Source of the DNA: Woeseiaceae bacterium | Lineage (GTDB): Bacteria > Pseudomonadota > Gammaproteobacteria > Steroidobacterales > Woeseiaceae | Length of the DNA stretch: 38,071 bases | Direction of reading: 5' to 3' | NCBI GenBank assembly: GCA_013001045.1 | Contig: JABDNG010000071.1 | Location: forward strand, 1-38,071 | Part shown: positions 1 to 38,071 of the stretch, one piece after another | Layout: the number at the start of each line of letters is the position of its first letter | Numbering within the stretch: the first letter of the stretch is position 1 | Notes under the pieces: model-generated | What the model was told of the DNA's origin: nothing | The model's database searches: none | The model's input: the letters and a program-made list of their open reading frames with translations, nothing else | Translations under genes and position numbers: made by a program

Positions 1-1049
1 ACGTAACAGGCTGCACCGCTGTTCACCGAGAGCGAGAATCCGACAATTTCGGCTTCCATGTAGTCGAGACTCGTCGTTTCAGTATCGAACGCCGTGAGTT
101 TCGCTTTGTTGATTTTCTTGATCCACCGATCAAGGGCTTCCCACGTCAGCACGGTTTCGTAGTCACCTTTTTCTTCCGGGACGGGCGCCGCCGGTTCGTC
201 TGCGTTTTCATCGAGGAGACGAAGTAACGAACGCAATTCGAAGTGGCTGTACAATTTGCGCAGCGCATCGTTGTCGGCTTCGCCTGCTTTGAGGTCGTCG
301 ATGCCGACCGCGAGGTCGACGTCTTTGCGGATAGTCGCAAGTGCCTGTGACAATCGAAGTTTATCGACGTTATCGCGAAGGCTTTCGCCCACCTTGCCCT
401 TGATTTCCTCGCCGCGCTCGACGATGCCGTCGGCGCTGTCGTAAAGGTTGAGCCATTTCGCGGCCGTCTTCGCGCCCACCTTCGGCACGCCCGGGATATT
501 GTCCGAGGTGTCGCCAACGAGGGCGAGATAATCGACAATCTGTTCAGGATAGACGTCGAATTTGGCCTTCACGGCGTCACGATCGAGCCTGGTGTCATCC
601 ATCGTGTTGACGAGTGTTACTTTATCGTTGACGAGTTGTGCGAGGTCCTTGTCGCCCGTCGAGACCAGCACCTTTAGCCCATTGCCGGCAGCCTGCTCAC
701 ACAAGGTGCCAATGACATCGTCGGCCTCCACGTCGGCGACGCGCAGTAACGGCAGTCCCATGGCCTGGACGGCGTCGAGTATTGGCTGAACCTGCGAGCG
801 CAGCTCGTCCGGCATCGGCGGCCGGTTTGCCTTGTAGTCCGCGTACAGCTCATCGCGGAACGTCTTGCCCGGCGCATCGAAGACGACGGCGATATGTGCC
901 GGCTGCTCCTCACGAAGCAGCTTCAGGATCATCGTTAGTACGCCATGCAATGCCCCGGTAGGTTCACCTTGCGAGTTGGTGAGCGCAGGCAGCGCATGAT
1001 AAGCGCGATACAAATACGACGATCCGTCGATAAGAACAAGATCGGTCAT
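1..1049 (-). CDS. polA: DNA polymerase I, N-terminal part (3' end of gene outside window)
   Basis: This gene encodes the replication and repair polymerase that removes RNA primers and fills gaps. Only the first 349 codons are present, because the gene runs off the left edge. The start ATG is at 1049-1047. The 5'-nuclease domain opens with IDGSSYLYRAYHAL (residues 7-20), followed by VVFDAPGKTFRDE and the metal-binding VEADDVIGTL, as in E. coli PolA. A helix-hairpin-helix segment follows. The 3'-5' exonuclease domain begins with the Exo I motif FDTET at residues 321-325, so a proofreading-type enzyme is expected. The gene starts 10 bases after the lptM stop and is probably cotranscribed with it. 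The polymerase domain cannot be assessed here. Confidence 0.96.
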   Translation of the reverse strand, partial: MTDLVLIDGSSYLYRAYHALPALTNSQGEPTGALHGVLTMILKLLREEQPAHIAVVFDAPGKTFRDELYADYKANRPPMPDELRSQVQPILDAVQAMGLPLLRVADVEADDVIGTLCEQAAGNGLKVLVSTGDKDLAQLVNDKVTLVNTMDDTRLDRDAVKAKFDVYPEQIVDYLALVGDTSDNIPGVPKVGAKTAAKWLNLYDSADGIVERGEEIKGKVGESLRDNVDKLRLSQALATIRKDVDLAVGIDDLKAGEADNDALRKLYSHFELRSLLRLLDENADEPAAPVPEEKGDYETVLTWEALDRWIKKINKAKLTAFDTETTSLDYMEAEIVGFSLSVNSGAACY

Positions 1050-1059
1050 CCGTGGTTTC

Positions 1060-1236
1060 CTAACCCGTTGGGGTTTCGCTGTTTTCTTCTTTCTCTTCGT
1101 CGGCCTCCGCAGGCGCGGGCGGCACGGTCTGGATCTTGCTGGGGTCGCCGGGCAGATACAGTGGACCGCTTTGGCCGCAACCTGCCGACAGCCACACGAA
1201 CGAGATGGCGGCAAGCGCAAGACTAACGCGTTTCAT
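1060..1236 (-). CDS. lptM: LptM-like small outer-membrane lipoprotein
   Basis: A 58-residue lipoprotein. It has a short signal peptide (residues 1-19) and a lipobox, LSAGC, with the lipidated cysteine at position 20. The mature N-terminus, CGQSGPLYLP, is the hallmark of LptM (formerly YifL), which assists assembly and disulfide maturation of the LptD/E LPS translocon. The tail (residues 38-58) is rich in proline, alanine and glutamate and is probably disordered. A longer reading frame extends upstream, but its extra residues look non-coding, so I start at MKRVSL (ATG 1236-1234). The gene lies between argH and polA; in many gammaproteobacteria lptM is instead next to lysA or dapF. Confidence 0.85.
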   Translation of the reverse strand: MKRVSLALAAISFVWLSAGCGQSGPLYLPGDPSKIQTVPPAPAEADEEKEENSETPTG

Positions 1237-1264
1237 GTCAATGCCCCGTAGCAGCGATGCGTCG

Positions 1265-1293
1265 ATTATAGGGGCCTCGGCGGGAAATGGGGC
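1265..1293 (-). promoter_or_regulatory. possible promoter for lptM-polA
   Basis: Reading the minus strand, a perfect TATAAT -10 lies at 1270-1265. At 17 bases spacing there is only a poor -35 (GCCCCA, 1293-1288). It sits in the 58-base gap after argH and about 30 bases ahead of the lptM start. The -10 match is good, but the rest is weak. Confidence 0.4.
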
Positions 1294-1294
1294 A

Positions 1295-2479
1295 TCATTT
1301 TGCGTAGCGCTTCGCGACTTGCCGATACGCATCGCGAAAGGGAATGCCGTCCTCCCGCACCAGCCGGTAGGCCTCGGAGGTTGCGAAGATGCCTTCATCG
1401 AGTTCGATGTTTTGCGGCAGGAATCGCACGCCCTCGAGTACGTAAGCCATGATGTCTACGCTCTCCATCGCGAGGTCGATGGCGCGAAATAACGGTGACT
1501 TCAAGCGCTGCAGGTCGCGGTGATAACCCGACGGCAGTTTCGCCGTAATCATGAGCGACTCGTCGAGGCACGCCTGTGCCGTTGCCGAGGACGCGCGCAG
1601 CAGTTCGAGGACATCGGGGTTGCGTTTCTGAGGCATGATCGACGAGCCGGTCGTCACCTCGGCGGCCAGCGAGACATAGGCGAATTCTTGCGTATAGAAC
1701 ATCAGCAGGTCACTGGCCATGCGGCTTAAGTCTTGCAACAACAGCGTAATCTCAAACAGCAGCGCACTTTCCGCCTTGCCACGTGACAACTGCACGGCCG
1801 TGACGGGAGATTGTGTCATGGCAAATCCGAGTTTCTCTGTGGTCAGGTCACGGTCAAGCGGCAAGCCCGGTGTGCCGTAACCGGCTGCGCTGCCCAGGGG
1901 GTTCTTGTCAATGCGCCGGTTCGCGGACGCCAAACCCGAGATCGCGTCGGCAAATCCCTCATTGAATGCATCACACCAGAGCGCAACGGAGGAGGGCATT
2001 GCCTGTTGCATGTGGGTGTAGCCTGGTATCTCGACGTCGCCCTGGCGCTTTGCCAGGTCGACGACCGACGACTGCAGGTCTTCGACGCGGCTGGAAAGAT
2101 CGAGCGCGGCTTCGCGCAGGTAAAGACGCAGTGCGGTCAGGACCTGGTCGTTGCGTGAGCGGCCAAGGTGCAGGCGACCGCCTGCGGGGCCGATGTCGGC
2201 CGTCAGGCGAGACTCGAGTGCCGTGTGTACGTCCTCGTCGTCAAGAGTGATGTGCCACTCACCCGCGTCGAAACTGGTCTCGAGGGCATTGAGGCCGTCA
2301 CGAATTGCGGCACAGTCTTCATCGCTGATCAGCCCGACCGCTGCCAGCATCTCAGCATGCGCGATCGAGCCCCGTACATCATGGGATACAAGGCGGGCAT
2401 CGAGCAGGTGGTCTTCGCCGGCCGTGTAGCGCAGTACACGCTCGTCCAGTGGCAGGCCTTTTTCCCACAGTCTGCTCAC
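1295..2479 (-). CDS. argH: argininosuccinate lyase
   Basis: Last enzyme of arginine synthesis: it splits argininosuccinate into arginine and fumarate in the cytosol as a homotetramer. The family signature GSSIMPQKRNPD is at residues 278-289, with catalytic Ser280. The general acid/base region GYTHMQQA (His156) and GGRLHLGRSRNDQV (from residue 100) are also present. Start is GTG at 2479-2477, overlapping the argB stop (GTGA), so the two are translationally coupled. At 394 residues it lacks most of the C-terminal helical tail found in E. coli ArgH (about 457 residues). The next frames downstream show no continuation, so this is a natural short form rather than a frameshift. Confidence 0.95.
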   Translation of the reverse strand: MSRLWEKGLPLDERVLRYTAGEDHLLDARLVSHDVRGSIAHAEMLAAVGLISDEDCAAIRDGLNALETSFDAGEWHITLDDEDVHTALESRLTADIGPAGGRLHLGRSRNDQVLTALRLYLREAALDLSSRVEDLQSSVVDLAKRQGDVEIPGYTHMQQAMPSSVALWCDAFNEGFADAISGLASANRRIDKNPLGSAAGYGTPGLPLDRDLTTEKLGFAMTQSPVTAVQLSRGKAESALLFEITLLLQDLSRMASDLLMFYTQEFAYVSLAAEVTTGSSIMPQKRNPDVLELLRASSATAQACLDESLMITAKLPSGYHRDLQRLKSPLFRAIDLAMESVDIMAYVLEGVRFLPQNIELDEGIFATSEAYRLVREDGIPFRDAYRQVAKRYAK

Positions 2480-3405
2480 GAGTCGTCGCCCTGCTCGGCA
2501 GGTGTTAATGCGCCGATGTCATCGACGACGAGCGTGCCGGTGCCTTCGTTGGTAAAGACCTCGAGCAGAATGCTGTCCGCAAGCTTGTAGGAAATAACAT
2601 GCACGCGTTGCACGCCGTTGGCGAGCGCAGAATCTATCGCCGCAGCTTTTGGCAGCATGCCATCGGCCAGGCTCCCTGAGGCTTTCAGTCTTGCCAGTGC
2701 CGCGCGATCGATATAGCTGATTAGCGAGCCCGGATCATCGACATCCTCGAGGATGCCCGCGGCGCCGGTTGCGAGTATGAGTTTCTCGGCACCGAGTTCT
2801 GCGGCGATCGCGGCGGCCACGGTGTCGGCGTTGATGTTCAGTATCGTTCCTGATTCGTCGCAGGACAGCGGGCTGACGACGGGCATCAGGCCGTTTTCGA
2901 GTTGCTTTCGCAGCACATCGGCATCGACGGCGTCGATGTCACCGACGAAGCCGTAATCGACGGCCTCTTCGCCGTCGCGCTCGACGGGCGGCCGTTTATG
3001 CGCGCGAATCAAACCCGCGTCGACGCCACTCATGCCAACGGCCGGAATTTGCAGGTCCCGGCACGCCGCCAGGATGCGCGTGTTGATCTGGCCGTTGAGC
3101 ACCATTGTGGCGACGTCGAGCGACGCGCCATCCGTGACGCGCCGACCGTCAACGAAAGTCGAATCGAGGCCGAGTGTCGCCGCAAGTTTGGTCGATTGCG
3201 GACCACCGCCGTGAATCAGCACGACCTTGATACCCACCTGGTGCAGGATTCCGACCTGCTCCATGAACGCGCTCGTGTGCGCCGCGTCGGCGAAGATCTC
3301 GCCGCCGGCTTTGATGATGAAAACCTTGCCTTTGAAGAGGCGAATATACGGCGCCGCGTGCTTCAGGGCCGATACGACGATGGCGCGATCTCTCTTGGTG
3401 GTCAT
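2476..3405 (-). CDS. argB: acetylglutamate kinase (N-acylglutamate kinase)
   Basis: Phosphorylates N-acetyl- (or N-succinyl-) glutamate at the gamma-carboxylate, the second step of the acylated arginine pathway. It has the amino-acid kinase fold with the phosphate-binding lysine/glycine motif IIKAGGEIF (residues 30-38), then LIHGGGPQ, RRVTDG, INADTVAAAIA, and the usual C-terminal strand EVFTNEGTGTLVV. Length is 309 residues: longer than the E. coli enzyme (258) but far shorter than bifunctional synthase-kinases, and no GNAT domain is fused. Its start overlaps the argF' stop by one base (TGATG) and its end overlaps argH by four. Confidence 0.93.
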   Translation of the reverse strand: MTTKRDRAIVVSALKHAAPYIRLFKGKVFIIKAGGEIFADAAHTSAFMEQVGILHQVGIKVVLIHGGGPQSTKLAATLGLDSTFVDGRRVTDGASLDVATMVLNGQINTRILAACRDLQIPAVGMSGVDAGLIRAHKRPPVERDGEEAVDYGFVGDIDAVDADVLRKQLENGLMPVVSPLSCDESGTILNINADTVAAAIAAELGAEKLILATGAAGILEDVDDPGSLISYIDRAALARLKASGSLADGMLPKAAAIDSALANGVQRVHVISYKLADSILLEVFTNEGTGTLVVDDIGALTPAEQGDDS

Positions 3406-4409
3406 CAGCGGCCTCCCAACATCTGGTGCAACACGGCCATCTGCGCAAGCATGCGATTGCGTGCTTCGGGAATCACGACGCTGCGCGGCCCGTCAAGGAT
3501 ATCGTCAGCGACGACAACGCCGCGCCGGACCGGGAGGCAGTGCATGAAACGACAGTCATCCTGCGCATTGCCGAACCAGGATTCGTCGACACACCAGTCC
3601 AGGTGTTGTTCGCGTAATTTCTGATCGGCAAGCCGATCGCCGTAGTGTCGCGTTGACGACCATGACTTGGCATAGATGACGTGCGCGTCCTGCATGGCCT
3701 CGTCGCGGTCATTGCTTTCCTTAATGGATCCGCCGGCAGCATCAGCCGCGGCGGTCGCTTTTTGCATGAGTTGATCCGGCAACTCGAATCCTTCGGGACG
3801 CAACACGGTCACGTCCATGCCGCGTTTTGCCGCCATGTGCAGCGTCGCGGCCGGCACGGCGAGCGGCAGCGCTTTCGGGTGGTAAGCCCAGCTCAGCACG
3901 AACTTGCCGCCATTGGACGGGATGCCGAGGTCGTCCATCGTCTTCCAGTCGGCCAGGCTCTGGCACGGATGATTCATGGCGGATTCCATATTGATGAAGG
4001 GCGTATCGATCAAGTCCGTGAGCGCCGTGAACTCGGTTTCCTGCAGGTCATCCTCAATATTCTTTCGCTCGGCAAACGCACGAATACCGATCGCATCGCC
4101 GTACGAGGCGATGACGGGCACGGCTTCGCGAATGTGTTCGGCAGCCGTACCGTCCATGACAATACCGGGCCGCGTCTCAAGTCCATGAATAGACATGTCC
4201 GGTGAAATAACAAACGACCCGCCGCCCAGTCGCGTCATCGCGGCCTGGAACGACGCGAGCGTTCGCAGCGAGGGGCTCAGAAACAGCAGCGATAAAACCT
4301 TGCCTTTCAGTGCGTCCGGTTCGGGATGCGCATCGAGCCGGCTGGCGAGTGCGACGAGCGCCTTGATTTCATCGTTGGAAAAATCGGCGAGGTCGTTAAA
4401 CGCTTTCAT
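3405..4409 (-). CDS. argF': N-acylornithine carbamoyltransferase (acetyl- or succinyl-ornithine)
   Basis: Transfers carbamoyl phosphate to an N-acylated ornithine, giving N-acylcitrulline. This is the variant route known in Xanthomonas (acetyl) and Bacteroides (succinyl). Evidence: the carbamoyl-phosphate site SPSLRTLASF, the segment MDGTAAEHI, HPCQSLADW, the distinctive WAYHPKALPLAVP, and the C-terminal HCLPVRRG. True ornithine carbamoyltransferases lack these last two features. Two oddities: the normally arginine-rich SxRTR loop reads SLRTL, and the residue aligned with Glu92 of the Xanthomonas enzyme is Ala. Which acyl group it uses is therefore open. The start has a clear AAGGA ribosome binding site; the stop overlaps argB. 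Confidence 0.88.
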   Translation of the reverse strand: MKAFNDLADFSNDEIKALVALASRLDAHPEPDALKGKVLSLLFLSPSLRTLASFQAAMTRLGGGSFVISPDMSIHGLETRPGIVMDGTAAEHIREAVPVIASYGDAIGIRAFAERKNIEDDLQETEFTALTDLIDTPFINMESAMNHPCQSLADWKTMDDLGIPSNGGKFVLSWAYHPKALPLAVPAATLHMAAKRGMDVTVLRPEGFELPDQLMQKATAAADAAGGSIKESNDRDEAMQDAHVIYAKSWSSTRHYGDRLADQKLREQHLDWCVDESWFGNAQDDCRFMHCLPVRRGVVVADDILDGPRSVVIPEARNRMLAQMAVLHQMLGGR

Positions 4410-4460
4410 TAGCGGGTTCCTTATTTTCGTTCATGGCAGTCTTCGTGCCGATACGTGTCG

Positions 4461-5651
4461 TTAGGATGCCACCGGCGCGATGCTTGCGAGCGCATGCGCG
4501 AGGTGGTCGATATGTCCGGTTTCGAGCACCAGCGGTGCCAGTATCCGCAAGACGTCGGGATCGCTGCTTGTGCCGGTCAGTATGTCGTGCTCCAGCAGCG
4601 CGTTCCGCACTTCGACGGCCGGCCGATCGCAAACCAGCCCGAGCAGCAGCCCCATGCCCTGGATTCTGGTCACGGGGCCGACGACGCATTGCTCACGAAT
4701 CTGCGCTTCACATCGACGAACGTTAGCCAGTAGCCCTTCGGCTTCGATGGCCTCGATCGTTGCGGCAATTGCAGCCGCGGCGACGGGTCCGCCGCCGAAT
4801 GTCGAGCCTAAGTCGCCGGGCCCGAAATGTGCGGCCAAAGCGTGGGTGCACATTACAGCCCCGCAGGGAATGCCACCGCCCAGTGCCTTCGCGCTCGTGA
4901 TGATATCGGGCTGAATGCGGTGTGCCTGTACCGCAAAGTAGTGCCCACAACGGCCGATGCCGGATTGCACTTCGTCGGCGATCAATACGACGCCGTGTCG
5001 TTGCGTCTCTTCACGCAGGGTTTCGAGAAAACCGGTCGACACATCGTAGGCGCCGGCTACCCCTTGCACGGGCTCGACGATCACAGCCGCGATGTCACTG
5101 TTGATCATCGCCTTGGCGGCGTCGACATCGTCGCGCGGAATGAAATCAGTTGCGAAGGGTTTCGATGGGAAGCCATACCATTTTTCCGAATTCCAGGTGA
5201 CGGCGGCCGCAGCGGCGGTTCGCCCATGGAATCCGTGAGTCAAGGCGAGAATCTTCTTACGACCGGTTGTTATGCAGGCCATGCGTAACGCGTTTTCGTT
5301 GGCTTCGGCGCCCGAATTCACAAAGAAGAGACGCTCGAGCCCGGGCGGCGCAACGCGCACCAGGCTTTCCGCTGCACGCGCACGAACCTCGAGGGCCACC
5401 GAGTTGCTCTGAAACAGCAGCTTGTTGCTCTGTTCCTGAATGGCTTTCAGGAGACGGGGATGACCGTAACCCAGCGCGGCGACGGCATGTCCGCCATAGA
5501 GGTCCAATATGCGCCGGCCGTCTTTGGTGAATATGTCACAGCCGCTGGCGCGCTCCGGAACGAACGGCAGTTGCCCGTAGACCGGGATCATGGTGTTGGC
5601 CTCGCGCATTCGCGGATCGGACATTACATTCGTTTCGCCGGGTGTCTGCAT
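4461..5651 (-). CDS. argD: acetylornithine/succinylornithine aminotransferase
   Basis: PLP-dependent class III aminotransferase that converts N-acylglutamate semialdehyde to N-acylornithine using glutamate. With the start chosen here (ATG 5651-5649, overlapping the argC stop as TGATG) it has 396 residues. Key features are LDLYGGHAV (49-57), VNSGAEANENALR (111-123), FHGRTAAAAA, IADEVQSGIGR with the PLP-ring aspartate Asp226, and the Schiff-base lysine Lys255 in SAKALGGG. A longer frame reaches 5720, but those 23 residues lie inside argC and look non-coding. LYGGHAV resembles ArgD proteins of Bacteroidetes arginine clusters (from memory). A gap of 51 bases separates it from argF'. Confidence 0.92.
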   Translation of the reverse strand: MQTPGETNVMSDPRMREANTMIPVYGQLPFVPERASGCDIFTKDGRRILDLYGGHAVAALGYGHPRLLKAIQEQSNKLLFQSNSVALEVRARAAESLVRVAPPGLERLFFVNSGAEANENALRMACITTGRKKILALTHGFHGRTAAAAAVTWNSEKWYGFPSKPFATDFIPRDDVDAAKAMINSDIAAVIVEPVQGVAGAYDVSTGFLETLREETQRHGVVLIADEVQSGIGRCGHYFAVQAHRIQPDIITSAKALGGGIPCGAVMCTHALAAHFGPGDLGSTFGGGPVAAAAIAATIEAIEAEGLLANVRRCEAQIREQCVVGPVTRIQGMGLLLGLVCDRPAVEVRNALLEHDILTGTSSDPDVLRILAPLVLETGHIDHLAHALASIAPVAS

Positions 5652-6712
5652 CAGGTCCAGCCCGGCGCCGGCGCCGTGAGCCCTGTCGTCTCGGGTAGCT
5701 TCCAGAGCCGGTTCATCCACTGTATTGCGCCACCCGCGGCGCCTTTCACGAGATTGTCAATTGCGCTCATGACAACGACCGAGTCGCCGTCAGTCGCGAC
5801 GCTGATGTGACACATGTTGCTGGCCACCACGTTCTTGAGGCGGGGCGTCCCGGCTACAACTGCAACGAATGGCGACTTCGCATAGGCCGATTCAAAGACG
5901 TCGCGCAATTGTGCCTCGGTCACTGGTGCCTTGGCGCGCGCCTGTACTGTGACATGTATGCCGCGCGCGAAGGGGCCCGAGTGCGGCACGAAATGCACGC
6001 TGGTTTCGCGCCCGCTGGCGGCCGTTGTGAGACCCGCCATCTCCGGGGCATGTCGGTGCGCCAGCGGCTTGTACGCATAAAGGTTGCTGTTGCGTTCCGG
6101 GTGATGCGTGCCCGCTTGCGGGCTGCGGCCCGACCCCGTGCTGCCCGTGATTCCACTGACGAAAACGTTGGTGTCGGTCAGGCCGGAACGCATGAGCGGT
6201 ACCGCCGCCAGCAATGTTGCGGTTGCGAAGCAGCCGGGATGTCCGACGTGTGTTGCATCCACGGCGTCGACATGTTCCGGTACGGCGCAGACAAACTGGT
6301 CCAGAAGTTCCGGGGCGCCATGGCCCGTCTTGTAGATGGCTTCGTAGTCGCTGCGCCTGGCGTAGCGAAAATCGGCGGACGAATCGACGACATGACATTC
6401 GATGCCTTTGTTAGCGGCGGCGTCGAGTGCGTTCGCAATGATGGCCGCAGACGCGCCGTGCGGCGCAGCCGAGAACAATGCGAGTTTGCTGTTGGCTTCG
6501 ACATGACCATGCCAATCGTCGCTTGCGACAAATGAAACACCGGTGAGCGCCTGGGCGAGGTGACCGAACGTATCGCCAATCGATGCGCCGGCGCGGCTGT
6601 CAGAGACGGCGGCGGCCAGTTCGAAATCGGGGTGTGCCGCGATCAATCGCAGCAGTTCGCCACCAACGTAACCGCTGGCGCCCAGGACGACGGCGCGAAT
6701 CGTGCGGCTCAT
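5651..6712 (-). CDS. argC: N-acetyl-gamma-glutamyl-phosphate reductase
   Basis: NADPH-dependent reductase that makes N-acylglutamate semialdehyde, the third step of the pathway. The N-terminal Rossmann motif is VVLGASGYVGGELLRL (residues 8-23). The catalytic cysteine is Cys161 in VGHPGCFATA, and the second catalytic region is HFVPHSGPFARG. Length is 353 residues, normal for the family. The start (ATG 6712-6710) overlaps the stop of the preceding P-loop gene by four bases, and its own stop overlaps the argD start by one, so it is tightly coupled on both sides. Confidence 0.95.
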   Translation of the reverse strand: MSRTIRAVVLGASGYVGGELLRLIAAHPDFELAAAVSDSRAGASIGDTFGHLAQALTGVSFVASDDWHGHVEANSKLALFSAAPHGASAAIIANALDAAANKGIECHVVDSSADFRYARRSDYEAIYKTGHGAPELLDQFVCAVPEHVDAVDATHVGHPGCFATATLLAAVPLMRSGLTDTNVFVSGITGSTGSGRSPQAGTHHPERNSNLYAYKPLAHRHAPEMAGLTTAASGRETSVHFVPHSGPFARGIHVTVQARAKAPVTEAQLRDVFESAYAKSPFVAVVAGTPRLKNVVASNMCHISVATDGDSVVVMSAIDNLVKGAAGGAIQWMNRLWKLPETTGLTAPAPGWT

Positions 6713-7764
6713 GACTTTTCCTTTCTTAGCAGGCCGGCGACCATATCCCCGAGAGCAACGCCGTGTGAGAGCGCGTTGATGGCGGGAAGCGCAAGGCGCT
6801 CGTTGATCTGCTGAACACCGACGTCGTTATCGGTCGCGGGTCCTGTGACGACGGCGGGTTCGATATTGAAATCGTTACGCAGGATCTTCGCGCCACCCCA
6901 GGCCGAAACGGGATCATTGGCGCAGAGAACAACGATACTCAGGGCGTCACGTATTGCCGCATCGGACAGTATGGCTTCAACGCCGTATGCGCCAAGCAGG
7001 CCGTCTCCGAGTTCCAGCACGATGACGTCCGGGCTCTTCTTTGCCAGGCCCGTCAACAGTGCCCGTGTCAGGGCCGGCCCGTTTTTCTCGGTTGTCGTCA
7101 CTATGCCGAAATCCGAAAAGATCATGGTTTCCGATGCGCCTGCGTCTTCCATTGCCAGGACGTCACGTCGCAACGACACGCCCGTCGCTTTACACGCCGA
7201 CACCTTGAATCCGAGATGGCGAAGCCGGCCAACAATCGCGCACGCCGCCGCTGTTTTTCCGGAGTCCATGCAGGTGCCTGCCAATGCGATGACGGGAACA
7301 CGATTGGTATTGAGCACGGCATCGTCAGTCAGCGCGTTCGCGCCCGCTCTCGCAGGCACGCCGATTCGTTCGCCCAGGTACGGAAAACTCAAGACCGTGC
7401 CGAGCACCTCGCAGTCGAACGGGGGCCCGACATCCGGATTGGCAGAGTCGCAAATTCCCAGCACGCCTCCGATGTTCAGAATCTGAATGGTATCGCCCGG
7501 GACGAGCGACTCGGGAAGGTGGCCCGAGTATCCGCGTAGCGCTTTACGATGCCCGAGGGCGCCGACGATGATGTCGCCCTGGTTGACGGTCGCCATTCGT
7601 CCCGATGTGAGTTCGAGCTGGTTATAACGCGACTTGTTGTTGAGCACGCGCGCTGCAATCAACACGCCTTCTTCGCAAGGAATATCGTGAGCGAGCCGCA
7701 GTTCTGCCGTGAGAGCATTGTGTTGTGCCACGGACGCTATCTTGTCGACGACGGCGTTTTTCAT
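6709..7764 (-). CDS. uncharacterised P-loop protein inside the arginine operon (DUF1611/BioD-like)
   Basis: I do not recognise a named family with certainty. The 351 residues fall into two parts. Residues 1 to about 150 look all-beta, with VNQGDIIVGALGHRKALRGY and a later GDTIQILNIGGVLGIC. From about residue 155 a P-loop domain begins, with a Walker A-like GTCMDSGKT, then KATGVSLRRD, EDAGASE and VLELGDGLLGAYG. The order GT-C-GK-T, ATG, DAG, E-G-G-YG recalls DUF1611 proteins and, more distantly, dethiobiotin synthetase-type ATPases. It overlaps argG upstream and argC downstream by four bases each, which ties it to arginine synthesis. A role in N-acylglutamate formation or in regulation is possible but unproven. 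Confidence 0.75.
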   Translation of the reverse strand: MKNAVVDKIASVAQHNALTAELRLAHDIPCEEGVLIAARVLNNKSRYNQLELTSGRMATVNQGDIIVGALGHRKALRGYSGHLPESLVPGDTIQILNIGGVLGICDSANPDVGPPFDCEVLGTVLSFPYLGERIGVPARAGANALTDDAVLNTNRVPVIALAGTCMDSGKTAAACAIVGRLRHLGFKVSACKATGVSLRRDVLAMEDAGASETMIFSDFGIVTTTEKNGPALTRALLTGLAKKSPDVIVLELGDGLLGAYGVEAILSDAAIRDALSIVVLCANDPVSAWGGAKILRNDFNIEPAVVTGPATDNDVGVQQINERLALPAINALSHGVALGDMVAGLLRKEKS

Positions 7765-8966
7765 GACGGTTTCCCCGCCCGCGTCTGCAGCGAACCTGTC
7801 AGTGACAGGATGCGCGCGTAACCAACGGCGTCACTCGCCGTCCATTCGCCCGCAGATTCGCCGTAAACGCCCTTGGTTGCCGCAAGCAGGGAATACGGCG
7901 AACTGACCCCTTCGATGAATAGCTGGCCGGGACGCAGCGCGAACCGCACCGTGCCGGTGACTCGTTTTTGCGAAGACGCCAGCAATGCTTCGATGTCGTC
8001 GCAGGCCAGGTCCAGCTGTTTGCCTTCGTGGACCAGATCGCCGTAAACAGCTGCAACACTGTCCTTGATTCGTGCTTGTTGCGCACTCAACACCAGCTTT
8101 TCGAGTTCGCGGTGTGCGGTGATGAGCGTGATCGCCGCGGGCGCTTCGAATGCGACGCGGCCCTTGGTGCCGAGCACGGTGTCGCCCAGATGTATGCCGC
8201 GACCAATGCCATAGCCACCTGCGAGGACTTCGAGTTTTTCGATAAGATCGACCGGCGACAGCGATTCGTTGTTCAACGCGACCGGCACGCCCGCAGCAAA
8301 CTCCAGCGTATGTTGTGTCATTTCCCTGGGGTCGCTGAACGCGTTTGCCGACAGGACCCACGCGGATTCTGGAATCGTACGATCCGACGTCAACGTTTCC
8401 TGGCCGCCGATCGTGATTCCCCACAGACCCCGGTTGATCGAATAGGCCGAGCCCTGTGGCGGCAGCGGCAGGCCGTTCTTCTCGAGATAGTTCAGTTGTT
8501 CTTCGCGCACCCAGTTGTTGTCACGCACGGGCGCTAACGAGACGAGGTCCGGGTTGAGCGTTCGCAGCGCCACCTCGAAACGTACCTGATCGTTGCCGGC
8601 GGCCGTGCAGCCGTGCGCCACCGTCGTTGCACCGCGTTCGGTGGCGATCCTGGCGAGCCGCTCGGCCTGCAATCCGCGTTCGGCGCCGACGCACAACGGG
8701 TAAGCCTGGCCGCGCAACACGTTGCCGGCGATGAGGTGGCGAATAACGGTGTCGAAGAAGTCCTGTTTCGCATCGATGAGCACGTGTTCGATCGCACCGA
8801 GTGCGAGAGCCCGCTGCTCCAGCGCTACCGCGGCGTCTGCGTCGATGCCGCCCGTGTCCACGCAGGCCGTGATGACGTCCCGCCCAGAGTTTTCCTTCAG
8901 CCACGGCACACAGAACGAGGTATCGAGGCCGCCTGAAAACGCGAGAATGATGGGTGATTGATCCAC
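7761..8966 (-). CDS. argG: argininosuccinate synthase
   Basis: ATP-dependent ligase that joins citrulline and aspartate. The PP-loop AFSGGLDTS is at residues 9-17. VAHGCTAAGNDQVRFE carries citrulline and aspartate contacts, followed by SINRGLWG and ITIGG. Length is 401 residues, as expected. Start is GTG (8966-8964) behind a GGAG ribosome binding site at about eight bases spacing. It is the first biosynthetic gene after argR, 18 bases downstream of it, and overlaps the P-loop gene by four bases. An enzyme acting on free citrulline implies that an N-acylcitrulline deacylase is encoded elsewhere. Confidence 0.96.
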   Translation of the reverse strand: MDQSPIILAFSGGLDTSFCVPWLKENSGRDVITACVDTGGIDADAAVALEQRALALGAIEHVLIDAKQDFFDTVIRHLIAGNVLRGQAYPLCVGAERGLQAERLARIATERGATTVAHGCTAAGNDQVRFEVALRTLNPDLVSLAPVRDNNWVREEQLNYLEKNGLPLPPQGSAYSINRGLWGITIGGQETLTSDRTIPESAWVLSANAFSDPREMTQHTLEFAAGVPVALNNESLSPVDLIEKLEVLAGGYGIGRGIHLGDTVLGTKGRVAFEAPAAITLITAHRELEKLVLSAQQARIKDSVAAVYGDLVHEGKQLDLACDDIEALLASSQKRVTGTVRFALRPGQLFIEGVSSPYSLLAATKGVYGESAGEWTASDAVGYARILSLTGSLQTRAGKPS

Positions 8967-8984
8967 TGGGTTCTCCGGAAACGG

Positions 8985-9437
8985 TCAGGCGCGCGCGGTA
9001 CGCTCGATCCTGGCAATGAGTTGTTTTTGTGTGTGCGACGAGTCCGTTGCGACAAAGACGGTATCGTCGCCGCCGATGTTGCCGATCATTTCCGGCCAGG
9101 CGCTGCGGTCCAGCGCCAGTGCTACGCGTTGTGCCGCGCCGACAGCGGTCCGAATAACCAGCAGGTTCGGGCCTGCGGGGCTGATCTTGCGAAGCAGGCC
9201 GGCAATGTCGGCCATGTGACTGTCGTTGCTTTCCTCGGCGTCCGCTAACTCGTAGCCACTGGCGGTCTTGATGGCCCCGATCTCGCGAAGGTCGCGACTG
9301 ACGCTGGACTGCGTGGCGATGTGTCCTTGCTGAATCAACGCATTGACGAGGAACTGCTGCGTCGGGGCAGGTCCCTTGTGCAGCTGCTGCCGCAAGGCGT
9401 CGCGCCGCGCCGATTGTTCTTCGGTCGAATTGGGCAT
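8985..9437 (-). CDS. argR: arginine repressor ArgR
   Basis: Hexameric arginine-sensing transcription factor of 150 residues. The N-terminal winged helix carries SSVSRDLREIGAIKT (about residues 44-58). The C-terminal oligomerisation and arginine-binding domain carries VGAAQRVALALDRS and IGGDDTVFVA. It heads the arg operon, and the promoter in front of it overlaps ARG-box-like repeats, so autoregulation of the whole operon is likely. Start is ATG 9437-9435. Confidence 0.94.
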   Translation of the reverse strand: MPNSTEEQSARRDALRQQLHKGPAPTQQFLVNALIQQGHIATQSSVSRDLREIGAIKTASGYELADAEESNDSHMADIAGLLRKISPAGPNLLVIRTAVGAAQRVALALDRSAWPEMIGNIGGDDTVFVATDSSHTQKQLIARIERTARA

Positions 9438-9459
9438 GGTGGTTCTTTAGTCGCAAGAT

Positions 9460-9498
9460 CGCATAAATATGCGCATACTTATATATAAATGCGCATAA
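9460..9498 (-). promoter_or_regulatory. putative ArgR operator (ARG-box-like repeats)
   Basis: The segment CGCAT-AAAT-ATGCG (9460-9473) is a perfect inverted repeat with the half-site and A/T spacer geometry of an ARG box. ATGCGCAT occurs at 9469-9476 and again at 9489-9496, exactly 20 bases apart, about two helical turns. The block brackets the -10 of the argR promoter, a classic position for repression. That ArgR is the protein that binds here is inferred from position and geometry. Confidence 0.65.
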
Positions 9499-9506
9499 TC
9501 CGTCAA
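9478..9506 (-). promoter_or_regulatory. sigma70-type promoter of the arg operon
   Basis: On the minus strand, TTGACG (9506-9501) is followed after exactly 17 bases by TATAAG (9483-9478). This predicts a start near 9471, about 35 bases ahead of argR. The repeats at 9460-9498 overlap it. Confidence 0.7.
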
Positions 9507-9579
9507 CCCCCTGCTGCACCTTTTCAAGGACGTGTTTTGCGCTAAACTGCGCCGCTTCGAGATTCCCGGAGTATTCAGA

Positions 9580-10239
9580 ATGCAGCTACCCGAGACCGTC
9601 GAGGTCACAACGGGCGAGCATCCCGTTGGCAGCGTGATCTGGTTGCACGGGTTGGGTGCCGACGGGCACGATTTCGAACCGATCGTTCCGGAGCTCAAGC
9701 TGCCGGCAACGCTGCCACTGCGATTCGTGTTTCCGCACGCGCCGGTGAGGCCCGTCACGATCAACGCCGGCATGGCGATGCGCGCCTGGTACGACATCCT
9801 GAGTCTCGACAGCGAAGGTCGGGCCGACGCCGACGGCGTGCGCGAAAGTACCGCGCTGCTCGATGCACTGATCAATCGCGAGATAGAACGCGGCATCGCG
9901 CCGAACCGGATCGTGATCGCCGGATTCTCCCAGGGCGGGGCCATCGCCATCAACGCGGCACTGCATTCGAAGACAAGGCTCGGCGGTCTTATGGCGCTAT
10001 CCACCTACATCGCGCTGCCCGGCGAGCTCTCTGACAGTGTCGGGCATCGTGGCATACCGATATTCATGGCGCATGGCAGTTTCGACCCGATGCTGCCCAT
10101 GCAGTGGGGCCGAGCCTCCGCAGACAAATTGATCGAGGCGGGCTTCACGCTGGAATGGCATGACTACCCGATGGCGCACGCCGTGTGCCCGCAGGAGATC
10201 AATGATATTCGAACGTGGTTGTTGTCGATCTTGCAGTGA
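9580..10239 (+). CDS. carboxylesterase / lysophospholipase-like alpha/beta hydrolase
   Basis: Cytosolic esterase of the phospholipase/carboxylesterase family (EstB/acyl-protein thioesterase type), 219 residues from the ATG at 9580, which follows a GGAG ribosome binding site. The oxyanion-hole region is WLHGLGADGHD (21-31). The nucleophile is Ser117 in GFSQGG, the acid Asp169 in GSFDPMLP, and the base His200 in PMAHAV, so the triad is complete. No signal peptide is seen in this form; an upstream extension to 9532 adds 16 residues without a clear signal. The natural substrate cannot be read from sequence. It ends one base from the convergent NRDE gene. Confidence 0.88.
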   Translation: MQLPETVEVTTGEHPVGSVIWLHGLGADGHDFEPIVPELKLPATLPLRFVFPHAPVRPVTINAGMAMRAWYDILSLDSEGRADADGVRESTALLDALINREIERGIAPNRIVIAGFSQGGAIAINAALHSKTRLGGLMALSTYIALPGELSDSVGHRGIPIFMAHGSFDPMLPMQWGRASADKLIEAGFTLEWHDYPMAHAVCPQEINDIRTWLLSILQ

Positions 10240-10240
10240 T

Positions 10241-11002
10241 TCAGTCGCTGGCAGTAAACGTAAATCGCGATTCGCCTGCCGACACGCCCTGAGCATCGAA
10301 ACGTCGCTCGGTCATCTGCCACTTGCCCGAGCTATCCGCGATAACAACGGTTGAACAGCGTGTGCCGTAGTCGGGCATGACGATAAAGGGTGCCGTAATG
10401 GCGTGCGCTTTCGCAAAGCCGAGCTTCTTCGAGTCGACTTCTTCGATCGGGCCGAGCCCACGGTCGTCGAGCAAGCGCAGGAGCAGGGTTTCATTCACCG
10501 TGTCGTTGTCCAGCAGCGACTTCAAGCCTTGCTTGCTACGTTTGACTTTATGCCAGGGTCCGTCGAGCAATTCGTTGCTGAGGCCATACAAGCCGGCCGG
10601 CAGCTCGCGCGCCTCCGCACCACGATTCGACCGATACGCGACGTCACTCGCATCTCCGACGATGATATTGAATCCTGCGTACAAAGCGCCATCGATCGAA
10701 TCAAGATAATCCAGCGGCGGCACATCGCTCTCCAGGTATTTGGTCACGAGCTCGCCACGCGAACGAAATTTGGCCGATACAGGTTCCGCGTCGCGGTAAT
10801 TGGTCACGGTGGCGAAACGTCCCCTGCGGTGTAACGCCAACCAGGTCCCGCCGGCCTGTAAGTCACGGCCGCCGACGACCTCCGGCTGGTCTGGCCACCA
10901 ATCGGCTTTTCGCGTCGGGCGAGCGTGGAACTCGTCGCGGTTAGCGGCGAGAACCAGGGGGTAGCGGGCGCTTTGCCCGATCGCCAGTACGACGAGGCAC
11001 AC
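10241..11002 (-). CDS. NRDE (TANGO2-like) family protein
   Basis: A 253-residue member of the NRDE family, named for the motif here at residues 21-24 in AANRDEFHARPT. The N-terminal Cys2, the downstream GGTWLAL and VTNYRD, and the Asn/Tyr-containing YAGFNIIVGD all fit. The family is related to N-terminal-nucleophile hydrolases and to eukaryotic TANGO2 (implicated in lipid or haem handling), but the bacterial function is not settled. The start is GTG (11002-11000), two bases after the nudC stop, so it is probably cotranscribed with nudC. Confidence 0.82.
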   Translation of the reverse strand: MCLVVLAIGQSARYPLVLAANRDEFHARPTRKADWWPDQPEVVGGRDLQAGGTWLALHRRGRFATVTNYRDAEPVSAKFRSRGELVTKYLESDVPPLDYLDSIDGALYAGFNIIVGDASDVAYRSNRGAEARELPAGLYGLSNELLDGPWHKVKRSKQGLKSLLDNDTVNETLLLRLLDDRGLGPIEEVDSKKLGFAKAHAITAPFIVMPDYGTRCSTVVIADSSGKWQMTERRFDAQGVSAGESRFTFTASD

Positions 11003-11004
11003 GA

Positions 11005-11898
11005 TCAGTCGTCGTCGCCAAGCATGATCCAGTGATCGACCAGCCGGCGAGCGATTGAAATGCGAAATGGCAATTTGGGAAACCCCGAGCGCAGTTGATC
11101 ACGCGTGAACCACTGCGCGTCTTGCAGTTCGCCGTCGTTCAACCTGATTTCGCCAGTGGATGCCTCGGCAATAAAGCCGAGCATCAATGATGATGGAAAC
11201 GGCCACGGCTGAGAGCTGTGATAATTGACGGCGGCGACACGAACGTTTGTTTCCTCGAAGACTTCGCGGCGCACGGCGTCTTCCAGGCTCTCGCCCGGCT
11301 CGACGAACCCGGCGACCGTCGAATAGCGATCTTCCGGCCAACTTTCCTGGCGTCCCAGCAAACATCGATCGCCGTCATGAACGAGCACGATGACCGCCGG
11401 ATCTGTGCGCGGGAAGATTTCTGTTGCGCAGTCGGCGTTAACGCAACGCCGCGTGTTACCACCTGCATGAGGGAGTGCGGGCGAGCCGCAGATGCCGCAG
11501 TACGACTGCGACGCGTGCCAGAGCACCAGCGCGCGCGCGTGCGCAACAAGGTTGGCCTCGTCCAGCGGCAACCTCGTGCCGAGAAAACGCAGGTTCTCGA
11601 ACGTGCCGTATTCCGAAAATGGTTGTTCTCGGTCGCTTTCAATGGCGAGGGCGAACGCCGGCTGATTTCTGAACAGCCCGAGGAAAATCAGGTTGTGCTC
11701 GTCGACGAAGCCTTCGACCTCCGCACGCTTGAGGCGCACAGCGTGCGGCGGATCTCCGCCGACCAGGCATAAATCGCCCCATACCGGTACGAATCGGGCT
11801 TCCTCGCTGACGACAGCTCGGGTCAGCCAATCGGGATCCTTGCGGCGCTCTCCGCTGCGATCGACGAATGCGCCGGCGAATACATTGTAGTTTTCCAA
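11005..11898 (-). CDS. nudC: NAD(+)/NADH diphosphatase NudC
   Basis: Nudix hydrolase that cleaves NADH, and in E. coli removes NAD caps from RNA. A zinc ribbon is formed by Cys134, Cys137, Cys152 and Cys157. The Nudix box starts at GFVEPGES (residue 197) and contains REVFEE (211-216). The NudC-specific SQPWPFPSSLMLGF follows it. Length is 297 residues. The start appears to be TTG (11898-11896): the N-terminus NYNVFAGAFVDRSGERRKD is typical, and no ATG or GTG gives a better fit. The gene lies 82 bases downstream of mscL on the same strand. Confidence 0.93.
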   Translation of the reverse strand: MENYNVFAGAFVDRSGERRKDPDWLTRAVVSEEARFVPVWGDLCLVGGDPPHAVRLKRAEVEGFVDEHNLIFLGLFRNQPAFALAIESDREQPFSEYGTFENLRFLGTRLPLDEANLVAHARALVLWHASQSYCGICGSPALPHAGGNTRRCVNADCATEIFPRTDPAVIVLVHDGDRCLLGRQESWPEDRYSTVAGFVEPGESLEDAVRREVFEETNVRVAAVNYHSSQPWPFPSSLMLGFIAEASTGEIRLNDGELQDAQWFTRDQLRSGFPKLPFRISIARRLVDHWIMLGDDD

Positions 11899-11980
11899 CG
11901 CTGTTGGCCTTGTCCCGAAAACGACAGGCGAAGACCGCCGCTGCGGCGCAACGACGGTATTCGTTCTGCCCGTGTCGCTG

Positions 11981-12367
11981 TTACTGCTTCGCGAGCAGGT
12001 CGCGGATTTCCGTCAGAAGCGTTTCTTCAGCCGACGGCTTCGGTGGTTCTGCGGGCTTTTCCTCTTCTTTTTTCTTCATCGAGTTGAGCCCTCTGATCAC
12101 CATAAAGATCGCAAATGCGATGATGATGAAATCCAGCACGGTATTGATGAACATACCGTAATTGATCGACGCGGCTTCCTCGCCCTCACCGAGCGCGATC
12201 GACAGCTGACTGAAGTCCATGCCACCCATGAGCATGCCAATCGGCGGCATCAGCACATCCGAGACGAATGACGACACGATCTTGCCAAATGCCCCACCGA
12301 TCACGATACCCACCGCCATGTCGACAACATTGCCGCGCATCGCGAACGCTTTGAATTCATTCAACAT
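11981..12367 (-). CDS. mscL: large-conductance mechanosensitive channel
   Basis: Inner-membrane homopentameric channel that opens under membrane tension to release solutes during hypo-osmotic shock. The 128 residues show the amphipathic N-terminus [20 protein letters not shown], a first membrane helix (about 15-40) with [12 protein letters not shown], the conserved DVLMPPIG, a second helix (about 70-95, [14 protein letters not shown]), a charged lysine/glutamate cluster, and the C-terminal bundle [14 protein letters not shown] good AAGGGAG ribosome binding site precedes the ATG. Confidence 0.96.
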
Positions 12368-12445
12368 TGTTAGTAACTCCCTTGAAGTTTTATTGGTTTT
12401 TCGTCGGCACTGCCGAGCGGCGACAAGTGTACCGGAAAAGCGCGA

Positions 12446-13051
12446 TCAGTCCTGCATTCTCGAGGGAGCCAGGGAGGCGTTTGTCAGGCGGACCCGCCGT
12501 GGCGCCTCCAGAGAACAGGCCGGGCAGATACGGTGATCCAGCGCGTACGCATCCTGAACGTAGCGCGCCTCGCAACCTCGACATTGAGCGAGATAAAGCT
12601 CGTCGTTGCAGGAGATGCATTGCAGCAGGTTCCAGGCCCATTCGAAACTGAGCGTCGCATTTTCATGCAGCAGCAGGTAGGTCTCGTACGCCCGGCAAAG
12701 CCGGTGGCCAAACTCGACGTCAGGGCGTGGCCAGCAGGCGTGCACGCGCCCCTTGTCGTCGATGCGTATCAGCATCCCGGTGCGAAACAAGGCAACCAGC
12801 GTCGTTGCCTGCAGCTGGTTTTCCGGGTTCTTGACGTAGCGAGTGACCTGGCGGGGCGACTTGCCGCGCCGCCGCTTCACGGTCGAGCTGCCGCTGTTGC
12901 GAAAATAAGTGGCGTAGAGTTTTCGGATTCGATCGTCGGAGAGGCCGGTGCATTCGCGAATGGTACGGGTACGGGCCTCGTGACGGATCATCCGCAAGGC
13001 CAGCTCGAACTGGCTGCGTTCCCCGGAGTAGCGGTCGTCGGTTAGTCGCAT
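12446..13051 (-). CDS. FlhC-like transcriptional regulator
   Basis: A 201-residue protein that reads as a member of the FlhC family, the zinc-binding subunit of the FlhD4C2 activator. Residues 13-50 match the FlhC N-terminal helices (ERSQFELALRMIR, then LSDDRIRKLYATYF, similar to LSRGRLIKLYKEL). Residues 136-180 hold the FlhC-like helix FEWAWNLLQCI and a zinc site: CRGC (157-160) and CPAC (176-179), spaced as in FlhC. An extra CISC occurs at 145-148. A basic insert (KRRRGKSPRQ, 59-68) is unusual. No flagellar gene is in the window. It is transcribed divergently from the FlhD-like gene. Confidence 0.7.
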   Translation of the reverse strand: MRLTDDRYSGERSQFELALRMIRHEARTRTIRECTGLSDDRIRKLYATYFRNSGSSTVKRRRGKSPRQVTRYVKNPENQLQATTLVALFRTGMLIRIDDKGRVHACWPRPDVEFGHRLCRAYETYLLLHENATLSFEWAWNLLQCISCNDELYLAQCRGCEARYVQDAYALDHRICPACSLEAPRRVRLTNASLAPSRMQD

Positions 13052-13181
13052 TGTTTGCTCTTTTTGCTAGAAAAGGACCATATATAGTTTTTCAATAGCC
13101 TATAACATCCATAAATGGTCTACTAGTCCGAAATATAGAAATTACAGGAACGGGCGAGAAAAGCGCCCGATTGGGGAGAAT
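13052..13181. promoter_or_regulatory. AT-rich divergent control region between the FlhC-like and FlhD-like genes
   Basis: This 130-base spacer is much richer in A and T than its surroundings. It contains a split inverted repeat, GACCAT (13076-13081) and ATGGTC (13115-13120), which extends to nine positions with one mismatch and is flanked outside by CTAG on both sides. TATAAC at 13101-13106 could be a plus-strand -10. Both genes probably start here; exact promoters are not clear. Confidence 0.45.
13151..13169 (+). other. hairpin in the 5' leader of the FlhD-like gene
   Basis: CGGGCG (13151-13156) and CGCCCG (13164-13169) form a six-base-pair GC stem around a seven-base loop. It ends only three bases before the GGGGAG ribosome binding site (13173-13178), so it could affect translation. 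There is no U-tract, so it is not a terminator. Confidence 0.5.
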
Positions 13182-13802
13182 ATGGAGTATCAGGGGCCCA
13201 CGCCCGACGATCTTGCGAATATCAAGGCACTGAATCGCTTGTTCCTGGCGGCCGTCTCAACGTCGGCCTCACAGCGCTTCGGGCCCGTCGCGGCAAGTCA
13301 GCTTACGGAGCTTCAACAAGCGCGGCTTGCTGACGTTCCATTCCTGCTCTTTTCCTTTCGCGAGTACGACACGGAATTCTGGCAGCGCATCCTCAGCGAC
13401 GAGTCTCAGATCGACCTGATTGACTCGGGTGATCCCCCGGGACAAGAAATCCGGCAGCTGCAGGCAGCCGGACTGGCGTTTCTCTGGCAACTCGTCCAAC
13501 GCAACCCCTATGCAGCGAGGCTCGTAAGCGCCGCGCCTGTTAGCTGGTGTGAGCGCCTGAGCGACCTGACATTGGTGGGCCTGTTGCGCCGAGCTGCGAT
13601 GCGGGGTGACCTGCTGCAACTCCGTTTTCGGGATGAGGAGGCAATATGGCGGCGCCTCCTGGGCAACGGCATCAGCCCGACGCGTCAGGCCCGGCTTACG
13701 TCGCACCACTCCGCACTACAAGCCATGCTGACCAGCGAACCCGAACTGGCTTACAACAGGGTTTCGGCAGCGGCATGCAGGATTCGCGAAACGAAGGTAT
13801 GA
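13182..13802 (+). CDS. putative tandem FlhD-like protein
   Basis: I do not recognise this 206-residue protein as a named family, but by eye it contains two copies of an FlhD-like module. Copy 1 (about residues 10-72) has DLANIKALNRLFLAAVS, similar to the FlhD opening IYDINLSYLLLAQ, and ends LLFSFREYDTEFWQRIL. Copy 2 (about 93-162) has GLAFLWQLV, then LTLVGLLRRAAMRG, matching FlhD LTLPQMVKLAETN, and ends LLQLRFRDEEAIWRRLL. The two copies share the pattern F-R-acidic-x-W-x-R-I/L-L. The divergent FlhC-like gene supports the reading. A GGGGAG ribosome binding site lies three bases before the ATG, which is close. Confidence 0.55.
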   Translation: MEYQGPTPDDLANIKALNRLFLAAVSTSASQRFGPVAASQLTELQQARLADVPFLLFSFREYDTEFWQRILSDESQIDLIDSGDPPGQEIRQLQAAGLAFLWQLVQRNPYAARLVSAAPVSWCERLSDLTLVGLLRRAAMRGDLLQLRFRDEEAIWRRLLGNGISPTRQARLTSHHSALQAMLTSEPELAYNRVSAAACRIRETKV

Positions 13803-13821
13803 CCATGGGGAGCGCGAGGTT

Positions 13822-13827
13822 ACAATA
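13822..13827 (+). promoter_or_regulatory. possible -10 element of the ABC exporter operon
   Basis: TACAAT lies ten bases before the ATG at 13837. A start about seven bases downstream would give an almost leaderless mRNA, consistent with the lack of a ribosome binding site close to that ATG. No clear -35 is seen. Confidence 0.3.
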
Positions 13828-13836
13828 CGCGCCCTC

Positions 13837-14766
13837 ATGACGGCGCTCTCGATAAGAAATCTCACCAAGACCTACAAGAACGGCAACCAGGCGCTGAAGG
13901 GCATCGACCTGAGCGTCGAAGCCGGAGATTTTTATGCGCTGCTGGGGCCGAATGGTGCTGGCAAGACGACGGCCATCGGCATTATCAGTTCTCTCGTCAA
14001 CAAGAGTGGTGGTGAGGTCGAAGTGTTCGGTCATAGCATCGATACGGACCTCGAGGCGGCCAAGGCCTGCATCGGTATCGTTCCGCAGGAAGTAAATCTC
14101 AACCTCTGGGAATCAGTCGGTAATATCGTCACCAACCAGGCCGGTTATTACGGGCTGGGCAGCAAGCTGGCGAAGCAACGCGCCGAGAAATATTTGCGTA
14201 CGTTGAGGCTGTGGGACCGGCGTGGCGATATTGCGCGAAGTCTTTCCGGCGGCATGAAGCGACGGCTGATGATAGCGCGCGCGCTCGTGCACGAGCCCAG
14301 GTTGCTGATACTCGACGAGCCGACGGCCGGTGTCGACATCGAGATTCGACGCTCGATGTGGGAGTTCTTGCAGGCGATCAATGAATCGGGAACGACAATC
14401 ATCCTGACGACGCACTATCTCGAGGAGGCGGAATCGCTGTGCCGCCACATTGCCATCATCGATGAGGGCACGATTATCGAAGACGCGCGGATGAGCGCGA
14501 TCTTAAGAAAGCTGCAGCGCGAAGTATTCGTGCTGAGCCTGACCCAGGAGCTTGCTGCCGCGCCGGCTCTCGACGGATTCGACGCGCGACTGCGTGGTGA
14601 CGGTGAACTCGAGGTCGAGAAAGGTCCCGACCGGGACCTTAACGACTTGTTCGCACAACTCAATGCTCAAGACATCCATGTTTCCAGCATGCGCAACAAG
14701 GCCAATCGGCTCGAGGAGTTGTTTATGCGGCTCGTTGACCGTAAGGACAACGGGGCCGCGGCATGA
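13837..14766 (+). CDS. ABC-2 type exporter, ATP-binding protein (YadG-like)
   Basis: Cytosolic ATPase of a two-gene exporter, 309 residues. Walker A is GPNGAGKTT (37-45), the Q-loop VPQEVN (82-87), the signature LSGGM (136-140), Walker B with D-loop LLILDEPTAGVD (156-167), and the switch histidine is in LTTHYLEEAE. The C-terminal 90 residues form the extra domain usual in this subfamily. It most resembles YadG-type and daunorubicin-resistance-type ATPases. The substrate is unknown. Its stop overlaps the permease start by four bases (ATGA). Confidence 0.9.
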   Translation: MTALSIRNLTKTYKNGNQALKGIDLSVEAGDFYALLGPNGAGKTTAIGIISSLVNKSGGEVEVFGHSIDTDLEAAKACIGIVPQEVNLNLWESVGNIVTNQAGYYGLGSKLAKQRAEKYLRTLRLWDRRGDIARSLSGGMKRRLMIARALVHEPRLLILDEPTAGVDIEIRRSMWEFLQAINESGTTIILTTHYLEEAESLCRHIAIIDEGTIIEDARMSAILRKLQREVFVLSLTQELAAAPALDGFDARLRGDGELEVEKGPDRDLNDLFAQLNAQDIHVSSMRNKANRLEELFMRLVDRKDNGAAA

Positions 14767-15536
14767 ATATCCGGCTCAACCTGATCGCGGCAAAAACCAT
14801 AATTCGCAAGGAAATCGTGCGGGTGCTGCGCATCTGGGTGCAGACTATCGTGCCGCCGGCCATAACGATGACGCTGTACTTCATTATCTTCGGAAACCTG
14901 ATTGGGCGGCGCATCGGCAGCATGGAAGGCTTCGACTATATGCAGTACATCGCGCCCGGTCTGATCATGATGTCGGTCATCACGAATTCGTACGGCAATG
15001 TTGTGTCATCTTTCTTTGGCGCAAAATTCGGTCGCCACGTCGAGGAGATGCTGGTCTCACCGATGTCCTACGCGACGATCATTATCGGGCATGTCGCCGG
15101 TGGCGTTTTGCGTGGCTTGCTCGTGGGCCTGCTCGTTACGATAATTGCGTTGTTTTTCACGCGGCTCGACGTCGCTCATCCCCTCGTGACAATCTCCATC
15201 GTATTGATGTCATCAATCGTCTTTTCTCTGGCAGGCTTCATTAATGCCGTGTTTGCCAGGAAGTTCGACGACATTTCAATCGTTCCAACGTTCGTGCTCA
15301 CGCCCTTGACCTACCTGGGCGGCGTTTTTTATTCGATTTCCATGCTGCCGGAATTCTGGCAAAACGTATCGAAGGCGAATCCGATTCTCTACATGGTCAA
15401 CGCGTTTCGCTACGGTATTCTCGGCACGTCCGACATCAGTATCGGCCACGCCTACGCAATTCTGGTTGTCTTTGTCGTCATCTTGTTCAGCGCCTGCATG
15501 TTCCTGATGCAGCGCGGTATAGGCATACGGGAGTAG
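14763..15536 (+). CDS. ABC-2 type exporter permease (YadH-like)
   Basis: A 257-residue integral membrane protein with about six hydrophobic segments, partner of the preceding ATPase. The N-terminus (KTIIRKEIVRVLRIWVQTIVPPAITMTLY), the segment ISSLSL-like IVLMSSIVFSLAGFINA, and TPLTYLGGVFYSISMLPEFWQ with the following NPILYMVNAFRYG are characteristic of the ABC-2 permease family (YadH). The gene ends two bases before the SRAP gene, so all three plus-strand genes may share a transcript. Confidence 0.9.
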   Translation: MNIRLNLIAAKTIIRKEIVRVLRIWVQTIVPPAITMTLYFIIFGNLIGRRIGSMEGFDYMQYIAPGLIMMSVITNSYGNVVSSFFGAKFGRHVEEMLVSPMSYATIIIGHVAGGVLRGLLVGLLVTIIALFFTRLDVAHPLVTISIVLMSSIVFSLAGFINAVFARKFDDISIVPTFVLTPLTYLGGVFYSISMLPEFWQNVSKANPILYMVNAFRYGILGTSDISIGHAYAILVVFVVILFSACMFLMQRGIGIRE

Positions 15537-15538
15537 TC

Positions 15539-16207
15539 ATGTGCGGTCGTTTCGCGTTTTATTCGCCGAGTGAAGCCGCCGCTGAGTTGTTCGGCGTATC
15601 GACGTCGAAGAAAGTGCGGCCGCGCTACAATATTGCGCCCACCCAAGACATTGCGGCTATTCGCGAGGACAGCGACAAGAAACGCGAGCTGGTGATGTTG
15701 CGCTGGGGACTCGTGCCGTTCTGGGCGAAGGACCCGTCCATCGGGAATCGCATGATCAATGCGCGGGCGGAAACTGTGGCCGAGAAACCGTCTTATCGTG
15801 CGGCGTTCCGTCATCGGCGCTGCGTTGTGCTGGCTGACGGTTTTTACGAATGGCGCCGGGAGAATGACGGCAAGACGCCGTACTATATTTCACTGTCCAG
15901 CGGAGAGCCGTTCGCGCTTGCGGGGCTGTGGGAGAACTGGAAGGACAAAGAAAGCGGCGAGTCACTGCAGACCACAACGTTGATTACGATGGAGGCGAAC
16001 GAGTTCATGCAGCCTTTGCATCACAGGATGCCCGTGGTTCTGGAAGCGCAGGCGGTGGACGAATGGCTGTCGGGTTCGGTCGACCTGCTGGAAAGCGCAG
16101 CGGAGCGGACACCCGAACTAACCGCCTGGCCCGTCGATCGACGCGTCAATAACGCACGCAACGAGGGTGCTGAGTTAATCGAGGCTGCCGGCGACATCCT
16201 GCGCTGA
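15539..16207 (+). CDS. SOS response-associated peptidase (SRAP, YedK/HMCES family)
   Basis: Shields abasic sites in single-stranded DNA by forming a thiazolidine crosslink through the N-terminal cysteine. The 222 residues start MCGRF, with catalytic Cys2 exposed after Met removal. Other conserved residues fall almost exactly where they are in E. coli YedK: Asn74 (MINARAET), Glu104 (GFYEW) and His161 (PLHHRMP). RYNIAPTQ and LRWGLVPFWA are also typical. The gene's last 33 bases overlap the end of the convergent DAK2-DegV gene. Confidence 0.95.
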   Translation: MCGRFAFYSPSEAAAELFGVSTSKKVRPRYNIAPTQDIAAIREDSDKKRELVMLRWGLVPFWAKDPSIGNRMINARAETVAEKPSYRAAFRHRRCVVLADGFYEWRRENDGKTPYYISLSSGEPFALAGLWENWKDKESGESLQTTTLITMEANEFMQPLHHRMPVVLEAQAVDEWLSGSVDLLESAAERTPELTAWPVDRRVNNARNEGAELIEAAGDILR

Positions 16208-18016
16208 AACGTAGGGCCCGAAGGAGACCAGTAGCGTGCCGGGGCCTCCGTGCACACCCAGGGCGGTCCCCAGACTGTTGACTGTCAGGTTCCGGATCGT
16301 TGGAATGCGTTCGCGTAAAGCCTGCTCGAGCGCCATTGCCTCTTCCTCACAAATGGCGTGCCCGATTCCCAGGTCGACAGGCGTGTCTCTTGGCACGCGG
16401 CGCGCGATAAATCGAGCGTAGCGCCGCGTACGGTTGCGTGTCCCGAGCAGGAAGCTCGCCAGCGAGATACTGCCATCGGGCTTCGTCGAGATTATCGGCT
16501 TGAGCCGCAGCAGGTTGGCGATCGTCATCACCCATGTCGGAAGACGACCGCCGCGAACCGCATAGCGGAGATCGCGAAGCAGGGCAAAGGACCGTACTTG
16601 CGGAACCTGTCGACTGACCAGCGCAATCGTCGTGTCGATATTCGCGCCATTATTCGCACATTCCGCCGCCAGCACGACCAGTTGGCCCTGGCCCATCGAC
16701 GCATTCTTCGAGTCAATGACGTGAATGCGACCCGCCGCATTCGTGCGTGTTGCCGCGAGCCGGGCGGCCTCATAGGTGCCGCTGGCGGCACTGGTCAGGT
16801 TGATCGACAGGACATCGTCAAAATGGCTGGCGAGAAACTGAAACTGGCGGCGAAAATCGCCGGGCGCTGGTTGCGATGTCGTCGGATGGTGAGGGTTCGA
16901 CTTCAGTTCCGCGTAAAATTCCTCGGTTGTGATGCTGACCTTGTCGAGATAGCCGCGGCTACCGAACTGGATGCGACAAGGCACGATGTGGATGTCGAGG
17001 CGCTCCATCGCGTCGTCGGGGATATCGGCGGCCGAATCGGTAATTACGGCAAATCGCCGCTTTGTTTCATGCGTGCTGTGTTGCTGGCGATGCATGTCGT
17101 CCGCCTTTTCTGCGCTGACGTCGCCGAATTGTCCTGCAATCTCGAACACCGCGTCAGGATCATCGACGTGGATGTGGATCTTTGCCTTGCGTTTTGTGCC
17201 GGCGAGAACCAGCGAGTCGCCGATCTCGGCGAGCCCCTCGCGCAGTTTGCGGCGGTCGATGTCGGCTGCCGTTACGATGCACTCCGTGCAGAAACGAAAC
17301 TGCGATTCGTTATCGGCCTCTGCAAAGTCGATGATCGGCTCGTTATCATAGTGCAGCGAACTGTCCGGCATCGAGACGACGGTGCCGTAACGAAGATAAT
17401 CCGACAGGCCGGCCACGAGTTCCGCAAAACCTTTCGCACCAGCGTCCACGACACCGGCCTTGCGCAAGACCTCGAGTTGGTTGGGCGTGTTCGCGAGCGC
17501 TTCTTCAACGCGTTGCTGCGCATTGCCGAGGACGAGCGAAAACTCGCTTTGACGATCCTCCGAGAGCTGATGGGTAATACTCTGCGCGAATGCGGCAACA
17601 ACCGACAGAATGGTTCCATCGCGCGGCTTTGATAGAGCATCGTGCGCGTATTCGCTGCCGAGGCTGACGGCTTTGCCGAAGGTATAGGTCGTGAAACGTG
17701 TAATTTCACCGGCCGAGTCGCTCATGCCCTGAAAGAACTGCGCGACGATTGCGCCGGAGTTTCCGCGTGCGCCGTCGAGCAGCGCGTCGGCGACGGCTGC
17801 GAGCATTGTTCCAAGATGCTTCCCATCAGGGGCACTCAGTACGCCGAGTGCGGAACCCAGTGTCAGGCTGAGGTTGGTACCCGTGTCGCTATCGGCAACG
17901 GGGAATACATTGATGCGATTGAGAAGTTCCTGTTCGCGTAAGACCCGATGGATGCCTGACGTCAGGCCGATGGCCAGCATATCGCCATCCAGGTGTTTCA
18001 GTAATGGGCCTGTCAA
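16175..18016 (-). CDS. DAK2-DegV fusion, single-chain fatty acid kinase-like protein
   Basis: About 613 residues. The N-terminal DhaL/DAK2 nucleotide-binding domain carries the metal-binding aspartates in INVFPVADSDTGTNLSLTL, then GARGNSGAIVAQFFQG. A middle segment contains HIHVDDPD. The C-terminal DegV domain (FITD-type start AVITDSAADIP) has INLTSAASGTYEAA, IDSKNASMGQGQ and RGGRLPTW. In Firmicutes, FakA (kinase) and FakB (fatty-acid carrier, DegV family) are separate; here both are on one chain, so a role in phosphorylating fatty acids for phospholipid synthesis is inferred. I choose a TTG start (18016-18014) eight bases after TAGGA, overlapping the gspB end region; ATG at 17980 is the alternative. 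The ORF extends further upstream, but only inside gspB. Confidence 0.82.
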   Translation of the reverse strand: MTGPLLKHLDGDMLAIGLTSGIHRVLREQELLNRINVFPVADSDTGTNLSLTLGSALGVLSAPDGKHLGTMLAAVADALLDGARGNSGAIVAQFFQGMSDSAGEITRFTTYTFGKAVSLGSEYAHDALSKPRDGTILSVVAAFAQSITHQLSEDRQSEFSLVLGNAQQRVEEALANTPNQLEVLRKAGVVDAGAKGFAELVAGLSDYLRYGTVVSMPDSSLHYDNEPIIDFAEADNESQFRFCTECIVTAADIDRRKLREGLAEIGDSLVLAGTKRKAKIHIHVDDPDAVFEIAGQFGDVSAEKADDMHRQQHSTHETKRRFAVITDSAADIPDDAMERLDIHIVPCRIQFGSRGYLDKVSITTEEFYAELKSNPHHPTTSQPAPGDFRRQFQFLASHFDDVLSINLTSAASGTYEAARLAATRTNAAGRIHVIDSKNASMGQGQLVVLAAECANNGANIDTTIALVSRQVPQVRSFALLRDLRYAVRGGRLPTWVMTIANLLRLKPIISTKPDGSISLASFLLGTRNRTRRYARFIARRVPRDTPVDLGIGHAICEEEAMALEQALRERIPTIRNLTVNSLGTALGVHGGPGTLLVSFGPYVSAQDVAGSLD

Positions 18017-18026
18017 ACTGTGCGTC

Positions 18027-18647
18027 CTACTCGCGAGGCAGCAGGAACGACGTGCCGCGGTATTCGAGCACAACGCCTTCGGGCGTGATTTCCTCGACCA
18101 CGGGCCCTTCGCTGAGCGCTGATTTTTCGCGATGCTTCGACATGTTGATGAACACGAAGCGGTCCTCGGGAACGTCACTGAAAACATGAATGTCGAGATG
18201 CAGCTCTGGCAAGTCAACGGTGCCGTTGGCCCGCGCTTCATGGATGGTCGGCAATGCGCTGGCGTTGCTCGGTGTAGCCGAATACACGACGCCTGGCGTC
18301 ACCTCGGGTGTCGGTTGGGATTCCGCTGCGCTTGGCTCAGCAGCTTCCTGCGGCGCGGACACGCTTTGCTTTGCCGCAGCGACCTGTTGCGCGAAACTCG
18401 GTGGGTCGATCGTCGTGTCCTCGATCTCGTCGACCGTGGTCGACTGTATGTTCGCAGGCGTTGCGGCTGGCCGCAGCAGCAGGCCCAGCAATACGACGAG
18501 ATTGATCGCCAGTAACGCGCCAAGCAACCACAGCCAGCGAGGTATGCCCGGCCTGTCGTTGCTGGTCGGGACGCCGGCGAATTCCGCCGCGCTTTGTTGT
18601 TGGCGGTCGGTTTCCGATTTCTTCAGGGCATCGAGTATGAATGACAT
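18027..18647 (-). CDS. gspB: general secretion pathway protein B (GspB/ExeB-like)
   Basis: Single-pass inner-membrane protein of 206 residues. It works with GspA to insert or multimerise the type II secretion secretin through peptidoglycan. The N-terminus MSFILDALKKSE is diagnostic. A membrane helix spans about 38-58 (WLWLLGALLAINLVVLLGLLL). A proline/alanine/glutamate-rich periplasmic linker follows, then the conserved C-terminal domain (LPELHLDIHVFSDVPEDRFVFIN). It starts three bases after gspA ends. Confidence 0.92.
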   Translation of the reverse strand: MSFILDALKKSETDRQQQSAAEFAGVPTSNDRPGIPRWLWLLGALLAINLVVLLGLLLRPAATPANIQSTTVDEIEDTTIDPPSFAQQVAAAKQSVSAPQEAAEPSAAESQPTPEVTPGVVYSATPSNASALPTIHEARANGTVDLPELHLDIHVFSDVPEDRFVFINMSKHREKSALSEGPVVEEITPEGVVLEYRGTSFLLPRE

Positions 18648-18650
18648 ACG

Positions 18651-20336
18651 CTAGTCCTTGGCCAGACGCGGCGTCGTGAGGCGCGGCGTGCCGTCGACCG
18701 CCAGCAGTGAGTTGATGAGGATCTGCGTTTGCTGCCCGGCGACGCCGTCGACATCGAGGCGATGCGCGCGCTGAAAAGCCCGGACAATCTGTTCGAGCTC
18801 TGCGTCGTAAACATCCGAAAACGGGTCTTCGCTAACGAATTGATCGTCGATTGCCGCGAGGCTTTCGCGCAACCACAGTACATCGGCGCCTCGAGAGCTG
18901 GATCCGAGTGAGGTCGGAACGCCGTTGTGCGGACGCCATAACAACAGGTACTGGCCGAACCAGGCGTTCCTGATTGAATCGACCGGGTGCGTCACGCGTA
19001 CGCCACCGATGGACAATTCTGCACTGGCGCCGTTGATCGCCGTCAGGACGACGTCGTGCGTTCTGCCAGCGTCGTCGACGAGCATGAGAACGGCGGGCCG
19101 GTCCATTTGCCGCAATCCGCTCCAGGAGCCGCGCTGATACAGGCAGGCGAGACCGGCGTCGCCGGCTTGCGAGCAACCGTCTCGCGACCCTTGTTTGTAT
19201 TCGAGGCCCCAGGCGCTAAATAACGACGAAAGTGCCGACGATGTGCTGGTCAGCTCAGAGGCGAGTTGCAGCTGCTCATTCAGGGTTGCTTGATCTTCGG
19301 GTGGGGAGGGGCCGGGTTCCGGTGCCGCGATGGATATCGGCTCGTTTTCGACGTCGACCTGTTCTTCGAGAGGCGCAGCCGCTGCGGCTTCTACAGGTGC
19401 GGCAGCAACCTCGACCGGCGCTGTCGTCGTTTGCCGCGTAATGGACCAGATACTGGCCGCGATGATCGCAAGTCCCACAACACCGGCGGCTATCGCGGTC
19501 GGCCGCAACCACGGGGACCGTTCCAGTTGCCCGCGGACCTCGGCTGCAGCGCGGCGCATCAGCCCTCGATCGACGCGACGGGACTCCAGGCTGTAGGCAC
19601 CGAGCAGCGCACGGTCACAGATCACGTTAATCAGCCGAGGCACACCTTGCGAAAGGCGAAAGGCCTCTTTCTTTGCGCCGCGATCGAATACTTCTCCAAG
19701 CGCACCCGCGACTTTCAGTCGGTGCTCGATGTAGTGCGCGGTCTCTTCTTCCGTCAGCGGTTCGAGGTGGTAACGTCCGGTGATGCGTTGCGCGAGCTGG
19801 CGAAGATCGTTCCGCGCCAGCAGCTCTCGCAGTTCCGGCTGTCCGATCAGGATAATCTGCAACAGCTTCTGTTTCGCGGTTTCGAGATTTGTCAGCAAGC
19901 GCACCTGTTCCAGCACGGCCGGCGACAGGTTTTGAGCTTCGTCGACAACGAGGATCGTTCGTCGCCCCTCTGCATGCGCCTCCAGAAGATGCCGATTCAA
20001 GGCATCGGTTTGTGCCTTGATGCTGCCCTTGTTATGCGATACGTCGATATGAAGCTCCTCACAGATTGTCGCGAGGAATTCGATCACGGACAGTTGCGGA
20101 TTCAGCACGACAGCAACGTCGGCATTCTCCGGCATGCGATTTAGTAGCAAGGTTCTGACCAGTGTCGTCTTGCCGGTGCCAACCTCGCCCGTCAACTGAA
20201 TAAACCCACCGCTTTCGGTGACGCCGTACACGAGGTGCGCCAGCGCTTCACCATGGCGCTCGCTCATGAACAGATAGCGCGGGTCGGGCGTTATCGAGAA
20301 CGGTTTTTCGTTCAGTCCGAAAAAGCTGGTGTACAT
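18651..20336 (-). CDS. gspA: general secretion pathway protein A (GspA/ExeA-like ATPase)
   Basis: Inner-membrane AAA ATPase that pairs with GspB to place the secretin in the envelope. From ATG 20336 it has 561 residues. The opening MYTSFFGLNEKPFSITPDPR is typical. Walker A is GEVGTGKTT (50-58), and the Walker B region is ILVVDEAQNL. One membrane helix spans about 281-299. The periplasmic part ends in a peptidoglycan-binding domain (about 490-550, AFQRAHRLDVDGVAG). A slightly longer frame begins with TTG at 20348, but ATG matches the family. A GGGGA lies immediately upstream. No other type II secretion gene is in the window. Confidence 0.93.
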   Translation of the reverse strand: MYTSFFGLNEKPFSITPDPRYLFMSERHGEALAHLVYGVTESGGFIQLTGEVGTGKTTLVRTLLLNRMPENADVAVVLNPQLSVIEFLATICEELHIDVSHNKGSIKAQTDALNRHLLEAHAEGRRTILVVDEAQNLSPAVLEQVRLLTNLETAKQKLLQIILIGQPELRELLARNDLRQLAQRITGRYHLEPLTEEETAHYIEHRLKVAGALGEVFDRGAKKEAFRLSQGVPRLINVICDRALLGAYSLESRRVDRGLMRRAAAEVRGQLERSPWLRPTAIAAGVVGLAIIAASIWSITRQTTTAPVEVAAAPVEAAAAAPLEEQVDVENEPISIAAPEPGPSPPEDQATLNEQLQLASELTSTSSALSSLFSAWGLEYKQGSRDGCSQAGDAGLACLYQRGSWSGLRQMDRPAVLMLVDDAGRTHDVVLTAINGASAELSIGGVRVTHPVDSIRNAWFGQYLLLWRPHNGVPTSLGSSSRGADVLWLRESLAAIDDQFVSEDPFSDVYDAELEQIVRAFQRAHRLDVDGVAGQQTQILINSLLAVDGTPRLTTPRLAKD

Positions 20337-20379
20337 GCATCCCCGCAAGGGCTCAGGCAGACCGTCGATTCTACCCTAA

Positions 20380-21552
20380 TCAGTACCGCTCCAAAGTCCG
20401 GGCGCGCCCGACGGCGGCGCTGCCGAAGCGGTCGCGGATCTCATCGACGGCCTGGTCGATGGGTCCGGCGGGCTGGTCACAAGATTGCGCAAACAAATCG
20501 GCCTGCCCGGCCGGCGCGAAATTGCTGCCACCGACGCCGAGCAGGCGAATTTTGGCGCCTGGATTGTGTCCCAGCCACGTCTGCAGCAGCTCGCGCGCGA
20601 CGCTGTAGATCTGATCGGTCCCGTTCGCCGGCGGCGTGACGCTGCGCTGCCGCGTGTACGTTTTGAAATCGGATTGGCGAATCTTGACGTGCACGGTATT
20701 GGCGGCAAGGCCGGTCTTGCGCAGTCGCCCGGCAGTACGCTCGGCCAGTCGCAACAGTTCGCGGTCCATTTGCTTGCGGCGCACGAGGTCCGTGTCGTAG
20801 GTCTCCTCGGCACTGATCGATTTCTCGGCACGAGATGGGATTACCGGGCGTTCATCATGTCCGGACGCCCGATCGCGCGTCTTTTTCGTGAAACGCCCGA
20901 AGATCGGTTCCAGATCGCGATCGCTGGCCAGGCGCAGGTCACGTACGGTACCGATGCCGACGGCCGTCAAACGCTTCAGAGTTTCGCGGCCGATGCCGGG
21001 AATCACGTTGACGCGCAGAGGGTCGAGCCGTGTCTCATAGTCTTCGGGCAGGATGACGGTGAGGCCATCGGGTTTGTCCAGATCCGACGCGATCTTCGCG
21101 ACGAGCTTGTTGTCAGCGACACCGACCGACGCGGTTAGGCTTGTCTCATCCCGTATACGACGCTTGATATTTGCGGCGATTTCCGCGGGCGAGCCAAACA
21201 GCGTGACGCTTGCGCTGACATCGAGAAACGCCTCGTCGAGCGACAAGCCTTCAACGGTGGGAGTGAACTCACGAAAGATCGCAAAGATCTGCTCCGACAC
21301 CGACTTGTAATGCGACATCCGTGGTTTGACACGGCAAAGATCGGGGCAGCGTCGGACGGCCTCGGCCATCGGCATCGCGGAACGGATGCCGAAGGTGCGC
21401 GCCTCGTAGCTGGCTGCGGCGACGACACCGCGATTCGTTCCGCCTCCGACAACGACGGCTTTGCCACGAAGCTCCGGGTTGTCGCGTTGCTCGACGGTTG
21501 CATAGAAGGCGTCCATATCGACGTGCAGGATGTTGCGTGTTGACGTTGACAT
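20380..21552 (-). CDS. dinB: DNA polymerase IV (Y-family translesion polymerase)
   Basis: Error-prone polymerase that bypasses damaged bases. From ATG 21552 it has 390 residues. The catalytic metal ligands are Asp12 in HVDMDAFYATVEQ and the pair in GLSLDEAFLDVS. SYEARTFGIRSAMP, the helix-hairpin-helix NVIPGIGRETLKRL, and a little-finger domain (VHVKIRQSDFKT) follow. The C-terminus contains a possible beta-clamp binding peptide, GQADLF. The ORF extends upstream through ispA but is non-coding there. The start lies four bases after the ispA stop with no clear ribosome binding site. Confidence 0.94.
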   Translation of the reverse strand: MSTSTRNILHVDMDAFYATVEQRDNPELRGKAVVVGGGTNRGVVAAASYEARTFGIRSAMPMAEAVRRCPDLCRVKPRMSHYKSVSEQIFAIFREFTPTVEGLSLDEAFLDVSASVTLFGSPAEIAANIKRRIRDETSLTASVGVADNKLVAKIASDLDKPDGLTVILPEDYETRLDPLRVNVIPGIGRETLKRLTAVGIGTVRDLRLASDRDLEPIFGRFTKKTRDRASGHDERPVIPSRAEKSISAEETYDTDLVRRKQMDRELLRLAERTAGRLRKTGLAANTVHVKIRQSDFKTYTRQRSVTPPANGTDQIYSVARELLQTWLGHNPGAKIRLLGVGGSNFAPAGQADLFAQSCDQPAGPIDQAVDEIRDRFGSAAVGRARTLERY

Positions 21553-21556
21553 CGCG

Positions 21557-22486
21557 CTAGTTGCCACGCTCGACAATGAATCGGGCAAGCCAGGCCAGGG
21601 GCGCTGCATTCCGGCCGAAGGCGTCAAGATGTTGCAGCGCGCTATCGAGCAGTTCATCGCAGCGCTGTCGCGCCCTGTCGGGGCCGAACAAGCCGGGATA
21701 CGTCGCTTTTCCAAGTCGCTGGTCCGCGCCAGCCTGTTTGCCGATGATGTGCGTTTCGCCTTCGACATCCAGGATGTCGTCCTTGATCTGAAAAGCAACA
21801 CCGATGGCGCTGGCAAACGCATCGATCGCTTGCGTATCGGCGCGCGACAGGTCTTCACTGAGCAGGCTGGCCGACACAACAGCTGCGTGGATCAGCGCCC
21901 CTGTCTTTAACGCATACATGTGTTCAAGTGCGTCTTCACTCAGGGTATTTCCTTCGGCTGCGAGGTCGATCGACTGGCCACCGGTCATGCCTGTTGATCC
22001 ACAGGCACTGGCAACGAGCTGTACCAGCGCATTCTTCACGGAGGCCGGCACACCGCCGACGTTCGTCAGTACCGAGAATGCCAGGGGTTGCAGCGCGTCG
22101 GCGGCGAGTATGGCGGTGGCTTCGTCATACTTGACGTGCACCGTCGGTTTGCCACGGCGCAGATCGTCATCGTCCATGGCAGGTAAGTCGTCATGCACGA
22201 GTGAAAAGGCATGAATCAGTTCGATGGCCACGGCCGGTGCGTCGAGCAATGTCGTATTGACATCGAGGCACTCGCCGGCTGCGTAAACCAGCAATGGCCG
22301 AACTCGCTTTCCACCATTGAGGACCGCGTAGCGCATGGCCTCGTGAAGCCGGGCTGGTTCGGTCGACGGTCGTGGCAGGGCCGCATCGAGGCAGGCGTCG
22401 ACGCGCTTGGTATAAGTGGCGATACGTTGTTCGAAGGTTTCAGGCAACGGCTCGGGCGCTCCGGGTACGGGCCATGTAGCGTACAC
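21557..22486 (-). CDS. ispA: farnesyl diphosphate synthase (short-chain polyprenyl synthase)
   Basis: Condenses DMAPP and IPP to geranyl and farnesyl diphosphate, using the output of the mevalonate genes next door. GGKRVRP, the first aspartate-rich motif DDLPAMDDDDLRRG, and the second motif FQIKDDILDVEG are all intact. Length is 309 residues with the GTG start at 22486; a TTG at codon 13 is an alternative, and a CATAAT -10-like site only four bases upstream leaves the true start uncertain. Unusually, it is not in an xseB-ispA-dxs cluster, which fits the absence of MEP-pathway genes here. Confidence 0.93.
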   Translation of the reverse strand: MYATWPVPGAPEPLPETFEQRIATYTKRVDACLDAALPRPSTEPARLHEAMRYAVLNGGKRVRPLLVYAAGECLDVNTTLLDAPAVAIELIHAFSLVHDDLPAMDDDDLRRGKPTVHVKYDEATAILAADALQPLAFSVLTNVGGVPASVKNALVQLVASACGSTGMTGGQSIDLAAEGNTLSEDALEHMYALKTGALIHAAVVSASLLSEDLSRADTQAIDAFASAIGVAFQIKDDILDVEGETHIIGKQAGADQRLGKATYPGLFGPDRARQRCDELLDSALQHLDAFGRNAAPLAWLARFIVERGN

Positions 22487-22497
22487 CGAATTATGCC

Positions 22498-22526
22498 GCT
22501 GTGCGCGCGTCCCGCTGGGCTATAAT
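22498..22526 (+). promoter_or_regulatory. promoter of the mevalonate operon
   Basis: A perfect TATAAT at 22521-22526 lies about 40 bases ahead of the mvaD ATG, in the 80-base gap between divergent ispA and mvaD. The -35 at 17 bases spacing (GCTGTG, 22498) is poor, so an activator or a weak promoter is possible. Confidence 0.55.
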
Positions 22527-22566
22527 TCGCGTCCCTGATTGGCAGATAACACCAAGAGTCGTAGAC

Positions 22567-23529
22567 ATGCGGGCAACAGCGATCGCCCAGCCGAACATCG
22601 CGCTCATTAAATACTGGGGCAAGCGCGACCTGGAGCGAAACCTGCCGGCGGTCGGCTCCATCTCGATCACATTGCGGGACCTCTACACAGAGATGTGTGT
22701 CGAACTCGATGAGGGTCTGTCGGCCGACCGTCTCACGGTGAACGGCGCTGTCGATGATGCGCTATTGCCGCGCTTGTCTGCTTGCCTCGACCTTGTCGTC
22801 GGGCGATCCCGTCCGTGTGCGCGGATTGTTAGCCGCTGCAACTTTCCGATCGGGGCCGGTCTCGCCTCATCGGCCTCCGCGTTTGCGGCGACCACCCTCG
22901 CCGCGGCACACGCGGCCGGAAAATCGCTCAGCATCGAGGCGCTTGCCGGACTCGCCGGACAATCGTCGGGATCGGCGGCGCGCTCCCTCTACGGTGGCTT
23001 TGCCGAACTCGAAAACAGGGGCGACGCGATCGCCGTCCGGGCATTGTGTGGGCGTGATGAGTGGCCCCTGAGCGTCGTCGTTGCGATTACCGAAACCGGA
23101 CCGAAGGCGATCGGCTCTACAGAGGCGATGGAAATCAGTCGCAAGACCTCGCCGTTCTACTCGAACTGGGTTGAGCGCCAGAAGGATGACCTGGGAACGG
23201 CTCGCGAGGCCATACTAAAGCGTGACTTCGAACAGCTCGCGACGATCGCCGAACACAATTGCCTGAAGATGCATTCGGTCATGTGGGCATCGCGGCCACC
23301 GACGGTGTACTGGAATTCCGCAACCTTGCGCTGCCTTGAATCCGTACGTGAACTTCAGGGAGCTGGCCTCGGTGTCTTCTTTACGATCGACGCCGGTCCC
23401 CAGGTCAAGGCGGTATGTCTTCCCGAGTACGCAGACGACGTTCGAGCAGCGCTATCTGCAACCGAGGGCGTCGACGACGTCATGGTGACGGGTCTCGGTG
23501 ATGCGGCCCGCCTTACGGATGTCGCGTGA
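22567..23529 (+). CDS. mvaD: diphosphomevalonate decarboxylase
   Basis: GHMP-superfamily enzyme that converts mevalonate diphosphate to isopentenyl diphosphate with ATP. The 320 residues begin at ATG 22567. Signatures are PNIALIKYWGKRD near the N-terminus, the phosphate-binding GAGLASSASAFAA, GSAARSLYGGFAEL, and FTIDAGPQVKAV with the catalytic aspartate region. An upstream frame extension to 22501 overlaps the promoter and is discarded. It is the first gene of the operon; its stop overlaps the next start as GTGA. Confidence 0.95.
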   Translation: MRATAIAQPNIALIKYWGKRDLERNLPAVGSISITLRDLYTEMCVELDEGLSADRLTVNGAVDDALLPRLSACLDLVVGRSRPCARIVSRCNFPIGAGLASSASAFAATTLAAAHAAGKSLSIEALAGLAGQSSGSAARSLYGGFAELENRGDAIAVRALCGRDEWPLSVVVAITETGPKAIGSTEAMEISRKTSPFYSNWVERQKDDLGTAREAILKRDFEQLATIAEHNCLKMHSVMWASRPPTVYWNSATLRCLESVRELQGAGLGVFFTIDAGPQVKAVCLPEYADDVRAALSATEGVDDVMVTGLGDAARLTDVA

Positions 23530-24512
23530 CGGCGGTATCTGCAAGTGCGCCCGGCAAAGTCGTATTGTGCGGGGAGTATGCGGTGCTGGACGGTGCCCCT
23601 GCCGTCTGCATGGCGATCGATCGTCGGGCAACGGTCAAAGTGACGGACTTCGACGGCGACTGGCACTCGGTTGCCGCGCCCGGTTACTCATCGCTTGAAG
23701 GGCGGTTTGTCACCGATGGCGCGCAGCTCGACTGGCTGCAGGGCGGGGATGAATTCGTGATCGTCGATGCCGTCTGGCACGTAGTCGCCAATCGCCTTGC
23801 GCAACGTGAGGGCAACGACTGCTTGCGCATCGAGCTGGATACAAGGGCGTTCATCGATCGCGAATCGGGTGAAAAGATCGGCGTGGGCTCGAGTGCAGCG
23901 CTGACGGTCGCGTTGTCAGCAGCGCTGACTCAATCGACCGACGTGCTTGCGGAAGCCATGCAGGCCCATCACCGTTTTCAAAAAGAAGCCGGCAGTGGCG
24001 TCGATATAATGACCAGCGTGCGTGGCGGCCTGATCGAATACCGCATGAATGCAAGGTCGTCGTCGCCACTACGCTGGCCCGCCGGCCTTGCGTACCGCGT
24101 GATCTGGACCGGCGTAGCGGCCAGTACGCGGATGAAGCTTCAGAAGCTCGCAGACACCCGCCATCGCGCGTCGCGAACGGAACTCTTGAAGGCGGCTGAG
24201 ATCATGGCACCGGCATGGCGATCGGCATCGGGGGTGCTGCGCGAGCTGCCGCGGTACATCGAGGCACTCCGGCAATTCAGCATTGACCACGATCTCGGCA
24301 TATTCGATGCTGGTCACGATCAACTTGTAAACGAGGCAGTCGACGCGGGGCTGGTGTACAAGCCGTGTGGCGCTGGCGGCGGCGATGTCGGTATCTTGCT
24401 GGGCACGAGTGACGAACATCTGGATGAATTTATGAGCAGCCGCCGAGCTTCAGGCGGCCGCGTGCTGAATTGCATGCTTGAAACCGATGGCGTTGAGTTG
24501 GAGCGGCGTTGA
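23526..24512 (+). CDS. phosphomevalonate kinase
   Basis: GHMP kinase of 328 residues that phosphorylates phosphomevalonate. Motif 1 is SAPGKVVLCGEYAVLDG (5-21), motif 2 KIGVGSSAALTVAL, and motif 3 KPCGAGGGDVGI. HRFQKEAGSGVDIMTSVRGG matches the substrate-binding region of phosphomevalonate kinases. The start is GTG (23526-23528) within the mvaD stop, and the end overlaps the following TTG start. Motifs alone would allow other GHMP kinases; the operon context makes the assignment. Confidence 0.88.
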   Translation: MTAVSASAPGKVVLCGEYAVLDGAPAVCMAIDRRATVKVTDFDGDWHSVAAPGYSSLEGRFVTDGAQLDWLQGGDEFVIVDAVWHVVANRLAQREGNDCLRIELDTRAFIDRESGEKIGVGSSAALTVALSAALTQSTDVLAEAMQAHHRFQKEAGSGVDIMTSVRGGLIEYRMNARSSSPLRWPAGLAYRVIWTGVAASTRMKLQKLADTRHRASRTELLKAAEIMAPAWRSASGVLRELPRYIEALRQFSIDHDLGIFDAGHDQLVNEAVDAGLVYKPCGAGGGDVGILLGTSDEHLDEFMSSRRASGGRVLNCMLETDGVELERR

Positions 24513-26719
24513 ACGATTCTAGAATTGCAGGCCTTTACAAGCTCAACGTGGCAGAGCGCATCGACACGCTGGCGCGCGAAGGCTGGTTGACGTCCGCCGA
24601 CGCCGACAGACTTCGTGATGGTCGCCAGGTGTTGTCGAGCGTTGCCGCGGACAAGATCATCGAGAATGTGGTCGGTGTATTCGGCTTGCCGTTCGCAATT
24701 GCGCCAAATTTCCGCGTGAATGACCGCGACTACATCGTTCCGCTCGTGGTCGAGGAACCGTCGATTGTCGCGGCCCTGAGTGATGCCGCGCGCCGCGCCC
24801 GGGGCAGCGGGGGATTTCACGCCAGCTGCGACGAGTCATTACTGGCCGGACAAGTGTATATATCGGGCATCGCGCATGCTGATGCCGCCATGGAGGCGCT
24901 GCGGGCTGCGAAACAGGAGGTGCTGGACGCCGCAAATGAGGTGCATCCCCGTTTGAGTGCGAGGGGCGGGGGTGTGCGCGATCTCGAGGTTCGATTGTTC
25001 TCGCTGCCCGATGGCACGCCGCTCATTCGTGTGCACTTGTGGGTCGATACGGCCGACGCCATGGGCGCAAACCTGGTCAATACGATTTGCGAAGCCGTGG
25101 CGCCGCGAATCGCAACGCTCTGTCAGGGTGACGTGTCGCTAAGGATCTTGTCGAACCTCGCGGATCGATCGATTGTCACGGCGCGGGTTCGCTACCTGCC
25201 GGAGGATTTGACCGGCAGCGGATTTGATGGAGCTGCGGTTCGCGACGCGATTGTCATGGCCAGCAATATTGCCACGGTCGACCCGCATCGAGCGGCCACG
25301 CACAACAAAGGCATCATGAATGGCGTCGACGCACTGGCGATTGCAACGGGTAATGACTGGCGGGCGATTGAAGCGGGCGCGCATTCTTTTGCGGCCGCGA
25401 GCGGACAGTATCGGCCGTTAACGCGCTGGACAGCGGGCACGGACGGTGCCCTGCTTGGCGAAATCGCGATACCGCTAAAGGTCGGCACGGTCGGTGGCAC
25501 GCTGGACGCCAATCCTGCGGCGGCCCTGGGTCTCGCAGTGACGGGCGCGAAAAAGGCTACCGAGCTCGCATCGCTGATGGCGAGTGTCGGCCTGGCGCAG
25601 AATTTTGCGGCTTTGCGTGCGCTGGCGAGCAGCGGGATTCAACAGGGCCACATGAAATTGCATGCCCGCAGCGTCGCCGCCGCGGCAGGAACGCCCGACG
25701 AACATTTTGACGCAGTCGTTGCCCGGCTCATCGATAGCGGCGAGATCAAGGATTGGAAAGCCGAGCAGATTCTCGACGAAATACGCGCCAAGGGTAGCCG
25801 TCAAGATGCGCCGAACGGGACGGCAGCCGGGAAGGTCATACTGTTCGGCGAGCACGCGGCTGTCTACGGTCGTCATGCGCTGGCCTTGCCCATTCCAGAC
25901 GCCGTGCGCGTGTATGTCGAGCAGGCTGAAAGGACCACGTCAGTCGCGATTCCGGATTGGGGCATCTCGGGCGACATCGATCTCGAAAACCTGCACGGCG
26001 TCGATGCCGCAATTAATCTTATTCTGCGGCAACTTGATATCCCAGAAGCCTGTTTCTCGATCACGGTGGACACCCGTTTGCCGAGAGCCATGGGTCTGGG
26101 GTCGTCCGCGGCAATCGCGGTGGCTGTGACGCGGGCAATCTGCGATGTGATGCAGCTCCCGGTTACTGACGAGCGCATCAATGCCATCGTGTTCGAGTGC
26201 GAGAAACTGGCCCATGGCACACCGTCCGGCGTGGATAATACGATCTCGACGTATGCTGAGCCCATGTTGTTCTGTAATGATGGCGCCCTGCAAAGCGAAG
26301 CGCTGACGTTGACGGAAATCCCGCCGCTCGTTATCGCGTGCAGTAATGAGTTGGGATTAACGAGTGAACAGGTCGCCGGCGTAAGATCGAGGTACGAGCA
26401 GGCACCACGACGTTATGAGGCGTTGTTTGATGAAATCGACAAGATCAGCCGGAGCGGAGCGCAGCTTTTGCAGTCGCGTAACTACAAGGCGCTGGGTCTG
26501 GCCATGAATGTCTGCCATGGATTGTTGAATGCGATCGAGGTATCGACGCCCGAGCTGGAGCGCATGGTTACGCTGGCGCGGCAGGCCGGGGCCGTTGGCG
26601 CGAAGCTGACCGGCGGCGGCGGCGGCGGTTCGATTGTCGCACTCTGTCCCGGCACGGTTGACGACGTGCGCACTGCCATGCAGCAAGCCGGGTATCGAAC
26701 ATTGGACATGCAACAATGA
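24509..26719 (+). CDS. HMG-CoA reductase (class II) / mevalonate kinase fusion
   Basis: One 736-residue chain carrying two consecutive steps: HMG-CoA to mevalonate, then mevalonate to 5-phosphomevalonate. Residues 1 to about 428 are a class II HMG-CoA reductase. Catalytic Glu83, Lys267 (HNKGIMNG), Asp283 (TGNDWRA) and His381 (QGHMKLH) fall at the same numbers as in the Pseudomonas mevalonii enzyme, and the cofactor segment is DAMGAN (183-188). After a short linker, residues from about 436 are a GHMP mevalonate kinase: GKVILFGEHAAVYG (441-454), PRAMGLGSSAAIAVA (525-539), HGTPSGVDN (569-577) and KLTGGGGGGSIVAL (699-712). The start is TTG (24509), overlapping the previous stop as TTGA; SRIAGLYKLNVAERI right after it is a normal reductase N-terminus. 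There is no stop or frameshift between the halves. Confidence 0.93.
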   Translation: MNDSRIAGLYKLNVAERIDTLAREGWLTSADADRLRDGRQVLSSVAADKIIENVVGVFGLPFAIAPNFRVNDRDYIVPLVVEEPSIVAALSDAARRARGSGGFHASCDESLLAGQVYISGIAHADAAMEALRAAKQEVLDAANEVHPRLSARGGGVRDLEVRLFSLPDGTPLIRVHLWVDTADAMGANLVNTICEAVAPRIATLCQGDVSLRILSNLADRSIVTARVRYLPEDLTGSGFDGAAVRDAIVMASNIATVDPHRAATHNKGIMNGVDALAIATGNDWRAIEAGAHSFAAASGQYRPLTRWTAGTDGALLGEIAIPLKVGTVGGTLDANPAAALGLAVTGAKKATELASLMASVGLAQNFAALRALASSGIQQGHMKLHARSVAAAAGTPDEHFDAVVARLIDSGEIKDWKAEQILDEIRAKGSRQDAPNGTAAGKVILFGEHAAVYGRHALALPIPDAVRVYVEQAERTTSVAIPDWGISGDIDLENLHGVDAAINLILRQLDIPEACFSITVDTRLPRAMGLGSSAAIAVAVTRAICDVMQLPVTDERINAIVFECEKLAHGTPSGVDNTISTYAEPMLFCNDGALQSEALTLTEIPPLVIACSNELGLTSEQVAGVRSRYEQAPRRYEALFDEIDKISRSGAQLLQSRNYKALGLAMNVCHGLLNAIEVSTPELERMVTLARQAGAVGAKLTGGGGGGSIVALCPGTVDDVRTAMQQAGYRTLDMQQ

Positions 26720-27291
26720 ACGACAATCACAGGATCGTATCGTCAGAGAACGAGGAGTTGATTCTCGTCGATGAGGACGATAACGAACTCGGCCATCTTT
26801 CGAAAGCCCGCTGCCACGACGGTGCCGGTGTTCTGCATCGCGCATTTTCGCTGTTTCTGTTCAACGACGAAGGCGATTTACTGTTGCAGCAGCGCAGCGA
26901 CGAGAAGCGTCTGTGGCCCGGCTTCTGGTCGAATAGCTGTTGCAGCCATCCGCGCCGCGGCGAGTCCATGGAGATCGCAACCGCACGACGTCTCAGTGAT
27001 GAGCTGAATATCGAGGCGGCGCTCGAGCATGTCTACCAATTCTGCTATACGGCGACGTTCGGCGAATCGGGCTCGGAGAACGAGCTTTGCCATGTCTATC
27101 TCGGCAAGCTTGGCGGTGACGTACAGCCTAACGACAGCGAGATTGCTGCGGTGCGTTTTGTAGCTGCATCCACACTCGAGGAGGAACTGTCCCGGGATCC
27201 CGCGGGATTTACGCCATGGTTCAAACAGGAGTGGCGCGAGCTACAGGTAAATCATCGCGAAAAACTGGCGCGCTATTGCAATCCTGCCTGA
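26716..27291 (+). CDS. idi: isopentenyl-diphosphate delta-isomerase, type 1
   Basis: Interconverts IPP and DMAPP; a Nudix-fold metalloenzyme of 191 residues. The catalytic cysteine lies in FWSNSCCSHPRRGES, the catalytic glutamate in GSENELCHVY, and LSDELNI lies in the Nudix helix. LLLQQRSDEKRLWPGFW is typical of the type 1 family. The ATG overlaps the fusion gene's stop (ATGA). It closes the plus-strand mevalonate operon, 100 bases from the convergent HMG-CoA synthase. Confidence 0.95.
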   Translation: MNDNHRIVSSENEELILVDEDDNELGHLSKARCHDGAGVLHRAFSLFLFNDEGDLLLQQRSDEKRLWPGFWSNSCCSHPRRGESMEIATARRLSDELNIEAALEHVYQFCYTATFGESGSENELCHVYLGKLGGDVQPNDSEIAAVRFVAASTLEEELSRDPAGFTPWFKQEWRELQVNHREKLARYCNPA

Positions 27292-27350
27292 ATAGCAAAG
27301 CGCCAGCGATGCGAGAAAGGGAAGTCTATAAAGGGGTCAATGAGCATTTC

Positions 27351-27393
27351 GAGCGAGCTTGCAACAACGTCTTGCAGCGTTGGGCTCGCGCTC
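27351..27393. terminator. possible bidirectional hairpin between idi and HMG-CoA synthase
   Basis: GAGCGAGC (27351-27358) can pair imperfectly with GCTCGCGCTC (27384-27393), enclosing CAACG...CGTTG arms. It lies where two convergent transcripts meet, but no U-tract follows on either strand, so intrinsic termination is doubtful. Confidence 0.25.
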
Positions 27394-28870
27394 AGGCTAT
27401 GTACTTGTAGTACTCGATGCCCAGATCGCTAAAGTGACGCTCGTCAGTGCCACCGACGCGATCAATGATGAACTCGTTGCTTGGCACGTAGCTCAGGCCC
27501 GTAACGCGCCGGCCGTCATGCAATGCTTCGTATTGCTCACGATTGAGATCGACCGCAAGCTGCATGGCATCGCCAAAGTGAATCTTCGTTGTGGCTTCGC
27601 GCCAGCCGTCTGCCATAAAAAACGGAATAACTTCGGCGGCGTCGCCGCTGCCGTAGCCGAGCGTCAGCACTTCCTCACCGGCTCTGAGCGAGTCTTCATC
27701 CAGTGCCTGCTCGAAACCTGCCGCCATCCAGGCCGGTAACGCAGCCGTATAGAGATTGCCGAGGTCGAGCATCGTATCGCTGCCGAGCGCCATCTTGTCT
27801 AGAATCTCCCGGCGGTAATGTCGTGATGCACGAAAAGCGCGCAGTGCTGCCATTGTCAGTGGGTAAGCTTCGTACTGCAGTTTTTCCGGCGTCGCAAGTG
27901 CAGCAACCTCGGGTTTGCTGAGCATTTCGACTCGTACAGCCTCCACATCGACGCCCGCCTCGTAGCAATAGGACGCGAGTTCGGCGCGATCGGCGGCATT
28001 CCCCTGGCTCAGCGCGAACAGGTAGGAGATGGCCCAGCCGGTTTCGGGCATGCGCCGATACGGTCGATGCATAAACACGGTCCGCAGCGAGCGCAGGTAA
28101 TCACTCGCTGTCAGGTCCCGCTTCTCATACATGTCGTTCATCGCATGCAATGTCTCGTCGACATAGCAAGTTGTCGAATACTTGCCGTTAAATACCGGGA
28201 AGTCCTGTACCTGGTGCGATTCTGCGCGATCCTGGCCGCAAAAACGCAGCATCGGTTTGCGAAAATCCATGATGCGGTAGTCGGACGCGGAGCCCGAGCC
28301 GATAAGGTCGACGACCGCGAGTTGCGGATCTTCCTCAAGCAACATGGCGACAGCACCTGCACCTTGCGTCGGTTCGCCCGAACTGCCACGCGCGTATTCG
28401 GCGATGTCGGCGCAGACGACAATCGCCTGGCTGCCAGCGCCATCCAGCGCAAGATGTCGAATGGCGCCTTTCATCCCGTAAACGCCGCCCAGACAGGCAT
28501 GCTTGAACTCAGGGACTTCGCAACTGCGCGAAATGGGCGCTTTGCCACGCGCGACGAGGGCCGCATCGACCATGCCTTTGACCACGATCGCACCGGCGGA
28601 ATTATCGGTGCTGGATTCTGTGCCCAGACCCAGGAACTTCACACGCGCCGGGTCGATGTCGTACTGCTCGATCAGCCGCAGAACTGCATTGGCGGCCATC
28701 GTGTAAACGCTCTGATTGGGCCCGCGAACGCGAAAACTCCGCCCGACGACCTCGCGAATTTTTGGCCACTGGTTATCCGTCCAGTCGCACCAGTCCTCGA
28801 GCCATACCCGGTACGGCGGGACGTACGCGGCGAGGCCGCTGATTCCGATGGTCTTATGGGGTCTGGACAT
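27392..28870 (-). CDS. hydroxymethylglutaryl-CoA synthase
   Basis: Condenses acetyl-CoA with acetoacetyl-CoA, the committed entry to the mevalonate pathway. Thiolase-fold protein of 492 residues from ATG 28870. The catalytic triad is readable: Glu85 in GTESSTDNSAG, the nucleophile Cys126 in FKHACLGGVYG, and His268 in FMHRPYRRMPE. LTLGYGSGDAAEV is the conserved C-terminal loop. The ORF reaches 29080, and another ATG exists at 28921, but a good promoter at 28902-28930 lies inside that extension, which supports 28870. It is about 100 residues longer than the S. aureus enzyme and closer in style to long bacterial forms. Confidence 0.9.
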   Translation of the reverse strand: MSRPHKTIGISGLAAYVPPYRVWLEDWCDWTDNQWPKIREVVGRSFRVRGPNQSVYTMAANAVLRLIEQYDIDPARVKFLGLGTESSTDNSAGAIVVKGMVDAALVARGKAPISRSCEVPEFKHACLGGVYGMKGAIRHLALDGAGSQAIVVCADIAEYARGSSGEPTQGAGAVAMLLEEDPQLAVVDLIGSGSASDYRIMDFRKPMLRFCGQDRAESHQVQDFPVFNGKYSTTCYVDETLHAMNDMYEKRDLTASDYLRSLRTVFMHRPYRRMPETGWAISYLFALSQGNAADRAELASYCYEAGVDVEAVRVEMLSKPEVAALATPEKLQYEAYPLTMAALRAFRASRHYRREILDKMALGSDTMLDLGNLYTAALPAWMAAGFEQALDEDSLRAGEEVLTLGYGSGDAAEVIPFFMADGWREATTKIHFGDAMQLAVDLNREQYEALHDGRRVTGLSYVPSNEFIIDRVGGTDERHFSDLGIEYYKYIA

Positions 28871-28901
28871 GTATTCGGGCTGAAGTTGACGTAGCCCGGC
28901 G

Positions 28902-28930
28902 ATTTTAGTGTCCCGGGCCATATCTCTCAA
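28902..28930 (-). promoter_or_regulatory. promoter of HMG-CoA synthase
   Basis: On the minus strand, TTGAGA (28930-28925) is followed after 17 bases by TAAAAT (28907-28902). The predicted start is near 28895, about 25 bases ahead of the ATG at 28870. This makes the gene independent of the lipoprotein gene upstream. Confidence 0.65.
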
Positions 28931-28934
28931 CCAT

Positions 28935-29432
28935 TTATTCCACCGTAATGGTGATTGGGTCCGAAACGACGGGCGGATCGTGCGGAATATGCAGGTAATC
29001 TGCGAGCAGCAGGCGCAGTGTGCGCTGACCCGGGTCGAGCGTAATGTCCGTCGCTGTGCTGCCGTCACCAAAATGCACATGATGGGCGTCCGCGGGTACC
29101 GGGGCGCCCGGGTCGGGCACGGCGGTGTCGATCAACAGGTGATGGTGGCCGGAATCGGGCTGCTTGTCGCCCGCTTTGACGACGCTCATGCCCTCGATGC
29201 CGAATTCGATGTGTATCGGGTTCGAGACAGTGTCGCCGTCGGCCGGGCTTATGAAAAATACGCGGGCACCGTCGGGCGAGGGCGTGCGGGGCAGAGCCAC
29301 AGCGTCCGCGACCACTTTGCCCGCAGCGTCGGGTTCAGAGGCGCTTGTGGCCGTATTGTCCGGTTTCGGCCCGCAGGCCGACAGACAAAAAACCGGCGCC
29401 AACGTAAGGATTGTCAAGAGTCGAAAAATCAT
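28935..29432 (-). CDS. DUF4399-type lipoprotein
   Basis: A 165-residue predicted lipoprotein: signal peptide MIFRLLTILTLAPVFC, lipobox LSAC with Cys20. A low-complexity linker follows, then a DUF4399-like domain (from about residue 60) with the hallmark GHHHLLID and later DAHHVHFGDG. The clustered histidines might bind metal, but no function is established. The start (ATG 29432) is set by an AGGAG ribosome binding site; the longer frame from 29489 has an unlikely charged extension. It ends 64 bases before the HMG-CoA synthase start, with that gene's promoter in between. Confidence 0.8.
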   Translation of the reverse strand: MIFRLLTILTLAPVFCLSACGPKPDNTATSASEPDAAGKVVADAVALPRTPSPDGARVFFISPADGDTVSNPIHIEFGIEGMSVVKAGDKQPDSGHHHLLIDTAVPDPGAPVPADAHHVHFGDGSTATDITLDPGQRTLRLLLADYLHIPHDPPVVSDPITITVE

Positions 29433-29457
29433 CTTTGCAAGCTCCTTTCTTGTTTTT

Positions 29458-30819
29458 CTAAACAGCCACGAGCGCGAACAAAACGGCACCGAGCATCGTG
29501 ACGGTTGCGCCTATCCCATAGCAGGCGACCAGCACAACGTACTTTGTGAACGTCAGTATACGTCCCTGACCATAAACCCGACGCATCGCCATGTATAGAT
29601 AAACAGGGATGTACAGGGCCGTCGCCACGATCACGAGGATGGCAGCGGCGTCCATAACCCGCAACAGGCCCGTTAGCCGGGAAAAGAGTATTTGCAATGT
29701 GAGGATGAGGAAAAAGAACGCGTGATAGTGAATGACGAACAACAGGTGCTCGACGAAATAACGGCGTGACAACGGGTAAAGGATCTTCAGGACCAGCGCC
29801 ATCAGTGGTAACAGAACGATCAAGGCGACAGGAATATTGTCGAGCAGCAAGTCGGAAAATGTCTTGCCGCTGTCGGCCGCGATGCGTTCGCAAACCCGCT
29901 TTGCGCGCTCGCGGGTCAGGCGCCGTTGCAGCCATTGCGGCATTTCGGCAAAACCGGCGTCGTCGATAATGCACTCGCCCGTTTCGTCATCGAATTGAAA
30001 ATTGAGGCCGCTCTCGACCGTGTCGCTACTCTCCTCGAGGTCTTCGTCGAGTATCGCACCGTCGGTGATGATGCCTTCCTGGGCAAGTTCGTCGAGAATC
30101 TCCTGCCTGGCGCTCTCCGCTGCTGCGGCCTTTTCCGCTGCTGCTTCGGGCGTCGGCTCCGGTGCTGGTTCAAACAGGAGGCTCAAGTCATCGCGGGGAT
30201 CAAAAAAAGCCACGACGAAGAAAATGACGCTGAGGACCAGGTAAGTACGGAACGGCGGCATGTAACGCGCGCGTCGGCCTTCGAGATAGTCCCGGGTCAA
30301 ACGGCCCGGACGGGCCAGCAGCGGAATCAGCGTTCGCCAGAGGCGCGAATCGATCTCAAAAAGGTCGCCGAACGCATCGCTGACGAGTTCCCAGAGGCTG
30401 ATTAGCCGGTTGCGCGCGCGCTGCCCGCAGACGCCGCAATACTGTCCCCGGAGGCGGGTTCCGCAGTTGAGACAATCGGGGCTCTGGACGGGGGGCAGCT
30501 CCTGGTCGGTGTCTTCGCGCAACGTGCGGCTCGAAACGCCGACGGTATCCCCGAATTCGAGTGCGACTGCGGCATCGATTTCGGCAAAGTAGCCGTCCAG
30601 CAATTTGTCGATTGCGCTGTCATCGATGCACAGGAACTGGCAGGTCCAGGCAGGGTTGCCGCCGGTATCGTCACCGACCGGAAAAAAGCGCGCGTCCGCG
30701 ATTCCCTGTTCTTGCAAGGACCTTGCGCGCAATTCCTCGAGCCAGCGTTCGAACTCCGTAACGGATATCGAATCAACCGAGAATGTCAGCTCATACAGTG
30801 GCCCGGTGCGATTCGTCAT
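29458..30819 (-). CDS. DUF4286/DUF3667-like multidomain membrane protein
   Basis: A 453-residue protein of unknown function. Residues 5-105 look like a DUF4286-type ferredoxin-fold domain (LYELTFSVDSISVTEFERWL). A zinc ribbon follows: CLNCG (116-120) and CGVCG (128-132). Then comes a DUF3667-like region (DSRLWRTLIPLLARPGRLTRDYLEGRRARYMPPFRTYL) with a membrane helix. A long acidic and alanine-rich loop (about 215-330) separates this from at least four C-terminal membrane helices (about 335-453). It starts nine bases after fadE ends and is likely cotranscribed with it. Confidence 0.75.
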   Translation of the reverse strand: MTNRTGPLYELTFSVDSISVTEFERWLEELRARSLQEQGIADARFFPVGDDTGGNPAWTCQFLCIDDSAIDKLLDGYFAEIDAAVALEFGDTVGVSSRTLREDTDQELPPVQSPDCLNCGTRLRGQYCGVCGQRARNRLISLWELVSDAFGDLFEIDSRLWRTLIPLLARPGRLTRDYLEGRRARYMPPFRTYLVLSVIFFVVAFFDPRDDLSLLFEPAPEPTPEAAAEKAAAAESARQEILDELAQEGIITDGAILDEDLEESSDTVESGLNFQFDDETGECIIDDAGFAEMPQWLQRRLTRERAKRVCERIAADSGKTFSDLLLDNIPVALIVLLPLMALVLKILYPLSRRYFVEHLLFVIHYHAFFFLILTLQILFSRLTGLLRVMDAAAILVIVATALYIPVYLYMAMRRVYGQGRILTFTKYVVLVACYGIGATVTMLGAVLFALVAV

Positions 30820-30828
30820 CAGGCCGGA

Positions 30829-33399
30829 TCAGGATTTCTTGGTCTTCTTCTTGCTCGTTGTCTTCTGGCTGGCCGCTCTTTTCGCTGCTGCCGGTTTCTT
30901 GCGGGCCGTCTTTTTCTTCGGTGACTTGCTGGAAGCTTCGGCTGCTGCTCTACCTGAAGTTACCCGGGCCAGTTCGTCAGTCGTAAAGTCGTCGACGGCG
31001 AGCAAGGATTCAACCTTGCCATGATACTCGCGCAGCGCACGCCCTTCTGCCTTGCTAATGACCTGGGCCTTTTCCGCTTCGTCGATTTGCAGGCCGAGAT
31101 AGTCAGAGTGAATAAGCCCTTCCTTGCGTGCCTGGCGCAAGCGACGTTCGAGCGGTATGTGTTGCCCGGTCAACTCCAGAGCTTCTTGTAGCAATCCCAG
31201 CGGATTGCCAGGCTCGAGCGTCGTGTAGGCGAGTTCGCTGAGACGCTCTCGTGACTCGCCCGGCGTCGTGACGAGATCGACGACTCTCGAGGCTATTTCA
31301 TCCGACGGCGCCGAATAAGTACGACCGCGCGGAAAAATAAACAGGCGCAACAGCATGGCGACAGGACGATTCGGGAGGTTACGCAGGAAAGCGTGCAGTG
31401 ATTCCTGCGCCTGGTACATCAATGTGCGCACAGACCATTCGACCAGCGGCAGGTCGGTCGCACGGCGTCCCTGGTTCTCGAAATGCTTGAGTACGGTCGA
31501 TGCGAGGTACATTGAGCTCAAAACATCGCCCAGTCGCGCCGACAAGAGTTCGCGTTTCTTCAGGCCGCCGCCCAGTGTCAGCATCGCGAAATCCGAAGCC
31601 AGCGCGAAATTCGCGCTGTATCGGTTGATGTTCTGGTAGTAACGGCGTGTCGGTGTGTTGAGCGGCACGCGACTGAATTTTGCGTGAGTCAGTGCGAGGA
31701 AGAAGGAACGCGCCAGGTTGCTTATCGCGTATCCAATGTGCCCGAACAACGCATCGTCAAATTCAATCAGGCCACGATCATGATCTTCGTCACCGGCTGC
31801 GTGAAGTTCTCTTAGTACGAACGGGTGGCAGCGAATCGCGCCCTGACCGTAAATGATGAGGCTGCGTGTGAGGATGTTTGCACCCTCCACCGTGATCGCG
31901 ATCGGTGTCGCCATGTAGCCGCGGCCGAGGTAATTTGTCGGCCCCATCATGACGCCTTTGCCACCGTGCACGTCCATTGCGTCGTTCGCGACCCTGCGCC
32001 CCATTTCGGTACAGTGGTACTTCAAGATTGCCGATGGAACGGCAGGCTTCTCACCCTGGTCGATCGCACCAGCGGTGACGGCGACCGCGGCGTTCATAAT
32101 ATAAGTCTGGCCAGCGATGCGCGTTAGCGCTTCGCCGACACCCTCGAAGTTGGCGATAGACGTGTTGAATTGCTTGCGAATGATTGCGTAAGCCCCCGAC
32201 GCATAACTTGCCGCCTGCCCGCCGCCCGATGCGGTCGAAGGCAGCGTAATCGCGCGGCCGACCGAGAGCAGCTGAACGAGCATCTTCCAGCCGTTGCCGG
32301 CTTGTTCCTGACCGCCGATGATAGCGTCGAGCGGCACAAAGACGTCTTTGCCCGAAGTCGGTCCATTCTGGAAGGGGATCGACAGCGGATAGTGACGTCG
32401 GCCCACCTCCACGCCCGGCGTGTCCGTCGGAACGAGAGCGGCGGTTATGCCGTATTCATCCTCGTCGCCAATCAGGTGATCGGGATCATACAGTTTGAAC
32501 GCCAGGCCCAGCACCGTCGCGACCGGCGCCAGCGTGATGTAGCGCTTGTCCCAGTTTAGACGTATGCCGACCGTCTTCTTGCCTTTCCACGTGCCTTTGC
32601 AAACGACACCATTATCGATCAGCGCGGCCGCGTCGGAGCCGGCCTGCGGGGAGGTCAACGCGAAACAGGGAATTTCGGTGCCCGCGGCAAGGCCCGGCAG
32701 ATAGTGGTCTTTCTGTTCTTCTGTTCCGTAATGCAGCAGTAGTTCCGCAGGCCCCAGCGAATTGGGGACGCCGATGGTGGATGAGACAGTCGCGCTGCGG
32801 CTGGCAAGCTTCGAAATGACCGCAGCATTGGCATAGGCTGAGAATTCGAGGCCGCCATATTGCTTGGGGATGATCATCGCAAAAAACTTCTTCTCGATAA
32901 TGAAGTCCCAAACCTCTTTGGGCATATCGGCGAGTTTGTGACAGATCTCCCAATCGTCGACCATCCTGCAAAGTTCTTCGCAGGGCCCGTCCAGGAACGC
33001 CTGTTCCTCGTCGGATAATTTCGGTGCCGGATACGACATGAGCTTGTCCCAGTCAGGCATTCCCGAAAACAGTTCGCCATCCCACCAAACGCTGCCTGCC
33101 TCGAGCGCTTCGCGCTCGGTATTCGACATCGACGGCAGCATCTTACGATAGATGTCGAGTAGTGGCTTGGTAATCTTCTCGCGTCTTACTTCGATGAAGT
33201 TCGGGATCACCATCAGCCCGAACAGGAGCGTCAGGAAGAGCTTCCAGAGTACGAAGCCGTCGCCGAAGATCCAGTAGGCGAGCAAAGCGATACCCGTCGC
33301 AATCGTCGATGTACGCAAATCAATGCGCTGGTACGCAAGAAATATTCCGCCGCCTACAAACAGCAGCAGCCAGAGCAAACTTACAATCAAACCGGACAC
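30829..33399 (-). CDS. fadE: acyl-CoA dehydrogenase FadE
   Basis: FAD-dependent first enzyme of fatty acid beta-oxidation, membrane-associated. Residues 1-75 contain two or three hydrophobic helices, as in E. coli FadE. The dehydrogenase core includes FALTSPQAGSDAA, FVPLDAIIGG, GGGQAASYASGAYAIIRKQF and DAMDVHGGKGVMMGP. The conserved FadE C-terminal domain extends to about residue 810. Length is 856, versus 814 in E. coli; the excess is a lysine/alanine-rich tail (815-856), including KKKTARKKPAAAKRA. The start is GTG (33399) behind GAGGT at seven bases. Confidence 0.95.
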   Translation of the reverse strand: MSGLIVSLLWLLLFVGGGIFLAYQRIDLRTSTIATGIALLAYWIFGDGFVLWKLFLTLLFGLMVIPNFIEVRREKITKPLLDIYRKMLPSMSNTEREALEAGSVWWDGELFSGMPDWDKLMSYPAPKLSDEEQAFLDGPCEELCRMVDDWEICHKLADMPKEVWDFIIEKKFFAMIIPKQYGGLEFSAYANAAVISKLASRSATVSSTIGVPNSLGPAELLLHYGTEEQKDHYLPGLAAGTEIPCFALTSPQAGSDAAALIDNGVVCKGTWKGKKTVGIRLNWDKRYITLAPVATVLGLAFKLYDPDHLIGDEDEYGITAALVPTDTPGVEVGRRHYPLSIPFQNGPTSGKDVFVPLDAIIGGQEQAGNGWKMLVQLLSVGRAITLPSTASGGGQAASYASGAYAIIRKQFNTSIANFEGVGEALTRIAGQTYIMNAAVAVTAGAIDQGEKPAVPSAILKYHCTEMGRRVANDAMDVHGGKGVMMGPTNYLGRGYMATPIAITVEGANILTRSLIIYGQGAIRCHPFVLRELHAAGDEDHDRGLIEFDDALFGHIGYAISNLARSFFLALTHAKFSRVPLNTPTRRYYQNINRYSANFALASDFAMLTLGGGLKKRELLSARLGDVLSSMYLASTVLKHFENQGRRATDLPLVEWSVRTLMYQAQESLHAFLRNLPNRPVAMLLRLFIFPRGRTYSAPSDEIASRVVDLVTTPGESRERLSELAYTTLEPGNPLGLLQEALELTGQHIPLERRLRQARKEGLIHSDYLGLQIDEAEKAQVISKAEGRALREYHGKVESLLAVDDFTTDELARVTSGRAAAEASSKSPKKKTARKKPAAAKRAASQKTTSKKKTKKS

Positions 33400-33464
33400 T
33401 ACAGATACCTCACAAAGGCAAAGATCCTGACTTCACCGCCGTTTGAGCGGCGCTGACTAACACT

Positions 33465-34442
33465 TTACAGCAGTTCCTCGATCGCAGCGCGTTCCTCGCG
33501 GAGCTCCTTCTCGGTGTTGTCCATGCGACCGCGACTGAAGTCGTTGATCGACAATCCCTGGACAATTTCGTAGCGACCACCGTCGCAACGAACCGGGTAG
33601 GAATAGACGATGCCCGGCTCGATGCCGTAGCTGCCGTCCGCCGGTATGGCCATGCTTACCCAGTCATCCGCCGGTGTGCCGAGCGCCCAATCATGCATAT
33701 GATCGATTGCCGCCGAAGCTGCCGAGGCGGCCGAGGATGCGCCGCGCGCTTTGATAATAGCGGCGCCACGTTGTTGCACGACGGGAATGAATTCGTCCTC
33801 AAGCCACGCCTGATCAACGAGGTCGGTTGCTGCGCGGCCGCTGACGCTGGCCTGGTTCACGTCGGGATACTGGGTTGCGGAATGGTTGCCCCAGATCGTC
33901 ATACAGCGGATGTCATTGACATGGCTACTGGTTTTCGCCGCCAGCTGCGCTTTCGCGCGGTTATGGTCGAGGCGTGTCATAGCCGTAAAGTTTCCGGGGT
34001 CGATGTCGGGTGCATTGCTGCTTGCAATCAACGCGTTGGTATTCGCCGGATTACCCACGACGAGTACCCTGACATCGCGATTGGCATGATCGTTCATCGC
34101 CTTCCCCTGTACCGAGAAGATGGCGGCGTTCGCTTGCAGCAGATCCTTACGTTCCATGCCCGGGCCGCGCGGGCGTGCGCCGACGAGGAGGGCGTAGTCA
34201 CTGTCTTTGAAGGCGGTGTTCGGATCGTCCGTGGCGACGACACCTGCCAGTGTCGGGAAAGCACAATCATCGAGTTCCATTACGACGCCCTGCAATGCCG
34301 CGAGTGCCGGTGGAATCTCGAGCAACTGCAAAATGACCGCCTGGTCACGGCCGAGCATCTGGCCGGATGCGATGCGGAAGGCAAGCTGATAGCCGATCTG
34401 GCCAGCAGCGCCAGTGATGGTGACGCGAACGGGTGCTTTCAT
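33465..34442 (-). CDS. mdh: malate dehydrogenase
   Basis: NAD-dependent TCA-cycle enzyme of 325 residues, of the type seen in Xanthomonas and Burkholderia (cytosolic-like). The dinucleotide-binding loop is GAAGQIGY (11-18). The mobile substrate loop is [16 protein letters not shown], with the substrate arginines; VGNPANTNA follows. The catalytic histidine lies in [31 protein letters not shown] is conserved at the C-terminal end. It starts ATG 34442 with AGGA upstream. Confidence 0.95.
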
Positions 34443-34484
34443 AGTGGGATTCCTGCTTCAGTTATGCGCTGATTTGCGGCCGAG

Positions 34485-34520
34485 ATTTTAGCACCGGCGG
34501 AGCCTGCAAACACCGGTGTT
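34485..34520 (-). promoter_or_regulatory. probable mdh promoter with overlapping palindrome
   Basis: TAAAAT (34490-34485) has GTGTTT 17 bases upstream (34513-34508) on the minus strand. A perfect 12-base palindrome, AACACCGGTGTT (34509-34520), covers the -35 and could be an operator. The regulator is not identifiable. Confidence 0.45.
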
Positions 34521-34522
34521 GA

Positions 34523-35350
34523 TTACTTATGTGCTTTTGATTCGACAAAATTCGGGAAAATTCGCTGAAATTCCTCGAATTCGCTGTCCGCAAGATCGTC
34601 GCGGCCGTCTTCACGCAGGTCAGAGATGCAAGTCATCCAGGTTTCGGCGGACTCGCGCATCTTGGCCGGGCATGCCGACTCCGCCTCTCGCTTCTTTTCG
34701 TCCGCCGCTATCGAAATCGCCGCTGCCGCCGTCGCGTCAGCGGAGGCGGTATCCACCAGGGCATTGCCGCGCGCGGCGCTCTGACCCGCGGCGCTTTCCG
34801 CGGCGGCCTTTCGAACCGAAGCCTCTTCACGACTCGCAAGCGCTTCGTGAACCGCAGTGTCTTCGTGCAACGGCTCCGCTTCGGCCACAACACGGGGAGT
34901 CGGGGCACTCTGGGGAGAAGCCTCATCAACGTCCGCTCTCGGTATCGCCGGTCCCTCATCGGGCCCAGCCTGTGCTCGCGCTCTCTTTTCTACCTCGCGC
35001 AAAACGGCCATGTCTTTCGGCGCAAAGTCGTCTGTCGCAGTGCCGTCCGCGCCCTCAATTGCGGTAGACGCCGGCTTGCGTGCGGCAGGTGTCATAACGG
35101 GAACGACATCCGGCTCGGTCTCTGGCAGCCGGGTCAGTTCCAGGACGATCGCGAGGCTCAACCCGATGGTCGCTGCCCAGGCAAGCGGCCTCGTCCAGCT
35201 TCGTGCCACGGAGTAGCGTGTGCGGCTTTCGCTTGCCGCCATTCGCAGAACTTTTTCGTTGAGATGGTCCGGCGTTCGTTCGTTGGCCAATGCCCTGTAG
35301 GTGTCCGCCACGAGCGGGTCCCTGTCCGTATTCTTTCGCTCGATACTCAT
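34523..35350 (-). CDS. putative anti-sigma factor (single-pass membrane protein)
   Basis: A 275-residue protein directly after an ECF sigma factor, with a four-base overlap (ATGA). Residues 1-50 are a short cytosolic part with YRALANERTPDHLNEKVL. One membrane helix spans about 54-72 (RPLAWAATIGLSLAIVLEL). The long outer part is rich in alanine, glutamate and proline. The C-terminus, from CPAKMRESAETWMTCISDL to EFEEFQRIFPNF, resembles the tails of Xanthomonadales-type anti-sigma proteins (from memory). No zinc-binding anti-sigma motif (HxxxCxxC) is seen. The role is inferred from the gene pair; the inducing signal is unknown. Confidence 0.65.
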   Translation of the reverse strand: MSIERKNTDRDPLVADTYRALANERTPDHLNEKVLRMAASESRTRYSVARSWTRPLAWAATIGLSLAIVLELTRLPETEPDVVPVMTPAARKPASTAIEGADGTATDDFAPKDMAVLREVEKRARAQAGPDEGPAIPRADVDEASPQSAPTPRVVAEAEPLHEDTAVHEALASREEASVRKAAAESAAGQSAARGNALVDTASADATAAAAISIAADEKKREAESACPAKMRESAETWMTCISDLREDGRDDLADSEFEEFQRIFPNFVESKAHK

Positions 35351-35904
35351 AATCGCTCAGCCTGTTCGTCGATTGCCGCGCGCAGTTTCTGCATTGCGTA
35401 GCGTAGCCGGCTCTTGGCAGTTTCACGGTTGCTGCCGGTCACCGAGGCTATCTGGTCCACGCTCAGCCCGGCTTCCTCATGCAGCAAGAACGCGTCCCGC
35501 TGTTCTTCCGGCAGCGTCATGAGCGCCCTGGACAGGCGTTCTTTGGCGAGGCTGCGTTCCGTTGACATTTCTGGCTGTTCGCCAGGATGGGAATGCAGCT
35601 CCGCATCGAATTCGGCAGTGTTCGCGTGCCGTTTGTTGCGGCGTAAATGGTCTATGAAGCAGTTACGGGCGACGCGATACAAAAAGGTCGTGAATTTTGC
35701 CGTCGGACGATAAGAGCCACGGGCTTTGACGATCTTGCTCCAAACGTCCTGGAAGATGTCCTCGGCTGTATCCCGATGTCGACACAGGCGCAACAGGTAG
35801 CGGTACAGCGGGTCATTGTGCCGGCGATACAGGGTCTCGAAAGCCGCCATATCGCCGTCTTTGTAGCGCAGCATCAGCGCGCTGTCGTCGGGTATGTGCC
35901 CCAT
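35347..35904 (-). CDS. ECF RNA polymerase sigma factor
   Basis: An extracytoplasmic-function sigma-70 factor of 185 residues. Region 2 is AFETLYRRHNDPLYRYLLRL with DTAEDIFQDVWSKI, and FTTFLYRVARNCFIDHLRR for -10 recognition. Region 4 is LPEEQRDAFLLHEEAGLS with the helix-turn-helix VDQIASVTGSNRETAKSRLRYA. The start is taken as ATG 35904; the frame continues to 35982, but the added residues are not typical of the family. The anti-sigma-like gene overlaps its end, so both are coupled. Confidence 0.9.
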   Translation of the reverse strand: MGHIPDDSALMLRYKDGDMAAFETLYRRHNDPLYRYLLRLCRHRDTAEDIFQDVWSKIVKARGSYRPTAKFTTFLYRVARNCFIDHLRRNKRHANTAEFDAELHSHPGEQPEMSTERSLAKERLSRALMTLPEEQRDAFLLHEEAGLSVDQIASVTGSNRETAKSRLRYAMQKLRAAIDEQAERL

Positions 35905-36058
35905 GGCCGGAGCATAGGGGAGTGCCGCGCGCCTGCAAAGGGCAACAGCGGGTCTGGCCAGGGATTCTGCGTTTGCTGCCATCGGGATCTCGTCGTCCTG
36001 TCCTTTATAAACGCCGGACCCACCCGCTTCGGGTTACGAAATTAAGTATGCCGAGGGC

Positions 36059-36086
36059 TTGCAATCTGAAAACTTAGTGTTATAGT
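36059..36086 (+). promoter_or_regulatory. probable promoter of the small-peptide/gntR/ABC operon
   Basis: TTGCAA (36059-36064), 16 bases, then TATAGT (36081-36086). The -10 lies inside the first arm of the operator at 36077-36098. An alternative -35, TTGACT, is at 36086, but it has no good -10. Confidence 0.5.
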
Positions 36087-36098
36087 TGACTATAACAC
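36077..36098. promoter_or_regulatory. GntR/YtrA-type operator, perfect inverted repeat
   Basis: Two ten-base arms, GTGTTATAGT (36077-36086) and ACTATAACAC (36089-36098), are exact reverse complements around a two-base centre (TG). Size, symmetry and position over a promoter fit the site of the YtrA-type GntR regulator encoded 310 bases downstream. Binding by that regulator is inferred. Confidence 0.75.
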
Positions 36099-36149
36099 CA
36101 GTTCACTCAATTGAATAAGAAGGGCCGGGGACGCCCCGGGAGAGCCAAA

Positions 36150-36311
36150 ATGTCAAAGTTCTTACGATATATGAATGAAATAGTCAGCCTTACGGTCATG
36201 TTGCTCATGGTGGGCGCGCTGGTCGCTGGCCAGGCGGATGCAACGATCCAGGACGAGGTCCGGGCGGAAGCAGACGCCGAATTCAGTCAATTCCGTTTCG
36301 AAGACGAGTAA
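36150..36311 (+). CDS. small membrane or exported peptide, 53 residues
   Basis: Starts at ATG 36150 behind GGGAGAG. A positively charged N-terminus (MSKFLRYMNE) is followed by a hydrophobic helix (about 10-28, IVSLTVMLLMVGALVAG), then QADA, where a signal peptidase could cut. The tail is acidic (DEVRAEADAEFSQFRFEDE). I do not recognise a family. It lies between a GntR-type operator and a strong terminator, which suggests that it is the most highly expressed product of this promoter. The frame also reaches back to a TTG at 36111, which lacks support. Confidence 0.6.
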   Translation: MSKFLRYMNEIVSLTVMLLMVGALVAGQADATIQDEVRAEADAEFSQFRFEDE

Positions 36312-36329
36312 AGTAGCGACGGAATGGTT

Positions 36330-36363
36330 GCGCCGGTCTTTTTGCAAGGACCGGCGCCTTTTT
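36330..36363 (+). terminator. strong rho-independent terminator
   Basis: GCGCCGGTC (36330-36338) pairs perfectly with GACCGGCGC (36349-36357) around a ten-base loop, followed by C and five T (36359-36363). It lies 18 bases after the small-peptide stop and 43 bases before gntR. Confidence 0.9.
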
Positions 36364-36406
36364 AAAACGCAGACACGTACCGCCTTGATCAGGAACCGTC
36401 AATCCA

Positions 36407-36790
36407 ATGGACCCTAAGTGGGATGAAGATCAACCGATTTATCGGCAACTGCGCGATCGCGTAGTGGCGATGATTCTCGAAGGCGTGCTCGCCGAGGGCG
36501 ATGCGTTGCCGTCGGTCAGAAACGTCGCCGCCGAGTATCGGCTGAATCCGCTCACTGTCCTGAAGGGCTACCAGGAACTCGTTGATGAAGAGCTGGTTGA
36601 AAAAAAACGCGGTCGTGGCATGTTCGTCAACGACGGCGCTCGCCTGAAGCTGCTAAAAGCCGAAAGGGAGCGGTTCCTGGATAAAGAGTGGCCAAAAGTA
36701 CTTGCAACCATTCAACGGCTTGGGCTGGATGAAGCCGAGCTACTCCGATCGACACATTCGAACGATAAGGCAGGAGACGAGAATGACTAG
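36407..36790 (+). CDS. GntR-family regulator, YtrA subfamily
   Basis: A 127-residue repressor-type protein. The winged helix-turn-helix reads QPIYRQLRDRVVAMILEG, then LPSVRNVAAEYRLNPLTVLKGYQEL and a wing with KKRGRGMFV (residues about 10-75). The short helical C-terminal part (about 50 residues) for dimerisation is the YtrA mark; there is no large ligand-binding domain. It is followed, with an eight-base overlap, by an ABC ATPase, the usual YtrA arrangement in which the regulator controls its own exporter. AGGAA lies 11 bases before the ATG. Confidence 0.9.
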   Translation: MDPKWDEDQPIYRQLRDRVVAMILEGVLAEGDALPSVRNVAAEYRLNPLTVLKGYQELVDEELVEKKRGRGMFVNDGARLKLLKAERERFLDKEWPKVLATIQRLGLDEAELLRSTHSNDKAGDEND

Positions 36791-37640
36791 CCTGGTCAGC
36801 GCCCGCGGCGTATCCAAGCATTTCGGCGCGGTGCGAGCTGTTGATGACGTCAGCTTCAATATCGAGAAAGGAAGAATCCTCGGATTAATCGGTCCGAACG
36901 GTGCGGGCAAGACGACCTTGTTGAAAGCAGTACTTGGGCTGACGGACTGTCAGGGCGAGCTCTCGGTGCTGGGACTGGATCCCTTCAAACAGCGCAAGGA
37001 ACTCTTGAAGAACATCTGTTTTATTGCCGACGTTGCGGTGTTACCACGCTGGATCAAAGTCACACAGTTGCTTGAATTCGTTGAATCCGTGCATCCGAAT
37101 TTTTCACGCAAGCGTGCCGAAGGCTTCCTGAGTCAGACCAACGTTCGGTCGGACGCGAAAGTGCGCGAGCTTTCCAAGGGCATGGTCACTCAATTACACC
37201 TGTCGATCATCATGTCGATTGACGCGAAGCTGCTGGTCCTCGACGAACCGACGCTGGGTCTGGATATCATCTTCCGCAAGGAGTTTTACGGCAACTTGTT
37301 GAATGATTATTTCGACGAGGAGCGAACGATCCTGATCACGACGCACCAGGTTGAGGAAATCGAGAACCTGTTGACTGACATCATGTTCATCAACGACGGT
37401 AAAATTTTGCTCGACAAACCAATGGATACGCTGACCGATACCTATGTCGAACTCATGACGTCAGGCGAATCAGCGGTAAAGGCCAGGGGCCTCGGGCCGA
37501 TCGCGGAGCACGAGATGTTTGGCAAGTCCGTTCTGCTGTTCGAGGGCGTGAGCCGTGACAACCTGGAGGGCCTGGGCGAGCTGCGCACGCCCTCGGTGGC
37601 GGATCTGTTCGTTGCCAAGGTCAAGGGAGCGCGAACATGA
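36783..37640 (+). CDS. ABC transporter ATP-binding protein (YtrB-like)
   Basis: A 285-residue ATPase starting at ATG 36783 (AGGAGA upstream). Walker A is GPNGAGKTT (37-45). The signature is the degenerate LSKGM. Walker B is LLVLDEPTLGLD, and the switch histidine is in ITTHQVEEIE. LSKGM in place of LSGGQ is common in YtrB/BcrA-type ATPases. Its partner permease starts in its stop codon (ATGA). Related systems respond to cell-envelope stress, but the substrate here is unknown. Confidence 0.9.
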   Translation: MTSLVSARGVSKHFGAVRAVDDVSFNIEKGRILGLIGPNGAGKTTLLKAVLGLTDCQGELSVLGLDPFKQRKELLKNICFIADVAVLPRWIKVTQLLEFVESVHPNFSRKRAEGFLSQTNVRSDAKVRELSKGMVTQLHLSIIMSIDAKLLVLDEPTLGLDIIFRKEFYGNLLNDYFDEERTILITTHQVEEIENLLTDIMFINDGKILLDKPMDTLTDTYVELMTSGESAVKARGLGPIAEHEMFGKSVLLFEGVSRDNLEGLGELRTPSVADLFVAKVKGART

Positions 37641-38071
37641 TGGGCAATCAGTACGCACTGCTAAAGCGCGAGGTCTGGGAACATCGATCGATCTATGTAA
37701 CCCCGTTGGCGATAGCCAGTATCGTGACGCTAGGTACGCTGGCGATGCTGATGTTCGCTGGCGGCTTCGCCAAAGAGCTCGATATCGCGATATTCGGGGC
37801 GACCAATATCGCGGGCGATACCGAGCGCCAGGCCGCGCTGACGGGCTTCTTTGTCGGAACGTCAGGGGTATTCCTGTTGGCGGCAACGGTGCTGACGGTT
37901 TTTTACACCCTGGATTGCCTGTACACCGAGCGTAAAGACAAGAGCATCCTGTTCTGGCGGTCCATGCCCGTGACCGACGCCGAAGCCGTGATATCAAAAC
38001 TCGTAACTGCCATCGTGATTATTCCGATGGTGACTGTTGCGGTGGTCATTGCGACTCACCTCGTCAATCTC
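37637..38071 (+). CDS. ABC-2 family permease, N-terminal part (cut by window end)
   Basis: The first 145 codons of a membrane protein that begins MMGNQYALLKREVWEHRS. A first membrane helix (about 22-42, PLAIASIVTLGTLAMLMF), a loop, a second helix (about 71-92) and LDCLYTERKDKSILFWRSMPVTD are seen, then a third helix at the edge. The YTERKDKSILFWRS segment is typical of permeases paired with YtrA/GntR-controlled ATPases. The C-terminal part is missing from the window. Confidence 0.85.
   Translation, partial: MMGNQYALLKREVWEHRSIYVTPLAIASIVTLGTLAMLMFAGGFAKELDIAIFGATNIAGDTERQAALTGFFVGTSGVFLLAATVLTVFYTLDCLYTERKDKSILFWRSMPVTDAEAVISKLVTAIVIIPMVTVAVVIATHLVNL

Follow-up and report, generated by a model that had tools for sequence, protein, structure and literature searches.

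A P-loop protein encoded in the arginine operon of a Woeseiaceae bacterium is a candidate N-succinyl-L-glutamate synthase

The gene between argG and argC in the arginine operon of a Woeseiaceae bacterium encodes a P-loop protein (PLP) that we propose to be an N-succinyl-L-glutamate synthase, a non-GNAT enzyme that would start a succinylated arginine pathway. We give this reading a probability of about 0.75. Both the reaction and the acyl group are inferred, and there are no activity, mutant or metabolite data. The parts of the proposal are not equally firm: we are nearly certain that PLP takes part in arginine synthesis, and its assignment as an N-acylglutamate synthase, a reaction deduced from genomics, is likely. 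The synthase reading rests on linkage to the operon, mutual exclusion with known synthases, a partner carbamoyltransferase of succinyl type, and a DUF1611/DgcN-like fold having a P-loop and a Lys/Asp pair. Throughout, "the window" is the whole stretch of DNA that was analyzed, 38,071 nucleotides long.

The PLP gene and its operon

The neighbors of PLP were identified with Pfam and NCBIfam models, giving the order argR-argG-PLP-argC-argD-argF'-argB-argH (Table 1). PLP shares one ATGA with the stop of argG (7764-7761) and another with the start of argC (6712-6709), so the four-base overlaps with both genes claimed in a preliminary description of this DNA were confirmed from the ORF coordinates. 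The P-loop motifs named there (GTCMDSGKT, KATG, EDAG and ELGDGLLGAYG) are all present in the translation. As that description had also claimed, neither an N-acylglutamate synthase nor a deacylase was found among the identified genes of the window's operon. The description had overlooked that argF' is a carbamoyltransferase of the N-acylornithine kind carrying succinyl-type residues. The true start of argD is probably downstream of the called GTG, near 5624.

Table 1. Features of the arginine operon and of PLP in the window.
Feature	Position	Strand	Description	Basis
PLP (P-loop protein)	6709..7764	-	351 aa, ATG start; candidate N-succinyl-L-glutamate synthase	two-domain DUF1611/DgcN-like fold
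Walker A region of PLP	7252..7278	-	GTCMDSGKT, residues 163-171	G163, G169, K170, T171 invariant in 46 family members
PLP residues 192-251	7012..7191	-	contains K192, D201, D207, D218, E251	K192, D201, E251 invariant in 46 rows
AT-rich TATGCGCAT repeats	9458..9500	-	ARG-box-like, upstream of argR	consensus score vs. shuffles
argR	8985..9437	-	arginine repressor, at the head of the operon	Pfam/NCBIfam
argG	7761..8966	-	argininosuccinate synthase, 4-bp overlap with PLP	Pfam/NCBIfam
argC	5651..6712	-	N-acyl-gamma-glutamyl-phosphate reductase, 4-bp overlap with PLP	Pfam/NCBIfam
argD	4461..5720	-	acylornithine aminotransferase, ORF called from GTG 5720	Pfam/NCBIfam
argF'	3405..4409	-	N-acylornithine carbamoyltransferase, succinyl-type Ala/Pro/Val	NCBIfam and site residues
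argB	2476..3405	-	N-acylglutamate kinase, 309 aa, without GNAT domain	Pfam/NCBIfam
argH	1295..2479	-	argininosuccinate lyase	Pfam/NCBIfam

PLP matches occurred in 115 of the 147 genomes of the order. Six of these genomes have only ~30% homologs, and the remaining 109 carry an ortholog at E <= 1e-58, so the gene is no chance ORF. The complete eight-gene order was kept in all 20 PLP loci compared (20 genomes). On named contigs, argG-PLP-argC was kept in 80/80 loci and the plain eight-gene order in 61 of them, the rest being without end genes or having a gene split into pieces. Overlaps or very short gaps were frequent at the junctions of PLP with argG and argC.

ARG-box-like sites upstream of argR exceeded shuffled sequences (<=5/300) in 11 of 21 sequences. 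The window was not among these, since its best consensus score was reached by 80 of 300 shuffles, and we rejected a common operator signal as weak.

Elsewhere in the window, 21557-29080 holds a mevalonate-pathway cluster with diphosphomevalonate decarboxylase, a NUDIX (IDI-like) protein, HMG-CoA synthase, polyprenyl synthetase, a 736-aa protein that joins HMG-CoA reductase to a GHMP (mevalonate-type) kinase, and a 328-aa ORF without Pfam match. Such a cluster is unusual in a gammaproteobacterium.

Fold and conserved residues

Pfam, NCBIfam and PDB sequence searches gave no family above cut-off for PLP. PF07755 (DUF1611) did not match it at E <= 10, and eight distant paralogs scored 16.8-24.4 bits against that model, below its cut-off of 25. 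MobB was rejected as sub-threshold (21.7 bits vs. 26.6 in one model search and 23 vs. 76.2 in another). No GNAT domain was found in PLP with Pfam or NCBIfam, and it does not qualify as a GNAT-type NAGS (ArgA, NAT, S-NAGS or ArgA2).

A profile of 46 relatives yielded dethiobiotin synthetase as its first match (E 4.8e-4), with the Walker A, K192 and D201 of PLP in register with the Walker A, Lys and Asp of that enzyme. We take the latter two to be the catalytic and Mg ligands of BioD. Besides the residues given as invariant in Table 1, G71, G100, G122, G195, G209, A210, F216, G220, T224 and G308 were identical in 46/46 members.

A structure model built from 46 diverse relatives (pLDDT 94.1, pTM 0.91) replaced one built from 21 near relatives (pLDDT 76.2). 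It matched 2g0t, presumably a DUF1611 member, with Z 17.4 (rmsd 2.8, 178 residues; 17.9 in the other comparison), the DUF1611 protein 2obn with Z 16.5 (rmsd 2.9, 185 residues; 16.6 in the other comparison), and DgcN 7xrj, itself linked to DUF1611, with Z 15.6-15.8 (rmsd 2.9-3.0, 182-187 residues). CTP synthetase (Z 16.5) and dethiobiotin synthetase (Z 16.2) scored about equal to the DUF1611-type structures, on the P-loop domain alone. Z scores within 1 were treated as ties, and fold alone does not show function. The matches extend into the N-terminal half (from residues 51-54) in one comparison; in the other, two of them extend into it less. Having two domains, with the P-loop domain at the C-terminus, the model meets our criterion for a DUF1611/DgcN-like fold. 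The likeness to DUF1611 noted earlier is thus borne out by structural matches to 2g0t, 2obn and 7xrj, but not by a match to the sequence model.

Absence of known synthases

ArgJ was found in none of the 147 genomes of the order by a search that was positive in 10 of 14 controls, and no ArgA match exceeded the cut-off in any of them. The best sub-threshold ArgA match in PLP genomes was as a rule ArgB, at profile positions of about 2-280. The NAT domain (PF04768) of bifunctional NAGS/K occurred in 21/147 genomes and never together with a PLP ortholog (109 PLP vs. 21 NAT; Fisher p 2e-15, kinship ignored). It counts against this search that it matched the 21 relatives only and 0/14 named controls. 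Neither a PLP ortholog nor NAT was present in 17 genomes, 15 of which are also without recognizable ArgB. G100 and G131, which have ArgB, carry PLP-type operons on contigs that stop at argD and argC, short of the PLP position. The synthases that might have spoken against the preliminary description (ArgA over the cut-off, ArgJ, NAT-type) were thus found in no PLP-bearing genome of the order. This absence rests on relatives because the window's own assembly (2.6 Mb) is only 78% complete.

Where complete, the NAT-type cluster reads argF'-argG-gap-NAGS/K-argC-argH. Its ArgB is longer, at 415-449 aa in 18 of 20 loci (296 and 346 aa in the other two). One genus of the window's own family (g7, represented by G137) is of the NAT type.

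Matches to the GNAT model PF00583 ranged from 1 to 21 per genome in eleven genomes. At 1.6 Mb and 98% completeness, G005 is the smallest of the PLP genomes examined. PF00583 detects a single GNAT gene in it, and PF13508 led to the same gene; GNAT families beyond these two were outside the search. The match is to RimI, on a fragment (85.8 bits vs. a cut-off of 86.4), so the check for a GNAT-type synthase left no other candidate in this minimal genome. Several GNATs of unknown role are nevertheless present in most PLP genomes examined, such as 12 in G065, which counts against PLP as the synthase.

Identity of the acyl group

According to PMC4581275, acetyl-type carbamoyltransferases have Glu92, Asn185 and Lys302, and succinyl-type enzymes have A/S/P/V/Q, P and V/I/E at these positions. 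PMC7311316 names S, P, A or V as first-site residues that cause succinyl preference. We defined sites 1, 2 and 3 of argF' as the positions of X. campestris Glu92, Asn185 and Lys302, and checked the mapping by residue spacing (93 and 210 residues) and against deposited chains of one protein that vary at site 1 (A, S, V) and site 3 (A).

The argF' of the window is succinyl-type at all three sites (A-P-V), as are those of 14/20 PLP loci. The other 6/20 read A-P-A and meet the pattern at the first two sites; Ala at site 3 lies outside the published V/I/E set and counts against the succinyl reading. On the 80 named contigs, 69 enzymes were readable, all with Ala at site 1 (67 A-P-V, one A-P-X and one with sites 2-3 cut off). 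Among 17 readable of 20 NAT-type loci, 14 were E-N-K and three E-N-Q. Since the site residues are succinyl-type in PLP loci and acetyl-type in NAT loci, we link the PLP type to a succinylated pathway. Judged from these residues, the acyl group is probably succinyl and not acetyl.

The same residues bear on the alternative that survives best, in which PLP makes N-acetyl-L-glutamate as an L-glutamate version of DgcN. NCBIfam does call argF' an N-acetylornithine carbamoyltransferase (329.9 bits, cut-off 288), a result that counts against the succinyl reading, and the deposited 7xrj, which shares the fold, is labeled an N-acetyltransferase. We nonetheless consider an acetyl product improbable: Ala, Pro or Val replaces Glu at site 1 in all readable PLP loci and Pro replaces Asn at site 2 wherever readable; in NAT-type operons, sites 1 and 2 are still Glu and Asn. 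Acylation of L-glutamate by PLP, as first suggested, gains support from its DgcN-like fold and from the lack of ArgJ, over-cut-off ArgA and NAT alongside it in the order, with succinyl more probable than acetyl as the acyl group.

Orthologs beyond the order and the wider family

A class-level search matched PLP in 34 of 370 genomes. Five genomes of other orders have PLP orthologs with 45-50% identity. Their operon, where complete (4 loci), reads argD-argF'-argB-argH-argG-PLP-argC, and the fifth, on a short contig, reads argG-PLP-argC. The four readable carbamoyltransferases are succinyl-type (three P-P-E, one V-P-E), and the four readable ArgB proteins are 299-324 aa long. None of the five genomes has NAT, by a model that matched no control and does match relatives in the order, and none has ArgA over the cut-off. 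Full ArgA is present in four genomes that have only ~30% homologs.

At the phylum level, 7 of 397 genomes matched PLP. In G711, a genome from a different class, a 65% ortholog is arranged as argR-PLP-argC-argB (L278, contig G711:C23). This PLP nests in the tree among f10 sequences of the window's order, which suggests that the first three arginine steps were likely acquired by horizontal transfer. The PLP proteins of arginine operons form one clade (18 rows, support 100/99).

Linkage and exclusion are harder to reconcile with PLP as a regulatory or assembly ATPase, some unrecognized enzyme making N-acylglutamate instead. Such a role is conceivable because the P-loop fold is also found in SRP GTPases and HypB and no enzyme family model scores above cut-off. 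It has only a slim chance, given that PLP and the NAT synthase domain never co-occur, that two GNAT searches left G005 without a candidate besides RimI, that G711 has retained PLP along with just argC and argB, and that 106 invariant columns among 21 orthologs are enzyme-like. ATP-dependent regulation of the pathway, the second option in the preliminary description, fits worse than a synthase role.

Of six loci with ~30% homologs in the order, five (L071, L074, L076, L083 and L088) have an M20 peptidase gene immediately upstream of the homolog; the sixth, L075, is unresolved. In those five, a flavin-reductase-like gene precedes the M20 gene (Pfam-confirmed in L074), making a recurring trio of unknown role. 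On the Priestia megaterium plasmid NZ_CP085446.1, a cluster at 730-8894 combines a distant homolog (L173) with an M20 peptidase, a PEP-mutase-family protein, ornithine carbamoyltransferase, thiamine-diphosphate enzymes and a pair of ATP-grasp proteins. The cluster may encode a pathway for a phosphonate or an amino-acid-derived natural product. A third subgroup (L171, L172, L250 and L252), in Rhodobacterales plasmids and gammaproteobacteria, is followed by an ABC-transporter gene. The homologs behind M20 genes and the Priestia homolog are consistent with acylation-deacylation chemistry, and the ABC-transporter subgroup is unexplained. Because the wider family also adjoins ABC transporters, acyl transfer is not shown as its general activity.

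The deacylation step

No M20/deacylase gene was found in PLP operons, either in the window or in the loci of relatives. Elsewhere in the genome, G005 has two M20 matches (DapE and a protein of 480 aa whose N-terminus is signal-like), G029 has two (DapE adjoining a dapD-like ORF, and a weak match inside a 731-aa protein), and G048 has three (DapE, a dipeptidase-like ORF and a weak match). In G005, DapE is the one M20 match lacking a signal-like start, and in G029 no other M20 match is strong; DapE equivalogs were confirmed in 5/5 genomes checked. We infer, without activity data, that DapE likely doubles as the desuccinylase of the arginine pathway.

That PLP is itself the N-acylcitrulline deacylase, the other missing step, is scarcely credible: PLP operons do lack the M20 gene that precedes NAGS/K in NAT-type clusters (G137 and G022; others have a gap of ~1 kb there), but the synthase step would stay unfilled, 7xrj, which among solved structures is the nearest relative of stated function, is an acyltransferase, and a P-loop nucleotide-binding fold, such as PLP has, is not known among amide hydrolases of this kind.

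Proposed pathway

As an N-succinyl-L-glutamate synthase, PLP would transfer succinyl to the amino group of L-glutamate. ArgB, ArgC and ArgD would then process succinylated intermediates, the argF' carbamoyltransferase would form N-succinylcitrulline, and a desuccinylase, probably the DapE common to lysine synthesis, would release citrulline, from which ArgG and ArgH would complete arginine.

By analogy with DgcN, the odds that the donor is succinyl-CoA are slightly better than even. ATP plus succinate is still possible because the nucleotide-site residues are conserved. In a more tentative version, which we think rather unlikely, Woeseiales and certain other proteobacteria would open arginine synthesis without acyl-CoA, using a succinate:L-glutamate ligase that is ATP-dependent and resembles dethiobiotin synthetase, and would borrow DapE from lysine synthesis to remove the succinyl group; two succinyl pathways would therefore share enzymes.

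We found no paper in which arginine synthesis was tied to DUF1611 or to a P-loop protein, although subscription papers were mostly outside our coverage. If the synthase reading is true, PLP represents a new non-GNAT enzyme class for step one of arginine synthesis, and an annotation gap is explained. The succinylated pathway, described for Bacteroidetes, would extend to an environmental lineage of Gammaproteobacteria, and the poorly understood DUF1611-like family would gain a second, directly testable substrate.

Comparison with known systems

BioD and CTP synthetase have the same P-loop fold as PLP (Z about 15-17) but act on other substrates, and PLP has an extra N-terminal domain.

DgcN, a D-glutamate N-acetyltransferase, resembles PLP in its P-loop domain and in a fold that could be aligned over residues 54 to 348, and glutamate acylation is the chemistry proposed for PLP. 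The structural alignment with 7xrj has 13% identity; the PLP sequence did not match 7xrj at E <= 1, nor did the broader profile at E <= 10. Unlike DgcN, PLP belongs to an arginine operon and presumably uses L-glutamate and a succinyl group. PMC12363236 is consistent with this role for DgcN and lists Woeseiales among the carriers of dgcN; we infer that the "dgcN" gene in some of them may be the PLP gene.

Sister lineages within the order carry out the first arginine step, the one proposed for PLP, with NAGS/K (ArgB plus the NAT domain, PF04768). This enzyme differs from the PLP type in having a GNAT-type domain and an acetyl-type (Glu/Asn) partner carbamoyltransferase.

ArgA2/BT3761 of Bacteroidetes, an N-succinylglutamate synthase according to PMC7311316 and PMC9026213, has the same reaction as that predicted for PLP. 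Both are linked to a succinylornithine carbamoyltransferase, but ArgA2 is annotated there as a GNAT-family enzyme, whereas PLP is a P-loop protein.

Follow-up and report, generated by a model that had tools for sequence, protein, structure and literature searches.

The 38,071-nucleotide stretch analysed here (the window; positions 1 to 38,071 of contig JABDNG010000071.1 in the Woeseiaceae bacterium assembly GCA_013001045.1) contains a reading frame in which an HMG-CoA reductase (HMGR) appears to run directly into a mevalonate kinase. This raises the question of whether the two enzymes are truly joined, whether they are made and kept as a single protein, and whether that protein makes mevalonate or breaks it down. 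We put the probability at roughly 90% that it is a bifunctional biosynthetic enzyme with tethered domains and, most likely, a single origin.

One reading frame, two domains

The gene and its parts are as follows:

24509..26719, plus strand: HMG-CoA reductase–mevalonate kinase fusion gene (736 aa, TTG start)
24509..25792, plus strand: class II HMG-CoA reductase domain (residues 1–428; PF00368, TIGR00532, catalytic residues, fold match to the Pseudomonas mevalonii enzyme, PmHMGR)
25793..25816, plus strand: linker (approximately residues 429–436; pLDDT below 50 at 429–432)
25817..26716, plus strand: mevalonate kinase domain (residues 437–736; TIGR00549, PF00288, PF08544, matches to solved mevalonate kinases)

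The frame is continuous over 736 codons from its TTG start, without an internal stop, as an earlier note made from the sequence had claimed. A stop or frameshift near codon 430, which that note had named as something that would count against its reading, was sought and not found in the window, and the frame is open there in dozens of independent genomes. The domain searches that it had proposed (HMG-CoA_red and GHMP_kinases) find both domains, and both halves score above the curated cut-offs of the NCBIfam models. Thus, the fusion is a genuine single open reading frame with two complete predicted domains.

The N-terminal half matches Pfam HMG-CoA_red over residues 14–386 (323 bits) and the NCBIfam model TIGR00532 over residues 1–386 (375 bits against a cut-off of 260; model positions 19–395 of 395). 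Its catalytic residues Glu83, Lys267, Asp283 and His381 align in register, at identical numbers, with those of P. mevalonii HMGR (1qax), as the earlier note had read them, and all four are invariant across 79 fused and 40 unfused homologues. In the fused clade, position 146 is occupied by His and position 152 by Arg (78/79 each), against Asp and Leu in Pseudomonas and Bordetella. Since His146 stands where Asp146 of P. mevalonii HMGR favours NADH, use of NADPH or of both coenzymes by the fusion reductase is possible, as a guess. Two fused relatives, L033 (6001–8100) and L035 (2304–4361), are missing residues 400–427 of the reductase domain, which correspond to small helices at its C-terminal end before the linker.

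The C-terminal half matches the NCBIfam mevalonate kinase model TIGR00549 over its entire length (237 bits against a cut-off of 163; residues 439–712, model positions 1–276 of 276) as well as the Pfam domains GHMP_kinases_N (residues 500–581) and GHMP_kinases_C (652–729). The three GHMP motifs that the earlier note placed from about residue 436 onwards are present and conserved in 35 aligned fusions: K442 with GEH at 447–449, PRAMGLGSSAA at 525–535, GTPSGVDN at 570–577 and KLTGGGGGG at 699–707 are invariant or nearly so, with K442, S533, E565, D576 and the GGGG stretch at 704–707 strictly invariant. The individual roles of K442, S533, E565 and D576 are those ascribed to them in mevalonate kinases generally. 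As a separate observation, the fusion kinase motif HGTPSGVDNTISTY resembles HGTPSGADNTAATY of the Leishmania major mevalonate kinase (2hfs), and the two motifs could have a shared bacterial source.

Domain arrangement and the question of channelling

An AlphaFold2 model of the protein consists of two confident domains (mean pLDDT 86, pTM 0.57) joined by a linker with pLDDT below 50 at residues 429–432. The reductase part matches class II HMGR structures (9dcp and 1qax among them) and the kinase part mevalonate kinases (8teb and 6mde among them), with TM-scores by target of 0.93 for a class II HMGR match and 0.86 for a mevalonate kinase match; no single chain covering both halves is among the structure matches listed. 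Counted from the reductase motif LHAR to the kinase motif GKxxxxGEH, the spacing is 57 residues in the window and ranges from 27 to 84 across the family.

The earlier note had proposed that, the steps being consecutive, mevalonate could be passed on without leaving the protein, and had suggested a structure prediction of the contact between the domains. The first part stands, in that consecutive steps do lie on one protein; the second finds no backing in a linker of variable length and low confidence, and the prediction returned separate units with the contact undefined. It is on the whole improbable that the protein represents an undescribed type of HMGR/mevalonate kinase that is the sole isoprenoid route of certain Gammaproteobacteria and possesses a kinetic coupling unseen in separate enzymes, be it by channelling or by regulation of the reductase through the kinase domain. 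True substrate channelling, with mevalonate handed from one active site to the other and kept apart from the bulk pool, we hold to be a little less probable still: it would accord with the retention of consecutive steps on one chain across a diverse clade, but the spread in motif-to-motif linker length and the pTM of 0.57 together with the low-confidence linker, hence no defined domain contact, speak against it. Nothing found here supports strict channelling, which stays a minor possibility. The spacing and the model fit two independent catalytic units on a flexible tether and not a rigid tunnel.

One product or two

A related alternative is that the fusion merely ensures co-translation at equal dosage, with the chain subsequently cleaved or a second start freeing the kinase. 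ATG or GTG codons do occur in the linker of some relatives, preceded by a purine-rich stretch in 13 of 72 fusions; however, the window has no ATG, GTG or TTG in frame from residue 385 to residue 444, 26 of the 72 have none within the 25 codons preceding the kinase motif, and where a candidate internal start does exist in relatives its position is unconserved. Separate translation products, which the earlier note had named as evidence that would count against it, find no start codon at the junction. Because the junction offers none and relatives share no conserved position for one, release of a free kinase from an internal start appears unlikely, and we regard co-translation as the fusion's only role as distinctly improbable.

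Operon context and probable biosynthetic role

The fusion gene is flanked by further genes of isoprenoid biosynthesis:

21557..22486, minus strand: farnesyl diphosphate synthase, divergent from the operon (NF045485, 326 bits, cut-off 275)
22501..23529, plus strand: diphosphomevalonate decarboxylase, first gene of the operon, start codon provisional (TIGR01240, 223 bits, cut-off 171)
23526..24512, plus strand: phosphomevalonate kinase, divergent in sequence (TIGR01220, 90 bits, below the cut-off of 165.7)
26716..27291, plus strand: type I isopentenyl-diphosphate isomerase (TIGR02150, 152 bits, cut-off 106)
27392..29080, minus strand: HMG-CoA synthase, divergent in sequence and convergent with the operon (PF01154; TIGR01835 below cut-off)

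The operon order is diphosphomevalonate decarboxylase, phosphomevalonate kinase, fusion and type I isomerase, with 4-base overlaps at its three junctions (GTGA, TTGA and ATGA, respectively). We place the fusion inside the operon because it overlaps both of its neighbours in this manner. The order decarboxylase–phosphomevalonate kinase–fusion is retained at most fused loci, and the isomerase usually follows; at a few loci the isomerase alone stands beside the fusion. The phosphomevalonate kinase, divergent as it is, holds its place in the operon in most fused loci. The HMG-CoA synthase is unusually divergent, its best models scoring well under their cut-offs (TIGR01835, 161 against 360), and its reading frame is long (562 aa), with a probably over-extended start.

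Apart from the fusion, no HMGR and no clear mevalonate kinase turned up in the draft genome. The assembly is 78% complete, and its missing MEP-pathway genes are by themselves weak evidence. The comparison covered 60 genomes: its own, 36 others of the genus and 23 from elsewhere in the order. The fusion is present in 48 of these (one copy partial), all without either DXP reductoisomerase (Dxr; PF02670) or GcpE/IspG (PF04551); IspG is present in another 11, alongside Dxr in ten of these, and all 11 lack the fusion; the remaining one, 73% complete, has neither the fusion nor the MEP genes. The fusion and the MEP-pathway genes are accordingly mutually exclusive across these 60 relatives, and, judging by gene content, the fusion pathway is most likely essential here, as the route by which isoprenoids are made.

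These patterns bear on the direction of the first reaction. A degradative HMGR, converting mevalonate to HMG-CoA with the kinase as an accessory, is what the best-scoring model, TIGR00532, carries in its name, and the match of the four catalytic residues to P. mevalonii is in line with it; yet the complete mevalonate-to-IPP operon, the absence of MEP genes from carriers, the position apart from the Pseudomonas enzymes on the HMGR tree and the replacement of Asp146 by His146 make it very improbable. Neither a catabolic context at the locus nor a grouping with Pseudomonas on the tree, by which a Pseudomonas-type degradative enzyme would be recognised, was found. The operon context and the missing MEP genes indicate a biosynthetic reductase, and it is because none of the 60 genomes combines the fusion with MEP genes that we take it to be so despite the ‘degradative’ label. 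Anyone relying on the NCBI model name ‘hydroxymethylglutaryl-CoA reductase, degradative’ would be misled twice, on the presence of a second activity and on which way the first one runs.

We infer that both activities are present on the predicted bifunctional protein. In the biosynthetic reading, the N-terminal class II HMGR would convert HMG-CoA to mevalonate and the C-terminal GHMP-fold kinase would phosphorylate it with ATP to mevalonate 5-phosphate, which the operon's phosphomevalonate kinase, decarboxylase and isomerase would then take further. The tether would presumably fix a 1:1 ratio of the two enzymes and provide a high local concentration of mevalonate at the kinase, and the ATP-driven kinase may pull the reversible reductase forward, such that mevalonate would neither build up nor run back.

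Distribution of the fusion

The survey of the architecture suggested in the earlier note finds it to be common in its own lineage and not isolated. A fusion match is present in 35 of the 36 other genomes of the genus, one of these matches (G006) being cut by a contig end after the reductase, and in 12 of the 23 genomes from elsewhere in the order, most of them with one open frame. Of 370 genomes sampled across the class, nine have a full-length fusion, the present genome included, with a partial tenth in G221, and 15 have only a free HMGR (E below 1e-60); a phylum-wide sample of 398 genomes has the fusion in two, again counting the present one. Thus, the fused architecture is uncommon overall and characteristic of certain lineages. 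Among its carriers are Woeseiaceae and further Gammaproteobacteria, Dyella monticola and three Cryobacterium species as isolates, and metagenome-assembled genomes (MAGs) of Calditrichota, Acidobacteriota and Planctomycetota, several of these non-proteobacterial carriers being MAG contigs that are possibly misbinned. No plasmid copy covering 80% of the query was found, the best plasmid matches listed covering the reductase only.

The two halves lie in one frame at 77 of the 119 loci examined, and two further ones (L071 and L072) end inside the kinase, which makes 79 fused loci in all. These two had been labelled unfused on the HMGR tree, where they fall inside the fused group, a label that we reject, as they are cut by contig ends and enter the kinase in frame. 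G006 is likewise uninformative as an unfused relative, its contig ending with the match at base 3658. In most relatives, at 45–81% identity, a single open frame spans the entire protein, and chance or sequencing error is excluded on that account. An assembly or sequencing artefact joining two neighbouring genes, for which one could cite the source being a metagenome-assembled draft of 146 contigs, is ruled out for practical purposes by the same architecture in dozens of independent assemblies, isolates among them.

In nine other gammaproteobacterial genomes (G073, G095, G121, G137, G170, G206, G222, G312 and G385) the HMGR is free and the mevalonate kinase is encoded separately. Since these separate kinases are merely 24–29% identical, the Gammaproteobacteria may have acquired the mevalonate pathway more than once.

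Origin of the fusion

The fused sequences all fall into one group on the HMGR tree (support 100), neighboured by unfused enzymes of Bacillaceae, Listeria and Myxococcota. The distances of the two halves correlate across 75 fusions (r=0.884; best of 1000 permutations 0.09); the halves have thus evolved together, and domain swaps are rare. A single origin also fits the kinase trees, save for long archaeal branches inside the fused group whose placement is unsure; owing to these, the kinase-domain tree by itself is not enough to establish it. Taken together, the fusion probably originated once. The Cryobacterium fusions sit beside Salinisphaera, a position that fits horizontal transfer. The fusion most likely arose from adjacent genes of a mevalonate operon and would have spread by descent as well as by horizontal transfer of the operon, with replacement of the MEP pathway.

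Relationship to known systems

Each half belongs to a well-known enzyme family, and their pairing is apparently uncharacterised. A full-text literature search, with most subscription papers outside its coverage and an earlier mention therefore possible, returned no description of an HMGR–mevalonate kinase pairing, which agrees with the earlier note. Passages of a review from 2026 on isoprenoid pathways in bacteria (PMC13001223) name MvaE and IspDF as fusions and make no mention of an HMGR–kinase fusion. The protein may be of relevance to mevalonate-based isoprenoid production as a natural design in which the reductase, often flux-limiting, is coupled to the enzyme that follows it, and it marks those gammaproteobacterial lineages (Woeseiaceae-like and others) in which the mevalonate pathway takes the place of the MEP pathway.

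MvaE of Enterococcus resembles the fusion in being bifunctional and in having a class II HMGR. However, MvaE joins the reductase to the upstream acetoacetyl-CoA thiolase, whereas here it is joined at its C terminus to the downstream kinase; Pfam and NCBIfam scans found no thiolase domain in the fusion protein, and the contrast that the earlier note had drawn with MvaE holds. The reductase half shares its fold, full length and four catalytic residues with the HMGRs of P. mevalonii (1qax) and Streptococcus pneumoniae (5wpj), but differs from free class II enzymes in the added C-terminal kinase and the biosynthetic operon, and from the Pseudomonas type at residues 146 and 152 (His and Arg, against Asp and Leu). 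The kinase half is alike in fold and GHMP motifs to those of Methanosarcina mazei (6mde), Leishmania major (2hfs) and Staphylococcus aureus (2x7i); these are free-standing, whereas the fusion kinase is a C-terminal domain without a start codon of its own. In the Bacillaceae (Virgibacillus and Oceanobacillus; gene order HMGR-MK-MVD), HMGR and mevalonate kinase are two reading frames with an ATGA overlap, in the same order as in the fusion. Their HMGR lies near the fused group on the tree and their kinase is about 30–33% identical to the fused one, at which identity the Bacillaceae need not be the direct source of the fusion; by analogy, their ATGA overlap shows how small the step from adjacent genes to a fusion can be.
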